Source: Flavobacterium sp. TR2 | Lineage (GTDB): Bacteria; Bacteroidota; Bacteroidia; Flavobacteriales; Flavobacteriaceae | Length of the DNA stretch: 64,000 nt | Assembly: GCF_025252405.1 (NCBI RefSeq) | Contig: NZ_CP104307.1 | Span: 2,294,001 to 2,358,000, forward strand | Direction of reading: 5' to 3' | Program-made: the position numbers and the translations under genes | Part shown: piece by piece, positions 1-64,000 of the stretch | Numbering within the stretch: the first letter of the stretch is position 1 | Layout of the letters: every line of letters begins with the position of its first letter | Notes under the pieces: model-generated | What the model saw: only the letters and a program-made list of their open reading frames with translations | What the model was told of the DNA's origin: nothing | Database searches by the model: none

Positions 1-1753
1 TATTGTCATCAAGAGTCAAAGCATATTTTCCTTTTAGATCCCAAGTCCCTCTATCATTTGCATTTTGGATGAAATCGCCATAATATTCGAAATTGATTTC
101 GTTCAACAGGCAGTTGCTTGCTTTAAATCGGATGCTTCTTCCATTTTCTGCTACCACGCGAATTGCGTTAACTTCTGTAGAAGAAAAAGTCTTGCGATTT
201 GTAACTCTTTTTGATGCTACAATAGTATTTTCGGCTACAGAAAGTGTTTCTAGTTTAACAACACCTGAGTTATTTGCAGCGCTGAATTTAAGTTCTGCGG
301 CAAAAAATAATTCGCTTTTATTTTCAATTTCGATAATTTCATTTCCGTAAGCCTGAATAAAACCTGATGGATTTACCATCGGATCAATACTTGCTCTTGT
401 CGACAGATATTTTGCTCTGTTTTTGAAATAGACATAAATCGATCTTTGCGGATCTGTTGTTTTATAAAACCAAAATGCTTTTTGAATATCTACTGACTTT
501 GGCTTTTTTGTTAAGTCTAATTTATAAGCGACTTTAGTGTATGGAGCTCTGTATACTTTTACAAAATCTTCAGGTTTGTTGAAATGCGAATTAGAATTGG
601 CACCTTTATACAAATCACCTTTTGGAAGATGGTTTGCGCCTAATTCTCCAGCCAAAAGCCAGCGAAGATGAATTCCTTTTGTACTGTCAAGCCCTTTAGA
701 ACCTGCAGCAGCAATTTGCAGACTTGTAGACTGCAAAGCAGTTTTTCCAGAATTAAGATCAACAATATGCAGTTCTTTGCCAACATTAAAATTGATTTTA
801 AATCCGCTAGGATTGTTAACATTTGGCAAAGCAATTTTGGCTGAGTTATCGCCTAATGCGCTTGGTTTTCCGTCTATTCGAATTGCAGCATCAATAGTTC
901 CTAGAGCAGGTACAACAACGGCATTCTGAAGTTTAAAAACCAGTCCGCTTATATTGCTTACCGTATGAATTCTTGTTCCGGCAGGAAGAGAAAGAGCCAC
1001 ACGGCTTTTGTTCCTAAGCGTTAATTGTCCGGCACTTTGACTTACCGCAAGACCTTTTTTAAGGACAGGGTAAACCAAATTATTTTGGGTGATAATTACA
1101 TTTGAAAGACACCCAATTTGTGCGCCCGATAAATCGCTGCTTAATTGGTTTAATTCAGATCCTAAAGTGCTGAAATCAGGAACTCTGATGTAATCTGTGT
1201 CCAGCATAGAAAGACCAGTGCTTTTTACAGCAGGCGCTTTTCCTAAAAAGTTAGTAATTGGCGTAATCAATTCTGAAGCATTGTTTACGGTGCTTGTGAC
1301 ACCGTAAACAAAAATGTGTGATTTATCATTTAGATTCTGATACAAGTTTTTGAGAGCATCAACATCGTTAACCTGCAAACCGTCAGTAACAACGACAATG
1401 ATGTCTGGAGTTACTGTTAAGCTGTTTGCAACCTCTAAACCAGATGCCCAATGATCAGACTGAGGATCGGCAGATCTTGATCCAAAACCATTAATCCAAC
1501 TTAAAAAACTGGAGGTATTGCCAGAAATTCTTTTTTGAATAATATGCTCTGACCTAGAATTACTGTCGTTGTTGGACATTCCGATTAACGAAAGCGTAAT
1601 TTTGCTCTGAGCCTGAGAATTGATAAATGAAGTCAGCCCTTCACGTATCTGCTGCGCTTCATTACCATTTATCGAACCCGACTCATCGACAACGATAGCG
1701 ATATATGTTTCGCAACCTGTGGATTGGCTTTCTTGAAGATTTATAGAACTCAT
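1..1753 (-). CDS. VWA-domain protein, 3' end outside window (partial)
   Basis: The minus-strand frame opens with ATG at 1753 and stays open to the window edge, giving at least 584 residues. Near the N-terminus the sequence IAIVVDESGSI supplies the D-x-S-x-S metal-ion-dependent adhesion motif (D23, S25, S27), and VVVTDG follows about 100 residues later, so the first ~190 residues are a von Willebrand factor A domain. The rest is beta-rich and unrecognised. There is no signal peptide or membrane segment. The start lies 13 bases after the stop of the 2336-aa gene, so the two are probably co-transcribed and may act together. VWA domains bind protein partners through a metal ion. Whether this one is a structural part, an effector or an adhesin of the phage-like element cannot be told. 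Confidence 0.85.
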   Translation of the reverse strand, partial: MSSINLQESQSTGCETYIAIVVDESGSINGNEAQQIREGLTSFINSQAQSKITLSLIGMSNNDSNSRSEHIIQKRISGNTSSFLSWINGFGSRSADPQSDHWASGLEVANSLTVTPDIIVVVTDGLQVNDVDALKNLYQNLNDKSHIFVYGVTSTVNNASELITPITNFLGKAPAVKSTGLSMLDTDYIRVPDFSTLGSELNQLSSDLSGAQIGCLSNVIITQNNLVYPVLKKGLAVSQSAGQLTLRNKSRVALSLPAGTRIHTVSNISGLVFKLQNAVVVPALGTIDAAIRIDGKPSALGDNSAKIALPNVNNPSGFKINFNVGKELHIVDLNSGKTALQSTSLQIAAAGSKGLDSTKGIHLRWLLAGELGANHLPKGDLYKGANSNSHFNKPEDFVKVYRAPYTKVAYKLDLTKKPKSVDIQKAFWFYKTTDPQRSIYVYFKNRAKYLSTRASIDPMVNPSGFIQAYGNEIIEIENKSELFFAAELKFSAANNSGVVKLETLSVAENTIVASKRVTNRKTFSSTEVNAIRVVAENGRSIRFKASNCLLNEINFEYYGDFIQNANDRGTWDLKGKYALTLDDN

Positions 1754-1766
1754 TTTTTATTGTTTT

Positions 1767-4700
1767 TTAAAGATTTATATTTTCAATAGGTAAGATTACT
1801 GGTTCGCCAACACGAACTGTCAATGCAGTGGCGTTAGGGCCAACGATTCCGTTGTTATTCCACATTCTGTATTCAAACTTCAGTTTTAAACTGTTTTCAG
1901 TAATTTTTTTACTTTCATTCATGATCAGCATCTGAGCGTAATCTTTAGAATACAATACTTTGTAATTTGCTTTTGCTGCACCGGCATCATCAACCACAGC
2001 AACAGTATTCTTAATTTCTTCTAAAGGAATTTTCGGAATATTGAATGGTTCAGGATTGCGGACTAAAAGCGCTACAACATCTCCAGTATTGGTGTCAATA
2101 ACTCGGTTAACTTCTGTTGACTGGGCAGGATCTAGAGGAGACATTTTCAGAACTCCTTCAATGGCGCGATCAAATAAATGCTGATATTTCAAAGCAAATG
2201 CGTCGCTTAACGGATCTTCCTGTCCAAAAATGATATTGTTTAAAGAACCAATCTGATTTTCGCTTAAACTCAACGGAATATCAAATAAAGCGTTGCGTAC
2301 TGGATCTGCGCTTAACTTATAGCTATTTACCTGTTCGGCAAAGTCTCTGTATCGCGATGTCTGGAATCCAAACTGGTGTATCAATACATTTTCTTTATCC
2401 GTTGGAGTATTATCCTGATTTTCATCGAAATAATTTTTAACTAAAATGGTATACAGTTTAGAAGGCTTTAAATCGGTTAGTTTTACCTCATATCCATAAG
2501 ATTTTGGTTTTAGAGCATCTCCAATTGTAATTTCACATTTTATTGCGCCAGTGCTTCCTTTAATCATGTTTTGCAACATTTGAATGTTTAGAGGAATTCT
2601 AGGATCATTGTCATCAACCCACTTTATGTCTTTTTCTTCTGCTTTTGGATAAGTGGTTGCTGTCGTCGGTAACGGATACGGAATAAGAACGTCATTTAAA
2701 GGATCTTTGATGATAAGGTTCATCACACCTTTAATTTTTGGTCTGCCTGCTCCATAATCTTCCCAATCTTTAAGCATATGATACACATATGGATTCTTGA
2801 AGAACATCGATACTTTACACTGCTCATTTCCGTAGAATGAAGGTTTAGATAATAACAAACTTCCATCGGCATTTGGGTATGAACGGTTGTAGTCTAAATA
2901 CTGTCTTAACGAAGTCAATGGCGATTTTGCCAATTCAGTCAATTCATTTTTAACAGCTGGTTTTTGGCCAGAAGCAAGATCTTCATCAGGAACAGGATAG
3001 TGGCCGACAGGACCTAATGTTTTAAATCCGTAATAGTATTCGAACTTAGTGGTATCTTTATCATCGACTTTATCTGTTAAAACAAATTTTAAACAGTAAG
3101 TTGAATTTGGTCTCCAAATAGGCTGAACCGTATTTTGAATCGCGGCTTCCATTGCTTTATTGTCTTCTGCGACAGCATCAGAACCTGGAATGGTTTCATT
3201 GTGCATCGCACTTTCTTTCGTTAGCCACCCAATTTCTTGAATGTAAGTAGCATAGCCCGTTTCATTGTCTTCATCTGGATTTCCGCCTGCTGAACATAGT
3301 ACAGCATTAATTGTTAATAATTTTGAAGCCTTAATTGGTCTGATATAGACCGATTTAGCGACAATGTCTAATTCAGTCAGATTAGCAGTCGAATTGGTTA
3401 AAGCAGCTGCTGATGATGCAACCGAAACAGTTTGTGTTGGGTGTAAAGAACAGTTGTCAAATTGATCATTAAACAGAGAGAAATAAATCCCTTTTTCATT
3501 TTGTTTAGAAGAAAGCATCAAAATTTCATTTTCTGATGGTTCGTTCTGAATATGAAGAACCGTTGCTTTATCAGTGGCGTTTCCTCTTTCAATTAATCTA
3601 ACAAGCTGTAATGACGTATTAAATACAAACAAATATTTTTTATTGTAGGCAATAACCGCATTGTCAGCCAGCGTTTTGTTTGACAAGTAAATAGCAGAAT
3701 CAAAAATGGCATCATTTTTAACTAGCGTAATATTTGTCCCGTCAATTTGAGCCAATCCAAATTTTTCGTTAGTCAGCTTAACAGTTAGCAAGACTTTGCC
3801 ATTTGCAATCACTGCATCTGTAATTTCAGCAATAGATGATTCAGAAACTAATTTTGTGTCTGTAATCGCGATTGCTTTTGTACTTGCATTAATGCTGATG
3901 CGAACGATTTTTTTGTTTTTTGTAATCAGACTGAAATCAGTATTGTTGTGCTGCAGCACTTTAAGCGCTATTTCATCAATTTTTATGCGATGGACAATAG
4001 AACGATCGGTACCGTTAACCCAGTTGATCTGCGTTTCATTTTCCAATGCATTAATCCAAAGCAGTTCATTATTCTGTAATGGCACCAATTTGTTAAAACC
4101 TGTTGAATACGTATTGGCATACTGCATTCCGAAAGTTCTGTTTAATTCAGAATCAAGTTCAACAATTGCAGTTGTTTTGGCAGGAATTGCGCAGCCAACA
4201 ATAAAATCATCATTGACAATTGCTTGACCAATTCCTTTGCATTGAGCTGCATCTAAAGCTTGAGTAATTAATAAATTATTATTTACCACTTGCATTGAGG
4301 TCACCAAACCATTCAATAAACGCTCTCTTACCAAATTTCCTTTAGCATCGATTTGTGCAATTACGGTCGTATTTGGCTTCGGATGAAATGAAACTAAATA
4401 AGTGTCATTGTATTTGAAAATTTTGTCGAAGGCATAAAGCTCATTTGCGTTATATCCGTAGAAACGCGTAAACGTCAATGGAGTAGGAGCCGCTGTCGGA
4501 TTATCATTTCCAGCATCTGCTTTTAACTGAGTCAATTGGGCAACCAACCTATCATATTCTGCCAAATTACTAGGTTCAGAAATGATGAATTCACCGTCTG
4601 TTGAAGCATAAGTGTCATTAAATAAAGCGGCAATTTTATTTCTAACATCTAAAATAGCGTCAGCATTTGCAGCAACTGGACTGATTACAATTTTGTCAAT

Positions 4701-7700
4701 TTTATTTTTGTCTAAAATAGCACTGTTAATATCATATAGCGTTATTGGTAATTTTAGTTCAGCTTTGGTGTAAGTCACCTCATCTAAAGCCTCTGAATCA
4801 GGAGATTTACGGATTTTAACACGGTCATAAGTAGCTAACTTGTCTCCTTTTTTGAAGACAGAAGTGTAGGCGCTAATTTTTACCGTTTTAGCTTGTGTTG
4901 TCAGTTTTAAAGTCGGTTCAATCGCAGCTTCAGGGAAAATAATTTCCAGTTTATTATAGTTTTTGAAAGAAAGAGACCTTCTAAAACCAAATGGATTGCT
5001 TTCTGCAGAAATACTCATAAAATCTCCGCCAATAAGCGCGCCATCCACAATTTCAGGGGTTTCACCAACGAGTTTAAAGAACAGACCATTGATTCTATCT
5101 GCTTCATATTGAGTAGGTACATAATAACGTTTTCCAATTTTTTTGTTTAAGAAATTAACATACTCCTTATCAATCTTATCTGATACGCAGAACAGCTTAG
5201 AAGGCGTAATTCCGAATTGTTCCGGAACGTGCCAGCCTGGTTCTCCCGCACTTAAATAAGAGAATGGATTGGTTGCCAAAACACGAATGCTGTCATACTG
5301 ATCTACTACTTTTTGCCATTGTGCCCAAGGTAAATTCTCTACAAGCGTTCTCGAATTTGCATCGACAACAGCTTTAAAAGGATGATAAGATTCCCAAGCG
5401 CCTCCATTTGCAGAAAGTAATTCCATCGATTCAATTGCATATTGATGTTTTACCTGGCGTAGTTTTCTTCCCGCTTTTGATGTTGCTTCGGGCGGCATCA
5501 TATCGGTATAATTTTTTGCGTCGGCTGTATATCCTCCAATTATTTTAGAAAGACTGCTGTTTGGCAATACTCCTTTGGCCAGTTTAATATCAATGTAGGT
5601 GTCTAATGGTAGTACTTTAGAAATTGCTGATGGAGCAGGCATTGCATTAAAATAATCCAATAAGAAAGCTTCATTTGTAAGCATATGCACCCCTTTTACA
5701 GCATCGGCAGTTCGATTGTCATTAACATCTCCGTGAGTTCCTTTTGGGAGCGGGCTGTAAGGCGTACGGTCAACGATTCTGTTAATATCCCATTGAAGCT
5801 CAATTAAGAATGTTTTACGTACTCTGACAAACGCAATTTTGACACGCACGCTCAGTTCTAATTTTGCATAAATCAGGAATGGCTTAAATGATTCTACAGA
5901 GAAAATGGTATCTAAAACGATCTCAACATTGATAATCCAGATTTTAATCTGAATTCCTCCTCCGGCAGCAATGTATCCGCCCATTTGCGGACGTTTAAAC
6001 GAAATTTTTCCGCCCATTTCTAAGTAAGCCCATAGCTTAACCTTAGCAGGGCCAAAGCTTTTCTCCAATTTAAAGTCTAATCTGGCGCCAGCTTCAATTC
6101 CCTGAGCTGATAGCATAATAAATGCTTTGGCAGTAAAGAGAGTTAAGATTCTCGCCATGATTGGATCTTTTTTAGAACCAAGATTGATGTACCAAGGCTT
6201 TTGATTTTTGAAGAAAAAACCAGCTTCCAATAAAGCGTGCAGTTGAATGATTTCTCCGCCATCTTTTGGCATTTGGAAATCTGCTCCAGCGGCCAGTTCA
6301 AGAGAATCATCCCCAAAGGCAACCATTGCAAAGAATGGGGGAGTGCTTTGATCTTTTTCAATAGGACCTAATCTATCGCCAAGAACATTTAATCCTGCTT
6401 CGATATAAAATAGAGTAGGAAGAGAAAGCAGTAACATGGCTCTCATATTTAAAATAGTTCCACCTGTAGATTCAAATGTTGCACCAGCTCCAATAGAAAA
6501 AGGCGAGTCATATTGCATAGAATCTGGCGGTCCACTGAATTTTCTAATATTGATTCCGGCTTTTGGATGTTTATAAAATTCGTACCAAGAATTATCTACG
6601 GTTAAACCAGCAGCTTTTTTTGTAGCCACATATCTAAATCCTAATAAACCTCTGAAACCAGTGATTGATAAAAATCCAAGCGGAATACCTGTAGGCAATT
6701 CAATGCCTGCGTCAACTAAGAACGCTGGGTATTTAGGGGCAAAACGCATTCCGACACTTCCCGTAATTTTAGCTTTTGGCAACTTTAATGAAACCTCTCC
6801 CATAAATTCAGGAGAAACCCCAGGCTGAGGAAGCGAAATCATACCGTGGATAATAGCCATAGCAGATGATTCTGAAGCTGTTCCAGGAATCATCAAATCG
6901 ACTTCAATAGTTTGAATTCTGATAAAAGATTCTGCTTTTTTTGATGGATCACCATCTATATTGTCTGTAGAGTAATAGTATTTAATACCTTCTCCACGCG
7001 CATCAAGCCCTAACGGATTGACACTAATAGCGCCATCAAATCCCCAGAAGTTATATTTGCGCCCATTAATTTGCGTTGAACCAAAGTTGATGTTGCTCAC
7101 CGCCATCTGAACCGGTCCAAGATTCACAGATAAATTGATTGGAATCGGGATAGAACCACCTTCAACCTCAATGTTTCCGTCGCTGTAAATACGAAGTTTT
7201 TCCACATCAAATCCTTGGCCTTTAGCCAATTTGTTCATTAATGTTCCTTCAGGAAACGAAACGTAGCAAGAAGTCCCTACATAATAATCGTCATCTTGTT
7301 TTCCTAGCTCGAAGCTGTGAAAATCGAAATCAACTAGCCCAAATAAATTAGCTTTAGGTTCGCTTGCTTTGTCAAAAGAGGCCGTTAAGTTGAAGTCGCC
7401 ATCGTCGTATAGGTGTCCTTCAATGTCTACAATAAATGGAGCATTGCCTTTTTTTAATTTTGGAATTTCTAATGCGCCCTTTATATTAGAAGAAGTAACT
7501 CTATTTTGTTTAAAGGTAATGTCAAATTTGTTAAAGCCAACTCTGAAGCTGTTAGCTAATTTAAACCACATATAATCAGTTTCACTAGCAGGATTTCCAA
7601 CAATTAGAGATTCTAATCCAATTGTTCCAGAGATTCCGCCTTCAGTTCCAATTAATAGTTGTTTTCCAGTAATTTGCAGTGTAGCGCCATTTTCTTTTTT

Positions 7701-8777
7701 GAACCATTTTTTAGGTAATGTAATTGCTGCTTTTTCAGCATACACGCCTCTAAATGCTGCACCTCTTCCGTCAGCATCTGCCTCAGGAATATTTTTATCT
7801 CTGCTTAAATCTACTTTTAATCCAGAAAACTCTGCAATTAATCCAGTGTTTCCAATCATAGATCTGTTTAAGCTAAAACTGGAGATATTGTTAAAGATAA
7901 AACCGCGATTAGAAGAATATTCTAAACTGCCGACATCAAATTTTAAGTAGCTAAAATAATTTTCTGGCAATGGATCATCAAGGGCAATGCCGGTAACATT
8001 TTCTGTACCGGTGTAAACTGGTTGTAGCCATTTATGAGGAAATTGAAGGCCTACGCTAATTTCGTTAATAGCCATTCTAAACTGGAGTGTTAGAGCCTCT
8101 TTTATGTTTTTTTCGATATTGTCGAAGTAGTGTGCAAACAATTTTTTTAAGCGGTCTAATCCTTCGTCGCCTACGTTTAAAAGGTTTTCGTAAGCAAATT
8201 TTAGAAGGTCAATGTCAAGACTTCCAATTTGCTGCGATAAGTGTTCTACCTGATTGTCAAAAGATGCATTAGTATCGTTTAAAGTTGCTAGTGCATCTGT
8301 ATGCACACTATTGAATTGATTAACAAAATCAACCAATGCATTTGCACCAGGGTAAAATGTATTGATCAGTTCATTTAAAAATGTTTTTTCGTTTATTTCT
8401 GCCAATTCAAAAAGAATGCGTAAAACGGACTCAACAGTATTATCAAATGATTCGAAATTGAAATCATTGATGTATTTTAAAATAATCCAGGAATAATCAA
8501 AGCTGATTGGAATTTCGGTATTGCCATCTACGGTTGGATTCAAAACTAGTTTTAAATCTTGTGCAAGAGGAATATCAAGTCCTAGAGAATTGTACGTGGT
8601 TAATGTCATGCTGTAAAAACCAGAAGAGTTGTCATAGCTTTGACTGGCAATAAGATTTTTTACAAATACAGAATCAAAAAGACTGGCAAGTGCATCTCTA
8701 ATTGCCTCTAGCTCATTTGGAATCTTGTCCAATGGTAATAATTGGCTTAATGACGGGTGCATTATTTGATTTGACAT
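1767..8777 (-). CDS. giant 2336-aa beta-rich protein of unknown function
   Basis: I do not recognise the family. The first ~250 residues are largely helical and lack a signal peptide. Residues ~270-1060 consist of alternating hydrophobic/polar strands with many glycines (for example KAKITGSVGMRFAP and GFLSITGFRGLLGFRY), as in large beta-sheet or shell proteins. Residues ~1440-1800 contain short strand repeats of the type YNKKYLFVFNTSLQLVRLIE that could form a beta-propeller. The C-terminal third has fibronectin/Ig-like strand patterns. The gene precedes the VWA gene by 13 bases, and its 5' leader carries the shared promoter element at 9015-9099. Length and context suggest a structural or effector protein of the phage-derived element, but this is inference from position only. 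Confidence 0.75.
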   Translation of the reverse strand: MSNQIMHPSLSQLLPLDKIPNELEAIRDALASLFDSVFVKNLIASQSYDNSSGFYSMTLTTYNSLGLDIPLAQDLKLVLNPTVDGNTEIPISFDYSWIILKYINDFNFESFDNTVESVLRILFELAEINEKTFLNELINTFYPGANALVDFVNQFNSVHTDALATLNDTNASFDNQVEHLSQQIGSLDIDLLKFAYENLLNVGDEGLDRLKKLFAHYFDNIEKNIKEALTLQFRMAINEISVGLQFPHKWLQPVYTGTENVTGIALDDPLPENYFSYLKFDVGSLEYSSNRGFIFNNISSFSLNRSMIGNTGLIAEFSGLKVDLSRDKNIPEADADGRGAAFRGVYAEKAAITLPKKWFKKENGATLQITGKQLLIGTEGGISGTIGLESLIVGNPASETDYMWFKLANSFRVGFNKFDITFKQNRVTSSNIKGALEIPKLKKGNAPFIVDIEGHLYDDGDFNLTASFDKASEPKANLFGLVDFDFHSFELGKQDDDYYVGTSCYVSFPEGTLMNKLAKGQGFDVEKLRIYSDGNIEVEGGSIPIPINLSVNLGPVQMAVSNINFGSTQINGRKYNFWGFDGAISVNPLGLDARGEGIKYYYSTDNIDGDPSKKAESFIRIQTIEVDLMIPGTASESSAMAIIHGMISLPQPGVSPEFMGEVSLKLPKAKITGSVGMRFAPKYPAFLVDAGIELPTGIPLGFLSITGFRGLLGFRYVATKKAAGLTVDNSWYEFYKHPKAGINIRKFSGPPDSMQYDSPFSIGAGATFESTGGTILNMRAMLLLSLPTLFYIEAGLNVLGDRLGPIEKDQSTPPFFAMVAFGDDSLELAAGADFQMPKDGGEIIQLHALLEAGFFFKNQKPWYINLGSKKDPIMARILTLFTAKAFIMLSAQGIEAGARLDFKLEKSFGPAKVKLWAYLEMGGKISFKRPQMGGYIAAGGGIQIKIWIINVEIVLDTIFSVESFKPFLIYAKLELSVRVKIAFVRVRKTFLIELQWDINRIVDRTPYSPLPKGTHGDVNDNRTADAVKGVHMLTNEAFLLDYFNAMPAPSAISKVLPLDTYIDIKLAKGVLPNSSLSKIIGGYTADAKNYTDMMPPEATSKAGRKLRQVKHQYAIESMELLSANGGAWESYHPFKAVVDANSRTLVENLPWAQWQKVVDQYDSIRVLATNPFSYLSAGEPGWHVPEQFGITPSKLFCVSDKIDKEYVNFLNKKIGKRYYVPTQYEADRINGLFFKLVGETPEIVDGALIGGDFMSISAESNPFGFRRSLSFKNYNKLEIIFPEAAIEPTLKLTTQAKTVKISAYTSVFKKGDKLATYDRVKIRKSPDSEALDEVTYTKAELKLPITLYDINSAILDKNKIDKIVISPVAANADAILDVRNKIAALFNDTYASTDGEFIISEPSNLAEYDRLVAQLTQLKADAGNDNPTAAPTPLTFTRFYGYNANELYAFDKIFKYNDTYLVSFHPKPNTTVIAQIDAKGNLVRERLLNGLVTSMQVVNNNLLITQALDAAQCKGIGQAIVNDDFIVGCAIPAKTTAIVELDSELNRTFGMQYANTYSTGFNKLVPLQNNELLWINALENETQINWVNGTDRSIVHRIKIDEIALKVLQHNNTDFSLITKNKKIVRISINASTKAIAITDTKLVSESSIAEITDAVIANGKVLLTVKLTNEKFGLAQIDGTNITLVKNDAIFDSAIYLSNKTLADNAVIAYNKKYLFVFNTSLQLVRLIERGNATDKATVLHIQNEPSENEILMLSSKQNEKGIYFSLFNDQFDNCSLHPTQTVSVASSAAALTNSTANLTELDIVAKSVYIRPIKASKLLTINAVLCSAGGNPDEDNETGYATYIQEIGWLTKESAMHNETIPGSDAVAEDNKAMEAAIQNTVQPIWRPNSTYCLKFVLTDKVDDKDTTKFEYYYGFKTLGPVGHYPVPDEDLASGQKPAVKNELTELAKSPLTSLRQYLDYNRSYPNADGSLLLSKPSFYGNEQCKVSMFFKNPYVYHMLKDWEDYGAGRPKIKGVMNLIIKDPLNDVLIPYPLPTTATTYPKAEEKDIKWVDDNDPRIPLNIQMLQNMIKGSTGAIKCEITIGDALKPKSYGYEVKLTDLKPSKLYTILVKNYFDENQDNTPTDKENVLIHQFGFQTSRYRDFAEQVNSYKLSADPVRNALFDIPLSLSENQIGSLNNIIFGQEDPLSDAFALKYQHLFDRAIEGVLKMSPLDPAQSTEVNRVIDTNTGDVVALLVRNPEPFNIPKIPLEEIKNTVAVVDDAGAAKANYKVLYSKDYAQMLIMNESKKITENSLKLKFEYRMWNNNGIVGPNATALTVRVGEPVILPIENINL

Positions 8778-9014
8778 ATTTTTAAGTTTATTTCTTTGTT
8801 AATGGTTTGTCGATTACAATTCAAAATTTGCCTTCTAATTATGCCAGAATGATTATCTTTTGAAAAAGGCATAAGTATTCTGTATTCCTTTCTTGAAAGA
8901 GAGGACAGGAAGGGTTTTGAAAAGTATTTTTGATTTTGTTTTACTACTTAATAATGAAGTAGTTTTTTTGATGCATATTGCTTTTAATCAGATGTTTGTT
9001 TCTTTTTGACATTG

Positions 9015-9099
9015 CAAAGATTTAGAAAAAAAAGGGCTTTAAAAAACAACTGCAAAGCTGTTGAACACTTGTATTGTAGTACTTAACAGAGTTGTACAG
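9015..9099 (-). promoter_or_regulatory. shared phage-element promoter, copy 1
   Basis: Read on the minus strand, a 39-bp element (9061-9099) holds two half-sites, ACAACTCTGT and ACAAGTGTTC, about 23 bp apart. It is followed by a T-tract and, after a 38-bp gap, an AATCTTTG -7 box (9015-9022). Copies at 17837-17921 and 19888-19972 have exactly the same spacing; by hand alignment, copies 1 and 2 match at 32 of 39 positions in the upstream element. Predicted transcription starts near 9008, about 230 bases before the 2336-aa gene. Confidence 0.65.
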
Positions 9100-9317
9100 A
9101 AAGTGGACAGCTATGCTTTTTCAAGATGAAAAAGCTAGTCTTTGAATGAAAAGAAAAGGGATATTTCTCAATATTTATAAATTGAGATTGCATGCTCGAA
9201 TGGAGCCTTTTTGAAAGGTAGAGCTATGAATCTCTATTGAAATAAGAATTTAATGCGCTTGCGGAAAGATGGCATCAGAAAAGATGTCTGTGCTTTAAGT
9301 AAATGAAAACTATCTTT

Positions 9318-9343
9318 TACTGCGCTTAAAATAAAGCGCAGTA
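9318..9343. terminator. hairpin after the 377-aa gene
   Basis: Inverted repeat TACTGCGCTT / AAGCGCAGTA with a short A-rich loop, placed just downstream of the stop of the minus-strand 377-aa gene and upstream of promoter copy 1. It lacks a clear T-run on the minus strand, so it may be an imperfect terminator or an mRNA 3'-end hairpin. Confidence 0.45.
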
Positions 9344-9366
9344 TTGGGATAGTATTTTGTAAAAGA

Positions 9367-10500
9367 CTAATTGTAATATTCGATTTTTCTTTCAGCAACC
9401 AAAGTTGGTTCTCCATCTGGTGTTCCTTCAAGGAACATATTGCATTTTATCCAGTTGTTGTGGCTGTCGTATTGGTAGGTATAGTAACGAGTTTTTACCT
9501 TGAGGTTTTGTTCTGGATTGTCAGGAACAAACTCTTTTTTTATAATATCACCTTCTTCATTGTAAGTTTTTATAAATTTTTTGGTAGGATTGGAAATTTC
9601 TCCAGGTCCAGTAACGAAACATTTAACCTTTTCTACGTAATCTTTGGTTGGATGATAAGTATATTCTTCTTTAGCAGCAACTTCACCGCAACCATACATT
9701 ACGACCTGTATAATGCGTCCAGATTGATCATAGAAATATTTTAATTGTAAATCATTACAAAAAGAAATCTCCGTGCCCAGATCTGAATAAGATCTGCCTT
9801 TTTGCTTTGCATACGTACCAGCGATAATTTTTTGATTTGCGACTTGCCCTTTTGCATTATAAGTAAAGATTTTGCGACTAAATAAATCTTCTTTTTTTTG
9901 AATGGTATCTATTATTAATTCCCCAGTTCGATGTATTAGAAATTCTTGTTCCTCTTTTACTTTTCCAAATTCATCGAATGTATAAACATAAACATACTTA
10001 CTAAACTGATGCCATATTTTGCCTCCAATTTTTATTGTTTTTTTTTCGACTTCAGAACGATTTAATTTTAGGAGTAAATTATTATTAGATACTGGAAAAT
10101 ATTGCTTTAATGTCGTTTTGTAATTACTTTTTGCAATCCAGTCTTTATCATCATATATGTAATCATTAGTTTTTTTATAATCAATATTGGATAAGTAAGC
10201 ATCTCCAGTTAAACCTCCTTGCCCTAGTTCAGATTTAATCCTTCCATAATTGTCGATATTCAAATAAATAAAATTTCGAATATCATTATATAGTATGAAA
10301 TAATCTTTGTCTGAATCAGATAAGCTTTGTTTAGGTTTATTAAGCTTGAAATAAACTGTTTTTACTGAATCATTTAAGTTCTTTCCACTATAGATGCTTG
10401 ACTTTTCCATCCACAAACCGATATACTTTCCATTATTTTGGGCATTTAGATTAATTGCAAATGATAAAACAAAGAATAAAAAGGTGAAAAGAATTCTCAT
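9367..10500 (-). CDS. secreted protein with degenerate YD/RHS-like repeats
   Basis: 377 residues with a Sec signal peptide (MRILFTFLFFVLSFAINLNAQ), so it is exported. From ~150 onward, five or six strand-turn units resemble YD/RHS wrapping repeats: YTFDEFGKVKEEQEF, FTYNAKGQVANQKI, KYFYDQSGRIIQVV, KTYNEEGDIIKKEF and YQYDSHNNWIKC. No RHS core peptidase or C-terminal toxin follows, so it is not a full polymorphic toxin. It has its own upstream gap of ~90 bases with a TATATTTC -7-like box on the minus strand, and is the only clearly Sec-exported protein among the large genes here. It could be a later insertion into the phage-like operon or a surface partner of the neighbouring giants. Function unknown. 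Confidence 0.75.
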   Translation of the reverse strand: MRILFTFLFFVLSFAINLNAQNNGKYIGLWMEKSSIYSGKNLNDSVKTVYFKLNKPKQSLSDSDKDYFILYNDIRNFIYLNIDNYGRIKSELGQGGLTGDAYLSNIDYKKTNDYIYDDKDWIAKSNYKTTLKQYFPVSNNNLLLKLNRSEVEKKTIKIGGKIWHQFSKYVYVYTFDEFGKVKEEQEFLIHRTGELIIDTIQKKEDLFSRKIFTYNAKGQVANQKIIAGTYAKQKGRSYSDLGTEISFCNDLQLKYFYDQSGRIIQVVMYGCGEVAAKEEYTYHPTKDYVEKVKCFVTGPGEISNPTKKFIKTYNEEGDIIKKEFVPDNPEQNLKVKTRYYTYQYDSHNNWIKCNMFLEGTPDGEPTLVAERKIEYYN

Positions 10501-10592
10501 AGATCAATGATTTAATTTTGGTATCGAAATATAGCATTAATTTTAGTCATTTTAGCTTATAGTTCAAAGGTTTTTTTTCAATTCTTACCCTC

Positions 10593-13500
10593 TTATTTTT
10601 CCAAAACCCTAAAGACTGTTTTAGCACCTATCTGCTTGTTGGTATTAGGCAAACCTAAGATACCCTCTATTTTTTTAAAAACAGCACTAAGTAGACCATC
10701 TCCCACATCTGTTAGTTTACCGTTTTCAAAGAGAGCGCCTTGATAATTTACTTCTGCTAATGCATCTAGCGCTACACCCACAGTAAGACCTTCACCTGCT
10801 TTAGCCGATCCTCCAAATCCTAGCCCTGCTTTGGCTTCAAGCGTTACTTCAAGTCCTGCTAGTGCCGGAATAAATGTAAAAGCATGTATAATTTTAGTTA
10901 TCCCATAGTCATCATTCATTTTATCAAGATCTTTCTTGTTTTCAGGAATTATACCATTTAGATAGGAAATGTTAAGCATAAGCCCTTTTACAAATTCTAC
11001 TGCAGCTCCCTTATAATTTGCGGTCGCACCACTTGGAATTTCATCTGTAATGTAGCCCAAAAGGCCTTTGATTCCGCTTTCAGGAGTTACTTCTTCATTA
11101 CTATACAAAAGTTCATAATACTCTTTTCCTCCTATTTTTTCTTTAAACTCAGGAATAGCTTTTAGCGCAGCATCTATCAGATCTTTTTGTTTGTCGATTC
11201 CATCTTCTATGAATTTATATTTAGTTTTGTTACCTGGGTTAAGTACATATTTTAAATATAATTTTCGAAAATAAAACTCAATTATATTTTTTAAATTATC
11301 AAACTTAATTTCCATTTTTATATCAAGAGCTAAGCCACCAGACACAAAAAAGTTTTTTGAGCTTATATTCTTCAACGAAGCATCCAAAATTGCTGTAGTT
11401 AAGCTTATTTCTGTATTGGATTGATCACCTGACCTGTGAGCATCGATTACCTGACTGGTTAATGCGTTATCATTTATTGTCTTTTTTACTATTTTCTTTT
11501 TTTGAGCAGGATCATAATTAAAAAAGCCTACCTTTTTATGATATTCGATACTTTTAAACAATTTAAAAACATTGTCAAAAGAATAGACATAATTCGATCT
11601 ATTATACCACATATCGTGTAAAACACCTGGATCAATGTTGTATTTTACCTCAGTGCCCGGCTCGCAAAGAGAACCAGCATCTCCACTAAATGTACCGAAA
11701 TAGAATGAAACCTCTTTGCTCACATTTCCGTTGGGAGTGTACTTTAATGAACGTCCACTTACAGAATTTAAGGCTGCTTGATCAAACACATTAAACTTAA
11801 AATCAGAGTCTTTTATTGAATTAGGGTCTGTTTTTCTTTCTAATTTATAATGAACTCCCAGCATGGCTCCCATATCAAATGTTAACAAATCAAAAATGGT
11901 ATTTGCAATCGCCCCAACTGGAGTTGAATTTACAAAAAGCTTTTGGAAAAAGCTTCCTACTAATTCGGTTGTAAGCTTTGTTTGAATAGACAGCTTTCTG
12001 TCAATTTCTATAACTTCAAACACTCTGGTAGCATGGTCACTTGTATGAGGATTGGTTCCATATTTAACTTTATATTCAAAAGCTACGCATCCGGTTAACT
12101 CAAGTTCAGAACTAAAGCCAGGTAGTTTACTGAAAATATTATCGACCGATCCATGATTATTATTTCTATCTTGTTCAGCAACGCTATCCGCGTTTCCATT
12201 TGGCATACTAAGCCCTTTTTTACCAGGTCCTCCAATTTTAGCGCAAATTTTACCTTTGGTGTTACCCTCTAATTTTACTTCTAATTTGGTTATATATTGC
12301 CTTGAATCAAGATTAATGATATCTAAATAATTTAATATATCTGAAAGATCACTTACAATAGAACCGCCAAAGACAGTTATAATCATAGTTAATAGAGCGG
12401 TTTCATCTTTTCTTATCGGAAATTCATATTCTGTTGATACGATAGTTTTTAAACTTGCACTAGCTGAAGCTCCGACATCAATTCCTAAACCCTTTTTATT
12501 AGCTCTTCCATGTCCAGAATATCCACCAATTTTACAGTTTAAGCCGGCAGCTGTACTAGTTCCAATCCCTAATGTTGATTCTTTTTTGTACATAATAGTC
12601 AACTCCTTATTTGTTGACATTTTTCGCCAAAGACTTTTTTCAATTTTTCCTTCAGTCTCAATTGGTATTCCCCAAGTGACACTTGCACCAAGAGCAACTT
12701 TTCCTCCCGCACCTCTGGGCCAATATTGCGTTAAAAAATCAATGGCAAAATTGTACACTTTATTAAAAAAATCTGCAGCTTCTTTATATAATGCAATAGC
12801 ATCTGCCTTTACCTCTTCTGCTATATCGATTACATCAGTTACAATCTCAACGATTGCATCTAAAGCAGCATCTGTAATATAATCCATTATAGAAGTTGGT
12901 TCGTCATCTGGATTAACAGGAGGAACTTCAGTAGGTACTAACATTTCATTGTGTCTGAAATTTAGAAAATAGTACATTGAGTCCGCAAATTTTCTCGAAG
13001 GTATTCTAATATTTTTATTTACAACTGTTTCAAATGATGTTGTATTTCCTAAATCATCAAATTTAATTTTACTATCGGCATTTTGAGCTTCCATTTTTTT
13101 TAGAAAACGATAGTAGTTTGGTAAACCGGTATCCGGATTCTGACTGTCAAATTTATTTTCAAAAATATTTACATTATCCAGATGATCAATGGAATATCTC
13201 TCATAAGCATCAGCTTTCTTAAGCCCCCATTCCTTAAGATTTGTTCCTTGCTGTTCTGAATTATAATAGTATAATAAATTAAGATAAAACTGAAAGCGCG
13301 CATCTTCGCTTCTCTTTGAAGCAGGAAATGGCGTTCTTTTGGGTAAAGAAAAAATTACGTCGTTATTGTATGGGTTTCTGATGAGATATTCTTCTTCACC
13401 ATAGTAATTTTCTAAGACTATTTTTGAAGGCGTGTCGCCAAATTCTATTTTGTGTAATTTAGCATCTTCGTCATTAAATAAGTTTGGAGGGGTATTTGTT

Positions 13501-14276
13501 TCTTCTAAATCATAATCTGTTATAGGAATATTTAACTTAGCATATACAATCTTAGTATTTTCAGGGTTGACAGAAAAATAAGGATTGTTTATTTCAGATT
13601 CATTCACAAACTTTTTTACTTCTGGGTTGTTTTCTATTATTTCTTGTTTAGTCTTCTCGTCGACTACAAAATCAAGTTTGTCTGAATTACCTGCTTGTTT
13701 ATTTTTTATTTTTTTTACATTGAGTGGTTTAGAGGTTTCAATTTTAAAATTCTTCTGATATCCGACTAAAGAAATCGAGTAACTGTATTTATTATTTATT
13801 AAAGATTTTTCTTGTTGGATGCTAAATTCAATATCTGAGGCTTCTCCAATATATTTTTTTTTGGCAGCATCAAAAAGTTCTTTTCCTGAGAATTTACTAT
13901 CTATTTTTAGTAATGTTTCGGTATCAATTTCCCTTGTTACTTTTATTTCCGACCAAATTTGAAAGGCTTCAATTGCCTCTTTTAAGTTTTCATCGAACTT
14001 ATACGAGTAAGTGTTTAATGGAGTAATATTATATTGGGGATAAAAGCCATTTTGTTCATCAATAAAATTTAAAGCAACTTTTATTAATCCAACGGCTTCA
14101 TTTTCCATTCCAATTTTAAGAGAACAATTAGGAACATTATTACTCGCAATTCTCTTTAATTGTTTGTTGCTGCTTAAGAGCTGACTTGTAAGCTGACCGC
14201 CACTCTCATCACCATTTATAACTTTTTCTGGTAATGGAATATTATTAATGGCATTTTTGGTTATATATACGGACAT
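10593..14276 (-). CDS. 1227-aa protein with N-terminal peptidoglycan-binding-like domain
   Basis: Residues ~50-130 have the pattern of a PG_binding_1 domain (LKIGMENEAVGLIKVALNF ... FDENLKEAIEAFQ), which usually anchors phage or injection-system proteins to the cell wall. At about residue 275, HKIEFGDTPSKIVLENYYG resembles a LysM repeat. A helical stretch rich in Ala/Ile/Glu (~465-520) precedes a beta-rich, glycine-rich region (~525-640), and a second glycine-rich region ends the protein (~1155-1205). No signal peptide is seen, so release by lysis or by a dedicated apparatus fits better than Sec export. It starts 31 bases after the 688-aa gene ends, consistent with one operon. Candidates are a tail-tip or cell-wall-binding component or a large effector; no catalytic motif is recognisable. 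Confidence 0.7.
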   Translation of the reverse strand: MSVYITKNAINNIPLPEKVINGDESGGQLTSQLLSSNKQLKRIASNNVPNCSLKIGMENEAVGLIKVALNFIDEQNGFYPQYNITPLNTYSYKFDENLKEAIEAFQIWSEIKVTREIDTETLLKIDSKFSGKELFDAAKKKYIGEASDIEFSIQQEKSLINNKYSYSISLVGYQKNFKIETSKPLNVKKIKNKQAGNSDKLDFVVDEKTKQEIIENNPEVKKFVNESEINNPYFSVNPENTKIVYAKLNIPITDYDLEETNTPPNLFNDEDAKLHKIEFGDTPSKIVLENYYGEEEYLIRNPYNNDVIFSLPKRTPFPASKRSEDARFQFYLNLLYYYNSEQQGTNLKEWGLKKADAYERYSIDHLDNVNIFENKFDSQNPDTGLPNYYRFLKKMEAQNADSKIKFDDLGNTTSFETVVNKNIRIPSRKFADSMYYFLNFRHNEMLVPTEVPPVNPDDEPTSIMDYITDAALDAIVEIVTDVIDIAEEVKADAIALYKEAADFFNKVYNFAIDFLTQYWPRGAGGKVALGASVTWGIPIETEGKIEKSLWRKMSTNKELTIMYKKESTLGIGTSTAAGLNCKIGGYSGHGRANKKGLGIDVGASASASLKTIVSTEYEFPIRKDETALLTMIITVFGGSIVSDLSDILNYLDIINLDSRQYITKLEVKLEGNTKGKICAKIGGPGKKGLSMPNGNADSVAEQDRNNNHGSVDNIFSKLPGFSSELELTGCVAFEYKVKYGTNPHTSDHATRVFEVIEIDRKLSIQTKLTTELVGSFFQKLFVNSTPVGAIANTIFDLLTFDMGAMLGVHYKLERKTDPNSIKDSDFKFNVFDQAALNSVSGRSLKYTPNGNVSKEVSFYFGTFSGDAGSLCEPGTEVKYNIDPGVLHDMWYNRSNYVYSFDNVFKLFKSIEYHKKVGFFNYDPAQKKKIVKKTINDNALTSQVIDAHRSGDQSNTEISLTTAILDASLKNISSKNFFVSGGLALDIKMEIKFDNLKNIIEFYFRKLYLKYVLNPGNKTKYKFIEDGIDKQKDLIDAALKAIPEFKEKIGGKEYYELLYSNEEVTPESGIKGLLGYITDEIPSGATANYKGAAVEFVKGLMLNISYLNGIIPENKKDLDKMNDDYGITKIIHAFTFIPALAGLEVTLEAKAGLGFGGSAKAGEGLTVGVALDALAEVNYQGALFENGKLTDVGDGLLSAVFKKIEGILGLPNTNKQIGAKTVFRVLEK

Positions 14277-14307
14277 AATTTGATATAATTTGTAAAAATG
14301 ATTGTTC

Positions 14308-16374
14308 TTAATTTATACTTGTAAAACTAATTGGTAAGCTATTGTAAACGATATCATTAACAGAATCATTAATGTCAACGAAACTCAAATTAGGATCTTT
14401 TTCGTTATTTTTTATTGTTGGAATTCCAATAGTTAATGTGTAATTTTCCAATACGAATTTGTTGTATTCCTCTGATGTATGTTCTTTACACTTTATGTAT
14501 AATGGATGTTTTGTAAATTCACCTGTCTCATTATTCTGAAGCGTCTTTAATACGTCATATTCATTGTGAGTGAAGGTAATAGACTCAAAAGTTTCAAAAA
14601 TGGCATCGGTTTCAATGGAATCTTCTAATTTTGAGTAAGTAAGAAATTTAATAGTATCGGTAATATTTTCATTATCAGGAATTGAAAATTTACTTAATTC
14701 AAAATTTCTGATTTTAGAGGTTTTTACAATTTGATTTAAGAAGCCAATGTGTGGATTTTCAGCATTTTCGTAGTCATAATCGCTGGTTTCAAAATCTAAA
14801 TTAAATTTACCTTTACCAATTATAGCGATAGGATTATCACTTTTCCTTTCTGAATTTTTGTATACAACTTCATCTTTATAAGCAAAAAAGGTAACGTGGT
14901 TTTTATCAATTGCGATACCAGAAGTTGGTAAATATGCTTCTCCTTTTGCGGAATCAATGATAATAGGGGAGTTAATAGAAGAATAAGTGTAAACTCTAAA
15001 GTCGCCATCAACTAAATCAGTAAATCCAAAAATGTTGTTCATTTTAAGAGAGAAAAAATTATTCCATATTGATGATATATTTTGTTGATCGTTACCATTA
15101 CCCTTCGTCGATTTTTTTAGAAGAAAATAGTTTGATCCTAATTTTTGATCATCATATTTCCAATTCTTTAATTTAATAGCTTCAGAGTCTTCAAGCTGAA
15201 TCGAATTACTGCCGTTACCATCAGCAATTATGAAATGTTTTTTTTGCGTAGTATCTTTCTCAGTTGAGATTTTTCCAACATAAGAAGATAAAAAGTTTGC
15301 ATTTTCAGGGCTGCCAATTCCAATAGGAATTTTGATATGAAACCACTTTTTGCTATTATTATAAGTCTGATTAGTAATTTTAAGAATTGGCCAATCAGTA
15401 TAATAATTCATATCAGTATATACAGGATCCTTGACAGCACTATCTGCTGAGTAAAAACCAACTCTTAGTTCGTCTTTGAACTTAAAGAAGTGATTGTATG
15501 AAAAACCCCAATCATCTCTGATATCAATATAAACCGTATTTTTATTGTAAAACTTCTTTAAGAAGTTATCACCGCTATCGGCACCTTTTATTCTTAATCC
15601 CTGATTTTTTGTGGCACCATAAAATGCTGTAATATCAACATAGTTTAAGATTTCTTCTTTCTTAAATCTATTGTTGAATTTTAGTTTTAGTTTTTCAACT
15701 TCGGTTAAGTTTTCGCCAATAACCAACTTATTAATTTCAAGAGTATGGTTTGAAGCCTTTAATAGTTTTAATGTTGGCTCGTAACCAATCATATCAAGTA
15801 TTACTTCAATTCCTGCAAGGGTAGATCCTCCGGCAAATTTTCCAATTTGGCATCCTGCTTCAACAATCAATGGATGGAAGCTGTCTGTGTCATCAAAAAA
15901 TATTTTTTCGATAAAAGTAGTATCTGGAAGTTCTGAAAAGTTGAGACCTAAGCAATCTGGCTTAGCAATTAAATCAGTGCCATTTTTTGCATTTAATTTA
16001 TCTTGTACTTCTTTTATGACTTTAAGAATATTGTTTGAATCCCATGTTCCATCAGATTCTGGAATGTTTTGAAGCGCATCAACTAATGATAATTTTTTAA
16101 TTCCTCTGTAAATAAACATTTTTACAGGAAAGCCACTCACATAAGTATTCAATGGCAGCAATGCGATGTTTAATAATGAAGGATTGGTATTTGGCATTGC
16201 CAGTACTAAGGATTTTGTAATGGCATAGGCTGGAGCATCCTCAGATACTGAAAAATTATTATCTAAATTGTATTTTTCAACAGTTCCTACGTCGGGTTGC
16301 TGTCCAAAAGCCAATTCTGCTAATTGATCTGTTTCTATTGAACTTTCTTTTGTAAAAAAATATATTTTTGACAT
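14308..16374 (-). CDS. 688-aa hypothetical protein of the phage-like operon
   Basis: I do not recognise this family. The protein is soluble, with no signal peptide or membrane helix, and starts MSKIYFFTKESSIETDQLAE. The N-terminal half mixes helices and strands; the C-terminal half is mostly short strands. It lies 31 bases upstream of the 1227-aa gene and 73 bases downstream of the spanin-like gene, all on the minus strand, so it is probably expressed from the promoter that drives the lysis cassette. Position between lysis genes and giant proteins suggests a particle component, chaperone or adaptor, but nothing in the sequence proves this. Confidence 0.65.
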   Translation of the reverse strand: MSKIYFFTKESSIETDQLAELAFGQQPDVGTVEKYNLDNNFSVSEDAPAYAITKSLVLAMPNTNPSLLNIALLPLNTYVSGFPVKMFIYRGIKKLSLVDALQNIPESDGTWDSNNILKVIKEVQDKLNAKNGTDLIAKPDCLGLNFSELPDTTFIEKIFFDDTDSFHPLIVEAGCQIGKFAGGSTLAGIEVILDMIGYEPTLKLLKASNHTLEINKLVIGENLTEVEKLKLKFNNRFKKEEILNYVDITAFYGATKNQGLRIKGADSGDNFLKKFYNKNTVYIDIRDDWGFSYNHFFKFKDELRVGFYSADSAVKDPVYTDMNYYTDWPILKITNQTYNNSKKWFHIKIPIGIGSPENANFLSSYVGKISTEKDTTQKKHFIIADGNGSNSIQLEDSEAIKLKNWKYDDQKLGSNYFLLKKSTKGNGNDQQNISSIWNNFFSLKMNNIFGFTDLVDGDFRVYTYSSINSPIIIDSAKGEAYLPTSGIAIDKNHVTFFAYKDEVVYKNSERKSDNPIAIIGKGKFNLDFETSDYDYENAENPHIGFLNQIVKTSKIRNFELSKFSIPDNENITDTIKFLTYSKLEDSIETDAIFETFESITFTHNEYDVLKTLQNNETGEFTKHPLYIKCKEHTSEEYNKFVLENYTLTIGIPTIKNNEKDPNLSFVDINDSVNDIVYNSLPISFTSIN

Positions 16375-16447
16375 ATGTTTATTTTTATACTCTAAAACCC
16401 ATTTGAAAATTTTAGAATGAATTATTTTTAAAATTGTTTATCTAATT

Positions 16448-16939
16448 CTAGAATAGCCTATAGAATCTTGCAATTGGTTTGACTGCATAGTAAACCACCA
16501 TCAAAAGAAAAATCCTCCCCAGCCAAATCTGCACTTTTTGCCAAAAAGTCAAATAGTTTACAAATTTTGTGGTGTTGATGGTTTTTACTTCGGTTTCTTT
16601 TACCTGTTGTGATTTCCAGCGGGCGTAGAGTTCCTGCTCTTTGAGTTCGCAGTCTACGTTGAGTTTGTTGTTCTCAAGACGAACCTTTGGGCTTTTTAAT
16701 GTACGCCCTGGTTCGGCCTGAGTAACATTCTTAACAACTACTTTCCCGTTTTGGCATTCCAGCAAAGCTTTATAAGAGCTGCTGTCTTTCTGAATTTTAA
16801 AAACAGTATCGTGTACCGTTTCTTTGATAGTGATCGTTTTTGCTTTTTCTTCACTTAGAACCGGTTTCGGGCTTTTGCACGAAACCAGAACTAAGGCTAA
16901 AAAAAACAAAAAAACAAGACGTTTTAAATTAAGTATCAT
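16448..16939 (-). CDS. lipoprotein with C-terminal membrane helix, u-spanin-like
   Basis: 163 residues. The N-terminus is a lipoprotein signal with lipobox LVSC (Cys21). The middle is charged and probably coiled or extended, and residues ~137-158 form a hydrophobic helix (IWLGRIFLLMVVYYAV). An outer-membrane lipid anchor at one end and an inner-membrane helix at the other is the layout of unimolecular spanins, which fuse the two membranes in the last step of phage lysis. The gene follows the endolysin by 28 bases and the holin-like gene before it, completing a lysis cassette. The spanin call rests on topology and context, not on sequence similarity. An alternative is a lipoprotein of unrelated function. 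Confidence 0.6.
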   Translation of the reverse strand: MILNLKRLVFLFFLALVLVSCKSPKPVLSEEKAKTITIKETVHDTVFKIQKDSSSYKALLECQNGKVVVKNVTQAEPGRTLKSPKVRLENNKLNVDCELKEQELYARWKSQQVKETEVKTINTTKFVNYLTFWQKVQIWLGRIFLLMVVYYAVKPIARFYRLF

Positions 16940-16967
16940 AAGTTATAATTTGATTTTTTGCTGATTT

Positions 16968-17420
16968 TTAGAGTCTTAAAAAGCCTTTAATGCTTTTAAT
17001 CTCTCTTTTTCTTCTAGCCACTTTATAGCCTTCGCGGCCCCCCATATCGTTTGTATTTCCTTCAATGGTGTAGATAAGTGATCCAGCGACTTTATCGACA
17101 ATTCCGGTATGACCAGTTCCATTTTTAAAATCGATGATAAAAACATCGCCTGGCTGAGGTTCTTTTTTTACCAAGGCTTTGCTCGAATTGTATTGGTCCA
17201 GTACGCCGCCTGTTTTCTTCAAAGGATTTTTGACACCTAATTGTAATGCCGCCTTTTGAGTACACCAGTACACAAAAGCCATGCACCACGGATATCCCTT
17301 TGAGAGTCCGACACTTCTCAAATAAATCTCGACTTCAGGACCAGAATTGCTGTTTCGCGGCATTTCTTCAACGCCAACCTGAGCAATTGCATTTTCTAAG
17401 GTTTTTTGGGCTAATGTCAT
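16968..17420 (-). CDS. TIGR02594-type NlpC/P60-CHAP-like endolysin
   Basis: 150 residues matching the TIGR02594/CHAP-like cysteine peptidase pattern: GYPWCMAFVYWC supplies the nucleophile Cys46 and GTGHTGIV supplies the catalytic His104, followed by YTIEGNTND. Members cleave peptidoglycan peptide bonds. There is no signal peptide, so a holin would be needed for access to the wall. Its ATG overlaps the stop of the holin-like gene (ATGA, 17417-17420), implying translational coupling, and the spanin-like gene follows. Gene order and the shared promoter at 17837-17921 point to host lysis, or release of a particle, under control of the phage-type repressor. Confidence 0.85.
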   Translation of the reverse strand: MTLAQKTLENAIAQVGVEEMPRNSNSGPEVEIYLRSVGLSKGYPWCMAFVYWCTQKAALQLGVKNPLKKTGGVLDQYNSSKALVKKEPQPGDVFIIDFKNGTGHTGIVDKVAGSLIYTIEGNTNDMGGREGYKVARRKREIKSIKGFLRL

Positions 17421-17704
17421 TGCTGTTTTCCGTTTAGTTGTTTAAATTTTTGTAGTTCATCGACTAATTGCTGATTTATCAGCATCAGTTCTTTATGCTG
17501 TATTTCCATTTTTTTGATGGTTTCGGTTGCAGAGGTCAGTCGTGCAGTAAGGTCATCAAGTAAGTCGCGGTAATATTTTACGGCGCTCACGGCATTATCA
17601 AGTTCGGCTGCTCTGTCCTCAGCCAATGATTTCCTCATCGAGAAAAACCAAGTAATAAATGCGGCAAAAAATGCGGTAAGAGTGGGGTATAGAAACTGTT
17701 CCAT
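17417..17704 (-). CDS. holin-like small membrane protein
   Basis: 95 residues: one N-terminal hydrophobic helix (YPTLTAFFAAFITWFFSM) followed by a charged coiled coil (~25-90). Many Bacteroidota prophages carry such a protein directly before a TIGR02594-type endolysin. It heads the lysis operon, is coupled by an ATGA overlap to the endolysin gene, and starts ~126 bases from the predicted start of promoter copy 2. A holin or holin-antiholin role is inferred from position and topology. A single membrane helix with a long coiled coil could also be an inner-membrane spanin subunit. Confidence 0.65.
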   Translation of the reverse strand: MEQFLYPTLTAFFAAFITWFFSMRKSLAEDRAAELDNAVSAVKYYRDLLDDLTARLTSATETIKKMEIQHKELMLINQQLVDELQKFKQLNGKQQ

Positions 17705-17836
17705 TTAGTGTTTAAAAAATATGCGTTAGGATTGAATTTTGTTCTGAGAGAAACAGCTTTTGAGTAATGTTATTTGGAAGAAATAAGGCCTTAAATTTCT
17801 GTATTAATCTGCTGCAGTTGTTTCTTTTTGTGGGTA

Positions 17837-17921
17837 CAAAGATTGCCCTAAAAAAACAGTAAAAAAAACGAATGAAAGGTCTTTAAACACTTGTATTCTG
17901 GCGCTTTACAGAGTTGTTCAG
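17837..17921 (-). promoter_or_regulatory. shared phage-element promoter, copy 2 (lysis operon)
   Basis: Same architecture as copy 1: upstream element at 17883-17921 with half-sites ACAACTCTGT and ACAAGTGTTT, 38-bp gap with a central T-tract, and AATCTTTG -7 box at 17837-17844. Predicted start near 17830, 126 bases before the holin-like gene. It lies directly after the stop of the 81-aa gene. Confidence 0.7.
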
Positions 17922-18013
17922 TCAACGAACAGCAGCTGTTTTTAATGCAAAAAAAGACACATCTTTGCAGAGCAATTCAGACGCAATAGCAGTTGTCAAA
18001 TAAGCTTAACTGT

Positions 18014-18259
18014 TTATAAAGTTTTGTTCTGATTTTGCATTAGTTCATCAATTTTTTTGAGCTCGGAAGTAATCGGAGTACAAAGAATCTCGTACAATGT
18101 AGTACGCGAAATCGGGTAGACTGGATAGATGTATTTGCGCCACACTACAGTAGTCGGAATATCTTCGGTTTTATGTTTTTGATACAATTCCTTGATAAGC
18201 TTGTAGCGTAAAAGTTTATTTTTTTGGATTCCAAGACTTCTGTTGTTCGATATTGCCAT
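18014..18259 (-). CDS. 81-aa putative HTH phage protein, module A copy
   Basis: Highly basic 81-residue protein, near-identical over its first 65 residues to the 78-aa protein at 20026-20262. The segment PISRTTLYEILCTPI looks like a helix-turn-helix recognition region, and KNKLLRYKLIKELYQKH is a basic helix. Each copy lies immediately upstream of one copy of the shared promoter element, so these paralogs are candidates for its activator. That role is inference. A terminase-small-subunit-like or recombination-associated DNA-binding function is also possible. A terminator at 18694-18745 separates it from the upstream 55-aa gene, so it probably has its own promoter. Confidence 0.7.
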   Translation of the reverse strand: MAISNNRSLGIQKNKLLRYKLIKELYQKHKTEDIPTTVVWRKYIYPVYPISRTTLYEILCTPITSELKKIDELMQNQNKTL

Positions 18260-18319
18260 AATGAGAGTAAAAAAAAGATTAAATGAATTGTTTTTAGATT
18301 AAAGTAGTATTGCCTTCAA

Positions 18320-18625
18320 GGCATAAATGAATAATATAAGTGACATCACAGATAGCCAAAACCATTTGATCCTAATATATCAATGGCAGCTCTTTCTTCT
18401 AATGCCGAAATGTTCCGGAGCTTCGTCCTGAAGCCATTCTGTCATAAGAACTTAATTGTTTAAGTCTGCAGAGTCCGCGCAACAATCCTGCTCCAGTATT
18501 TTAAAAATGCTGGAACATCTCGGGAAAAAGAATGGTTTTGAGTTATTTGATAAGGGCAGTAAGCGCCCGCTTTTTCGGTTCCTGTTTTCTTAATCTTTTG
18601 AGAAAAACAGGAACCTTTTTTATTT
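18320..18625 (+). other. candidate plus-strand RNA element ending in a terminator
   Basis: No open reading frame of note on either strand, but the stretch is visibly more GC-rich than its surroundings and full of small inverted repeats (CCAGTATTTT/AAAAATGCTGG near 18492-18512, GGGC...GCCC near 18555-18570). It ends in a strong plus-strand terminator. The paralogous module B has nothing equivalent between its 78- and 55-aa genes, so this is an insertion specific to module A. It does not match tmRNA, RNase P RNA or SRP RNA signatures I know. A small RNA or a decayed gene are both possible. Confidence 0.3.
18579..18625 (+). terminator. strong plus-strand terminator
   Basis: Hairpin GGTTCCTGTTTT ... 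GAAAAACAGGAACC followed by TTTTTTATTTT on the plus strand. No plus-strand gene lies upstream, so it suggests an unannotated plus-strand transcript running against the 81-aa gene. Confidence 0.7.
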
Positions 18626-18693
18626 TAAAAAGCTAAAAAAAAGATATATTTTAGGATAGATTTGGACTTGGCAGTTATTGAAGGCTTATATTT

Positions 18694-18745
18694 AAAAAAC
18701 AAGTATTTTAATTCCTATAGTTATTTTTAAAATACTTGTTTTTTT
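18694..18745. terminator. bidirectional terminator after the 55-aa gene
   Basis: Long A/T-flanked inverted repeat AAAAAACAAGTATTTTAA / TTAAAATACTTGTTTTTT with runs of A before and T after. On the minus strand it lies 17 bases after the stop of the 55-aa gene (18763) and probably ends the 46-/97-/55-aa transcript. Confidence 0.7.
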
Positions 18746-18762
18746 AAGAAGGAAAACAGATT

Positions 18763-18930
18763 TTAGTATCTGTGATGAGTCTTTTTTTTGCGCTCATCTA
18801 GGTATTGTTTAAAAGTAGAAGTGATCTTGAAATTAATCCATTCGCGAAAAGTTAGGATGTGTTTTAAGTTTGTGGCAATTAGTAAGGCTCCTAAAAGTAA
18901 AGAAGCGTAAATGTCATTGTTTGGTTGCAT
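18763..18930 (-). CDS. 55-aa small membrane protein, module A copy
   Basis: Starts ATG at 18930 (MQPNNDIYASLLL) and ends TAA at 18763. One hydrophobic helix (YASLLLGALLIATNL) is followed by a basic tail. It has the same length as, and ~70% identity by eye to, the protein at 20374-20541, and conservation of both copies supports real coding. Function unknown; small phage membrane proteins of this kind can be antiholins or exclusion factors, but nothing here decides. Confidence 0.7.
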   Translation of the reverse strand: MQPNNDIYASLLLGALLIATNLKHILTFREWINFKITSTFKQYLDERKKKTHHRY

Positions 18931-18995
18931 TGATTTATAGTTTTTGGGTTGTTTTTGGTAGTGTTTATGTGGGTTTTTTAAACTTAGATTGCGTC

Positions 18996-19289
18996 CTATT
19001 TTCTTTCCCCTACAGCGCTAAATTCATCTTCTTCTATAAAAGGATCTTCGTAATAAGGCTTAAAATCATATTTTGCAACAAGTCTGGTGACATCTTTTAT
19101 TTTATTCTCCAGAGCTTCTGAAACTGGTCTTGGCTCGGCATCGGCATTTTCTAAAATATGCATCCATTGAAAACGTTCCTGATTGATGCAGATGCGTTCT
19201 CCAGCCGTAAATGTTTTTATTTTTTCTGAGCAAAACTGAAGCGCTATGTAAAGCTGTGCAATACGCTCTTTAATTTGGTAATTATTCAT
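18996..19289 (-). CDS. 97-aa conserved phage-type protein, module A copy
   Basis: Soluble 97-residue protein, paralogous to the 92-aa protein at 21275-21553. The shared core is KTFTAGERICINQERFQWMH, followed by a weaker acidic C-terminus (KPYYEDPF versus KPYYGDPF). The start overlaps the stop of the 46-aa gene by 8 bases, indicating coupling, as in the other module. Family not recognised. The acidic, aromatic tail could mediate protein contacts. Confidence 0.75.
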   Translation of the reverse strand: MNNYQIKERIAQLYIALQFCSEKIKTFTAGERICINQERFQWMHILENADAEPRPVSEALENKIKDVTRLVAKYDFKPYYEDPFIEEDEFSAVGERK

Positions 19290-19422
19290 TTTTTCGTAAT
19301 TGTAAAATGGTTTTTAATTTTTTTAAATCATACTCGATAAGACTTCTTTCCGCACTGTTCGGATTCTTAACGAGCCAGGATTCCAATTCCTGTATTTTTT
19401 CAATTATTTGTGAAATAGTCAT
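19282..19422 (-). CDS. 46-aa small protein, module A copy
   Basis: ATG at 19422, stop at 19282, overlapping the 97-aa gene. The sequence MTISQIIEKIQELESWLVKN is predicted helical and is clearly paralogous to the 45-aa product at 21546-21683 (shared KIQELE.WL.KN..S.ER.L and D.KKLKT). Retention of reading frame in both copies supports translation. Function unknown. Confidence 0.65.
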   Translation of the reverse strand: MTISQIIEKIQELESWLVKNPNSAERSLIEYDLKKLKTILQLRKNE

Positions 19423-19739
19423 TTCGATTTAGTTTTAAGATTAATAGAGTTTTTCCAAAAATTATTTCGAACATCAAAACAGGAGCAAAACTTTTTTGAG
19501 GTATTTGTATTTTGTTTGTAGTCAGTGTTTTATTTGCTAAAAAGAAAATGATTTTGAGTTTTCCCTTTTTTAATTGGCAGAAAATAAAGAAGTGCGCAGA
19601 GGAAAATCAAATCGGAGCTTTTATGGAAAAAGTATAAAACCTGTAAAATGGTTTAGATCGCCAATTTTCAAATTTCTGGCAATAGTTTTACATTCTCTTG
19701 GGTATTTTATAAACTGTAAAATGTTAAGTTGGATTAGAA

Positions 19740-19779
19740 GAAAAAGCCTGTAAAAAATAGATTGCTACAGGCTTTTTTT
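19740..19779. terminator. terminator downstream of promoter copy 3
   Basis: Perfect hairpin AAAAAGCCTGTA / TACAGGCTTTTT with A- and T-runs on both sides, so it can act in both directions. It lies ~100 bases downstream of the predicted start of promoter copy 3 and upstream of the 46-aa gene. Confidence 0.75.
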
Positions 19780-19881
19780 CTTTGTGAGGATTTTAGAGAA
19801 CGTATTTTTTAAGATTTTGATTTTAAATCGTTTACCGATTTGATGCCGCTTTTATCACAAAAACAATGTGAATTTAATTGT
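19740..19881 (-). ncRNA. candidate ~140-nt small RNA from promoter copy 3
   Basis: Promoter copy 3 (predicted start near 19881) points into a gene-free stretch ending at the terminator 19740-19779, so the expected product is a ~140-nt RNA with a 3' hairpin and U-tract. No start codon with a meaningful frame is visible within it. The alternative is an attenuated leader of the 46-/97-/55-aa genes. Confidence 0.35.
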
Positions 19882-19887
19882 GAAAGG

Positions 19888-19972
19888 CAAAGATGTAAAC
19901 TTTAAATGCTTAATAAAAAAGCGTGCAAGGTGTTTGAACATTCGTGTTCGAAGTTTTTACAGATTTGTACAG
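19888..19972 (-). promoter_or_regulatory. shared phage-element promoter, copy 3
   Basis: Upstream element at 19934-19972 (half-sites ACAAATCTGT and ACGAATGTTC), 38-bp gap with T-tract, and CATCTTTG -7 box at 19888-19895. This is the most diverged copy in the distal half-site. It lies directly after the 78-aa gene, mirroring copy 2 after the 81-aa gene, as expected if the promoter was duplicated together with the module. Confidence 0.6.
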
Positions 19973-20025
19973 TAAAGCAAATGCTTTTATTGGAAGTCTA
20001 ATTGTCAGTATGTCGGGAGTTGTTG

Positions 20026-20262
20026 TTAAGCCGTTTTTTGGCTCAACTCTTCAATTTTTTTCAATTCAATGGTTATGGGAGTACAGAGAATTTCGTATAA
20101 TGTCGTTCTTGAGATTGGGTAAATAGGATAAATGTATTTACGCCAAACTACCGTAGTTGGAATGTCTTCAGTTTTGTGCTTTTGATAAAGTTCTTTTATA
20201 AGTTTATATCTAAGTAATTTATTTTTCTGAATTCCAAGGCTTCTTTGATTAGATATAGGCAT
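20026..20262 (-). CDS. 78-aa putative HTH phage protein, module B copy
   Basis: Paralog of the 81-aa protein at 18014-18259; the two differ at only a few positions up to residue ~65 and diverge at the C-terminus. Same features: basic helix, then ISRTTLYEIL in a possible helix-turn-helix. It is the last gene of module B and is followed by promoter copy 3. Role inferred as DNA-binding; it could regulate the shared promoter. Confidence 0.7.
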   Translation of the reverse strand: MPISNQRSLGIQKNKLLRYKLIKELYQKHKTEDIPTTVVWRKYIYPIYPISRTTLYEILCTPITIELKKIEELSQKTA

Positions 20263-20373
20263 AGTAAAATGATTAAATGTTTTAAAATAAATGAATTAAT
20301 GTGCTTAACGCTGTTGTTTACCCTGCTAAGAATAAGTGTTTTTAAGATGGCGTGTAATTTTTCTTGTGGTATT

Positions 20374-20541
20374 TTAAGATCTATTTGTAGTTCTCTTTTT
20401 GCGCTCGTTTTGATACTGTTTGAAAGTGGTGCTTATCTTGAAGCTCAGCCATTCTCGGAACATCAAAATCGGTTTTAAATTGGTCGCTATTAGCAATAAG
20501 GATAATAGGATCGATGCGTAAATATCATTATTAGGCTGCAT
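20374..20541 (-). CDS. 55-aa small membrane protein, module B copy
   Basis: I place the start at ATG 20541 (MQPNNDIYASILL) rather than at an upstream in-frame ATG (20580), because this gives exactly the length and N-terminus of the paralog at 18763-18930. One hydrophobic helix, basic tail ending RKKRTTNRS. The start lies 11 bases inside the end of the DUF3164 gene, so translation is probably coupled. Function unknown. Confidence 0.7.
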   Translation of the reverse strand: MQPNNDIYASILLSLLLIATNLKPILMFREWLSFKISTTFKQYQNERKKRTTNRS

Positions 20542-21247
20542 GGTTCTGATTGTTTTGCTGGTTAAAAAAGTTAAAAGCATATCCTTGTAAAAAATCTACA
20601 GATGACATAGATAGCGGGATATTGGTTCTTACCCCATTGTCGTCAATTCTGCTAGCTTCTATAAACCAACTCGAACGCACAGGCTTAAAAGAAGAAGCGA
20701 TAATTTCGACACCATCCGTAAATTCTTCATTGTTAAACTCTTTTGTTAGTTTTTGAAGTTCAAGAACTCTCGAGCCTTTTAAATTTCCTTTGGCATCTTT
20801 TTTTAGAAGGTTAAAAACAATTTTTACCAATGATGCTGTCTCTTTACTCGTAGAAAGTGACGAAATATAATTTTGAACTTTTTCAATGCCAATAGTTACC
20901 GTATCGTCCCAACCCTCATTTATGCGGTATCCAATCGTTATTTCTTCCTTATCGTTAGAGAAAGTATGCGACATTTGTTTCTCTTTAAAACCATAAACCT
21001 GATTTTTTAAATCCAAAATGGTCTCAAATAATTGAAAAGTTTCAGTTTTGGCATTTCTCATCATTTCCGATGTTTCGTGCAGTCTTGAAAGCGCTTTAGG
21101 AATGGTTTCTGCAACTAGTTTTTTGTAAGCATCTCTTTCTTCATTCTTTTTATTTTCAATTCGGTTCAAAGCATCTTTTAATTCCTGAGCAGAAAATTGA
21201 GATAAATCCATAGGGGCGTTGATTGTGTTTGTTAAAGAAGTGTTCAT
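20531..21247 (-). CDS. DUF3164 family phage protein
   Basis: 238 residues with the features of DUF3164, a family found mainly in Mu-like and other temperate phages near the early replication/transposition genes: N-terminal coiled coil (LKDALNRIENKKNEERDAYK), then YRINEGWDDTVTIGIEKV and a C-terminal region with VRSSWFIEASRIDDNG and FLQGYAF. The biochemical role is not established. It is present only in module B, between the 92-aa and 55-aa genes; module A has just 65 bases at this place, so the duplicate lost the gene or never had it. It is the best evidence that the small-gene operon is phage early-region DNA. Confidence 0.8.
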   Translation of the reverse strand: MNTSLTNTINAPMDLSQFSAQELKDALNRIENKKNEERDAYKKLVAETIPKALSRLHETSEMMRNAKTETFQLFETILDLKNQVYGFKEKQMSHTFSNDKEEITIGYRINEGWDDTVTIGIEKVQNYISSLSTSKETASLVKIVFNLLKKDAKGNLKGSRVLELQKLTKEFNNEEFTDGVEIIASSFKPVRSSWFIEASRIDDNGVRTNIPLSMSSVDFLQGYAFNFFNQQNNQNHAA

Positions 21248-21274
21248 AATGGTTTGTTTTTAATGTTGTGATAA

Positions 21275-21553
21275 TTAGTTGTACAATACGATTTCATCTT
21301 TAAAAGGATCGCCGTAATAAGGCTTAAAATTGTGCTGTAAAGCAAGTTTGGAGACCTCTTTTAATTTGTTTTCAATGTTTTGAGAAACGGGACGGGGAGA
21401 AGCGGTCTCGTCATTCAAAATATGCATCCATTGAAAACGTTCCTGGTTAATGCAGATTCTTTCTCCGGCTGTAAATGTTTTGGTTCTTTCAGAACAATAT
21501 TGAAGAGCCAGATACAATTGCGCAATGCGCACTTCGATTTGATTTTTATTCAT
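21275..21553 (-). CDS. 92-aa conserved phage-type protein, module B copy
   Basis: Paralog of the 97-aa protein at 18996-19289 with the same core (TAGERICINQERFQWMHIL) and a conserved KPYYGDPF near the C-terminus. It follows the 45-aa gene with an 8-base overlap and precedes DUF3164 by 27 bases. The strict conservation of the central 20 residues suggests a binding surface. Family and function not recognised. Confidence 0.75.
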   Translation of the reverse strand: MNKNQIEVRIAQLYLALQYCSERTKTFTAGERICINQERFQWMHILNDETASPRPVSQNIENKLKEVSKLALQHNFKPYYGDPFKDEIVLYN

Positions 21554-21683
21554 GATCTTTATTTAATAAGGTTTTTAATTTTTTGATATCAGAGGTTATT
21601 AAGTTTCTTTCAGGACTGCTTGTATTTTTAATGAGCCATTCTTCTAATTCCTGAATTTTTTCTTTGATTTGATAGGTCTTCAT
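21546..21683 (-). CDS. 45-aa small protein, module B copy
   Basis: First gene of the minus-strand early operon (ATG at 21683, stop at 21546), overlapping the 92-aa gene. MKTYQIKEKIQELEEWLIKN is helical and paralogous to the 46-aa product at 19282-19422. As the gene nearest the divergent repressor it occupies the place where Cro-like or other small early regulators often sit, but no helix-turn-helix is evident. Confidence 0.6.
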   Translation of the reverse strand: MKTYQIKEKIQELEEWLIKNTSSPERNLITSDIKKLKTLLNKDHE

Positions 21684-21889
21684 TAGGCTAGTTATTTAGG
21701 TTTCGTGATTAATATTACATGGTATTCGTAGTTTTATTCCTATTTGGCGTAGTATGTAAGTTGTTTTTGTTTTGAGTGTTTTTATGTGTGTAAGTGTTTG
21801 ATAATTATTTATTTGTATATAGTTTCTTGCTGATCTATAATTTGTCTGCTGCATGAATTTGTTAAAATTTCTGTTGTTTTTAAACTTTA

Positions 21890-21930
21890 TTTTTCTTTAC
21901 TTTGCAAATATAATGTAAAATTATACATCA
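21890..21930 (+). promoter_or_regulatory. repressor-gene promoter with candidate operator
   Basis: Between the early operon and the S24 repressor gene, TTTACTTTGC (~21894-21904) resembles a Bacteroidota -7 box. The inverted repeat ATGTA-N6-TACAT (21913-21928) straddles the likely transcription start, a good place for autorepression by the S24 protein. The remaining ~200 bases toward 21684 are AT-rich and hold no clear second box. Confidence 0.4.
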
Positions 21931-21965
21931 AAACAAATTTTTAACGTAAAAAAATACGATTTTTT

Positions 21966-22649
21966 ATGGGGTCAACTGATAGGATGAGAGAGTACCTTGA
22001 TTACAAAGGGATTACTAAGTATAAGTTTTGCAATGATTTGGGCTTTTCTAATAAATTTTTAGATAATAGTAGCAATATGGGTACCGATAAAGCGTGTAAA
22101 ATTTTACATCATTATCCGGAAATCAATTCGGAGTGGCTTTTGACGGGTAACGGCCCTATGATTAAGGAAGATAATACAAGTGTGATGATTATGAATACAG
22201 ATAGAAGAACAGTAGATTCTATCCATATGAATCAGGAAATACCATTGTATGATCTCGAAGCCGTTGCTGGATTAAGGGAATTGTTTAACAGCGGTGAGCC
22301 GCAAAGAGTTTTGGATACCATAAAAATTCCGAATCTCCCTAAATGCGATGGCGCAATCTCGGTCACGGGAGATAGTATGTATCCGTTATTGAAATCTGGG
22401 GACATTGTCTTGTATAAAGAAACTGAATTTGAAAATATCTTTTTTGGCGAAATGTATCTCTTAAGTGTAAAGCTAAATGAGTGGGAAGAATATATTACAG
22501 TAAAGTATGTCCAGAAATCTGAGCAGGGTGCAGAGTATGTGAAATTGGTTAGCCAAAATTCGCATCATCAGCCAAAAGATATTCATATTTCAAAAATATC
22601 AGCTTTAGCGCTTATAAAAGCTAGTATTCGAATCAATACAATGATGTAA
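21966..22649 (+). CDS. S24-family (LexA/CI-like) phage repressor
   Basis: 227 residues. The N-terminal ~65 residues form a HTH-type DNA-binding region of the kind seen in Bacteroidota prophage repressors (MREYLDYKGITKYKFCNDLG ... SEWLLTGNGPM). The C-terminal S24 peptidase domain has the catalytic serine in VTGDSMYPLLKSGD (S137) and the lysine in ITVKYV (K180). Such repressors are self-cleaved when RecA is activated by DNA damage, releasing lytic genes. The gene is divergent from the early operon, the standard switch layout. The intact Ser/Lys pair suggests that the switch still works and that the lysis cassette may be SOS-inducible. Confidence 0.9.
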   Translation: MGSTDRMREYLDYKGITKYKFCNDLGFSNKFLDNSSNMGTDKACKILHHYPEINSEWLLTGNGPMIKEDNTSVMIMNTDRRTVDSIHMNQEIPLYDLEAVAGLRELFNSGEPQRVLDTIKIPNLPKCDGAISVTGDSMYPLLKSGDIVLYKETEFENIFFGEMYLLSVKLNEWEEYITVKYVQKSEQGAEYVKLVSQNSHHQPKDIHISKISALALIKASIRINTMM

Positions 22650-22679
22650 GGATCGGTAAGAATGTTTTTTGCAAGTTTT

Positions 22680-22800
22680 AGGGAAGCAAAATGTTTTAAT
22701 ATTAAATGTAGTAAAACTAATTTTTTCAGCTTCGGAGAAGCGAAATGTTTATAGCAAAGGGTAAATGCCTACAGCATAAAGCTCCGTAGGAGCGACATTT
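22680..22800. repeat. REP-like palindromic repeat cluster
   Basis: Three related units at ~53-base spacing, each ending (G)GAAGC/GGAGC-N-A-A/C-ATGTTT-like: near 22683, GCTTC-GGA-GAAGC (22729-22741) and GCTCC-GTA-GGAGC (22781-22793). The last is the intergenic palindrome common in Flavobacterium chromosomes. The rest of 22650-23090 contains nothing recognisable. Confidence 0.6.
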
Positions 22801-23096
22801 TTAATTTGTCATTTCTATGGACTTTTTTTATTTGTCCTATCTTGATTTTATAAATATTTGACCTCACTGGGTTTTGTAAAAAATATTTTGTCCTAATTTG
22901 CCAGTTTTTGAACTTTTTTTGCAAAAAATAAAACGTAAAATTGCTAAAAACTATTTCAAAATTCGTTTAAATTGGCATTATAATCATAAAATTTATATTA
23001 AAAGTCAAAATGACAATAACTTATCGAAATGTAGTATTTACTGAATATTTCGTTTTATTTAAGCGTTAAAAAAGAGATTTATTGAAAAAAAATTTT

Positions 23097-23134
23097 ACTA
23101 AAACGTTTTTGTAAGCTTCACTTGCCTATATTTG
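23097..23134 (+). promoter_or_regulatory. lacI-gene promoter and LacI-type operator
   Basis: ACTAAAACGTTTTTGT (23097-23112) shares ACTAAAACG and the flanking GTAAG with the site before susC (24249-24264) and has the central CG typical of LacI-family operators. A perfect TATATTTG -7 box lies at 23127-23134, so the operator covers the -33 region and autoregulation is likely. Confidence 0.6.
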
Positions 23135-23172
23135 TGATGTGCTAAAATATTCAACAATAAATTTTTTATCCA

Positions 23173-24183
23173 ATGAAAAAGATTACAATTAGAGATATTG
23201 CGAAACAAGCAGAAGTTTCTATTTCTACTGTATCTTTTGTTATCAATGGAAAAGGTGAAAAAATGGCTATTAGTCCGACTGTAATCAAAAAGGTTCAGGA
23301 TGTAGCACAAAAACTGCAGTATAAACCAAGTATGATTGCCAGCAGTTTACGAACTGGAAAAACGCGATCAATCGGACTTATTGTAGAGGATATTTCCAAT
23401 CAATTTTTTGCTGATTTGGCTAGAGTGATAGAAGACGAAGCAAAAAATATCAATTACAGAGTTTTTTATTGCAGTACAGGCAATGATAATGATCGTTCAG
23501 AAGAGTTGATACAGAGTCTTTTGCAGGCAAATGTTGAAGGTTTTATTATTACGCCGACTCAAAATTTGGAGAAAACAATCAGCCAGCTTTTAAAACTGCA
23601 AAAACCTGTTGTGCTGATTGACCGATATTTCGCCAATCAAAAAGTAAGCCATGTGGTAATGGATAATTACGAAGGATCTTACTCAGCAACTAAATTTTTA
23701 ATCGGTAAAGGAAGAAAAAAGATTGCCGTTGTAAACAATGAGTCAGGAATGATTCAGATGAAATTAAGGGAGAAAGGTTACGTTGAAGCGTTAAAAGAGG
23801 AAGGAATTTATAACGAAAAGTATACGCTGCACCTAGATTATCATGCAAATGAACAAAGCAGAATTGAGGCAATTATAAATTTCTTCAAGGAAAATAAAGA
23901 AATAGATGCAGTTCTTTTTTTGGCCAACTATCTTGGCTTGGCAGGACTTCAGGCTTTTAGGATGCTGAAATACAAAATTCCCGAAGATGTTGCCGTTATA
24001 AGTTTTGACGATCATGACAGCTTCAAACTGCATACCCCCACAATCTCAGTCATTGCCCAGCCAATTGAAGATATTGCAGTCAAATCGATACAGCTGTTAA
24101 TGAGCCAGATGACAAATTTTGAGGATTATAAAATAGAAAAGGTTCTCAAAAGAGGAACATTAATTGTGAGAGAATCGGTTTAA
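23173..24183 (+). CDS. LacI-family transcriptional regulator of the mannosidase PUL
   Basis: 336 residues, the normal LacI/GalR length. The N-terminal helix-turn-helix is classical (ITIRDIAKQAEVSISTVSFV) with a hinge helix (MIASSLRTGKTRSIG). The periplasmic-binding-protein-like sugar domain follows (IGLIVEDISNQFFADL ... VAVISFDDHDSFKLHTP). Most Bacteroidota glycan loci use SusR, HTCS or ECF systems; a LacI regulator next to a mannosidase PUL suggests sensing of a small sugar in the cytoplasm. It lies directly upstream of susC in the same orientation, with matching operators in front of both genes. It should repress the locus until the ligand, perhaps mannose or a mannose phosphate, binds. Confidence 0.9.
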   Translation: MKKITIRDIAKQAEVSISTVSFVINGKGEKMAISPTVIKKVQDVAQKLQYKPSMIASSLRTGKTRSIGLIVEDISNQFFADLARVIEDEAKNINYRVFYCSTGNDNDRSEELIQSLLQANVEGFIITPTQNLEKTISQLLKLQKPVVLIDRYFANQKVSHVVMDNYEGSYSATKFLIGKGRKKIAVVNNESGMIQMKLREKGYVEALKEEGIYNEKYTLHLDYHANEQSRIEAIINFFKENKEIDAVLFLANYLGLAGLQAFRMLKYKIPEDVAVISFDDHDSFKLHTPTISVIAQPIEDIAVKSIQLLMSQMTNFEDYKIEKVLKRGTLIVRESV

Positions 24184-24248
24184 CAAACACAATATTCTAA
24201 ATCAAAATTCGATTTTAAAAAAGAGCAAGGCTTTTTTTTAATCATTTC

Positions 24249-24283
24249 ACTAAAACGATTTAGTAAGATTATTTCTTGATTTG
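24249..24283 (+). promoter_or_regulatory. susC promoter region with LacI-type operator
   Basis: ACTAAAACGATTTAGT (24249-24264) is an almost perfect palindrome (ACTAAA/TTTAGT arms around ACGA). It is followed after 11 bases by TTGATTTG (24276-24283), one mismatch from the TAnnTTTG -7 box. The site matches the one before the LacI gene. Predicted leader to the susC start is ~145 bases. Confidence 0.6.
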
Positions 24284-24434
24284 CTTATGATTATTAGCCA
24301 TAAAAACGAAAACAGTCATCGCAATAACTTGTTATTCGGAGCTGTAAATTGAAAATAGAGTTCAAATTTTTACTAATTATTTAAAAAAAACGCAAACAAA
24401 ACAAAATCAAAACCAATAACCAAAAAAAACGCTT

Positions 24435-27400
24435 ATGAGACGAATATTAGCAGTGTTAGGAGTGATATTGCTTAGCAGTTTGAGTGCTGCCGCGCAAAAT
24501 CGATTAATAACCGGCATAGTTACAGATGCAGAGAACAAAGGAGTTGTAGGAGCATCAATCGAAGTTCAGGGAAAACCATTTAGTGCTATTACAGATGCCG
24601 AAGGCCGATTTAGAATGAATGTTCCCGATGGTAAAGTGACCCTTAATGTATCTTCTATAGGGTTTAAGCCGCAATCAGTGGCACTTCAAGAAAAAGATAC
24701 AAGAGTGGCAGTTACTTTAGTAGAAACTACACAAGAATTAAAAGATGTTGTCGTAACTTCTTTTGGTGTAAAAAAACAAAAGAAAAGTTTAGGTTACGCA
24801 GTTGGAGAGCTGAAAGGCGAGGATCTGACAAAAAATAAAGAAATTAACTTAGGAAACGCGCTTCAAGGTAAGATTGCCGGAGTAAACGTTTCTGCACCAG
24901 TTACGGGACCATCTGGTTCGAGCCGTGTCGTAATTCGTGGAGCAACTTCTGCATCTGGACTTAACCAGCCGCTGTATGTTGTAGACGGAATTCCTATTGA
25001 CAATACACAGCAGGGAAATGCAGGAATGTGGGGTGGTGCCGATAAAGGAGACGGTATGTCATCTTTTAACCCAGATGATATTGCTTCGATGTCTGTATTA
25101 AAAGGTAGTGCGGCTTCTGCTCTTTATGGGTACAGAGGATCAAATGGTGTTATCTTAATTACAACCAAAAAAGGTAAAAACGGAACAGGAATAGGAGTAG
25201 ACTTCAGTACAAACTCTTCTTTCAATACACCTGCGAGCCTTTTAAAATGGCAGGATCAATACGGTGCGGGAGCTCCAAATGCGAGCGGTGTGCCAACCAG
25301 ATTTACGAATTTGCAAGAACTGAGAGATTCATATTATTTTGCATGGGGAGATAAATATGATGGGACGCCTTCATTATCGCTTGATGGCAAAACAAGACCT
25401 TATCAAGCTTATGGAAAAGATAATGTGGAGAATTTCTACAGAACTGGATATTCTTTCAGCAATACTTTAGCAATTTCTGGAGGAAACGAATCAACAAACT
25501 TTAGATTGTCTTTCGGAAATACTAAGGACGAATCTATTATGCCAGAAACTACTTTTGGAAGAAACAACGTAGCTTTGAGTTTAAATTCGGCTCCAAATAA
25601 AAAAATCAGCATTGAGAGTAATGCTCAATACATTTCTGAGAAAAGCCACAATCGTCCATATTTGAATGATTCGCCAAGAAACCCTTCTTTCCCAACTACT
25701 TTCATGACGCCAAGTTCAGATATTAGATGGTTAAGCAATCCTTATGATGCTAATGGAGGCGAAGAAGACTTTTTAGGAGCAAACGTATATCATACAAATC
25801 CTTATTTTGCTACAAAATCGCCTTTAAATGACGACCTTAGAAAGCGTTTTATCGGATCGGCAAAAGTAAATTACAACATTACAGATAAAATTTATGCTAA
25901 AGCTGTTATTGGTATTGATGATATTAATTATGAGTATACTGAAATTGAACCTACTGGAATAAATTACAATCCAGGCGGATCTATTGAGAACAGAATTGAA
26001 ACGCGTTCTGAAATAAACGCTTCTGGTTTCTTAGGCTACAAAGGAGATATTGCTAAAGATCTTTCGTTAGATGCTTTTATTGGAGCCAACCGTCAGCATA
26101 ACAGATACAGCGGCATCAAAATGAAAGGAAACAACTTTATTGTTCCATTCAAATATTTCTACGGAAATACACAGCCTGATAAAACAGAAAAATTATTCTC
26201 TGAAAGCGAAGTAAACTCTCTTTTCTATTCTGCCGATCTTGGGTATAAAGATTTCTTATTCTTAAGCTTAACAGGCCGTGAAGATTGGTTTTCAACTTTA
26301 GATCCTGCAAACAACAGCACTTTCTATCCTTCTGTGAGTTCAAGTTTCATTTATTCTGAAGTTGTTGGTCTTCCTGAGTGGATTTCGTACGGTAAAGTTA
26401 GAGCAGGCTGGGGTAACGTTGGAGGAGCATTGCCAGATGCTTATGCTTTAGCATTGACGTATACAACGCCAGACGGACAGACAGATTCATTAGGACAGCC
26501 AATCTTGGGTGTAAATGGAGAAACAATTCCAAACAGAACTTTGAAACCTTATAATGTAAGCACAATAGAGTTTGGTTTTGAAAATACATTCTTCAATAAC
26601 AGAGTGAGTACAGATTTGACTTTCTACAGCAAGAAAACTACAAATGATATTACAGATGCTGACGTTTCTCAAGCTTCTGGTTATAGAACTACAAAAATCA
26701 ACGTTGGTGAAATCTTGAACAAAGGGGTAGAATTTGCTGTTAATGTGAAAGCAGTGAAAACACCAAGCTTTACTTGGAGCGTAGGCTATAATTTTGCGTA
26801 CAATGACAGTGAAGTTTTAAATCTTTCTGATAAAATCACAACAAAATCATTAGAAGGAAACAGAGACGGAAGAGCTTCTGTAGTTTTAGAAAAAGGACAG
26901 CCTTTTGGAGTTATTAAAGCTTATGACTATTTAAGAGATGCAAACGGAAATATTGTTTTAGATACAAACGGTAAATTCTTGAGAGGAAATTTAATCATAG
27001 CAGGACAAGGTGTTGCGCCAATGTCTATGGGACTTTCAAATGATTTCTCATATAAAAATTTCACACTTTCGGTTTTTGTTGATGCTAAATTTGGAGGAGA
27101 AATCTATTCGGCTACAAACCAGTTAGGAACACGCTACGGATTATCTGAAATTACACTTCCAGGTCGTGAAGGCGGTGTTGCAGTAAGCGGAACAGATGTT
27201 AACGGAAATCCGGTTAATAAAACAGTTTCGGCTTATGATTACTGGAGAAGCTACAGTGATGTAACATCAAACTTTGTTTACGATGCTGATTTTGTTAAGC
27301 TTAGAGCAATTTCATTTGCTTACAATTTCCCAAAAGCATATCTGCAAAAAACGCCATTCCAGTCTGTTAGTTTAGCATTCTCAGCTCATAATTTATGGAC

Positions 27401-27527
27401 TATTTATGACAAAGTGCCAAACATCGACCCTGAGTCAAACTACTCAAACAGTAACGCTCAAGGTATGGAGAGAGCTTCAATGCCTTTGACAAGAAACTAT
27501 GGTTTTGCACTTAATGTGAAATTCTAA
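24435..27527 (+). CDS. SusC/RagA-type TonB-dependent outer-membrane transporter
   Basis: 1030 residues. Signal peptide (MRRILAVLGVILLSSLSAAA), then a carboxypeptidase-regulatory-like domain (~22-100: ITGIVTDAENKGVVGASIEV), a TonB-box region before ~115, a plug domain (LGNALQGKIAGVNV, VVIRGATSASG, YVVDGIPID) and a 22-strand barrel ending in Phe (FALNVKF), as needed for barrel assembly. It imports oligosaccharides across the outer membrane using TonB energy, with the SusD partner encoded 12 bases downstream. Substrate is inferred from the mannosidases behind it. Lack of an extra N-terminal STN domain means it does not signal through an anti-sigma factor, in line with LacI control. Confidence 0.95.
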   Translation: MRRILAVLGVILLSSLSAAAQNRLITGIVTDAENKGVVGASIEVQGKPFSAITDAEGRFRMNVPDGKVTLNVSSIGFKPQSVALQEKDTRVAVTLVETTQELKDVVVTSFGVKKQKKSLGYAVGELKGEDLTKNKEINLGNALQGKIAGVNVSAPVTGPSGSSRVVIRGATSASGLNQPLYVVDGIPIDNTQQGNAGMWGGADKGDGMSSFNPDDIASMSVLKGSAASALYGYRGSNGVILITTKKGKNGTGIGVDFSTNSSFNTPASLLKWQDQYGAGAPNASGVPTRFTNLQELRDSYYFAWGDKYDGTPSLSLDGKTRPYQAYGKDNVENFYRTGYSFSNTLAISGGNESTNFRLSFGNTKDESIMPETTFGRNNVALSLNSAPNKKISIESNAQYISEKSHNRPYLNDSPRNPSFPTTFMTPSSDIRWLSNPYDANGGEEDFLGANVYHTNPYFATKSPLNDDLRKRFIGSAKVNYNITDKIYAKAVIGIDDINYEYTEIEPTGINYNPGGSIENRIETRSEINASGFLGYKGDIAKDLSLDAFIGANRQHNRYSGIKMKGNNFIVPFKYFYGNTQPDKTEKLFSESEVNSLFYSADLGYKDFLFLSLTGREDWFSTLDPANNSTFYPSVSSSFIYSEVVGLPEWISYGKVRAGWGNVGGALPDAYALALTYTTPDGQTDSLGQPILGVNGETIPNRTLKPYNVSTIEFGFENTFFNNRVSTDLTFYSKKTTNDITDADVSQASGYRTTKINVGEILNKGVEFAVNVKAVKTPSFTWSVGYNFAYNDSEVLNLSDKITTKSLEGNRDGRASVVLEKGQPFGVIKAYDYLRDANGNIVLDTNGKFLRGNLIIAGQGVAPMSMGLSNDFSYKNFTLSVFVDAKFGGEIYSATNQLGTRYGLSEITLPGREGGVAVSGTDVNGNPVNKTVSAYDYWRSYSDVTSNFVYDADFVKLRAISFAYNFPKAYLQKTPFQSVSLAFSAHNLWTIYDKVPNIDPESNYSNSNAQGMERASMPLTRNYGFALNVKF

Positions 27528-27539
27528 TACTTAAGAAAG

Positions 27540-29054
27540 ATGAAAAATAGATATATAAAAATATTTTGTGTCGCAATTGTAGGTGCTTTGACATTAGCTT
27601 CATGCGATAAAGGATTCGAAGAAATGAATAAGAATCCAAATGCTTTAACAGATCCAGCAGTAAAATCAATGTTTACACTTGCTGAGATTTATGTTGACGG
27701 ACAAGATTTTTCTAACACAAGAGGAAACAATTTATATGCAGCTCAAATCGTGCAGCAGTTTTCTTCGCTTGGAGGGCCAGGTTCAAAATACACCTATTCT
27801 TCTGAATATTCTGCAGCGCTTTTTGGCGAAACTTACGGTAAAGGATTAAATCAGATTTTCCAATTATTATCTGTAGTTGAGAATACGCCAGAGAATTCTA
27901 ATATGATCCAAGCTTGCAGAATCATGAAAGTTTTCTTGTTCCAAAAATTAACGGATACTTATGGTGAAGTTCCTTATTTCGACGCTGGAAAAGGGTACAA
28001 CGGAAACGTATTTTCTCCAAAATATGACACACAAGAAGCCATCTACAATGACCTTTTAAAAGAATTGGACGAAGCTGGAACTGCATTGGATGCAGGCAAA
28101 CCATTTGTTGGAAACGCCGATTTGTATTACCAGAGCGATGTCGCAAGATGGAAAAAATTGGCAAACTCACTAATGTTAAGAGTAGCCATGCGTTTGTCTA
28201 AAGTAAATCCAGCGAAAGCAAAAGAATTTGTAGAAAAAGCCTATGCAAAAGGAGTTTTTACATCAAATGATGACAGTTTGGTTTTAAAGCATGATGCAGG
28301 TCCTGCGGGAGTAAAAACCAATCCGATTACATCTTCTTGGGTTAGAAACGATTTGAATGGAGGAGAATCTAACATTAAATTCAGTAAAACATTTATCGAT
28401 TTGTTGAAAAACACAAACGATCCTCGTTTGAGAATTTATGCAAAATTGGAAGCAACAGGAAACAATAACCCAGCAAGTCAGCAAGGTTTGGCAAATGACG
28501 CAAAAGAATTTCCAGGCGGAGACAAAAAACTGTTCTCAGATCCAAACACATCTACAGTATTGCGTTTAGACGCTCCAACATTAATCATGTCTTATGCTGA
28601 GGTTCAGTTTTTATTGGCAGAAGCATCAGTAAAAGGATGGAACGTAGGCGGATCGGCTCAAACGTATTATGAAAATGGAGTAAGAGCAGCAATGAACATT
28701 TTAACCATTTTTGGAGATAAAGTGCCTGCAGTTTCACCGGCAGAATACAACACTTACATTACAACCTATCCATTTAAATCTGCAGGAACAGAAGCGCAGA
28801 AAATTGAGCAGATTATCACTCAAAAATGGATTGTATTATTATTCAACGGTTTTGAAGCATTCTCAGAATACAGAAGAACTGGCTATCCAGTATTAGTTCC
28901 TGTTAATGATCCAACTGGAGATACAAAAGGAACAATTCCGAGAAGATTAATTTATGATCAGTCAGAACTTATCACAAATGAGGCTAATTATAAAGAAGCA
29001 ATTCAACGTCAAGGTTTAGATTTAATGACCACAAGAATCTGGTGGGATAAATAA
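27540..29054 (+). CDS. SusD/RagB-family glycan-binding lipoprotein
   Basis: 504 residues with a lipoprotein signal (lipobox TLASC, Cys22) and the SusD-like start FEEMNKNPNAL. Tetratricopeptide-like helices of the family are recognisable (DLYYQSDVARWKKLANSLM, APTLIMSYAEVQFLLAEA). It forms the lid of the SusC barrel on the cell surface and captures the glycan. It is encoded 12 bases after SusC, as in nearly all such pairs. The NKNP start places it with the SusD-like group having that motif. Binding specificity cannot be read from sequence. Confidence 0.93.
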   Translation: MKNRYIKIFCVAIVGALTLASCDKGFEEMNKNPNALTDPAVKSMFTLAEIYVDGQDFSNTRGNNLYAAQIVQQFSSLGGPGSKYTYSSEYSAALFGETYGKGLNQIFQLLSVVENTPENSNMIQACRIMKVFLFQKLTDTYGEVPYFDAGKGYNGNVFSPKYDTQEAIYNDLLKELDEAGTALDAGKPFVGNADLYYQSDVARWKKLANSLMLRVAMRLSKVNPAKAKEFVEKAYAKGVFTSNDDSLVLKHDAGPAGVKTNPITSSWVRNDLNGGESNIKFSKTFIDLLKNTNDPRLRIYAKLEATGNNNPASQQGLANDAKEFPGGDKKLFSDPNTSTVLRLDAPTLIMSYAEVQFLLAEASVKGWNVGGSAQTYYENGVRAAMNILTIFGDKVPAVSPAEYNTYITTYPFKSAGTEAQKIEQIITQKWIVLLFNGFEAFSEYRRTGYPVLVPVNDPTGDTKGTIPRRLIYDQSELITNEANYKEAIQRQGLDLMTTRIWWDK

Positions 29055-29081
29055 TTTTTAAATTGGTTGGTTAGTTAGGAT

Positions 29082-29114
29082 AAGTCGGGTACTGAGCATA
29101 CCCGGCTTATTTTT
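29082..29114 (+). terminator. terminator after susD
   Basis: AAGTCGGGTA-N7-TACCCGGCTT followed by ATTTTT. It separates the susCD transcript from the glycosidase genes, or tunes read-through, which would explain higher expression of susCD than of the enzymes. Confidence 0.75.
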
Positions 29115-29390
29115 AAAATCATAAAATTGATTGATCTGAGAAGTATAGGATTGAAAAATTATTTTACAGATTTAAATGCTTTTTTTTCGCAGCAAACAAA
29201 TGCGATTCTGCTGAAAAAGATGGATTTTATTTTCTGGATTTTAAAAAATTTCAAAACGGTATATTTAAAGTTGATTTCAATTATTTGAATTTAAAGGCAA
29301 TCCATATCAAAATCATAATAAAGCATAAGGCAGTGGTAAAGAAAATATTTCTAGTTGTATTTAGAGTTACTAACAAAGAATAAATTCTAG

Positions 29391-29422
29391 GAGAAGGAAC
29401 GGCAGTCAGTTCTTTCCTTCTC
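29391..29422 (+). other. leader hairpin before the GH2 gene
   Basis: Inverted repeat GAGAAGGAA / TTCCTTCTC around CGGCAGTCAGTTCT, without a T-run, 63 bases before the GH2 start. It could stabilise a processed 5' end or modulate translation. The remaining 29115-29390 shows only an 80-codon frame without a start codon. Confidence 0.4.
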
Positions 29423-29485
29423 TAAACTGCCAAATTACTTACCTTTTTGCTAAATTTAGAAGGTAATAATATAGTACTCAGTAAA

Positions 29486-31474
29486 ATGAATTATCAAAAT
29501 AAACTTCATTGGATAATGTGCCTTTGCCTGGCAAGTTTTACATCAATTGCTTTTGCGCAGAAAATTGATTTAAAAAATAATTGGTCGTACCGTGAAGAAA
29601 AAACACAGAAATGGCATTCGGCAACTGTTCCCGGAGAAATTCATACCGATTTGTTAAACAGCAAATTAATACCCGATCCATTTTACAGAGATAACGAGGA
29701 AAAACTGCAATGGATTGAACGCAAAAATTGGGAATATAAAACAGTTTTTCAGGTTACGGCAAATATGCTGAAAAAGAAAAATACAGAATTAGTTTTTGAC
29801 GGATTAGATACGTATGCATCTGTTTATGTAAACAATCAGCTGGTTTTAAAAGCCGACAATATGTTCCGTCAATGGCGTGTTGACGTTAAAAAAGCCTTGA
29901 AATCTGGAAATAATAATTTGCGAATCGTATTTCAATCGGCACAAAATGTAGTCGATTCGCTGGCAAAAAAAGATGATCCATTTGTAATTCCAGACAATCC
30001 TCGCGCCTATGTTCGCAAGGCGCAATATCATTTTGGTTGGGATTGGGGACCAAAATTTACAACCTGCGGAATATGGAAAACGCCAAGATTTGAAGCTTAC
30101 GACGAAATAGAACCTGAGAAGCCTTATGTTTTAAATCGAAAAATCGAATTGATACAAGATAAAGACAGTCTCGGCCGCTCTTTTTATTTTAAAATTGACG
30201 GAAAGCCAGTTTATATGAAAGGAGCCAATTACATTCCATCAGACGCTTTTCTTTCTAGAGTAACCAAAAAGGAGTATGAAAAAATAGTTTTATCTGCCAA
30301 AGAAGCCAATATGAATATGCTTCGCGTTTGGGGAGGCGGCATTTATGAAGACGATTATTTCTACGATTTATGCGATAAATACGGCATAAACGTCTGGCAG
30401 GATTTTATGTTTGCCGGAACAATGGTTCCGGGAGACGATGCCTTTTTTGATAATGTAAAAAAAGAAGTTCAATATCAGGTCAAGAGATTGCGCCATCATC
30501 CGAGCATTGTTTTATGGTGCGGAAATAATGAATCTGATGAAGCTTTTAAAAATTGGGGCTGGATGAAAAGCTTCAAAATTTCAAAGCAAGATTCAACCAA
30601 ATTATGGAAAGATTACACGCGTTTATTTCATGACAGTATTCCAAAATGGGTAAAAGAAGTCGATGGCAAACGTCCATATTTAAGCTCTTCGCCATTATAT
30701 CATTGGTCAAAAGCAAAAAGTGTAACCGAAGGAGATAGCCATTATTGGGGAATTTGGTGGGGATTGGAAGATATTGAAGCCGTTCAGAAAAAGACAGGAC
30801 GTTTTGTAAGCGAATACGGAATGCTGTCTTTGCCAAATTATAATTCAATTGAAAGTTTTACTTCTCCAGAGGATCGACATTTGTATTCAGATATACTAAA
30901 AGTACATTTAAAAGCGGGAAAAGGTTTTGAAAAATTAGACACCTATCTTGGTAAGTATTTCATCGATGCATCCAAAATAAAAAACATGAATCTGGAAGAT
31001 TATGCCTACTTGAGCCAGTGTATGCATTATTATGCAATAAAAAACATTGTCGGCATTCATCGTGCTAAAGCGCCTTACAACATGGGAACTTTAGTCTGGC
31101 AGCTAAATGACTGCTGGCCTGTAGCGAGTTGGAGCATTACCGATTACAATAATCGACAGCCCAAAGCAGCTTGGTATGCCATAAAAGAAGCATACAGAGA
31201 CGATATAAAACCAGAAACCGATTTTACGCATCCAAAAGATTTGGCATTAGAAGACCCAAAAATCAGTTGGGAGATAAAAGGAAATAATGTAATTGTGAAA
31301 GCGCAGAAAATGGCAAAATACGTTTGCATTTCAATGAAAGGGTATAACGGAAAATGGAGCGACAATTACTTTGATTTAAAAGCGGGAGAAGAAAAAACAA
31401 TTTCGTTTGAAGGCAAAATAGCGAAGCCTGAAATTAAGATTTATTCTTTGTTTGAGGTTTTAAAGAGGTACTAA
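29486..31474 (+). CDS. GH2 beta-mannosidase-like enzyme lacking two Ig-like domains
   Basis: The start at ATG 29486 gives a signal peptide (MNYQNKLHWIMCLCLASFTS). The 662 residues carry the sugar-binding domain of family-2 beta-mannosidases (~22-205; VPGEIHTDLL, FDGLDTYASVYVN, HFGWDWGPKF) and the TIM barrel (~225-560; MKGANYIPSD, LRVWGGGIYEDD). The acid/base is E349 in WCGNNES and the nucleophile E443 in VSEYGMLS. Classical homologs are ~850 residues. Here FEAYDEI joins EPEKPY directly where an Ig-like domain of ~100 residues is expected (~209), and after QPKAAWYAIKEAYRD the chain goes straight to the last domain, so a second Ig-like domain is missing too. Expected reaction: release of beta-linked mannose, such as the Man-beta1,4-GlcNAc core of N-glycans. 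Confidence 0.88.
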   Translation: MNYQNKLHWIMCLCLASFTSIAFAQKIDLKNNWSYREEKTQKWHSATVPGEIHTDLLNSKLIPDPFYRDNEEKLQWIERKNWEYKTVFQVTANMLKKKNTELVFDGLDTYASVYVNNQLVLKADNMFRQWRVDVKKALKSGNNNLRIVFQSAQNVVDSLAKKDDPFVIPDNPRAYVRKAQYHFGWDWGPKFTTCGIWKTPRFEAYDEIEPEKPYVLNRKIELIQDKDSLGRSFYFKIDGKPVYMKGANYIPSDAFLSRVTKKEYEKIVLSAKEANMNMLRVWGGGIYEDDYFYDLCDKYGINVWQDFMFAGTMVPGDDAFFDNVKKEVQYQVKRLRHHPSIVLWCGNNESDEAFKNWGWMKSFKISKQDSTKLWKDYTRLFHDSIPKWVKEVDGKRPYLSSSPLYHWSKAKSVTEGDSHYWGIWWGLEDIEAVQKKTGRFVSEYGMLSLPNYNSIESFTSPEDRHLYSDILKVHLKAGKGFEKLDTYLGKYFIDASKIKNMNLEDYAYLSQCMHYYAIKNIVGIHRAKAPYNMGTLVWQLNDCWPVASWSITDYNNRQPKAAWYAIKEAYRDDIKPETDFTHPKDLALEDPKISWEIKGNNVIVKAQKMAKYVCISMKGYNGKWSDNYFDLKAGEEKTISFEGKIAKPEIKIYSLFEVLKRY

Positions 31475-31489
31475 GGTTCTAAGGTGCTG

Positions 31490-31767
31490 AGGTTCTAAGT
31501 TGCAAAGGGGCAAAGGTTTTTCGTAGAGACGCCCTGCGGTGCGTCTTACGCTGAGGTGCTAAGTTGCAAAGCGACAAAGGTTTCCTGTAGAGACGCACTG
31601 CGGTGCGTCTTACACTGAGGAGTTAAGGTACTGAGGTTCTAAGTTGCAAAGTGACCAAGGTTTTCTGTAGAGGCGCACTGCAGTGCGTCTCCTTACGAAG
31701 ATGAGAGTTCATTTTTTTATCATAACGTTCTATAAATTGACCGTAGAGACGCACCGCAACGTGTCTA
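31490..31767. repeat. intergenic GTAGAGACGCACTGCGGTGCGTCT palindromic repeats
   Basis: Four palindromic units (31523-31548, 31587-31613, 31667-31690, 31743-31767) are embedded in imperfect ~65-80-bp tandem repeats that also share GAGGTTCTAAGTTGCAAAG. The units can form stable hairpins. Such dispersed palindromes are common between genes in Bacteroidota. They fill the gap between the GH2 and first GH92 gene. Confidence 0.75.
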
Positions 31768-31793
31768 ACACACAGAATAAAAAATTAAAATAT

Positions 31794-34055
31794 ATGAGAA
31801 TAGCATTTAGCGGATTTTTGGCATTAGGCTTACTTTTTGCCAATCCGATAATTTCACAGCAAAAAAAGGCAAAACAAACAGATGTAAGTTATACGCAATA
31901 TGTAGATCCGCTTATTGGTTCGGCGGGTCATGGGCACGTATTTGTGGGTGCAAATGTTCCGTTTGGAGCCGTGCAGCTTGGACCGGTAAATATTTTTGAA
32001 GGCTGGGACTGGTGCAGCGGCTACAATTATGCCAGCAATACGATTTTAGGTTTTACGCATACGCATTTGAGCGGAACGGGAATTGGCGATTTAAATGATA
32101 TTCTCGTTTTACCTGTCAGCGGAAAAGTCGGCTTGACCAAAGGAACAAAAGAAGATATGGCGAACGGTTACGGTTCATATTTCTCTCATAAAAATGAAGT
32201 TGTAAAACCAGGCTATTACAGCGTTTTATTGGATAAATATAAAATCAAAGCCGAACTGACAGCCAGCGAAAGAGTCGGTTTTCATAAATATACTTTTGAA
32301 AACACAGACGATTCACACATTTTAATTGATCTTGCTGATGGAATTGGCTGGGACAGACCCGTAAAAACGTTCATTAAAAAAATTAGTGCAACTAAAATAG
32401 AAGGCTATCGCTATTCTTCAGGATGGGCAGCAGATCAGCGCATTTATTTTGCAATGGAATTCTCTGAACCAATCGCAAATATGATGGTTTATGACAGTAC
32501 AGCTGTGGTGAAAGGAACAGAAGGCGAAGGCCTAAAAATAAAAGCAGTTTTAGATTTCAAAACCTTAAAAAATAAACAGATTCTGGTAAAAGTCGGAATT
32601 TCTCCAGTTAGTGCAGAAAATGCATCTGCTAATATAAAAGCAGAAATTCCGAATTGGGATTTTGAAGCGACTGTAAAACTGGCGGATTCAAAATGGAACA
32701 AAGAGCTTAATAAAGTTCAGATCAAAGCAGACGAAAAAACAAGGAAAGTTTTCTATACGTCATTGTACCATACAATGTTTGCACCTTCGATTTTTAATGA
32801 TGGCAATGGAGATTACTTAGGAACAGACAAAAAAGTCTACGAAAAAGCTAATTTTACCAATTACACCACTTTTTCGCTTTGGGACACTTACCGCGGACTG
32901 CATCCATTATATACTATTACGCAGCCTGAAAAAATCAATGATATTGTAAAATCGTTTTTAGCGATTTATCAGCAGCAGGGAAGATTGCCTGTTTGGCATT
33001 TAATGGGCAACGAAACCAATACGATGAACGGAAACCATTCGATAGCCGTTATTGTCGATGCGTATTTAAAAGGATACCGCGATTATGATACCGATCTAGC
33101 ATACGAAGCCATTAAAAAAACGGCAATGCAAACCCGAGACGGAATGGACTATGTTCAGAAACTAGAATATATTCCAGCCGATAAACTTTTAGAATCTGTC
33201 GGAAACGCTTTAGAATATGCCATAGATGATTACTGCATCGCCTTAATGGCTAAAGCTTTAAACAAAACAGACGATTATAATTATTTTACCAAAAGAGCCA
33301 ATTTATACAAATTGTATTTTGATAAAGAAACCACTTTTATGCGCGGTAAATTGGCAAATGGCAATTGGAGAACGCCATTTAATCCGCTTTCATCGGCACA
33401 CCGTAAAGACGACTATGTTGAAGGAAATGCATGGCAATACACTTGGCTGGTACCGCAAGATCCGTACGGTTTGATCGATTTGTTTGGGAGCGAAGATAAA
33501 TTTATCGCAAAATTGGATTCGCTTTTCCTGTTGACAGATAAAGTAGAAGGCGAGGACGTTTCGCCAGATATCAGCGGTTTGATTGGCCAATATGCTCACG
33601 GAAACGAACCCAATCATCATATTCCGTATTTGTATGCGTACGCAGGACAGCCTTGGAAAACAGCAAAATTAATTCGAGAAATCGACGAGAAATTCTACTC
33701 AACAAAGCCAGACGGATTATGCGGCAATGAAGATTTAGGACAAATGTCGGCTTGGTACGTTTTATCTTCTATGGGGTTCTATTCGGTTAATCCGGCTAAC
33801 GGAATATATGTTTTAGGAAGTCCGTTGGTAAATAATGCTGTAATTCATCATAAAAAAGGAATTTCATTTACGATAAATGCCGTTAACAACAGCGCTTCAA
33901 ATATCTATATTCAAAAAGCAGAATACAATGGAAAATCTTATGCAAAATCCTATATCACACAAGAAATGATTGTAAAAGGAGGAGAGCTGAAATTGTATAT
34001 GGGAAGCAAACCATCAACTACATTTGGAGTTAAGAAAGAAGACAGACCGCTTTAG
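31794..34055 (+). CDS. GH92 alpha-mannosidase (first copy)
   Basis: The start at ATG 31794 gives a signal peptide (MRIAFSGFLALGLLFANPII); in-frame starts upstream lie in repeat DNA. The 753 residues have the two GH92 domains: beta-sandwich with YVDPLIGSAGHGHVF, and (alpha/alpha)6 barrel with the acid in YVEGNAWQYTW (E543), HGNEPNHH (~602-608) and the base region CGNEDLGQMSAW (~643-654). GH92 enzymes are calcium-dependent, inverting exo-alpha-mannosidases acting on alpha-1,2, 1,3, 1,4 or 1,6 links. All motifs are intact. It would trim alpha-mannose from imported or surface-bound oligosaccharides, probably in the periplasm. Confidence 0.93.
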   Translation: MRIAFSGFLALGLLFANPIISQQKKAKQTDVSYTQYVDPLIGSAGHGHVFVGANVPFGAVQLGPVNIFEGWDWCSGYNYASNTILGFTHTHLSGTGIGDLNDILVLPVSGKVGLTKGTKEDMANGYGSYFSHKNEVVKPGYYSVLLDKYKIKAELTASERVGFHKYTFENTDDSHILIDLADGIGWDRPVKTFIKKISATKIEGYRYSSGWAADQRIYFAMEFSEPIANMMVYDSTAVVKGTEGEGLKIKAVLDFKTLKNKQILVKVGISPVSAENASANIKAEIPNWDFEATVKLADSKWNKELNKVQIKADEKTRKVFYTSLYHTMFAPSIFNDGNGDYLGTDKKVYEKANFTNYTTFSLWDTYRGLHPLYTITQPEKINDIVKSFLAIYQQQGRLPVWHLMGNETNTMNGNHSIAVIVDAYLKGYRDYDTDLAYEAIKKTAMQTRDGMDYVQKLEYIPADKLLESVGNALEYAIDDYCIALMAKALNKTDDYNYFTKRANLYKLYFDKETTFMRGKLANGNWRTPFNPLSSAHRKDDYVEGNAWQYTWLVPQDPYGLIDLFGSEDKFIAKLDSLFLLTDKVEGEDVSPDISGLIGQYAHGNEPNHHIPYLYAYAGQPWKTAKLIREIDEKFYSTKPDGLCGNEDLGQMSAWYVLSSMGFYSVNPANGIYVLGSPLVNNAVIHHKKGISFTINAVNNSASNIYIQKAEYNGKSYAKSYITQEMIVKGGELKLYMGSKPSTTFGVKKEDRPL

Positions 34056-34088
34056 GATTTTAGATTTTAGAATATAGATTTTAGATTT

Positions 34089-34344
34089 CCTAACAGGTTT
34101 TAAAAACCTGTTAGGTGTGATTTAAGTTTAAGATTTATGGTCGCTTTGTCAAAGTTTAGACGGTAGAGATTCGCATTGTATAAAAAAATAAATGCCTAAC
34201 AGGTTTTAAAAACCTGTTAGGTGTGATTTAAGTTCAAGATTTATGGTCGCTTTGTCAAGGTTTTAAACTTTGACAAAGTTTAGACAGTAGAGATTCGCAT
34301 TGTATAAAAAATAAATACCTAACAGGTTTTAAAAACCTGTTAGG
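34089..34344. repeat. three copies of a 27-bp perfect palindrome
   Basis: CCTAACAGGTTTT-A-AAAACCTGTTAGG occurs at 34089-34115, 34195-34221 and 34318-34344. The first two are each followed by a near-identical ~80-bp spacer (GATTTATGGTCGCTTTGTCAA and TAGAGATTCGCATTGTAT), and the second spacer has a 17-base insertion. It lies between the two GH92 genes, where it may end transcripts or protect the mRNA. Confidence 0.8.
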
Positions 34345-34359
34345 ATAACAACACAGAGT

Positions 34360-36645
34360 ATGAAAATAAAAAGTTTAATTTTTTTAGGAATTTTACAGTC
34401 CTCTCTTTTTTTGAATGCACAGGTAAAAGCCTTAGATCCTGTTGAATATGTAAATCCGTTAATGGGAACGCAGTCTTTGCACAATCTTTCAAACGGAAAC
34501 ACTTATCCTGCCATTTGCAGACCATGGGGAATGAATTTCTGGACGCCGCAAACAGGGAAAATGGGCGACGGATGGGCTTATACCTACACGGCAGAAAAAA
34601 TCAGAGGATTTAAGCAGACCCATCAGCCTTCGCCTTGGATGAACGATTATGGTCAGTTTTCGATTATGCCTGTTACAGGTAAATTGGCTTTCGCCGAAGA
34701 GGAAAGAGCAAGCTGGTTCAGCCATAAAGCAGAAGTTTCAAAACCTTATTATTACAGCGTTTATCTTGCTGATCATGATGTTACGACTGAAATTACCACA
34801 ACAGAAAGAGCTGCGCATTTTCAGATTACATTTCCCGAAAACGATAAATCTTCTATTGTAATCGATGCTTTTGATAAAGGCTCTTACATTAAAATAATTC
34901 CATCAGAAAATAAAATAATCGGCTATACGACACGCAATAGTGGCGGAGTTCCTCAAAATTTTAAGAACTATTTTGTGCTCGTGTTCGATAAAAAGTTTGA
35001 AACCAATTCAACTTGGATTGATAAAGTTTTGACTGCTGATAAGTTGGAAGCAGAAGGAAACCATGTCGGGGCTGTTGTTACATTTAAGACCAAAAAAGGA
35101 GAAAAAGTAAATGTTAGAGTGGCGTCTTCTTTTATAAGTCAGGAACAGGCAGAACTGAATCTGAAAAACGAATTAGGCACATCGACTTTTGAGCAAACAG
35201 TTTCACAATCTAAAGCGGAATGGAACAAAGTTTTAGGAAAAATTGCTGTAGAAGACACCAATGCAGATCAGCTAAAGACTTTTTATTCCTGCTTGTACCG
35301 TACAGTTTGTTTTCCTCAGAAGCAATATGAAATCGATAAAGAAGGAAAAATTGTGCACTACAGTCCATACAACGGAAAAGTGCTGCAAGGTTATATGTAC
35401 GCAGGTACAGGATTTTGGGATACTTTCCGCGCTTTATATCCTTTGTTAAATCTGGTTTATCCTTCTATAAACAAAGAAATGCAGGAAGGGTTAATAAACG
35501 ATTATAAAGAAGGAGGATTTTTGCCAGAATGGTCAAGCCCAGGTTTCAGGGATGTCATGGTAGGAAATAATTCAGCTTCGGTGGTTTCAGATGCCTACAT
35601 GAAAGGATTGCGTGGCTATGACATCAAAACTTTGTACGAAGCGTTATTGCATGGTGCGAATAATGAGGGGCCAATGGATGCTGTGGGCAGAAAAGGAGTT
35701 CAATACTACAATGCTTTAGGGTATGTTCCATATGATGTGAAGATCAATGAAAATGCAGCGAGAACATTAGAATATGCTTATGATGATTTTGCGATCTGGA
35801 AACTGGCAAAAGCATTAAATCGCCCGAAAAAAGAAATCAGCCTCTATGAAAAACGAATGCTGAATTACAAAAAACTCTTCAATCCGTCAATTGGATTAAT
35901 GAGCGGACGAAATAAAGACGGCAGTTTTCCAGCCAATTTTAATCCGTTCAAATGGGGAGATGCTTTTACCGAAGGAAACAGCTGGCATTACAGTTGGAGC
36001 GTTTTTCACGACATTCAAGGCTTGATTGATTTAATGGGGGGCGAAAAGAATTTTACAGCAAAATTAGACGCTGTATTTACAATGCCTCCAGTTTTTGATG
36101 ACAGTTATTACGGATCTGTTATTCATGAAATTCGTGAAATGCAGATTATGAATATGGGGCAATACGCGCATGGAAACCAGCCCATCCAGCACATGATTTA
36201 TCTGTACAATTATGCAGGCGAACCTTGGAAAACGCAATATTGGTCAAGGGAAGTCATGAACCGTTTGTACAAACCGACTCCAGACGGCTATTGCGGAGAC
36301 GAAGATAACGGACAGACTTCTGCCTGGTATATATTTTCAGCAATGGGATTTTATCCTGTGTGCCCAGGAACAGAAGAATATGTTTTGGGAGCGCCTTTAT
36401 TTAAGAAAACAACTTTACAGTTAGAAAACGGAAAACAGCTTATTATCAATGCGCCAAACAATTCAGAAACTAACAAATATGTAAACGAATTGAAATGGGA
36501 TAATGCTCCTCATTCTAAAAATTACATCAACCATTTTGATGTATTAAAAGGAGGCGAATTAAATTTTGATATGACAGATTCTCCAAATTTTAAAAGGGGC
36601 ACAACAAAAGAAGCATTTCCATATTCTTATTCAACTTCAAAATAA
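34360..36645 (+). CDS. GH92 alpha-mannosidase (second copy)
   Basis: 761 residues with a signal peptide (MKIKSLIFLGILQSSLFLNA). It has GH92 motifs: YVNPLMGTQS, the acid in FTEGNSWHYSW and the base region CGDEDNGQTSAWY. Compared with the first GH92 enzyme, HGNEPNHH is replaced by HGNQPIQH and AWQYTW by SWHYSW, so the +1 subsite should differ and the two enzymes probably cut different linkages. The gene is followed after six bases by the GH125 gene, implying one transcript. Family-92 pairs with different linkage preference are usual in mannan and N-glycan loci; the specific linkage is not predicted. Confidence 0.93.
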   Translation: MKIKSLIFLGILQSSLFLNAQVKALDPVEYVNPLMGTQSLHNLSNGNTYPAICRPWGMNFWTPQTGKMGDGWAYTYTAEKIRGFKQTHQPSPWMNDYGQFSIMPVTGKLAFAEEERASWFSHKAEVSKPYYYSVYLADHDVTTEITTTERAAHFQITFPENDKSSIVIDAFDKGSYIKIIPSENKIIGYTTRNSGGVPQNFKNYFVLVFDKKFETNSTWIDKVLTADKLEAEGNHVGAVVTFKTKKGEKVNVRVASSFISQEQAELNLKNELGTSTFEQTVSQSKAEWNKVLGKIAVEDTNADQLKTFYSCLYRTVCFPQKQYEIDKEGKIVHYSPYNGKVLQGYMYAGTGFWDTFRALYPLLNLVYPSINKEMQEGLINDYKEGGFLPEWSSPGFRDVMVGNNSASVVSDAYMKGLRGYDIKTLYEALLHGANNEGPMDAVGRKGVQYYNALGYVPYDVKINENAARTLEYAYDDFAIWKLAKALNRPKKEISLYEKRMLNYKKLFNPSIGLMSGRNKDGSFPANFNPFKWGDAFTEGNSWHYSWSVFHDIQGLIDLMGGEKNFTAKLDAVFTMPPVFDDSYYGSVIHEIREMQIMNMGQYAHGNQPIQHMIYLYNYAGEPWKTQYWSREVMNRLYKPTPDGYCGDEDNGQTSAWYIFSAMGFYPVCPGTEEYVLGAPLFKKTTLQLENGKQLIINAPNNSETNKYVNELKWDNAPHSKNYINHFDVLKGGELNFDMTDSPNFKRGTTKEAFPYSYSTSK

Positions 36646-36651
36646 AAAGAT

Positions 36652-38115
36652 ATGCAGTCACGTAGAAAATTTATAAAAAACGCAGGCATTTTTTCAGCAG
36701 GATTATTGGCACTTCAAACAGAAGCTTTCGGATTTAATTCAGAAGCTTTTTCCTTCCCGCTAAAAGATTTTGTTTCAAAAAGACCTCCTGTTGCCGAAAG
36801 AAAATTTACAAGCAAGGCGATAGAAGCTGCTATCGTACGCATTAAAAAGCAAATTGCCAATCCAGAACTGGCGTGGATATTTGAAAACTGTTTTCCAAAT
36901 ACATTAGACACCACAGTCGATTTTGAAATCATTGACGGAAAACCTGATACCTATGTCATTACAGGAGATATTGATGCCATGTGGCTCAGAGACAGTACAG
37001 CACAGATCTGGCCGTATATTCCGTTTGTAAAAGAAGATCCAAAACTGGCTGAATTGGTAAAAGGAGTAATTAATCGTCAAGCGAAATGCATTCTGCTGGA
37101 TCCGTATGCAAATGCTTTTTATAAAGATTTTACGAAGGAAAGCGAATGGAAGCATGACCTTACCAAAATGCAGCCTGGAATCCATGAAAGAAAATGGGAA
37201 ATTGACAGTTTATGTTACCCAGTTCGATTAGCGCACGGATATTGGAAGGAAACCGGAGATATCAGTCTATTTGATGCAAAATGGAAAGAGGCCATGCTTT
37301 TAGTCCTGCAGACGTTTAAAGAGCAGCAGCGAATGGACGGTAAAGGCGGACCATACAGCTTTCAGCGTCAGACAGCTTGGGCAACAGATGGTGTCCCATT
37401 AGGAGGTTACGGCTATCCTGTAAAACCTTGCGGATTAATTGTTTCGACTTTCAGGCCAAGCGACGATTCAACTTTATTCGGTTATCTGATTCCGAGCAAT
37501 ATGTTTGCTATTGAAATATTAGGCTATCTGATTGAAATTTTCTCTCTTCCAGCGCTAAAAGACAATGATTTGGTTGCGAAAGCCACAAAATTAAGAGATG
37601 AGGTTCAAAAAGGATTAGAAGAACACGGAATTATCAATCATCCAAAATTTGGCAGAATTATAGCTTTTGAAGTAAACGGATATGGCAGTTTCCACATGAT
37701 GGACGATGCAAATGTGCCGTCTTTATTGTCGCTGCCCTATCTAGGTGCCATTGCTCCAAATGATCCTTTGTACCTTAATACAAGAAAAGTGGTGCTCTCA
37801 GAGAATAATCCGTTTTTCTACAAAGGAAAAGCAGGCGAAGGCATTGGCGGCCCGCACACAGGAGTCGATACCATTTGGCCAATGAGTATTGTTTTGAGAG
37901 CGATTACAAGTGTCGATGAAAAAGAAATAAAAGCCTGTATCAGTAATTTGATCAAAACCAATGCCGACACAGGATTCATGCACGAATCGTTTCATAAAGA
38001 CGATGTAAATAAATTTACCCGCAAATGGTTTGCTTGGGCAAATACATTATTTGGCGAAATGATTGTACACACCAGTATTCATTATCCTCAAATTTTAAAA
38101 GATAAAAATATCTAG
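36652..38115 (+). CDS. GH125 exo-alpha-1,6-mannosidase
   Basis: 487 residues. The N-terminus has a twin-arginine-like start (SRRKFIKNAG) and a hydrophobic segment, so it is exported. The family-125 signature is clear: FEIIDGKPDTYVITGDIDAMWLRDS split over ~80-110, PYSFQRQT, GYPVKPCGLIVSTFRPSDD and TGFMHESF near the end. GH125 enzymes are metal-independent, inverting exo-alpha-1,6-mannosidases. With the two GH92 enzymes and a beta-mannosidase this gives a nearly full set for removing mannose from N-glycan or mannan fragments. The gene is six bases after GH92 and 24 before the ROK gene. Confidence 0.93.
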   Translation: MQSRRKFIKNAGIFSAGLLALQTEAFGFNSEAFSFPLKDFVSKRPPVAERKFTSKAIEAAIVRIKKQIANPELAWIFENCFPNTLDTTVDFEIIDGKPDTYVITGDIDAMWLRDSTAQIWPYIPFVKEDPKLAELVKGVINRQAKCILLDPYANAFYKDFTKESEWKHDLTKMQPGIHERKWEIDSLCYPVRLAHGYWKETGDISLFDAKWKEAMLLVLQTFKEQQRMDGKGGPYSFQRQTAWATDGVPLGGYGYPVKPCGLIVSTFRPSDDSTLFGYLIPSNMFAIEILGYLIEIFSLPALKDNDLVAKATKLRDEVQKGLEEHGIINHPKFGRIIAFEVNGYGSFHMMDDANVPSLLSLPYLGAIAPNDPLYLNTRKVVLSENNPFFYKGKAGEGIGGPHTGVDTIWPMSIVLRAITSVDEKEIKACISNLIKTNADTGFMHESFHKDDVNKFTRKWFAWANTLFGEMIVHTSIHYPQILKDKNI

Positions 38116-38139
38116 TACTAAAAAGCTAAATAAATAAAA

Positions 38140-39039
38140 ATGAATACATCACACGCCATTGGGCTGGATATAGGAGGAACGCATATTACAGCTGCAGTTG
38201 TTAATAAAACAGAGATGAAAGTTTTGGACTATTCGCTCTGCAAAGAATCTTTTGATTCGAATATGCCAGCAGATAAGGTCATGAAAATCTGGAAAAAAGT
38301 AATCTGCACCGCAATAGAAAATTCTAAAGTAAAAGACATTACAGGTATCGCAGTCTGTATGCCGGGACCATTTGATTATAAAAATGGCATCTGCTGGATT
38401 AAAGGCCAATCAAAATACGAGCATTTTTACGGGTTAAACATTAGAGAATTGCTTTTGGAAACACTTGGTTTTCCTGCAGATTTTCCAGTTCTTTTTGAAA
38501 ATGATGCCGTTTGCTTTGGAAAAGGAGAAGTCTTTAAACTACAGGAAAATCTTTCTAAAAAAGTAATGGCTGTTACTTTGGGGACAGGATTAGGAGCTTG
38601 TTTTATTGATAAAGGAGTTTCGATCAGTTCAGGAAATTCTGTTCCAGCTGATGGAGAAATATACAATCTGCCTTATAAGGATAAAATGGCCGAAGATTAT
38701 GTTTCTGTTAGAGGCCTTTTGTCACATTACAAATCTTTAACGGGTACGGAGCTTAATAATGGCTTGGAACTTTATGGTTTGGCAAAAGATGGAGATCAGC
38801 AAGCAATTCTGGTATTTGAAAGAATGGGAGAGGATCTAGCGGCTGTTACTATTCCGTGGATTAAAAGCTTTGCAGCAGATCATATCATTATCGGCGGAAA
38901 AATTGCTAATGCAAGCGATTTGTTTTTATCTTCATTTAATAAAACAATTCAGGAGTCTGGTTTAAACATAGAAGTCTCCATTTCAAATGACAATGAAATC
39001 GCAGCGTTACTAGGAGCAGTCAGTTTTCTTTGCGATTAA
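38140..39039 (+). CDS. ROK-family sugar kinase without the zinc motif
   Basis: 299 residues. ATP-binding start IGLDIGGTHITAAV, catalytic aspartate in FENDAVCFGKGE, and phosphate loop TLGTGLGACFID are all present. The usual ROK zinc-binding cluster (CxCGxxGCxE after GH) is absent; the region reads PADGEIYNLPYKDKMAEDY instead. It is thus a zinc-free ROK subgroup. No helix-turn-helix, so it is a kinase rather than a regulator. As the last gene of a mannosidase locus it probably phosphorylates the released mannose (or glucose or GlcNAc) in the cytoplasm; ROK substrate cannot be fixed from motifs alone. The sugar phosphate could also be the signal for the LacI protein. Confidence 0.88.
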   Translation: MNTSHAIGLDIGGTHITAAVVNKTEMKVLDYSLCKESFDSNMPADKVMKIWKKVICTAIENSKVKDITGIAVCMPGPFDYKNGICWIKGQSKYEHFYGLNIRELLLETLGFPADFPVLFENDAVCFGKGEVFKLQENLSKKVMAVTLGTGLGACFIDKGVSISSGNSVPADGEIYNLPYKDKMAEDYVSVRGLLSHYKSLTGTELNNGLELYGLAKDGDQQAILVFERMGEDLAAVTIPWIKSFAADHIIIGGKIANASDLFLSSFNKTIQESGLNIEVSISNDNEIAALLGAVSFLCD

Positions 39040-39088
39040 AAAAACAAAAAAGGATGAGGTTTTAATGAACTCATCCTTTTTTGTTTTA
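39040..39088 (+). terminator. terminator ending the PUL
   Basis: AAAACAAAAAAGGATGAG / CTCATCCTTTTTTGTTTT, an 18-bp perfect stem directly after the ROK stop codon, T-rich on both strands. Confidence 0.88.
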
Positions 39089-39180
39089 AGCCTATACTAA
39101 ATAATGTTTTCAGCTTTTTAACTGTGTCTGCATAATTTTAAGCAATGCAAAAGCTTAGAAATGTATTTTAAAAGCAATAA

Positions 39181-39216
39181 AAAAAGTCTTTAAATACTCG
39201 TATCTAAAGACTTTTT
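39181..39216. terminator. terminator next to tRNA-Ser
   Basis: AAAAAGTCTTTA / TAAAGACTTTTT hairpin 34 bases beyond the 3' end of the minus-strand tRNA-Ser gene. It can end that transcript. Confidence 0.8.
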
Positions 39217-39249
39217 AATTTTTAAAGTTTCTTCTGAAACTTCTACTGG

Positions 39250-39334
39250 CGGAGAAAGAGGGATTCGAACCCCCGGACCTGTTACAGTCAACAGTTTTCA
39301 AGACTGCCGCATTCGACCGCTCTGCCATTTCTCC
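39250..39334 (-). tRNA. tRNA-Ser(TGA)
   Basis: Reverse-strand 85-nt cloverleaf with acceptor GGAGAAA/TTTCTCC, the anticodon loop CTTGAAA giving TGA (serine UCA codons), a class II long variable arm (TTGACTGTAACAG) and TTCGAATC in the T loop. Discriminator base G; CCA is not encoded. Confidence 0.95.
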
Positions 39335-39598
39335 AGTATGTCGCTATCAGTGCCTGATTGCGGGTGCAAAGATAGAATGTTTTTTTGATTGCAGAAATTT
39401 TTTTGATACTATTTATGAAGAAAAATGATATCCTCATCTCAAGTGAAAGAAATCCTGTCTAAAATTTAAGAGTAAAGAAATAATATACAGCGTAGTAGAA
39501 ATGACAATGGCTAGAATAAGAAATCTTCGATGAAGGCTGTTTTCTGGCCACTCCACTTTTTTATAACACTCAATTAGAAACTTTAAAGTATTTTTACC

Positions 39599-40267
39599 CT
39601 ATAATAATCCTAAGTTTTTAGCTTTTTCTATTAAATCTTTATCGCTTCCTTTTCCTTTTAACAGCTGATCTTTAATGTTTGCTTTTCTTTTCTCTATAGC
39701 ACTCATCGAAAGAGGAATATAATCTGGAAGATTTACCGTTTTTACTCCCTCAGAAATTAAAATTAAAATTTGGTTGTCATGATTATCCCAATTTATGTTT
39801 TTCTTAAATAATTCTCTTTGGGATTCTACTATTGTACTGCTCCTAAATATTTCGCCATCAATAATATTTTTGCAAATCACAGGAAATGATTCAAAATTGA
39901 TATCATTTTTTGATATAAAGCCTTCAGGTCTTATGCCTTTTATTATTTTGTCCACAGTCAAAGGCTCACTGCGCATTGTAAGAAGAACTATTTTACATTT
40001 TGTGAATTTTTCTTTTAGAACAAATGCTAAATCAATACCGTCATTAATATTTAATTGTTTATGTGGGGGCAGATTTATATCAAGCAATGCGATATCAATA
40101 TTAATATTCTGTTTTAGGTTTAAAATAATTTTATTATAAGCATCTTCACAATTATAGCTCTTTATAAAGTTTGGAGTATTTTCTTGAAATTGACCGTCGG
40201 ATAAAAGGTTGACATAACTATCCACAGTCATCGGATGGTCGTCGACGATTAAAATATTTAGGTTCAT
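39599..40267 (-). CDS. NarL/LuxR-type response regulator
   Basis: I start at ATG 40267 (MNLNILIVDDHPMTVD), which puts the acidic pair D9-D10 where receiver domains have it; an upstream in-frame start adds only nine residues. The phosphoacceptor is D63 in ALLDINLPP. The C-terminal ~60 residues form a LuxR-like helix-turn-helix (ILISEGVKTVNLPDYIPLSM / SAIEKRKANIKDQLL). It is divergent from a small lipoprotein and a NarL-type histidine kinase, its probable partner. Two CCGTA inverted repeats lie in the shared upstream region, and CCGTAATTTT direct repeats precede the dehydrogenase and the NRPS genes, so it is the likely activator of all of them. Confidence 0.88.
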   Translation of the reverse strand: MNLNILIVDDHPMTVDSYVNLLSDGQFQENTPNFIKSYNCEDAYNKIILNLKQNINIDIALLDINLPPHKQLNINDGIDLAFVLKEKFTKCKIVLLTMRSEPLTVDKIIKGIRPEGFISKNDINFESFPVICKNIIDGEIFRSSTIVESQRELFKKNINWDNHDNQILILISEGVKTVNLPDYIPLSMSAIEKRKANIKDQLLKGKGSDKDLIEKAKNLGLL

Positions 40268-40307
40268 AAATTGTGTAATTGGGATTTTTAACAAATGTAA
40301 GAAATAT

Positions 40308-40421
40308 TACGGATTTTCCGTACTGTAAATTAAATGCAATCTAATGCTAGTGAATAGTTAATAAATAATAATCAAATTATATTATTTTGGATGGTAGAGT
40401 AAATTTTACGGATTTACCGTA
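40308..40421. promoter_or_regulatory. two CCGTA inverted repeats between divergent regulator genes
   Basis: TACGGATTTTCCGTA (40308-40322) and TACGGATTTACCGTA (40407-40421), 99 bp apart. They are 15-bp palindromes differing in one base. NarL/LuxR-type regulators bind such inverted pairs. They are placed to control both the response-regulator gene (minus) and the lipoprotein gene (plus). Confidence 0.7.
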
Positions 40422-40478
40422 CATTTTAATTTAGTTATAGTAGTTTTTTTGTTAAAATAATCAACTAAAATTATTTTT

Positions 40479-40742
40479 ATGAAAAGCAAATTATTTATTT
40501 CAGGAGTGCTGATTTTTGTTTTATCGCTGACTTCTTCGTGTACAAATGATGATTATGAAATACCGCAGGATAATAGCAGAGAATTAAAAGTTGTGCCAAA
40601 ATACCCATTAAACAATCTCAATGAAAACGCAAATATGCAGCATTCGCAAGACACTATAGAGTCTACTGTAAATCGAGAGATAAACGTTACATCTGGTGCA
40701 TACGGTGATCCAAGTAACCCTAGGCCGCCCAGAAAAGATTAA
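40479..40742 (+). CDS. small lipoprotein beside the histidine kinase
   Basis: 87 residues: lipoprotein signal with lipobox TSSC (Cys21), leaving a mature chain of 67 residues with no recognised domain and a Pro/Arg-rich end (YGDPSNPRPPRKD). It is encoded immediately upstream of the kinase and downstream of two CCGTA palindromes, so it is probably induced by the response regulator. It could be an accessory sensor, a modulator of the kinase or the source of a peptide signal; none of these is shown by the sequence. A terminator after the gene would make it the main product of this promoter. Confidence 0.65.
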   Translation: MKSKLFISGVLIFVLSLTSSCTNDDYEIPQDNSRELKVVPKYPLNNLNENANMQHSQDTIESTVNREINVTSGAYGDPSNPRPPRKD

Positions 40743-40761
40743 TTTTTGTAGTATTTTGAAG

Positions 40762-40802
40762 AAGACTATTTTTATTTATTTTAAATTTAATAGTCTTTTT
40801 TA
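40762..40802 (+). terminator. terminator between lipoprotein and kinase genes
   Basis: AAGACTATT / AATAGTCTT stem with an 18-base AT loop and TTTTT tail, ending 16 bases before the kinase start. It should lower kinase expression relative to the lipoprotein. Confidence 0.65.
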
Positions 40803-40817
40803 TTCAAAAGACTATAT

Positions 40818-42854
40818 TTGAAATATAAAATAATAATTAAACTATTGAAAACTATATTTAATTTATTTTTTTTATTTCTAGCGCTGCTAATTTTCTCATG
40901 TAAGAAAACTCAATCGACTAATTCGGAATTGAGTAGAGATATTTCATTTGTTAATAATTTAGATAGTAAATCAAAAGAGAGGTATCTCGATTCTATAAAT
41001 GCTTTATTAAAGTATCAAAAAAATGATTCTGTTATTAGAAATTTCTACTTTAAGATTTCTACAGAATTTTATAATAATAATAATTTTAAAAAATCGTTAT
41101 CGGCAAGTTTAATGGCTCTTAAGCTATCGAAGGAGGTAGATGATAAAAAAGGAATTGCAAAAGCGCTTTATTATGTTGGAGATAGTTATGTAAATGTAAA
41201 AAAAGATAGTTCTTATTTCTATTATTTGCAGGCAGAAAAATTGTACTACAAATTATCTGATTATGATAATACGGCAAGAATGTTATTCAATAAAGCTTAT
41301 GTACTTTTTTATGATGGAAATTATACAGAATGTGAAGTTGAAATTTCTAAAGCTTTAAAACTTTTAAAAGCCTCCAAAGATGAAAGACTAATTTATTCCT
41401 GTAATACCTTAATGGGAAATTGTCAAGAGAAGTTAGCAAATTATGATAAAGCATTATGGTATCATCAATTGGCTTTAAATACTTTTAAGACAATGAAGTC
41501 TAAAGATATAGATCAAGATGAAATACTTAATTATGATGTAACATCTATTATCAACATCTGTAATCTTTACGATATAAAAGGTGAATATTCAAAATCTATT
41601 AAAAAATTAAGTGAATTACTCTCAAATCATTTAAAAGAAAAATCACCTAGATTATATGCCAATGTTCTCAGCAATTTGGCTTATTCAAAAATGAAAAGCG
41701 GACAATTTCATAATGTTTATGGGATGTTTTCCGAATCCTTAGAAATAGTAAAAAATAGCGGAAATGAATCTGATATTCTCTATAAAAAAATTCATATCGG
41801 CGAATATTTTTTAACCCAACGAGATACTGGTAAAGCAATTCAAATTCTTAAAGAAGCAAAGCAATTGGCAATTAGAATTAAGAACAGCAATGAAATTTTA
41901 ACTTCATTAAAACTACTTTCGGTTTTAGATAAAGAAAATAGATTTTACTATGCAAATGAATATATAAAATTAAGCGATAGTATAAATATTGTTCAAAAAA
42001 ATACGCATAACAAATATGCGCGAATTGAATATGAAACTTCTAAGATTGAAGATGAAAATAGAATTTTAACGACAAAGAACCTCTATATTATAATTATTTC
42101 ATTTGGTGTGATTCTATTATTAGTCATTGTTTTTATTTTGAGATATTTTAAATTTAAAAATAGCGAAATCAGGTTTTTAAAGTTGCAGAAAAAGGCTAAT
42201 GAGGAAATATATTTGTTGTTAACAGAACAGCATGAAAAAATTAACTCTGCCAAAGAAAATGAAAAAACTAGAATTGCCAGAGAATTACACGATGGTATCA
42301 TGAACAAAATTTATAGTGTCCGTATGAATTTAGGTTTTTTTAATTCTAAGGTCGATCAACAAATCATCGAGAAGAGAAAAGAGTTTATATCCGAGTTGCA
42401 AGTTATAGAAAATGAAATTAGAACCATATCTCATGATTTAAGCAGAACTTCTTTTTTGGATGGTAATGATTTTAATAGTTTATTGATGGGCTTAATCGAA
42501 AATCAAAAAGAAATTAGTAAAACTAACTTCAAGTACATAACAGATTCAGATTTTGAGTGGGGAGACATCCAAAATATTTGCAAGATAAATTTATATCGCA
42601 TCGTTCAGGAAGCTATTTTAAATGTTAACAAATATGCCAATGCCAAAAATTGTGAGATCTGTATCCAAAAACACAGCAGCAAATCTTTGATAATGAGTAT
42701 TGTGGATGACGGTCAGGGCTTTGATGTTAGAGCCAAAAAGAATGGTATAGGATTAACTAATATGAGCGAGAGAACAGAGTCTATGGGAGGTGAATTCTAT
42801 GTGGAATCAAAAATTGGGATAGGCACCAGAATACAAATTACGCTTCACTTCTAA
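40818..42854 (+). CDS. TPR-containing NarL-type sensor histidine kinase
   Basis: 678 residues. I use the TTG start at 40818, since an in-frame stop lies just upstream and no ATG gives the signal region (FLFLALLIFSCKK, possible lipobox Cys28). Residues ~55-375 are tetratricopeptide-like helices (AKALYYVGDSYVNV, ARMLFNKAYVLFYDGNY) outside the cytoplasm, then a membrane helix (~416-440, LYIIIISFGVILLLVIVFIL), a short coiled coil, HisKA_3 with phospho-His in IARELHDGIMNKI, and the ATPase N-box (IVQEAILNVNKYANA) and G-boxes (DDGQGFD, GIGLTNMSERTES, GIGTRIQITL). The family signals to LuxR-type regulators such as the divergent 39599-40267 gene. The ligand is unknown. Confidence 0.88.
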   Translation: MKYKIIIKLLKTIFNLFFLFLALLIFSCKKTQSTNSELSRDISFVNNLDSKSKERYLDSINALLKYQKNDSVIRNFYFKISTEFYNNNNFKKSLSASLMALKLSKEVDDKKGIAKALYYVGDSYVNVKKDSSYFYYLQAEKLYYKLSDYDNTARMLFNKAYVLFYDGNYTECEVEISKALKLLKASKDERLIYSCNTLMGNCQEKLANYDKALWYHQLALNTFKTMKSKDIDQDEILNYDVTSIINICNLYDIKGEYSKSIKKLSELLSNHLKEKSPRLYANVLSNLAYSKMKSGQFHNVYGMFSESLEIVKNSGNESDILYKKIHIGEYFLTQRDTGKAIQILKEAKQLAIRIKNSNEILTSLKLLSVLDKENRFYYANEYIKLSDSINIVQKNTHNKYARIEYETSKIEDENRILTTKNLYIIIISFGVILLLVIVFILRYFKFKNSEIRFLKLQKKANEEIYLLLTEQHEKINSAKENEKTRIARELHDGIMNKIYSVRMNLGFFNSKVDQQIIEKRKEFISELQVIENEIRTISHDLSRTSFLDGNDFNSLLMGLIENQKEISKTNFKYITDSDFEWGDIQNICKINLYRIVQEAILNVNKYANAKNCEICIQKHSSKSLIMSIVDDGQGFDVRAKKNGIGLTNMSERTESMGGEFYVESKIGIGTRIQITLHF

Positions 42855-42970
42855 ATCTGCAATTCACAAAATTTAAAACTGCCCCTAAAAGCAACAATTG
42901 CTATTAGCGGCAGTTTGCTATTGCCTCAAACTGCTGATTTTAAGTATTACATCTGCAAATAAATTCAAGT

Positions 42971-43027
42971 CCGTAATTTTTATACACAAAGCCCGTAATT
43001 TTCAGATGGGTGTTCCTATTATTTTCG
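42971..43027 (+). promoter_or_regulatory. dehydrogenase promoter with CCGTAATTTT direct repeats
   Basis: CCGTAATTTT at 42971-42980 and 42993-43002 (22 bp apart) and a TATTTTCG -7-like box at 43020-43027, 27 bp from the second repeat. The same layout stands before the first NRPS gene, where even the intervening AGATG-N2-TGTT is similar. Predicted leader to ATG 43237 ~200 bases. Confidence 0.7.
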
Positions 43028-43236
43028 TAAAAAAGATAATTCTTTAAGTTGAAAAATAATTTAAAAGAAGAATTAACTGCCTTTTGTCTATCAGAATTGT
43101 AATGGAATTGTGAATGTTTTAAATCAGAGGTCAAATTAAATAACATATAAAAAGTACATATAGTATGCTTGTATTTGCTAATGAAAATAAATATACGGAC
43201 AACCAGAATAGCCCAATAAATAATATTCAAGCTAAA

Positions 43237-44475
43237 ATGAAAAAAGCACTAAATAACTTTGAAAGTAAAGAACCTTTGCTTGTTTTTAATTGGAAAGATT
43301 CTGAATCTGAGGCTGAAGGGTGGACTATTATCAATTCTCTTCGCGGTGATGCTGCGGGCGGCGGGACACAGATGAGAAAAGGACTTGATATGAAAGAAGT
43401 TCTGTATTCAGCCAAGATGATGGAGATGAAATTTTCAGTGTCTGGGCCATCTATTGGGGGCGCTAAATCTGGGATTAACTTTGATCCAAATGATCCGCGA
43501 AAAAAAGAGGTGCTTAAGCGTTGGTATAAAGTGGTTTCTCCTTTATTGAAAAGTTATTATGGAACCTACGGCGATTTTAATGTTGATGATATTAATGAAG
43601 TTGTGCCCATTACAGAAGAATGTGGTATTTGGCATCCGCAAGAAGGTATCTCTAACGGACATTTCAAACATACAGAGGCAGATAAAATTAATAGGATTGG
43701 CCAATTGCGCTATGGTGTTTTAAAAATAATTGAGAATTCGAAATTTTCGCCTGACGTTAGTAAAAAGTATACTATTTCTGAAATGATCAATGGTTATGGT
43801 ATCGCAGAAGCAATTAGACATTACTATACGCTTTATGGAGGAGAATTAAAAGGGAAAAAGGTCATCGTTCAAGGTTTTGGAAGTGTAGGCGCTGCAACAT
43901 CATTTTACTTAACTAGTTTGGGTGCAAAGATTATAGGAGTTATAGATAGTGAAGGAGGTTTAATTAATGAGGAGGGGTTTTCTATGGAAGAAATTCGCTT
44001 GTTGTTTCTGACTAAAGACGCGAACAAATTTGTCAGTAAAAATAAAATCCCTTTTGAAGTGATTAACGAGAAAATTTGGTCAATAGGCGCAGAAATATTT
44101 GCGCCCTGTTCTACATCTGAGAAAATAACTCAAAATCAAGTTGAGCTTTTAGTTTTAAACGGACTAGAAATTATTTCATGCGGCGTTAATATGCCTTTTG
44201 CAGATTCAGCCGTTTTTTATGGTCCAACTATGGAATATGCTGATAACAAAGTAAGTGTATTGCCTTATTTTATCTCAAACTGCGGCATGGCTCGACTTTT
44301 TGCTTACTTTATGCAAAAAGAAGTAAAAATGGATGATGAAACCATTTTTAATGATATTTCCCAGACGATAAAAGATGCTATAATGAAAGTTTATAGTTTA
44401 AATACTTCCAAAACAAATATTAGTGCTCGTGCTTTTGAGATTGCATTAAAAGAACTTGACAAAGTTGAGTCTTAA
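43237..44475 (+). CDS. Glu/Leu/Phe/Val-type NAD(P)-dependent amino-acid dehydrogenase
   Basis: I start at ATG 43237 (MKKALNNFESKEPLLVFNWK), since Bacteroidota homologs begin about here; an in-frame ATG at 43165 would add 24 residues. The substrate domain has the glycine-rich AAGGGTQMRKGLDM, the catalytic-lysine region MKFSVSGPSIGGAKSG, and GDFNVDDI. The Rossmann domain starts at VIVQGFGSVGAATS. The reaction is reversible oxidative deamination of an amino acid to its 2-oxo acid. Its promoter shares the CCGTA repeats and spacing of the NRPS promoter, so it may adjust precursor supply (for example branched-chain or aromatic amino acids) for the peptide. Substrate is not clear from motifs. Confidence 0.88.
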   Translation: MKKALNNFESKEPLLVFNWKDSESEAEGWTIINSLRGDAAGGGTQMRKGLDMKEVLYSAKMMEMKFSVSGPSIGGAKSGINFDPNDPRKKEVLKRWYKVVSPLLKSYYGTYGDFNVDDINEVVPITEECGIWHPQEGISNGHFKHTEADKINRIGQLRYGVLKIIENSKFSPDVSKKYTISEMINGYGIAEAIRHYYTLYGGELKGKKVIVQGFGSVGAATSFYLTSLGAKIIGVIDSEGGLINEEGFSMEEIRLLFLTKDANKFVSKNKIPFEVINEKIWSIGAEIFAPCSTSEKITQNQVELLVLNGLEIISCGVNMPFADSAVFYGPTMEYADNKVSVLPYFISNCGMARLFAYFMQKEVKMDDETIFNDISQTIKDAIMKVYSLNTSKTNISARAFEIALKELDKVES

Positions 44476-44970
44476 AAATGAACTTTTGCTTTTAGGGCTT
44501 GGCAGATTTTACCGACAGCTTAAGAAAACCAATTATGTCCAAAGTTTTACAATCAACCATTGAGAATGGCTTTTTTCTCATCCGAAAAGCCAATCCATTT
44601 TGGAAAATCCAGACAGGTTAACCGGATGCTCATGCTAAAACCAATCTTTTCCTGATCGAAACTTCACACGTATTTTATTTCTATTAATCGTTTGGCATCT
44701 CTGAAAGCAAATCCATTTGAAGCGTCTTCTTTAGAATGCCCAAAAGAAGCGAATTGAAACTGAAATATGTTTTCCTATTTCAAAACTTATTAAAATAAAA
44801 AATTACCTCAATCTTTTAAAAATAACCGAAGAGAAACAGCATAAACATAGGTGTATCTCACAAAATTTAGGAATGCTATTCTTTATGTGTTTTAAAGGAG
44901 ATTAAAAAAAAGAGAATAAGAATCCATGTTGTTATTCGGTTCATGATTAATGGTTTGGACGCTTTAAAAG
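44476..44970. other. gene-free stretch before the NRPS promoter
   Basis: About 500 bases without a gene. Short plus-strand frames such as one starting at 44534 (MSKVLQSTIENGFFLIRKA) are broken by stops within ~30 codons, so a decayed gene is possible. No terminator is obvious after the dehydrogenase gene. Confidence 0.35.
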
Positions 44971-44971
44971 T

Positions 44972-45028
44972 CCGTAATTTTTTTATAAAAACCCCGTAAT
45001 TTTTAGATGAATGTTACTGCTATTTTGG
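44972..45028 (+). promoter_or_regulatory. NRPS promoter with CCGTAATTTT direct repeats
   Basis: CCGTAATTTT at 44972-44981 and 44994-45003 (22 bp apart), then TATTTTGG at 45021-45028 as -7 box, 27 bp from the second repeat. Spacing is identical to the dehydrogenase promoter at 42971-43027. Predicted start near 45034, leaving a ~170-base leader. Confidence 0.75.
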
Positions 45029-45207
45029 CATAAAATTAATTGAGTCTAAATGTTAAAAAATAAAGTTTTGATGGTTTAAGATTTAGACTTTGAAGAAAAT
45101 AGTTTAGAGTAGAAATGAAGAGTCTTACATGATCCTTCAGAGTTGATATTAAATAAAATTGTACAATAGAATACTGGTTGTGGCCAGAAAAAAGGAATGC
45201 TAAATTT

Positions 45208-48200
45208 ATGGATAATACGATGTCAAATAATATTAATTTGGTTTCAAAATATTGGAAGAAAAAGATATTAAACAGAGAGGAAGTTCTTGGGGGGCATCAG
45301 AAACCAAATAGTCTGCCTTGTGTCACTGTTAATGCCAATGAACTAAACTATTTTAACAGTCTTACCAATAAAAACCCAATAGCTCAATATACTGTTATAA
45401 GCGCTATTTATTCTTTTTTGCTAAAGAAACTGATTAATGAATTTGACGGTTTTGTCGTATCAAATTTTGGTGGTAAAAATAATTCCTTGCTATTATCATA
45501 TTCCACAGATTTAAAAACATCTTTTAAGGAATATCTAAACCAGATTAAACTTGAAATTCTAGAGACATTAAATCATTCTGATTACAATACTGATAGTATA
45601 TCTAAAAAAACAGGTATTACTGATTTAAATGTTTTCTCTAATTATAGTATAAATATCAATTCTGAATCTCAGTTATATTGTAATGGTCTTTTGTTTGATA
45701 CAAAAATAAATGAGAGAGGTGATATAGAAATTCGCGCCTCTTATTTGGAAGGTTTTGTAAAAAAAGCAGTAGCAGAACGTTTGGTTCAGTATTTTAAATG
45801 TTTTATAACTAGTTTAGAAAGCAGCATAACATTTAATTTATGGGAATATCCATTGCTTTCTGAAAATGAAAAACACCAATTATTGGTGAATTTTAATGAT
45901 ACCGATACTGCTTACCCGAAAGATAAAACGATAGTAGATTTATTTGAAGAACAAGTTGAAAATACTCCAAATAATATTGCTGTTCAATTTGAAGAAACGA
46001 AATTAACGTATAAGGAAGTAAACGAAAAGGCCAATCAGTTAGCTCATTATATTTCTTCCAAACATTCTATAAATAAAGGCGACATAATTGGTGTGTTTTT
46101 GCCAAAGTCTGATATTGGAATCATTTCAATATTGGCAATACTAAAGTTAGGTGCGGTTTATTTACCGATAGACACAAGTTACCCTCAAGAAAGAATAGAC
46201 TATTTAATACAAGACAGCGGTTTAAAATTATTAATTAGTGACAGTATCAAATTAGATATTGATAATTGTGAGACAATAGTTCTAAAATCAATAAATTTTG
46301 AAGACAATTGCAGCGATAATATTAATGCATCTATTTTATCCAAAGATTTAGCCTATGTAATTTATACATCTGGTTCTACCGGAAAACCTAAAGGGGTGAT
46401 GGTTGAACATAGGAGTAATATAAATATGTCTTTGGATCAGATTAAGTCTTTTGGGATTAATGAAGATGACAAGATTGTATGGTTTGCTTCAGTAGCTTTT
46501 GATGCATCCATATCTGAGATTATGATGAGTTTGTATAGTGGTGCCACATTATGCATTCCGACAGAAGAAATAATAAAAGACAAAGATCGATTTATAAGTT
46601 TTTTAAAAGAGACAAAATCAACGGTAGTTACTTTTCCTCCAAGTTATTTAGGATTACTTTCTGAAAACGATATTTCTGGATTGAGATGTATAATTACTGC
46701 CGGAGAATCTGCTAATTCAACTAAAGCAAAAGCGGTTGTAGAATCAGGAATTGATTATTACAATGCCTATGGACCTACAGAATGTGCTGTTTGTGTGTCG
46801 ATTTATAAGGTAACCAAAGATGATTTTGAAAAGTCAGTGATTCCAATTGGCCGACCAATATCAAATACTCAAGTTTATATATTGGATGAAGCATTAAAGC
46901 CATTGCCGATTGGAGCAACAGGAAAGCTGTATGTTTCGGGTTCTGGTGTGGCTAGAGGTTATTTAAACAAGTCTGAGCTTACAGAAGAAAAATTTATTGC
47001 AAATCCTTTTATAGAAGGGGCACGTATGTATGATACGGGAGATTTAGCGTGTTGGTTACCCGATGGCAATATTGAATTCTTAGGAAGAAAGGACCAGCAG
47101 GTAAAAATCAGAGGATATAGAATTGAGCTGGGAGAAATAGAAAACACAATTTCGCAGTATTCAGAAAATTTAAAACAAGTAGCTGTTGAGGTAAGAGAAA
47201 ACAACCAAGAGAAAGTATTGGCTGCTTATCTGGTATCGACGATAAACATAGATAAATCAGAACTGAGACGCTTCCTGCAAGCGAATTTGCCAGATTATAT
47301 GGTTCCAGGGTTTTATATTGAATTAGAAAAATTGCCAGTAACCCCTAATGGAAAAATAGACAGAAACTCTTTGCCCGATATTTCTGTACAAGATGTTATA
47401 AGAAAAGAGTATGTGGGGCCAAGAAACAGAACGGAAGAAAATTTGGTTCTAATATGGCAGGAAGTATTAGGAATAGAGCCAATAGGAATAACCGATAATT
47501 TCTTTGAGTTAGGAGGACATAGTCTTAGTACAGCTCAAATAATCAACAGTACCCGTAAGCAATTAGGAAAAACGGTATCATTTAAGGCGTTTTTTGCCAA
47601 TCCAACGATAGAAGGCCTGAGTAAGGAGTTACAGGAGAAGGATTTTACAGCAATACCAAAAGCAGCAGAAGCATTGTCTTATCCTTTGACACCTTCGCAA
47701 AGCAGACTTTGGATATTGACCCAATTGGAAGGTGGTTCATTGGCGTATAATATGCCGGCGGCTGTCAAACTAACAGGAGTTGTTGATGGGACTAAATTTG
47801 AAGAATCTTTTAAACGATTGATTGACCGTCATGAAATTTTGAGAACCACCTTCAAAACAAATCTGTCAGGAGATGTTCGACAATTTATAGTACCTGCAGA
47901 GCAAATTAATTTTAAAATAGCAGAGCAGGACTATAGTGCAAAAGAAAATCAAGGAGAAACCATTGCAGCTTATTTGCAAGCAATAAACAGTGAGCCTTTC
48001 GATTTAGAACAGGCACCACTTGTAAGAGCATCTTTAATCAAATTAAAAGAAGACGAATATGTGTTTTTCTTATCCCTTCATCATATTATTGGAGATGGAT
48101 GGTCAGTAGAAGTATTGATGTCTGAGGTTGTGAAAACCTACAATTCGCTCATGCAAGAGACAGAAATTGACTTGCCTGAATTAAAACTTCAGTACAAGGA

Positions 48201-50808
48201 CTATGCAGTGTGGTTCAACAGCGAAATACAGCAGGAGAAGTATCAGGCATCTGAGCATTATTGGCTTAAACAATTTGAGGGAGAGCTGCCAGTATTGGAT
48301 TTGCCAAGTTTTAAAATCCGACCGCTAATTCAGACGTATAATGGAGAGAGCCTTACACACAGATTTTCGAGGGTATTTTTAGAGAAATTAAAGAAATACT
48401 CGAAAGACCAGGGGCTTACCTTGTTTATGAGTTTAATGGCGGGAATAAATGCTTTACTGCATAGATATACAGGTCAGGACGACATTATAATAGGAACGCC
48501 AATAGCCGGAAGAGAACATCCGGATCTGGAGCATCAAATAGGCTTGTATCTCAATACGCTTGCCATACGGACGCGATTGCAAAAAGAAACCAGTTTTTCT
48601 GATCTGGCAGCATCCCAAAAGGAGACTTTATTGGGAGCTTATGAATATCAAAGTTATCCTTTTGATGTATTGGCGGGCAAATTGAATTTAAAAAGAGACA
48701 CGAGCCGTAACGCTTTGTTTGATGTTCTGGTGGTTTTGCAAAATCAGAGACAATTGAACAATCTTAATAATGTAGAACTGGCAAATTTTCAGGTAAGTGA
48801 TTATGAGTTTTCCAGAAAAACATCCCAATTTGATGTAAGTTTCACCTTTACAGAAACAGAAGGGTTAGACTTGACTATTGAATACAATACCGACATCTAT
48901 GATGCGTATTTGATTGAAAGAATGTTTCCTCATTTTGAGAATCTCGTTACGGCAGCTCTGGAACAGCCAGAAATACCTATTCAGGAGATACAATACCTCA
49001 CTAAAGAAGAAGAGCAGCAGCTATTGGTTGGGTTTAATGATACAGCGATAGCTTATTCAAAAGATAAAACAATAATAGACTTATTTGAAGAACAGGTTGC
49101 CAGCACGCCAAATAATATTGCTGTTGTATTTGAAGATATACAGCTAACATATCAGGAGCTAAATGAAAAGGCAAACCAATTGTCTTTTTACTTAAGAGAA
49201 CATTACGCTGTTGAACCCGATGATTTGATCGGTATAAAGCTCAATAGAAGCGAGAAGATGGTCATCACTGTTCTGGGAATATTAAAATCGGGGGCGGCTT
49301 ATGTGCCAATAGATGTTAATTATCCTCAGGAGAGAATCGCTTATATTGAGAAGGACAGCAATAGCAAGATTGTTATTGATGAAAAAGCTTTAGGTGTATT
49401 TACAGAAATGCAGCAGAAATATTCGAAAGAGAATCCAAGCAAAATAAACAAACCGCAGGATTTAGCATATGTAATTTATACATCTGGGACTACCGGGAAT
49501 CCAAAAGGAGTTATGATAGAGCATGGTAATGCAGTGGCACTGATCAATTGGTCAAAATTGGAATTTGATCAGTCAAAATTTGAAATCATGTACGCGGCAA
49601 CATCCTATTGTTTTGATTTATCAGTGTATGAGATGTTTTACACCTTAGCAATAGGGAAAAAGATCAGGGTTTTAAATAATGCTTTGGAAATAAAAAATCA
49701 TATAAATGAGGAAAGCAGAGTGGCCTTAAATACGGTGCCTTCTGTTGTTAGAAACTTATTGGAAGACAACATAGATTTAAAGAATGCAACTTTTATCAAT
49801 ATGGCAGGAGAAATTGTACCTCCTGATATTGTGGAAAAACTTCAGACAGAAAAAATAGAGGTCAGAAACTTATACGGACCATCAGAGGATACAACTTACA
49901 GTACAAGTTATAAAGCACTCAATCAAACCTATATCAATTTTCCAATTGGTAAACCAATATCCAATACACAGGTTTATATTCTAGATCCTGATTTTCATTT
50001 AGTTCCCGTTGGAGCAGTAGGAAAACTGTATCTCTCGGGGGCAGGAGTAGCAAGAGGATATTTTGGCAAACCAGAACTTACAAAAGAGAAGTTTATCTCG
50101 AATCCTTTTATAGCGGGAGAACGAATGTATGATACGGGAGATTTGGGCAGGTGGCTGCCAGACGGTAATATTGAATTTTTGGGAAGAAAGGATCAGCAGG
50201 TTAAGATACGAGGGTACAGAATCGAACTTGGTGAGATAGAGAATGCGATATTACTGTATTCAGAGAATTTGAAGCAAGTAATTGTTGAGTCAAAAGAAGT
50301 AAATCAGGAGAAAGTATTAATTGCCTATTTAGTATCGAATGCAGACCTAGATAAGGCAGACCTAAAGAAATTTTTGCAAGAAAAGCTGCCAGATTATATG
50401 GTTCCAAGCTTTTATGTTCAATTGGAAAAATTACCGTTGTCTCCAAATGGAAAGGTGGATAGAAAGGTTTTGCCTGGCATATCTGGAGATGATATTATGA
50501 GAAAAGAGTATACAGCTCCAAGAAATGAGGTTGAGAACAAGCTGGTTTTAATATGGCAGGAAGTTTTAGGAATTCAGAAAATAGGGGTTACAGACAGTTT
50601 ATTTGAATTAGGAGGAAACAGTTTAAGTGCGACAAGATTAATTAGTCTTATACATAAAGAATTTGAAGTAAAAATTTCTATTAATGATTTATTCAAAAAT
50701 AGAACATTAGAAGATCAAGCTGTTTTTATTGAAAATATTCATGCAGCGTTTGGTGTTGATGCGGATCAAGATAAAAGCAATGTTGAAATTGAAAAGTTTT
50801 ATATATGA
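45208..50808 (+). CDS. NRPS 1: half-C / A1-T / C-A2-T (predicted Tyr or Phe, then Ala)
   Basis: I place the start at ATG 45208 (MDNTMSNNINLVSKYW); ATG 45220 is also possible, and a frame from TTG 45178 is less likely. Residues 1-~215 are only the C-terminal lobe of a condensation domain, without HHxxxDG. Then A1 (~265-700; YTSGSTGKPKG ~383; hand-read code DASTIAAVCK, aromatic), T (LGGHS ~767), C (~825-1270; HHIIGDGWS ~957), A2 (~1310-1740; YTSGTTGNPKG; code DLYNNALTYK, alanine-like) and T (LGGNS ~1799). The acidic tail (NVEIEKFYI) suits the docking domain of NRPS 2. As the first module lacks an active C domain, this is the initiating subunit. No epimerisation or methylation domain is seen. 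Confidence 0.9.
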   Translation: MDNTMSNNINLVSKYWKKKILNREEVLGGHQKPNSLPCVTVNANELNYFNSLTNKNPIAQYTVISAIYSFLLKKLINEFDGFVVSNFGGKNNSLLLSYSTDLKTSFKEYLNQIKLEILETLNHSDYNTDSISKKTGITDLNVFSNYSININSESQLYCNGLLFDTKINERGDIEIRASYLEGFVKKAVAERLVQYFKCFITSLESSITFNLWEYPLLSENEKHQLLVNFNDTDTAYPKDKTIVDLFEEQVENTPNNIAVQFEETKLTYKEVNEKANQLAHYISSKHSINKGDIIGVFLPKSDIGIISILAILKLGAVYLPIDTSYPQERIDYLIQDSGLKLLISDSIKLDIDNCETIVLKSINFEDNCSDNINASILSKDLAYVIYTSGSTGKPKGVMVEHRSNINMSLDQIKSFGINEDDKIVWFASVAFDASISEIMMSLYSGATLCIPTEEIIKDKDRFISFLKETKSTVVTFPPSYLGLLSENDISGLRCIITAGESANSTKAKAVVESGIDYYNAYGPTECAVCVSIYKVTKDDFEKSVIPIGRPISNTQVYILDEALKPLPIGATGKLYVSGSGVARGYLNKSELTEEKFIANPFIEGARMYDTGDLACWLPDGNIEFLGRKDQQVKIRGYRIELGEIENTISQYSENLKQVAVEVRENNQEKVLAAYLVSTINIDKSELRRFLQANLPDYMVPGFYIELEKLPVTPNGKIDRNSLPDISVQDVIRKEYVGPRNRTEENLVLIWQEVLGIEPIGITDNFFELGGHSLSTAQIINSTRKQLGKTVSFKAFFANPTIEGLSKELQEKDFTAIPKAAEALSYPLTPSQSRLWILTQLEGGSLAYNMPAAVKLTGVVDGTKFEESFKRLIDRHEILRTTFKTNLSGDVRQFIVPAEQINFKIAEQDYSAKENQGETIAAYLQAINSEPFDLEQAPLVRASLIKLKEDEYVFFLSLHHIIGDGWSVEVLMSEVVKTYNSLMQETEIDLPELKLQYKDYAVWFNSEIQQEKYQASEHYWLKQFEGELPVLDLPSFKIRPLIQTYNGESLTHRFSRVFLEKLKKYSKDQGLTLFMSLMAGINALLHRYTGQDDIIIGTPIAGREHPDLEHQIGLYLNTLAIRTRLQKETSFSDLAASQKETLLGAYEYQSYPFDVLAGKLNLKRDTSRNALFDVLVVLQNQRQLNNLNNVELANFQVSDYEFSRKTSQFDVSFTFTETEGLDLTIEYNTDIYDAYLIERMFPHFENLVTAALEQPEIPIQEIQYLTKEEEQQLLVGFNDTAIAYSKDKTIIDLFEEQVASTPNNIAVVFEDIQLTYQELNEKANQLSFYLREHYAVEPDDLIGIKLNRSEKMVITVLGILKSGAAYVPIDVNYPQERIAYIEKDSNSKIVIDEKALGVFTEMQQKYSKENPSKINKPQDLAYVIYTSGTTGNPKGVMIEHGNAVALINWSKLEFDQSKFEIMYAATSYCFDLSVYEMFYTLAIGKKIRVLNNALEIKNHINEESRVALNTVPSVVRNLLEDNIDLKNATFINMAGEIVPPDIVEKLQTEKIEVRNLYGPSEDTTYSTSYKALNQTYINFPIGKPISNTQVYILDPDFHLVPVGAVGKLYLSGAGVARGYFGKPELTKEKFISNPFIAGERMYDTGDLGRWLPDGNIEFLGRKDQQVKIRGYRIELGEIENAILLYSENLKQVIVESKEVNQEKVLIAYLVSNADLDKADLKKFLQEKLPDYMVPSFYVQLEKLPLSPNGKVDRKVLPGISGDDIMRKEYTAPRNEVENKLVLIWQEVLGIQKIGVTDSLFELGGNSLSATRLISLIHKEFEVKISINDLFKNRTLEDQAVFIENIHAAFGVDADQDKSNVEIEKFYI

Positions 50809-50965
50809 TTTTTTATTGATGTAGTTTATTGTAAATCAGACAATTGCTTTGTTGGTGAAGTATTTGGTTTGGGAATAAAAAAATTAGAACTAAGCAAAGA
50901 GAAAAGGGTAATGAAGTGGAAATAATTAGAATAGGGAATTAATAAATTTTGAGACGAAAAGAGAA

Positions 50966-53900
50966 ATGAAAACATTACTTAAAAAATTAAATGAGTTTAA
51001 TATAAAAATTGATTTACTTGATGATAATCTTGATATTCAAGCTCCTAAAGGAGTTATGACTCAGGATATATTAAACGAAATTAAGTTAAATAAAAAGGAG
51101 TTAATAGAATTTATTACTTTATACAAAGCAAAAAAAGACAGACCTATATTTATCCCTAAAGTTTCTGAACAATCTAGTTATGCTTTATCTTCTTCCCAGC
51201 GCAGGTTATGGCTGTTAAGCCAATTTGAAGGAGGAAATTTAGCTTATAATATGCCGAATGTTTTTGAGTTGGAAGGCAAATTATCCATCCCTTCTTTTCA
51301 AAGTGCTTTTTTGTCGCTTATAGAACGCCATGAATCATTAAGAACCCTGTTCAAAGAAAATGAATCAGGGGAGGTTAGGCAAGTGATACTGAATTTGGAA
51401 GATATTCAGTTCCAATTGCAATATGAAGATTTAAGCAAAGAAGCCAATTCGGAAGGAAAAATAAAATCTATTATTGAAGAAGAAGCTGCGTATGTTTTTG
51501 ACTTATCAGCCGATTCCTTACTTCGAGCCAAATTAGTGCGTACCTCACAAGATGTCTATGTATTTATTTGCGTTATGCATCATATTATAAGTGATGGATG
51601 GTCATCAGAAATTATGACCAATGAATTATTTGAATTGTATGATGCCCATATAAAAGGAAATCCTAATCCACTGCCAGAACTAAAAATACAGTATAAGGAT
51701 TATTCTGCATGGCAGCAGGAACAATTGAAGAATGATGCTATGGAAGCCCATAAATCCTATTGGCTGCAACAATTTAATGGAGAACTTACGGTATTAGACT
51801 TACCTTCTTATCAAACAAGACCATTAATTAAAACCTACAATGGCAACGCTGTAAAAAAACTTTACAAAGAGAGTCTTTTAAATGATTTCAATGAATTATG
51901 CCAATCACAAGGGAGCACCTTGTTTATGGGATTACTAACGGCTGTAAAAGTATTATTGTTTAGATATAGCAATCACAGAGATATAGTTGTAGGAAGTCCT
52001 GTTGCAGGAAGGGAACATATAGATTTACAAAATCAAATTGGTTTTTATGTAAATACTTTGGCATTAAGAACAGAGGTTGAAGCAAATGACAGTTTTAAAG
52101 AGTTGTTGGCAAAAGTAAAAGAGGTTACCCTAGGAGCATACGAACATCAAATTTTTCCATTTGATGAGCTGGTGGAGTATTTGCCTCTTGATCGAGATAC
52201 AAGCCGTAATCCATTGTTTGATATTTTACTTACAGTTCAGAATGATGATTTATTTAAAGTAAGCAGCCAAAAAGAAAGAGAAGTTAAAATTAAAGGATAT
52301 CAATCTGAAGAAAAAGTTCTAAGCAAGTTTGATTTAGAATTTGCTTTTAAAGAAACAGCTCAAGGGCTGGTTTTAACACTGATATACAACACTGATATTT
52401 ATTCAAAATATTTTGCGGAAAATATAGTAAGCCATTTTGAAGTCTTATTGAATAGCATTATTGCAAAATCTGAAATTTCCGTTGGTTCATTAGATTATCT
52501 GACAGAATCTGAAAAAGATCAGGTGTTGTCAGGTTTTAATAACACAGAAGCAGTTTATCCTAAAGATAAAACAATAATCGATTTATTTGAAGAGCAGGTG
52601 CAGAAAACACCAAATAATATTGCAGTTGTGTTTGAAGAAACTGAATTAACTTATCAAGAACTCGACGAAAAAACGAATCAATTTGCATCTTATTTAAGAA
52701 AAAACTACGCGATTCAATCCGATGATTTAATAGGTATAAAGCTAGAGAGAAACGAAAAATTTATCATTGCAATTTTAGGTGCGCTAAAGGCTGGTGCGGC
52801 TTATGTTCCTATAGATATCAATTATCCGAAAGAGAGGATAGCCTATATGGAAAAAGACAGTAATTGTAAAGTTGTTATTGACCAGGAGGAATTGGAAAGA
52901 TTTGATGCAGTCAAGGAAAAATATTCTCATAAGAAAGAAGATGTAATTATTAAAAACAATGACCTAGTTTATGTTATTTATACTTCTGGATCTACGGGAA
53001 CTCCAAAGGGGATTATGATGGAACATATCAGTATGTTCAATCTAATCGTTTTTCACAACAAGCAATTTCAGGACAGTGAGGTTTCTAAAGTATTACAGTT
53101 TACAAGCATAAGTTTTGATGTCTCCTTTCAGGAAATATTTACAACATTAACAAGAGGAGCAACCTTATATCCAGTTACAGAAATAGTTAAAACAGATTCA
53201 AACGAGCTATCTGCATTTATAAAAAACAATGCTATTGATACGGTTTTTTTACCAACGTCATATTTTAAGATATTAATTGAGGTTAAGCCCTTCTATGACT
53301 TATTAAAGTTCAATGTAATAAAAAATATTATAGTTGCTGGAGAACAGCTAATTTTAAGTAATGAGGCGATAGACAGAATTAGTGAATCAGATACAAAACT
53401 CCATAATCATTATGGTCCAGCTGAAACCCATGTTGTAACAACAATTACAATAGAAGACAATTACATTACATATAATCCGCCCATTGGCTGCCCAATCTCA
53501 AACACCCAGATTTATATACTAGATGAAAATTTGCAATCAGTGGCAATAGGAGTAACGGGTAAAATTTACATATCGGGTACTGGAGTTTCAAGGGGATATT
53601 TAAATAAACCAGAACTAACAAAAGAGAAGTTTATTGCAAATCCTTTCAAAGCAGGAGAGCGAATGTATGATACGGGAGATTTGGGCTGCTGGTTATCTGA
53701 TGGGAATATTGAATTTTTAGGAAGAAAAGATCATCAGGTAAAAATTAGAGGCTACAGAATTGAGCTTGGAGAAATAGAAAATGTTATTTTACAGTATTCA
53801 GAGGATTTAAATCAAGTAATTGTAGAGGCCAAGGAAATAAACGGAGAGAAAGTATTAGTTGCTTATTTAGTCTCTGCTGCAGACATTGATAAATCGGAAT

Positions 53901-56900
53901 TGAGAAGTTTTCTGCAGGAAAAATTACCAGATTATATGGTTCCAAGTTTTTATCCAAAATTGGATAAAATGCCCTTAACCACAAATGGGAAGATAGATAG
54001 GAAAGCATTGCCAAGCATTTCGGGCGAAGATATTGTAAGAAAAGAATATGTAGCTCCAAGAAATTGGCTTGAAAAAAGACTGGCAGAGATTTGGCAGGAA
54101 GTTTTAGGAATCCAAAAGATAGGAGTTACAGATAATTTCTTTGAATCTGGAGGACATAGTATCAAAGCGACTCATTTGGTGTCTATGATTCATAAAGAAC
54201 TAGGAGTTAAAATTCGAATTAGCAATGTCTTTGAAGCAAGAACAATTGTTGAACTCTCAAAAACGATTGAGGCTTTAAACGAAACCAAATTTACTGAAAT
54301 TGAGCCTCTGCCTAAGCAGGAAAGTTACCTGACATCTTCTTCTCAAAGAAGATTATGGGCTGTAAGCCAATTTGAAGGCGCTGTAAAAGCTTACAATATT
54401 TCTGGTATCTATACTCTTACGGGAAATCTTGATAGAGAGGCTTTAATGTCTGCATTTAAAACGCTTATCGAGCGTCATGAAAGCCTGCGAACAGTATTTA
54501 AAGCAGGAGAAGAAGGAGAGCCAAGACAATATATATTATCAGGTGCTGATTACATTTTTAATATTGATTACCATGACTTTAGAAGGCTTGAAGACAAAGA
54601 GAATGAATTAAAAAATAAAGTATCGACATTATTAGAAACTCAATTTAATTTAGCCGAAGGGCTATTATTAAAAGTAGACATAATTCAGCTTGAAGATGAA
54701 AAATGGGTTTGCAGCTGCATATTACATCATCTAATAAGCGATGGTTTATCTATGGAAATTCTTATAAAAGAGCTATTCTTATTTTACAACATATATGTAA
54801 ATGGAGATTCCAAGATGCCAAATCCATTGAGAGTTCATTACAAAGATTATGTTGCTTGGCAAAACAAACAATTAGACGACCAAGTATTAAGAGGGCATGG
54901 AGATTATTGGATTGAACAATTTCAAGGAGATATTCCTGTACTTAACTTATTAGGAGATAAAGCGCGTCCAAATATTAAAACTTACAATGGGGCTATAAAA
55001 GAAAAAACAATAAATGCCTCAAGTTTAAGCACTTTAAAAAAACTTTTTCAAGAAGAAGAAGTTACGCTATTCATGGGATTGCAGGCCATTGTGAATACTT
55101 TGCTCTATAAATATACAAATGATCAAGACATTATAATAGGAAGTCAAATGTCTGGCAGAGTGCACACTGATTTAGAGAACCAAATAGGTCTTTACATCAA
55201 TGTTCTGCCTTTAAGAACTCGATTTAAAGGAGTAGACCGCTTTAGAGAATTATTGCAAAATGTAAAAAAAGGAACGTTAGAAGCTTTTGAGCATCAGCTC
55301 TATCCTTTTGATTTGCTAATAGATAATTTAAAATTAAAGCATGACGTCAGCCGTAATCCTTTATTTGATGTAACAGTTGTTTTACAGAATGCAGACTTGG
55401 ACGAAAAAGTCACATTAGAAAAAATGGGAGATTTAGACATTCAAGTTTACAAAGAATGCGAATTGAATGTAAGCAGGTTTGACCTTAGTTTTAACTTCAT
55501 TGAAACCCAAGGAGAGCTTTTAACTACTATTGTGTTTAATACAGACATTTTCAATGAGCTTACTATTAATCAATTATTGCAGCATTTTGAAAAAATAGTA
55601 GATGTTATTAGTGAAAAACCTGAATCTACTCTAGATGAAATCAATATTTTAAGCCAAAAAGAGACAGAAAAAATTCTTGTAGATTTTAATGATACTGCTG
55701 TAGAGTTTCCAAATGATAAGAATATAATAGAATTATTTAAAGATCAAGTAAAGCAGCATCCGCATAAAAAAGCACTTGTGTTTAATGGTGAAGTGTTGAC
55801 TTATAGTGAATTAGATTATAAATCAGATCAGGTAGCAGTCTTTTTAAAGCAAAATTTCGATCTAAAAAAAGAGGATCTTATTGGTATTGCTTTAGACAGG
55901 TCACACCTGTATATTGTTGCGGTTTTAGGAATACTAAAATCTGGAGCAGCTTATGTTCCTATAGATCCTGACTATCCTAGAGCACGTCAAGAATATATCA
56001 TTTCAGATACAGCAATAAAAATACTAATTACCCAAACAGAATATCTTTTCAATTACGATTTCTATCAAGGAGGTTTTTTTGCAATTGATGTACAATTGAA
56101 TGACATCCATGTTCCAGATAATCAAATCACTGCAAACTCAGCAGCTAACGACTTGGCATATGTAATGTATACCTCTGGATCTACCGGAACACCTAAAGGG
56201 GTTATGGTAGAACAAAAAAGTATTGTCAGATTAATAAAGTCTATGAATTATGTAAATATAGATGCTGAAGATAACATCTTAAGTTTATCGAATTTTGCTT
56301 TTGACGGCTCTGTTTTTGACATTTTTGGATCTCTATTAAATGGTGCTACGCTTTATATTCCTCTTAAAGAATGTTTTCTCGATTATGAAGTTTTGGGAGA
56401 AACAATTAATCACAATAAAATATCTACATTCTTTTTAACTACAGCACTGTTTAATTCTTTAGTTGATATTAATTTCTCCAGATTTGACAGCTTAAAATAT
56501 GTATTGTTTGGAGGAGAAAGAGTTTCAGTATCCCATGTAAAACAATTTAAAGAACGCTATAATCAAGTCAATTTAGTCCATGTTTACGGGCCAACAGAAA
56601 ACACGACATTTTCTTCATTTTACAATGTGGAACATATTGGCGATAATGTTAACACGATACCTATAGGAAAAGGAATCTCAAATTCAGAATGTTACATACT
56701 AAATCAAGAAGATTATAAAAAAACAATTCCGCCAATAGGCGTTGTTGGCGAAATATATGTAGGAGGAGCAGGATTGTCAAGAGGGTATTTGAATAATCCT
56801 GAAATGACTGCCGAAAAATTTGTACTTCATCCTTATAAACCGAATACGACCATTTATAAAACAGGAGATTTAGGAAGATGGCTTCCAGATGGAAGCATTG

Positions 56901-59900
56901 AGTTTATAGGTCGAGTAGACGATCAAGTAAAAATAAGAGGACATCGCATAGAATTAGGGGAAATAGAAAATATTTTGTCTAATCATGAAGACCTTGTTTC
57001 ATGCATTGTCATAGCAAGAGAAACTAAAAATAAGGATAATGAACTCGTTGCATACTATACTAGTAAAGCTAAAGAAATACCAAGCCTTGGAAAATATTTA
57101 AAAGAGCAGTTGCCAGATTATATGCTTCCAAAATATTTTGTATGGTTAGAAGCATTGCCTTTAAATTCCAACGGGAAAGTAGATAAGAAAGAACTGCCGA
57201 TACCAGAACTAGATTTAAACCCTGAAAAAGTAATATTAAAAGCAAGAAACGAAACAGAAGCCAAACTAGTTGAAATTTGGAAAGAAATATTAGATTTTGA
57301 TCAGATAAGCATCACTGATGATTTCTTTGATTTAGGAGGGCATAGTTTAAAAGTAACCAGATTAATAAGTCAGTTACACAAGGAGTTCGACGTTAAAATT
57401 GAACTGAAAAAACTATTCGAAACAACGATATTGCAAGATCAGGCAATGTTAATTGATAATGCTGTAAAAAGTGATTATTATCAAATTCCGAAAGTTGAAG
57501 AACAATCCAATTATCCGCTTTCCTCTTCTCAAAAAAGATTATGGATCTTAAGTCAGTTTGAAGATGCCAACACAGCATATAATATGCCAGCGGTTTTTGA
57601 ATTTACAGGAACTTTAAATTATAATAGTTTAGCATTTGCTTTTGAAAGCCTTATTGAACGTCATGAAAATCTAAGAACTGTTTTTAAAGAAAATAAAGAA
57701 GGAGAAGCCAGACAATATATTTTACCAGCTGAAAATGTTGATTTTAAGGTAGCTTATAAGAATCTTCAAGAAGTTACCAATAAAAAACAAAGGTTGGCGG
57801 AGTATCTGAAAGATGATGTTGAAACCGACTTTAATTTAGAGTCTGGACTACTATTAAAAGCTTCTGTGTATCAAATAGAAGATGATAAATGGATTTTTAG
57901 TTATGTCATGCATCATATAATTAGTGATGGGTGGTCTATGGACATTTTAATTAAAGAACTATTAGAAACATATGATGAATACAACAAAGGTGTAAACATA
58001 GAAAAACAAGCTCTTAAAATTCAATATAAAGACTATGCTGTTTGGCAGCAAAATCAATTTAAAGAAGGAAAATTAGAGCTTCATAAAAAATATTGGCTCA
58101 AGCAATTTGAAGGAGAATTGCCTGTGCTTCAATTACCCGAAGATAAGCCGAGACCTTTAGTGCAGACATATAATGGTAAAATAATTCAAACAAGAATTGC
58201 TGCAGATGTAACAGAGAAACTTAAATATCAAACTAATCAGGAGGGAGCTACTTTATTTATTAGTTTACTCACAATAGTTAAGATTTTATTATACAGATAT
58301 ACAAACTCTCAAGATATCATTATTGGTTGTCCAATTGCTAATAGAGAACACGCAGATTTAGAAGATCAAATAGGCTTTTATTTAAATACGTTAGCACTTA
58401 GAACACAGTTTGACAGCACTGATTCATTTAATGAATTATTGCAGATAGTAAAGCAAAATACACTAGAAGCTTATAAATATCAAGCCTATCCCTTCGATGA
58501 ATTGGTAAACGATTTAAAACTGCGCAGGGACATGAGCAAAAATGCTCTATTTGATGTAATGGTGGTATTGCAAAATGCAACAAATAATCAACTTACTAAA
58601 AATAAAGAATACCAGATAGAAGGACTTCATATTTCTGATTTTCAGGATTTTGATTACGAAGTGAGTAAGTTTGATTTATCATTTAACTTCCTAGAAGCCA
58701 ATGGAGAAATAGAAGCTGGTATAGAATATAATAGCGATATCTATACTGAAGAAACAGCTCAAAGAATGTTGCAGCATTTAGAGCAGGTAATTTTAAGCGT
58801 AATAGAAAATCCTGACATCAAAATTAATGATATAGATATTCTAACTGTAACAGAAAAGAAGCTGTTGTTGGAGAAATTCTGTTCTACGGATTCAAGGAAT
58901 ATTTCTGAAAAAACAATTATACAAGAATTTGAAAACACGGTATTGAGATACCCAGAAAACAAAGCATTGTTATTTGACAACAAGTTTTTTACGTATCAAG
59001 AGTTAAATGAAAAAGCAAATCAATTAGCGCACTATCTTAAAGCAAAATATACTGTTGGATCTGATGTATTAATTGGGATTGAACTTGAACGAAGTGAATG
59101 GCTGCTTATAAGTATGTTGGCAATATTAAAAACAGGATCAGCATATTTACCTATAGACCCGCAATATCCTAAGGCGCGTATAGAATTTATAAAATCTGAC
59201 AGCTTTTGCAGTTGCATAATTGATGAAGTTGAATTATTGAAGTTTGAACACGATATAGACATACTAGATAAAAATAATTTAGAAAAGGATATTAAAAATT
59301 CAGATTTAGCCTATACAATTTATACTTCAGGAACAACAGGAAACCCAAAAGGAGTAATGGTTGAACACGCTAGTGTATTTGATTATTGTTCAACCTTTAT
59401 CGAAACCTTCAAGATAAATGAATTGGATAGTATCATCCAGCAATCTTCAATATCTTTTGATACCCATGTAGAAGAAATATACCCCGCTTTAATGACAGGA
59501 GCAACAATTTTAATGGGAGTAACCGGAGGTAGAGATATTAAAGAAATTCAATATCTAATAGAAGAAGAAAATGCTACGGTTTTAAGTTCTACGCCATTAA
59601 TAATAAAAGCATTAAATGAGTCTGAGTTTAATGTGAGCAAATTAAGATTATTAATAAGCGGAGGAGATAAACTTAAAAGAAATTATGTCTCTAAATTTCT
59701 AGATGCAGCCCTAGTATATGACACTTACGGCCCAAGTGAGGCTACAGTATGCAGTACCTACTATAAAATTAATGACATTTCTGAAAAATGTATCATCGGA
59801 AAACCGATAACAAACAGAACCATAACTATTACCAATGATAAAGGACTGCTTCAGCCTGTAGGAATTATTGGAGAAATCAGCATAAGCGGTTCCGGGTTAG

Positions 59901-60643
59901 CCAGAGGATATAAAAATCAATCCCAATTAACTTCAGAGAAATTTATTGCAAGTGAATTGCACGGCAGAACCTATAAAACAGGTGATTTAGGAAAATGGCT
60001 GTCAGATGGGAATATTGAATTTATAGGAAGAAAAGATGACCAGGTAAAAATTAGAGGATATAGAATAGAATTAGGAGAGCTTGAAAATAGTTTGCAAAAT
60101 CATCCTGCCGTAGAAAGTGCAGCCGTTCTAGCAACTTTAAATAATGAGGGAATTAATGAATTGACAGCCTATTTTGTATTGAAAGAAGAACTGAATATAC
60201 TCGATATAAGAAGGTATCTGAATAAAATACTGCCAGATTATATGATTCCTTCCAAATATATCAGAGTAGATAAAATGCCATTAAATACGAATGGGAAAAT
60301 CGAGAAAAAAGCGCTTCCTGAACAAAATGGAAGTCTTTTGGAATCCGGAATTCTATTTGTACCGGCAAGAAATGAAATTGAAAGTAAGATAACGCAAATT
60401 TGGAAAGATTTACTTGAAAAAGAATCCATTGGCATTTACGATAATTTCTTCGATTTAGGAGGCGAAAGTTTAAAAACTACACGGCTTATAAATAAAATTA
60501 ATGAATTGTTTCTAGTTAAAATTAAGATAAAGAGAATCTTTGAAGACCCTACAATATCTGGAATTTCTGAACACGTGAAATTTATGTTACAGCAAAAAGA
60601 GTTATCTGAAAACAAAGAACTTCAAGAAATAAATATAGATTAA
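50966..60643 (+). CDS. NRPS 2: docking-C-A3-T-C-A4-T-C-A5-T (predicted Pro, Ile, Lys)
   Basis: 3225 residues. Residues 1-~55 are a TubC-type N-terminal docking domain (MKTLLKKLNEFNIKIDLLDD). Three full modules follow. Module 3: C (HHIISDGWS ~204), A3 code DVQFIAHVVK (proline-like), T (ESGGHS ~1060, with Ser for the usual Leu). Module 4: C (HHLISDGLS ~1253), A4 code DGFFLGVTFK (isoleucine-like, Val possible), T (LGGHS ~2122). Module 5: C (HHIISDGWS ~2315), A5 code DTESIGTVCK (basic, lysine-like because of E at position 239), T (LGGES ~3163). Codes were read by hand against GrsA and are predictions. The last bases overlap the start of NRPS 3 (TAATG). No thioesterase or epimerase. Confidence 0.92.
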   Translation: MKTLLKKLNEFNIKIDLLDDNLDIQAPKGVMTQDILNEIKLNKKELIEFITLYKAKKDRPIFIPKVSEQSSYALSSSQRRLWLLSQFEGGNLAYNMPNVFELEGKLSIPSFQSAFLSLIERHESLRTLFKENESGEVRQVILNLEDIQFQLQYEDLSKEANSEGKIKSIIEEEAAYVFDLSADSLLRAKLVRTSQDVYVFICVMHHIISDGWSSEIMTNELFELYDAHIKGNPNPLPELKIQYKDYSAWQQEQLKNDAMEAHKSYWLQQFNGELTVLDLPSYQTRPLIKTYNGNAVKKLYKESLLNDFNELCQSQGSTLFMGLLTAVKVLLFRYSNHRDIVVGSPVAGREHIDLQNQIGFYVNTLALRTEVEANDSFKELLAKVKEVTLGAYEHQIFPFDELVEYLPLDRDTSRNPLFDILLTVQNDDLFKVSSQKEREVKIKGYQSEEKVLSKFDLEFAFKETAQGLVLTLIYNTDIYSKYFAENIVSHFEVLLNSIIAKSEISVGSLDYLTESEKDQVLSGFNNTEAVYPKDKTIIDLFEEQVQKTPNNIAVVFEETELTYQELDEKTNQFASYLRKNYAIQSDDLIGIKLERNEKFIIAILGALKAGAAYVPIDINYPKERIAYMEKDSNCKVVIDQEELERFDAVKEKYSHKKEDVIIKNNDLVYVIYTSGSTGTPKGIMMEHISMFNLIVFHNKQFQDSEVSKVLQFTSISFDVSFQEIFTTLTRGATLYPVTEIVKTDSNELSAFIKNNAIDTVFLPTSYFKILIEVKPFYDLLKFNVIKNIIVAGEQLILSNEAIDRISESDTKLHNHYGPAETHVVTTITIEDNYITYNPPIGCPISNTQIYILDENLQSVAIGVTGKIYISGTGVSRGYLNKPELTKEKFIANPFKAGERMYDTGDLGCWLSDGNIEFLGRKDHQVKIRGYRIELGEIENVILQYSEDLNQVIVEAKEINGEKVLVAYLVSAADIDKSELRSFLQEKLPDYMVPSFYPKLDKMPLTTNGKIDRKALPSISGEDIVRKEYVAPRNWLEKRLAEIWQEVLGIQKIGVTDNFFESGGHSIKATHLVSMIHKELGVKIRISNVFEARTIVELSKTIEALNETKFTEIEPLPKQESYLTSSSQRRLWAVSQFEGAVKAYNISGIYTLTGNLDREALMSAFKTLIERHESLRTVFKAGEEGEPRQYILSGADYIFNIDYHDFRRLEDKENELKNKVSTLLETQFNLAEGLLLKVDIIQLEDEKWVCSCILHHLISDGLSMEILIKELFLFYNIYVNGDSKMPNPLRVHYKDYVAWQNKQLDDQVLRGHGDYWIEQFQGDIPVLNLLGDKARPNIKTYNGAIKEKTINASSLSTLKKLFQEEEVTLFMGLQAIVNTLLYKYTNDQDIIIGSQMSGRVHTDLENQIGLYINVLPLRTRFKGVDRFRELLQNVKKGTLEAFEHQLYPFDLLIDNLKLKHDVSRNPLFDVTVVLQNADLDEKVTLEKMGDLDIQVYKECELNVSRFDLSFNFIETQGELLTTIVFNTDIFNELTINQLLQHFEKIVDVISEKPESTLDEINILSQKETEKILVDFNDTAVEFPNDKNIIELFKDQVKQHPHKKALVFNGEVLTYSELDYKSDQVAVFLKQNFDLKKEDLIGIALDRSHLYIVAVLGILKSGAAYVPIDPDYPRARQEYIISDTAIKILITQTEYLFNYDFYQGGFFAIDVQLNDIHVPDNQITANSAANDLAYVMYTSGSTGTPKGVMVEQKSIVRLIKSMNYVNIDAEDNILSLSNFAFDGSVFDIFGSLLNGATLYIPLKECFLDYEVLGETINHNKISTFFLTTALFNSLVDINFSRFDSLKYVLFGGERVSVSHVKQFKERYNQVNLVHVYGPTENTTFSSFYNVEHIGDNVNTIPIGKGISNSECYILNQEDYKKTIPPIGVVGEIYVGGAGLSRGYLNNPEMTAEKFVLHPYKPNTTIYKTGDLGRWLPDGSIEFIGRVDDQVKIRGHRIELGEIENILSNHEDLVSCIVIARETKNKDNELVAYYTSKAKEIPSLGKYLKEQLPDYMLPKYFVWLEALPLNSNGKVDKKELPIPELDLNPEKVILKARNETEAKLVEIWKEILDFDQISITDDFFDLGGHSLKVTRLISQLHKEFDVKIELKKLFETTILQDQAMLIDNAVKSDYYQIPKVEEQSNYPLSSSQKRLWILSQFEDANTAYNMPAVFEFTGTLNYNSLAFAFESLIERHENLRTVFKENKEGEARQYILPAENVDFKVAYKNLQEVTNKKQRLAEYLKDDVETDFNLESGLLLKASVYQIEDDKWIFSYVMHHIISDGWSMDILIKELLETYDEYNKGVNIEKQALKIQYKDYAVWQQNQFKEGKLELHKKYWLKQFEGELPVLQLPEDKPRPLVQTYNGKIIQTRIAADVTEKLKYQTNQEGATLFISLLTIVKILLYRYTNSQDIIIGCPIANREHADLEDQIGFYLNTLALRTQFDSTDSFNELLQIVKQNTLEAYKYQAYPFDELVNDLKLRRDMSKNALFDVMVVLQNATNNQLTKNKEYQIEGLHISDFQDFDYEVSKFDLSFNFLEANGEIEAGIEYNSDIYTEETAQRMLQHLEQVILSVIENPDIKINDIDILTVTEKKLLLEKFCSTDSRNISEKTIIQEFENTVLRYPENKALLFDNKFFTYQELNEKANQLAHYLKAKYTVGSDVLIGIELERSEWLLISMLAILKTGSAYLPIDPQYPKARIEFIKSDSFCSCIIDEVELLKFEHDIDILDKNNLEKDIKNSDLAYTIYTSGTTGNPKGVMVEHASVFDYCSTFIETFKINELDSIIQQSSISFDTHVEEIYPALMTGATILMGVTGGRDIKEIQYLIEEENATVLSSTPLIIKALNESEFNVSKLRLLISGGDKLKRNYVSKFLDAALVYDTYGPSEATVCSTYYKINDISEKCIIGKPITNRTITITNDKGLLQPVGIIGEISISGSGLARGYKNQSQLTSEKFIASELHGRTYKTGDLGKWLSDGNIEFIGRKDDQVKIRGYRIELGELENSLQNHPAVESAAVLATLNNEGINELTAYFVLKEELNILDIRRYLNKILPDYMIPSKYIRVDKMPLNTNGKIEKKALPEQNGSLLESGILFVPARNEIESKITQIWKDLLEKESIGIYDNFFDLGGESLKTTRLINKINELFLVKIKIKRIFEDPTISGISEHVKFMLQQKELSENKELQEINID

Positions 60644-63600
60644 TGAAAGATTTATTAAATAAAATACAAGAGAATAATTTATTATTAAAAGTTGTAGATG
60701 GTAAACTAAAAGTGTTTACTAATGGAGCAGACATTGATAAAAATTTAATTGAAGAAATAAAGGCAAGAAAAGAAGAGTTAACAGAAATTATTTTAGAAAA
60801 TGGAAGCCTTGATAATTCAAATAGTGTAAATAACACTATACATAAAACTCCAGAGTTAAATGGATACCCTTTATCATCATCCCAACAAAGGTTATGGACA
60901 TTAAGTCAGGTAGATCGCGCCAGTATTTCATATAATATGCCTAGCATCTACGAATTAACGGGCGAGTTTAGTTTTGAAGTATTAAATCAATCTTTTAAAA
61001 ATTTAATATACCGTCATGAAATCCTTAGAACAGTTTTCAAAGAAGACAAGCTAGGGAATGTAAAGCAGTATGTAAAAAACGTTGAAGAGATAAACTTCTC
61101 CCTAGTAGAGATCGATTTTAGAGGAATCAATGCCTATAAAGAGAAACTAGAAACATATCTAGAAAAAGAGTGCGCATTACTGTTTAATTTAGAAGAAGGT
61201 CCTTTATTAAGAGGTGTTGTAATTCGTTTATCTAATGAAAGATGGATATTTTGTTTTGTCATGCATCATATTATAAGTGATGGCTGGTCTATTGACGTCA
61301 TGATGAATGAATTGATAATGCTGTACAAATTAATAGGTGAAAATAGAGCTGACTCAAAAAAGGAACTCGGAATCCAATATAAAGATTACGCCGTATGGCA
61401 GCAGGACCAGCTGGCAAATGGTCATTTAGAAAAAGACAAGGCTTATTGGCTGGAACATTTAAAAGGCGATCTGCCAACATTATCCCATTTTGGAGACTTT
61501 CCCCGTCCGGCAATAAAAACCTATAACGGAGGAACAGTAGAGCGTAAAATTGACACGGCACTTTATGAGCAGTTCAAAACGTTTTACAAAGCCAATGAAG
61601 GCACGTTGTTTATGGGGTGTCTAAGCCTTTTAAATGCAGTATTGCATAAATATACAGGCCAGGAAGAATTTATCATAGGAAGCCCGGTTTCTGGAAGGAA
61701 TAACACTGTGCTTCACGATCAAATCGGCTTTTATGTAAACACTCTGGCACTTCGCACCGCATTTACATCGGGAGATAGTTTTGAAGCTCTTTTCGGAAAG
61801 GTAAAGGAAAATACGCTTAATGCCTTTGAGCACCAAGATTACCCTTTTGATGAGCTTTTAGATGATCTAAACGTTAAAAGAGACTTAAGCAGAAATGCAT
61901 TATTTGATGTAATGCTAGTAGTTCAAGATTCAAAAGAAAAACTAATAGCAGACATACTAGAAGGAACTTCCTTATCTATTTCGCCTTATAAAAATGAACA
62001 ACATTTTGGAAGTAAATTTGATTTATTATTCTCATTTGCCGAAGTGTCAGACAGCTTAAGTATAGTAATAGAATACAATAGCGATATTTTCAGTAAAAGC
62101 TTGTGTGAGCAGCTCTTGCTGCATATGGAGCAGCTGCTGGAAGGAATAGTGGCTTCTCCAAAAAAAGAACTCTCTGAGATTTCCTGTTTAAATGCATTAG
62201 AGAAACACGAACTATTGGTGGATTGCAACACGACAGAAATAGCATATGAAGAAGGGATTTCTTTACTGGGATTGTTTAAGGAGCAAGTCGCTTTGGTTCC
62301 AGATAAGACCGCACTGATCTATGGTGAAATCTCGTTGACCTATAGCGAGCTGGATGGTTTGAGCAGCCAATTCAGCCATTATTTAGAGAAGCATAGTGAG
62401 TTGGCTTTGGAAGATCTAATAGCCATAGCCCTGCCTAAAAGCCATTGGCAGATCATATCGATTCTGGGCATTTTAAAAGCAGGCTGCGCCTATGTTCCAA
62501 TCGCTTTGGATTATCCGCAAGAAAGAATAGACTTTATCGTATCTGATACAAAAAGTAAGATTGTCATCACGCCAGAACTCCTATTGGATTTCGAATCCAG
62601 CATTGGAGACTATTCCAAGGAAAAAGACATCTGCTCCAGAGATCTGTCCAGCCTGGCTTATGTGATGTACACTTCAGGATCTACAGGAAGGCCAAAAGGC
62701 GTTTTGATAGAAGACAGAGGGATTATTCGATTAGTGAAAAAGTCGAATTATATCAATATAGAACGAAGCTCCGTCCTATTGTCTACAGGTTCGTTTTCAT
62801 TTGATGCGACCACTTTTGAATATTGGGGAATGTTATTAAATGGCGGGACATTGATCTTAAGTGAAGAAGACCTCTTCTTGTCTCCCATAGATTTATCTTC
62901 TTTAATAAAAGCCAAAGGAGTCACAATGATGTGGTTTACCTGTGGCTTACTCAACCAGCTAATAGACGAGGCCATAGATGTATTTGAAGGCTTGACAACT
63001 GTATTATCCGGAGGGGATCGTCTGTCACCTGTACACATTGGAAAATTACGTTCAAGATATCCTTTGATGGAAATCATAAACGGCTATGGACCAACAGAGA
63101 ACACAACTTTTTCAACCAGTTATTTGGTAAAAGAAGCAGTTGAAGGAGTTCACACAATTCCAATAGGAACGCCTATAAGCAATAGTACCGCTTACATATT
63201 GGATGCAGCCATGTCTTTAGTGCCAAAAGGAGTAGTGGGCGAGCTCTATTTAGGAGGGGCCGGACTCTCAAGAGGATATTTGAATCGGGAGGATTTAACA
63301 GAAGAAAAATTTATAGCGTCACCTTTTATCACAGGACAGCGTCTGTATAGAACAGGCGATTTAGTAAAGAGGAATCAAAATGGCGAGATAGAATTTATAG
63401 GACGTCAAGACAACCAAGTAAAGATCAGAGGCTACCGTATAGAATTAGGTGAGATTGAACACCTATTGAGTACCTATCCTGGAGTGAATGCTGCTTTGGT
63501 AGTGGTAGAAGAGAGTCAAGGCGATAAGTTGTTATTAGGATACATTACCAGTGAAGAAACGATAGCAGAGAGTGTTTTACGCGACTGGTTGTTCCAAAGA

Positions 63601-64000
63601 TTGCCTTCTTACATGGTGCCGAGTTACATACATATACTGGAGCGATTTCCATTAACAGTAAATGGAAAAATCGATAGAACTAATCTGCCAGGCATGACTG
63701 GAGTACTCGTAAACAGTGATTCATATATTGCACCAGAGAATGAAACGCAGAAGAAATTGAGTGAGCTTTGGATGGAGATACTTAATGTCCCTCAGGTAGG
63801 ATTGTCGGACAACTTTTTTGAATTAGGAGGACATAGTCTCAAGGCCACAAAACTAATGAGCAGGATCCATAAGGAATTCAATGTCAAACTCCGATTATTA
63901 GAATTCTTCAACCATCCAGATTTGCAATCACAAAGTGCGCTGATATCCTCCAAAGCATCAGTGAGATACGATTCTATCCCACGACTGGAGCAGCAAGATT
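60643..64000 (+). CDS. NRPS 3, partial: docking-C-A6-T-C... (predicted Val)
   Basis: Starts in the TAATG overlap with NRPS 2 and is open to the window edge (1119 codons seen). TubC-type docking domain (1-~55, MKDLLNKIQENNLLLKVVDG), C (~74-520; HHIISDGWS ~208), A6 (~565-1000; YTSGSTGRPKG ~676; VKIRGYRIELGEIE ~925; hand-read code DAFWLGGTFK, valine-like) and T (LGGHSLKATKL ~1061). The last residues (SIPRLEQQD) are the linker into another C domain, so at least one more module follows. Release domain and tailoring genes must lie to the right. Confidence 0.92.
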   Translation, partial: MKDLLNKIQENNLLLKVVDGKLKVFTNGADIDKNLIEEIKARKEELTEIILENGSLDNSNSVNNTIHKTPELNGYPLSSSQQRLWTLSQVDRASISYNMPSIYELTGEFSFEVLNQSFKNLIYRHEILRTVFKEDKLGNVKQYVKNVEEINFSLVEIDFRGINAYKEKLETYLEKECALLFNLEEGPLLRGVVIRLSNERWIFCFVMHHIISDGWSIDVMMNELIMLYKLIGENRADSKKELGIQYKDYAVWQQDQLANGHLEKDKAYWLEHLKGDLPTLSHFGDFPRPAIKTYNGGTVERKIDTALYEQFKTFYKANEGTLFMGCLSLLNAVLHKYTGQEEFIIGSPVSGRNNTVLHDQIGFYVNTLALRTAFTSGDSFEALFGKVKENTLNAFEHQDYPFDELLDDLNVKRDLSRNALFDVMLVVQDSKEKLIADILEGTSLSISPYKNEQHFGSKFDLLFSFAEVSDSLSIVIEYNSDIFSKSLCEQLLLHMEQLLEGIVASPKKELSEISCLNALEKHELLVDCNTTEIAYEEGISLLGLFKEQVALVPDKTALIYGEISLTYSELDGLSSQFSHYLEKHSELALEDLIAIALPKSHWQIISILGILKAGCAYVPIALDYPQERIDFIVSDTKSKIVITPELLLDFESSIGDYSKEKDICSRDLSSLAYVMYTSGSTGRPKGVLIEDRGIIRLVKKSNYINIERSSVLLSTGSFSFDATTFEYWGMLLNGGTLILSEEDLFLSPIDLSSLIKAKGVTMMWFTCGLLNQLIDEAIDVFEGLTTVLSGGDRLSPVHIGKLRSRYPLMEIINGYGPTENTTFSTSYLVKEAVEGVHTIPIGTPISNSTAYILDAAMSLVPKGVVGELYLGGAGLSRGYLNREDLTEEKFIASPFITGQRLYRTGDLVKRNQNGEIEFIGRQDNQVKIRGYRIELGEIEHLLSTYPGVNAALVVVEESQGDKLLLGYITSEETIAESVLRDWLFQRLPSYMVPSYIHILERFPLTVNGKIDRTNLPGMTGVLVNSDSYIAPENETQKKLSELWMEILNVPQVGLSDNFFELGGHSLKATKLMSRIHKEFNVKLRLLEFFNHPDLQSQSALISSKASVRYDSIPRLEQQD

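Follow-up and report, generated by a model that had tools for sequence, protein, structure and literature searches.

Comparison among genomes strongly supports a wiring, proposed here from the sequence, in which an auto-inducing two-component system coupled to a small lipoprotein is very probably the activator of a dehydrogenase gene and of NRPS genes in Flavobacterium sp. TR2. In a stretch of 64,000 nucleotides (the window), CCGTAA half-sites are arranged as palindromes beside the regulator gene and as direct repeats (DRs) before the dehydrogenase and the NRPS genes. The sites, their geometry, their conservation, their co-occurrence with the regulator and the target genes were read from the sequences, and from these we infer binding, activation, the extent of the operon and the signal.

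Genomes compared

The comparison set consisted of 398 congeneric genomes. A regulator of at least 70% identity was called a close orthologue, and 30 genomes encode one. In the co-occurrence table and the tree test, a DR promoter is the promoter pattern with up to two mismatches; genomes with at least three Condensation matches (up to four domains were scored per genome) were called NRPS-rich. The cross-tables were compiled by hand from the search tables. For the rpoB-region tree, 60 genomes were chosen: the 30 with a close orthologue, 17 other NRPS-rich genomes, 10 with regulators of 55-64% identity (those outside the close-orthologue and NRPS-rich groups), and 3 with a single Condensation match. 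The tree contains 59 of the 60; G126 gave no rpoB match.

Operators and promoters in the window

All eight CCGTA half-sites named in a preliminary description of this DNA were found (Table 1), as was the distance of exactly 27 bp from the start of the proximal half-site to the start of the -7 box at both DR promoters. The palindromes, placed there between divergent regulator genes, do flank the regulator, but their other neighbour is the lipoprotein gene, with the kinase gene after it.

Table 1. Genes, operators and predicted promoter elements of the window
Feature	Position	Strand	Basis or details
Response regulator, NarL/RcsB/LiaR type, 222 aa	39599..40267	-	PF00072, PDB profile, structure model
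Palindrome 1, TACGG-N5-CCGTA, TACGGATTTTCCGTA	40308..40322	.	near regulator start
Palindrome 2, TACGGATTTACCGTA	40407..40421	.	right half-site (40417) faces lipoprotein promoter
Predicted -7 box TTTTTTTG, lipoprotein-kinase promoter	40444..40451	+	27 bp from CCGTA at 40417
Small lipoprotein, 87 aa, lipobox SSC-TNDD, tail GDPSNPRPPRKD	40479..40742	+	locus survey, alignment A1
Sensor kinase, TPR region, HisKA_3 and HATPase	40845..42854	+	Pfam: PF07730, PF02518, TPR; start TTG, alternative 40818
DR before dehydrogenase	42971..43002	+	half-sites CCGTAATTTT at 42971, 42993
-7 box TATTTTCG of dehydrogenase promoter	43020..43027	+	27 bp after proximal half-site start
Glu/Leu/Phe/Val-type dehydrogenase, divergent	43165..44475	+	PF00208, PF02812; distant GDH matches; ATG at 43237 alternative start
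DR before NRPS genes	44972..45003	+	half-sites CCGTAATTTT at 44972, 44994
-7 box TATTTTGG of NRPS promoter	45021..45028	+	27 bp after proximal half-site start
NRPS 1, two A, one C, two T domains	45208..50808	+	domain matches; TTG 45178 alternative start
NRPS 2, TubC docking domain, three C, three A, three T domains	50966..60643	+	
NRPS 3, ATG overlapping NRPS 2 stop, runs past window	60643..64000	+	

The CCGTA pentamer occurs 82 times in the window against 36.6 expected. Because it is over-represented across the window, we rejected its counts alone as evidence; the non-chance feature, unlike CCGTA itself, is the arrangement of the half-sites. With up to three mismatches allowed, 0.06 matches of the DR pattern CCGTAATTT-N13-CCGTAATTT would be expected in the window; there are two, and neither contains a mismatch. 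When the 5.1-Mb genome was scanned, as had been proposed, the pattern was perfect only at these two places, with 10 others at two to three mismatches, and the reversed control gave 17 matches. The palindrome TACGGATTTNCCGTA is found without mismatch 2 times genome-wide, each time at this locus, and 3 times with one mismatch; its control gave 2.

Excerpts of PMC6847099 give TAHHTTTG as the -7 consensus. Of 38 palindrome-lipoprotein promoters, 32 have TTTG at the matching -7 position; among 56 DR promoters of an unbiased set, 41 have TAnnTT at offset 27. The corresponding 100 of 121 sites come from a set that includes loci fetched for having that box. The informative columns of the 121 non-identical DR sites are the half-sites with A/T tracts, the -7 box, and one A further on. 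Such constant spacing between half-site and -7/-10 box marks these as candidate class II (-35-overlapping) activator sites. Transcription is predicted to start (+1) close to 40456, 43032 and 45033.

Regulator, kinase, lipoprotein and target genes

The receiver domain of the regulator scored above the PF00072 cut-off, and D10, D63 and K120, which include the acidic pocket and the phospho-acceptor Asp, are invariant in an alignment of 40 sequences. The Pfam LuxR-type HTH model gave no match to the regulator at E 0.001, which we counted against a single activator of this type. The PDB profile matched RcsB, EvgA, NarL and VraR, with the alignment extending into the C-terminal domain, and the structure model (pLDDT 90) has full-length RcsB, LiaR and DesR among its top folds; from the model and the profile matches (NarL, VraR, EvgA), a C-terminal LuxR-type HTH is predicted. 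Residues of the recognition helix are invariant, or nearly so, across regulators of 40 to 95% identity. The kinase joins HisKA_3 and HATPase_c domains to an extracytoplasmic sensor; its N-terminal signal and transmembrane segment, and the membrane topology, were judged by eye.

The small lipoprotein had been overlooked in the earlier reading, and it matched nothing in Pfam or NCBIfam. Such a gene was found by eye in 32 of the 35 loci with regulator and kinase, so that a putative small exported precursor is encoded together with the kinase, as in peptide-pheromone systems; the 3 loci without it also lack the palindrome. The protein has a conserved GDPxNPKPPR-type tail, although the list behind alignment A1 was filtered on the tail, and its conservation in list and alignment is thus partly selection; the count of 32 in 35 loci is free of that filter. 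C21 is invariant in A1 and is followed in many rows by TNDD or SNDD, which is similar but not identical to the LES of F. johnsoniae (SDDFE in excerpts of PMC5080379). A profile search returned 47 proteins, from Flavobacterium or a flavobacterial MAG wherever the organism was given. Mean identity to the window protein over 48 loci was 0.69 for the regulator, 0.61 for the kinase, 0.61 for the sensor and 0.42 for the lipoprotein. The sensor is conserved as much as the kinase, so an argument from correlated divergence of lipoprotein and sensor is weak and was rejected; this conservation points to a shared, not diversified, ligand and proves none. A conserved part of the module, the small lipoprotein probably serves the sensor as ligand or co-receptor.

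Beyond the window, NRPS sequence interspersed with other genes extends as far as approximately contig position 2391860. In the compared genomes, 18 further DR sites are at a distance of 12 kb or more from the regulator, or are on other contigs. Sixteen of them stand before NRPS genes, and the other two end at contig edges.

Co-occurrence of direct repeat and regulator

The DR promoter was present in 28 of the 30 genomes with a close regulator orthologue and in 0 of the 368 others. Among the 41 NRPS-rich genomes, it was found in all 24 with a close orthologue and in none of the 17 without (24/24 vs 0/17), and on these figures we rejected the idea that NRPS genes as such bring the DR. Of 13 independent pairs on the rpoB-region tree, 12.6 show the DR following the close orthologue and 0 the reverse (p 0.0002-0.0005); within the NRPS-rich genomes, the figure is 10 of 10. 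This test led us to reject phylogenetic confounding of the link. The palindrome is present in 25 of the 30 orthologous loci, our own genome counted. Conservation in strains with the same cluster, on which the preliminary description had staked its proposal, was thus borne out.

With up to three mismatches, the promoter pattern gave 63 matches in 36 genomes and the reversed control 20 (both counts by eye), and because of this control the 8 genomes with three-mismatch matches only were left uncounted. The looser core DR pattern occurs with zero mismatches in 61 of the 398 genomes. Core-pattern DRs are also found in G235, G362 and G381, all on the tree, and in G126; G235 is one of the 17 NRPS-rich genomes without a close orthologue, and more distant relatives of the regulator occur in each of the four.

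At loci of deep regulator relatives, all 26 close CCGTAA pairs (near-copies included) are spaced exactly 22 bp; both operators are kept, and the spacing is kept with other genes behind the DR. Several targets of this deep group gave no match in family assignment. Two other genera of the family have the inverted and direct repeats fused into one operator beside the regulator, about 50 and 90 bp beyond its gene. In the stretches L088 and L116, the DR replaces the palindrome beside the regulator and is directed at NRPS genes.

Several observations stand against a single activator. In the family beyond the genus, relatives of the regulator (E<=1e-45) are encoded by 78 of 149 genomes, counting our own, but the DR is present in only 5 of the 149. 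Of the 95 congeneric genomes in which a regulator relative reaches E<=1e-54, 45 lack the zero-mismatch DR, and 11 of the 61 DR genomes, some of them incomplete, lack such a relative. G299 and G331 have the module and no DR. Among the 13 genomes with regulators of 55-64% identity, three of which are NRPS-rich, palindrome and lipoprotein are kept in 6 of 7 fetched loci, and the zero-mismatch DR is found in only 3 of the 13 genomes. No kinase was found near the regulator in 5 of 40 stretches (L082, L088, L089, L115 and L116); L105, a sixth without one, ends early. The DR also precedes non-biosynthetic genes (an outer-membrane barrel, an Ig-repeat giant protein and an S15 peptidase).

Proposed mechanism and alternatives

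The TPR-sensor kinase would phosphorylate the NarL-type regulator, which would recognize a CCGTAA half-site whose start precedes the -7 box by 27 bp (position about -39), overlap the -33 region when bound, and recruit polymerase. At the lipoprotein-kinase promoter, the inverted partner half-site (TACGG-N5-CCGTA) would serve auto-induction, with which the operator and its distance to the -7 box are compatible. In target promoters, a second dimer would probably occupy the partner, there a direct repeat located two helical turns (22 bp) further upstream. Locally, the regulator would control the dehydrogenase together with some 50 kb of NRPS genes; relatives would add further NRPS and PKS operons, and more distant regulators may control double-glycine-leader (bacteriocin-like) peptides, defence-like genes and others. 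The single activator encoded at 39599-40267, as first suggested, is the best-supported reading in view of the co-occurrence on independent branches, and was incomplete in that the lipoprotein belongs to the module. That it would be the switch of this peptide cluster is supported by the comparison; in relatives, the regulon extends beyond this cluster.

We consider it quite improbable that the regulator controls its own palindrome promoter only and that an unlinked factor reads the DRs. The two site classes do differ in orientation, inverted against direct, and the palindrome occurs without the DR in most genomes with 55-64% regulators as well as in G299 and G331; however, both classes consist of the same half-site at the same distance from the -7 box, and the DR co-varies with the orthologue of 39599-40267 on independent branches, adjoins the regulator as part of a fused operator in other genera, and lies directly beside it in L088 and L116. 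The same regulator might instead be a repressor whose proximal half-site, overlapping -33, blocks polymerase until the signal arrives, since a position at about -39 could hinder polymerase too. This is unlikely, as DR promoters keep the -7 box without a conserved TTTG near -33, which fits activator-dependent promoters, although the -33 element is weak in general according to excerpts of PMC6847099. The fixed two-turn spacing would also favour activation.

A paralogous regulator in the same genome (contig position 788945-789592) has the EKRK helix, the core of the recognition helix, in common with the regulator, which was counted against our reading. It is very unlikely to be the main activator of the sites, because its 7.5-kb neighbourhood contains neither palindrome nor DR, and because regulator relatives in general occur in 359/398 genomes (E<=1e-20), far beyond the spread of the DR (28 or 61/398). 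NRPS genes recombine, and most fetched close-orthologue loci have one DR close to the regulator, so the DR could be a passenger copied with NRPS promoters and genes, its co-occurrence reflecting cluster inheritance. Against this, which we regard as hardly credible, the conserved columns of the 121 sites are mainly the half-sites with A/T tracts and the -7 box, non-NRPS genes are also preceded by DRs, deep-relative loci keep the spacing before other genes, and the 17 NRPS-rich genomes without a close orthologue have no DR promoter.

Relation to known systems and significance

The regulator has the fold, domain order and HisKA_3-class partner kinase of the NarL/FixJ family (RcsB, LiaR/VraR, DesR, EvgA). 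Short inverted half-sites are a trait of that family, in common with this system; the present system differs in the half-site CCGTAA, in the usual coupling to a small lipoprotein, and in using one half-site in two ways: inverted, with starts separated by 10 bp, for auto-control, and directly repeated at 22 bp for targets. Peptide-pheromone two-component systems of Gram-positive bacteria control bacteriocins, for example of the plantaricin and Blp types. They likewise unite a small exported product, a sensor kinase and a regulator, with targets including antimicrobial-type peptides, but here there are a predicted surface lipoprotein and a TPR-region sensor, in the phylum Bacteroidota, and no exporter or protease gene was noticed. 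Cluster-situated regulators of NRPS clusters are known in other phyla, with the regulator gene likewise adjoining biosynthetic genes; unlike these, the sites of one module here precede several separate NRPS operons per genome in relatives.

A search of open-licence PMC papers gave no account of how Flavobacterium NRPS clusters are regulated, of this operator or of this lipoprotein-coupled module, and nothing on this module in connection with Bacteroidota peptide signalling; NRPS and two-component terms gave 0 passages in PMC10936215.

It is possible, if doubtful, that the lipoprotein is displayed on the surface or released as a signal of cell density or kin lysis, that the periplasmic TPR domain senses its tail, and that the module drives a conflict regulon. 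If so, Bacteroidota would possess quorum or danger sensing of a peptide type that uses an operator code of its own, and the regulon would comprise NRPS and PKS operons in one group and double-glycine-leader peptides and abortive-infection-type genes in others. The pattern CCGTAA-N16-CCGTAA-N21-TAnnTT, with 116 matches in the 398 genomes against 1 for the reversed control (both counts by eye), would serve to search for co-regulated genes, and the question of peptide signalling in Bacteroidota becomes directly testable. If the proposed wiring is true, a single regulator or peptide might give access to many little-studied clusters across many species.

Sites in the genome of Flavobacterium sp. 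TR2

The genes of the locus and related features are listed in the table. On re-check of the window, the half-sites and the -7 boxes lay exactly where the preliminary description had placed them. The pentamer CCGTA is common by itself (82 copies in the window vs 36.6 expected), but the direct repeat (two CCGTAA half-sites 22 bp apart, ahead of a -7 box) and the palindrome (TACGG-N5-CCGTA) are rare: in a scan of the 5.1-Mb genome, the perfect 22-bp repeat was found twice, before the dehydrogenase and the NRPS genes, and the perfect 15-bp palindrome twice, between the regulator and lipoprotein genes, as had been reported. The window spans contig positions 2294001-2358000, and NRPS sequence, interspersed with other genes, carries on downstream as far as about 2391860.

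Features of the locus and of the compared stretches (L, DNA fetched from the genome concerned)
Feature	Stretch	Position	Strand	Remarks
Receiver-domain protein (regulator)	Window	39599-40267	-	Profile and predicted structure match NarL class (RcsB, LiaR, DesR, EvgA, VraR)
Small lipoprotein	Window	40479-40742	+	87 aa
HisKA_3 kinase with TPR	Window	40845-42854	+	After lipoprotein gene
ELFV dehydrogenase	Window		+	Divergent in sequence; after kinase
NRPS genes	Window		+	After dehydrogenase
LacI-type regulator, GH92, GH125 and ROK genes	Window	23173-39039		Resembles a locus for mannan or N-glycan utilisation
DUF3164 and S24-peptidase protein	Window	20531-22649		Suggests a phage-derived stretch
Paralogous kinase-regulator pair	L304 (own genome)	3440-6506		EKRK recognition helix as in regulator
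Three direct-repeat promoters	L233	3065-6644		Genome G235
Tandem lipoprotein copies	L214	6859-7779		Three
Tandem lipoprotein copies	L217	2289-2869		Two
Composite operator	L305	4313-4350		Palindrome and direct repeat overlap, facing convergent gene
Composite operator	L306	6443-6475		As L305

Co-occurrence of the direct repeat and the regulator

Named records of regulator relatives are mostly from Flavobacterium. A close orthologue (best match of at least 70% identity) is present in 30 of 398 congeneric genomes, our own included. The direct repeat with its -7 box was found in 28 genomes at up to two mismatches, and in 36 at up to three (63 matches vs 20 for the reversed control, by eye). All 28 fall among the 30 and none among the other 368; the sites ascribed to this regulator are kept in most genomes with a close orthologue. 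G299 and G331, the remaining two, retain regulator, lipoprotein and kinase, and have neither the repeat nor a Condensation-domain match. Among the 41 NRPS-rich genomes (at least three Condensation matches), the repeat at up to two mismatches is present in 24 of 24 with a close orthologue and in 0 of 17 without; one of these 17, G235, has direct repeats under a looser core pattern, together with a more distant regulator.

Relatedness as the cause of this association was rejected by an independent-pair test on an rpoB-region tree of 59 genomes, on which the close orthologue needs 13 changes. The repeat tracks the orthologue in 12.6 of 13 independent pairs on average and the opposite never occurs; among NRPS-rich genomes it does so in 10 of 10 pairs. 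Physical linkage is still a caveat in part, since the repeat is often near the regulator.

Genes downstream of the direct repeat

Nineteen stretches (L120-L138) were chosen for a direct repeat lying outside the set of regulator loci. One (L125) carries the kinase and also has NRPS sequence downstream; the other 18 are either on a different contig from the regulator or separated from it by at least 12 kb. Same-strand NRPS sequence follows in 16 of these 18, and the remaining two (L126 and L132) run into a contig end.

The first gene after the repeat is of the NusG-type antiterminator family (PF02357) in L101, L120 and L163, with similar genes by eye in L104 and L125; we take it to be reminiscent of LoaP/UpxY. 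NRPS genes follow it in three of four stretches looked at, and not within L101. Other non-NRPS first genes encode thioesterases, an ABC exporter, a carbamoyltransferase and a TauD oxygenase. In G004, which has no Condensation match, a PKS follows (L109; L111 starts alike). Non-biosynthetic targets include an S15 peptidase, outer-membrane barrels and a giant Ig-repeat protein.

Palindrome and small lipoprotein

TACGG-N4-7-CCGTA was present in the fetched stretches of 25 of the 30 close-orthologue loci. The lipoprotein ORF was seen by eye in 32 of 35 loci with regulator and kinase; the three exceptions (L091, L097 and L112) are also without the palindrome, and L108 and L139 (the latter with a divergent tail) have the lipoprotein and no exact palindrome. 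The kinase was not found in five of 40 regulator stretches (L082, L088, L089, L115 and L116); the L105 stretch stops early. At L088 and L116, with no kinase within the fetched stretch, a direct repeat aimed at divergent NRPS genes adjoins the regulator, replacing palindrome and lipoprotein.

Members of the family have in common a lipobox, an acidic run that follows the Cys, and a conserved tail beyond a variable middle. In 36 sequences, collected with a filter on the tail, M1, C21, G76 and P78 do not vary. The window lipoprotein matched no Pfam or NCBIfam model. What follows the Cys in these lipoproteins is similar to the signal for surface export in F. johnsoniae, SDDFE in the available part of PMC5080379, so that their predicted surface exposure is likely. 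Tandem copies stand behind one palindrome at L214 and L217, records of F. covae and F. columnare. The paralogous kinase in L304 has upstream of it a small ORF for a secreted product of 74 aa (by eye); small secreted ORFs next to TPR kinases may be a general pattern.

Promoter geometry and recognition helix

In 32 of 38 palindrome-lipoprotein promoters, the right-hand CCGTA is followed by a TTTG that begins at 31 bp. At direct-repeat promoters from loci selected by regulator alone, TAnnTT stands at 27 in 41 of 56 and TTnG at 31 in 34 of 56. These distances mean that both promoter classes place the -7 octamer at one position. With F. johnsoniae coordinates (T-12 to G-5, from the part of PMC6847099 available), the proximal half-site starts at about -39, its direct partner at about -61 and its inverted partner at about -49.

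Across 40 regulator sequences, down to 40% identity, E192, K193, R194 and K199 do not vary and K195, A196 and I198 hardly do; these residues fall within helix 188-203 of the predicted model. Their constancy goes with that of the half-site.

Distant relatives of the regulator

Around regulators of 34-53% identity (392 kb in 24 loci), a spacing of exactly 22 bp was seen in 26 of 26 CCGTAA pairs (7-120 bp apart, near-copies included); the close set (38 loci) has it in 29 of 50 pairs and the 56-65% set (17 loci) in two of seven. An inverted half-site distance of 10 was commonest in all three sets (46, 12 and 14). CCGTAA-N16-CCGTAA-N21-TANNTT without mismatch is listed 116 times, in 61 of the 398 genomes (vs one reversed-control match, by eye). 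A regulator relative at E<=1e-54 is present in 95 genomes, of which 50 carry the pattern and 45 do not; of the remaining 303 genomes, 11 carry it.

Targets in the distant set, known as examples from fetched loci rather than as enrichment, include RteC, a subtilase, several predicted lipoproteins and proteins matching no family. At L219, L220 and L238 they are AbiH, a MazG-like protein then a Schlafen-type helicase, and a NACHT protein (second gene); these defence-like genes possibly belong to the same regulon. Each of the three promoters in L233 precedes genes for double-glycine-leader peptides (by eye). After them comes a VKOR protein whose C39 match is below threshold, and the whole resembles a bacteriocin-type cluster controlled by this operator. 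Another such peptide is a target at L199 (by eye).

Among 149 genomes of the family, a regulator relative at E<=1e-45 occurs in 78 and the direct repeat in four besides our own; thus, the majority of relatives outside the genus come without a repeat of this form. Of these four, G425 and G435, from two other genera, are the ones in which it adjoins a regulator, as a composite operator (TACGG-N5-CCGTAA-N16-CCGTAA) some 50 and 90 bp past the regulator gene. The composite operators at L305 and L306 perhaps drive a small RNA.

Discussion

The accessible portion of the open-licence literature gave no account of Flavobacterium NRPS regulation, the CCGTAA motif or Bacteroidota peptide signalling matching this module; its absence from print is not certain.

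A role of the lipoprotein as ligand or co-receptor of the kinase would fit its linkage in 32 of 35 regulator-kinase loci, the promoter geometry, the predicted exposure and the conserved tail. A reporter of envelope state would fit as well. The simplest account of the sites is that the phosphorylated regulator would bind CCGTAA through its HTH. A symmetric dimer on the palindrome at the lipoprotein-kinase promoter would induce the regulator's own sensor branch. At the targets, two dimers would probably sit in tandem two helical turns apart, and the proximal dimer may activate by touching polymerase in place of a -33 element.
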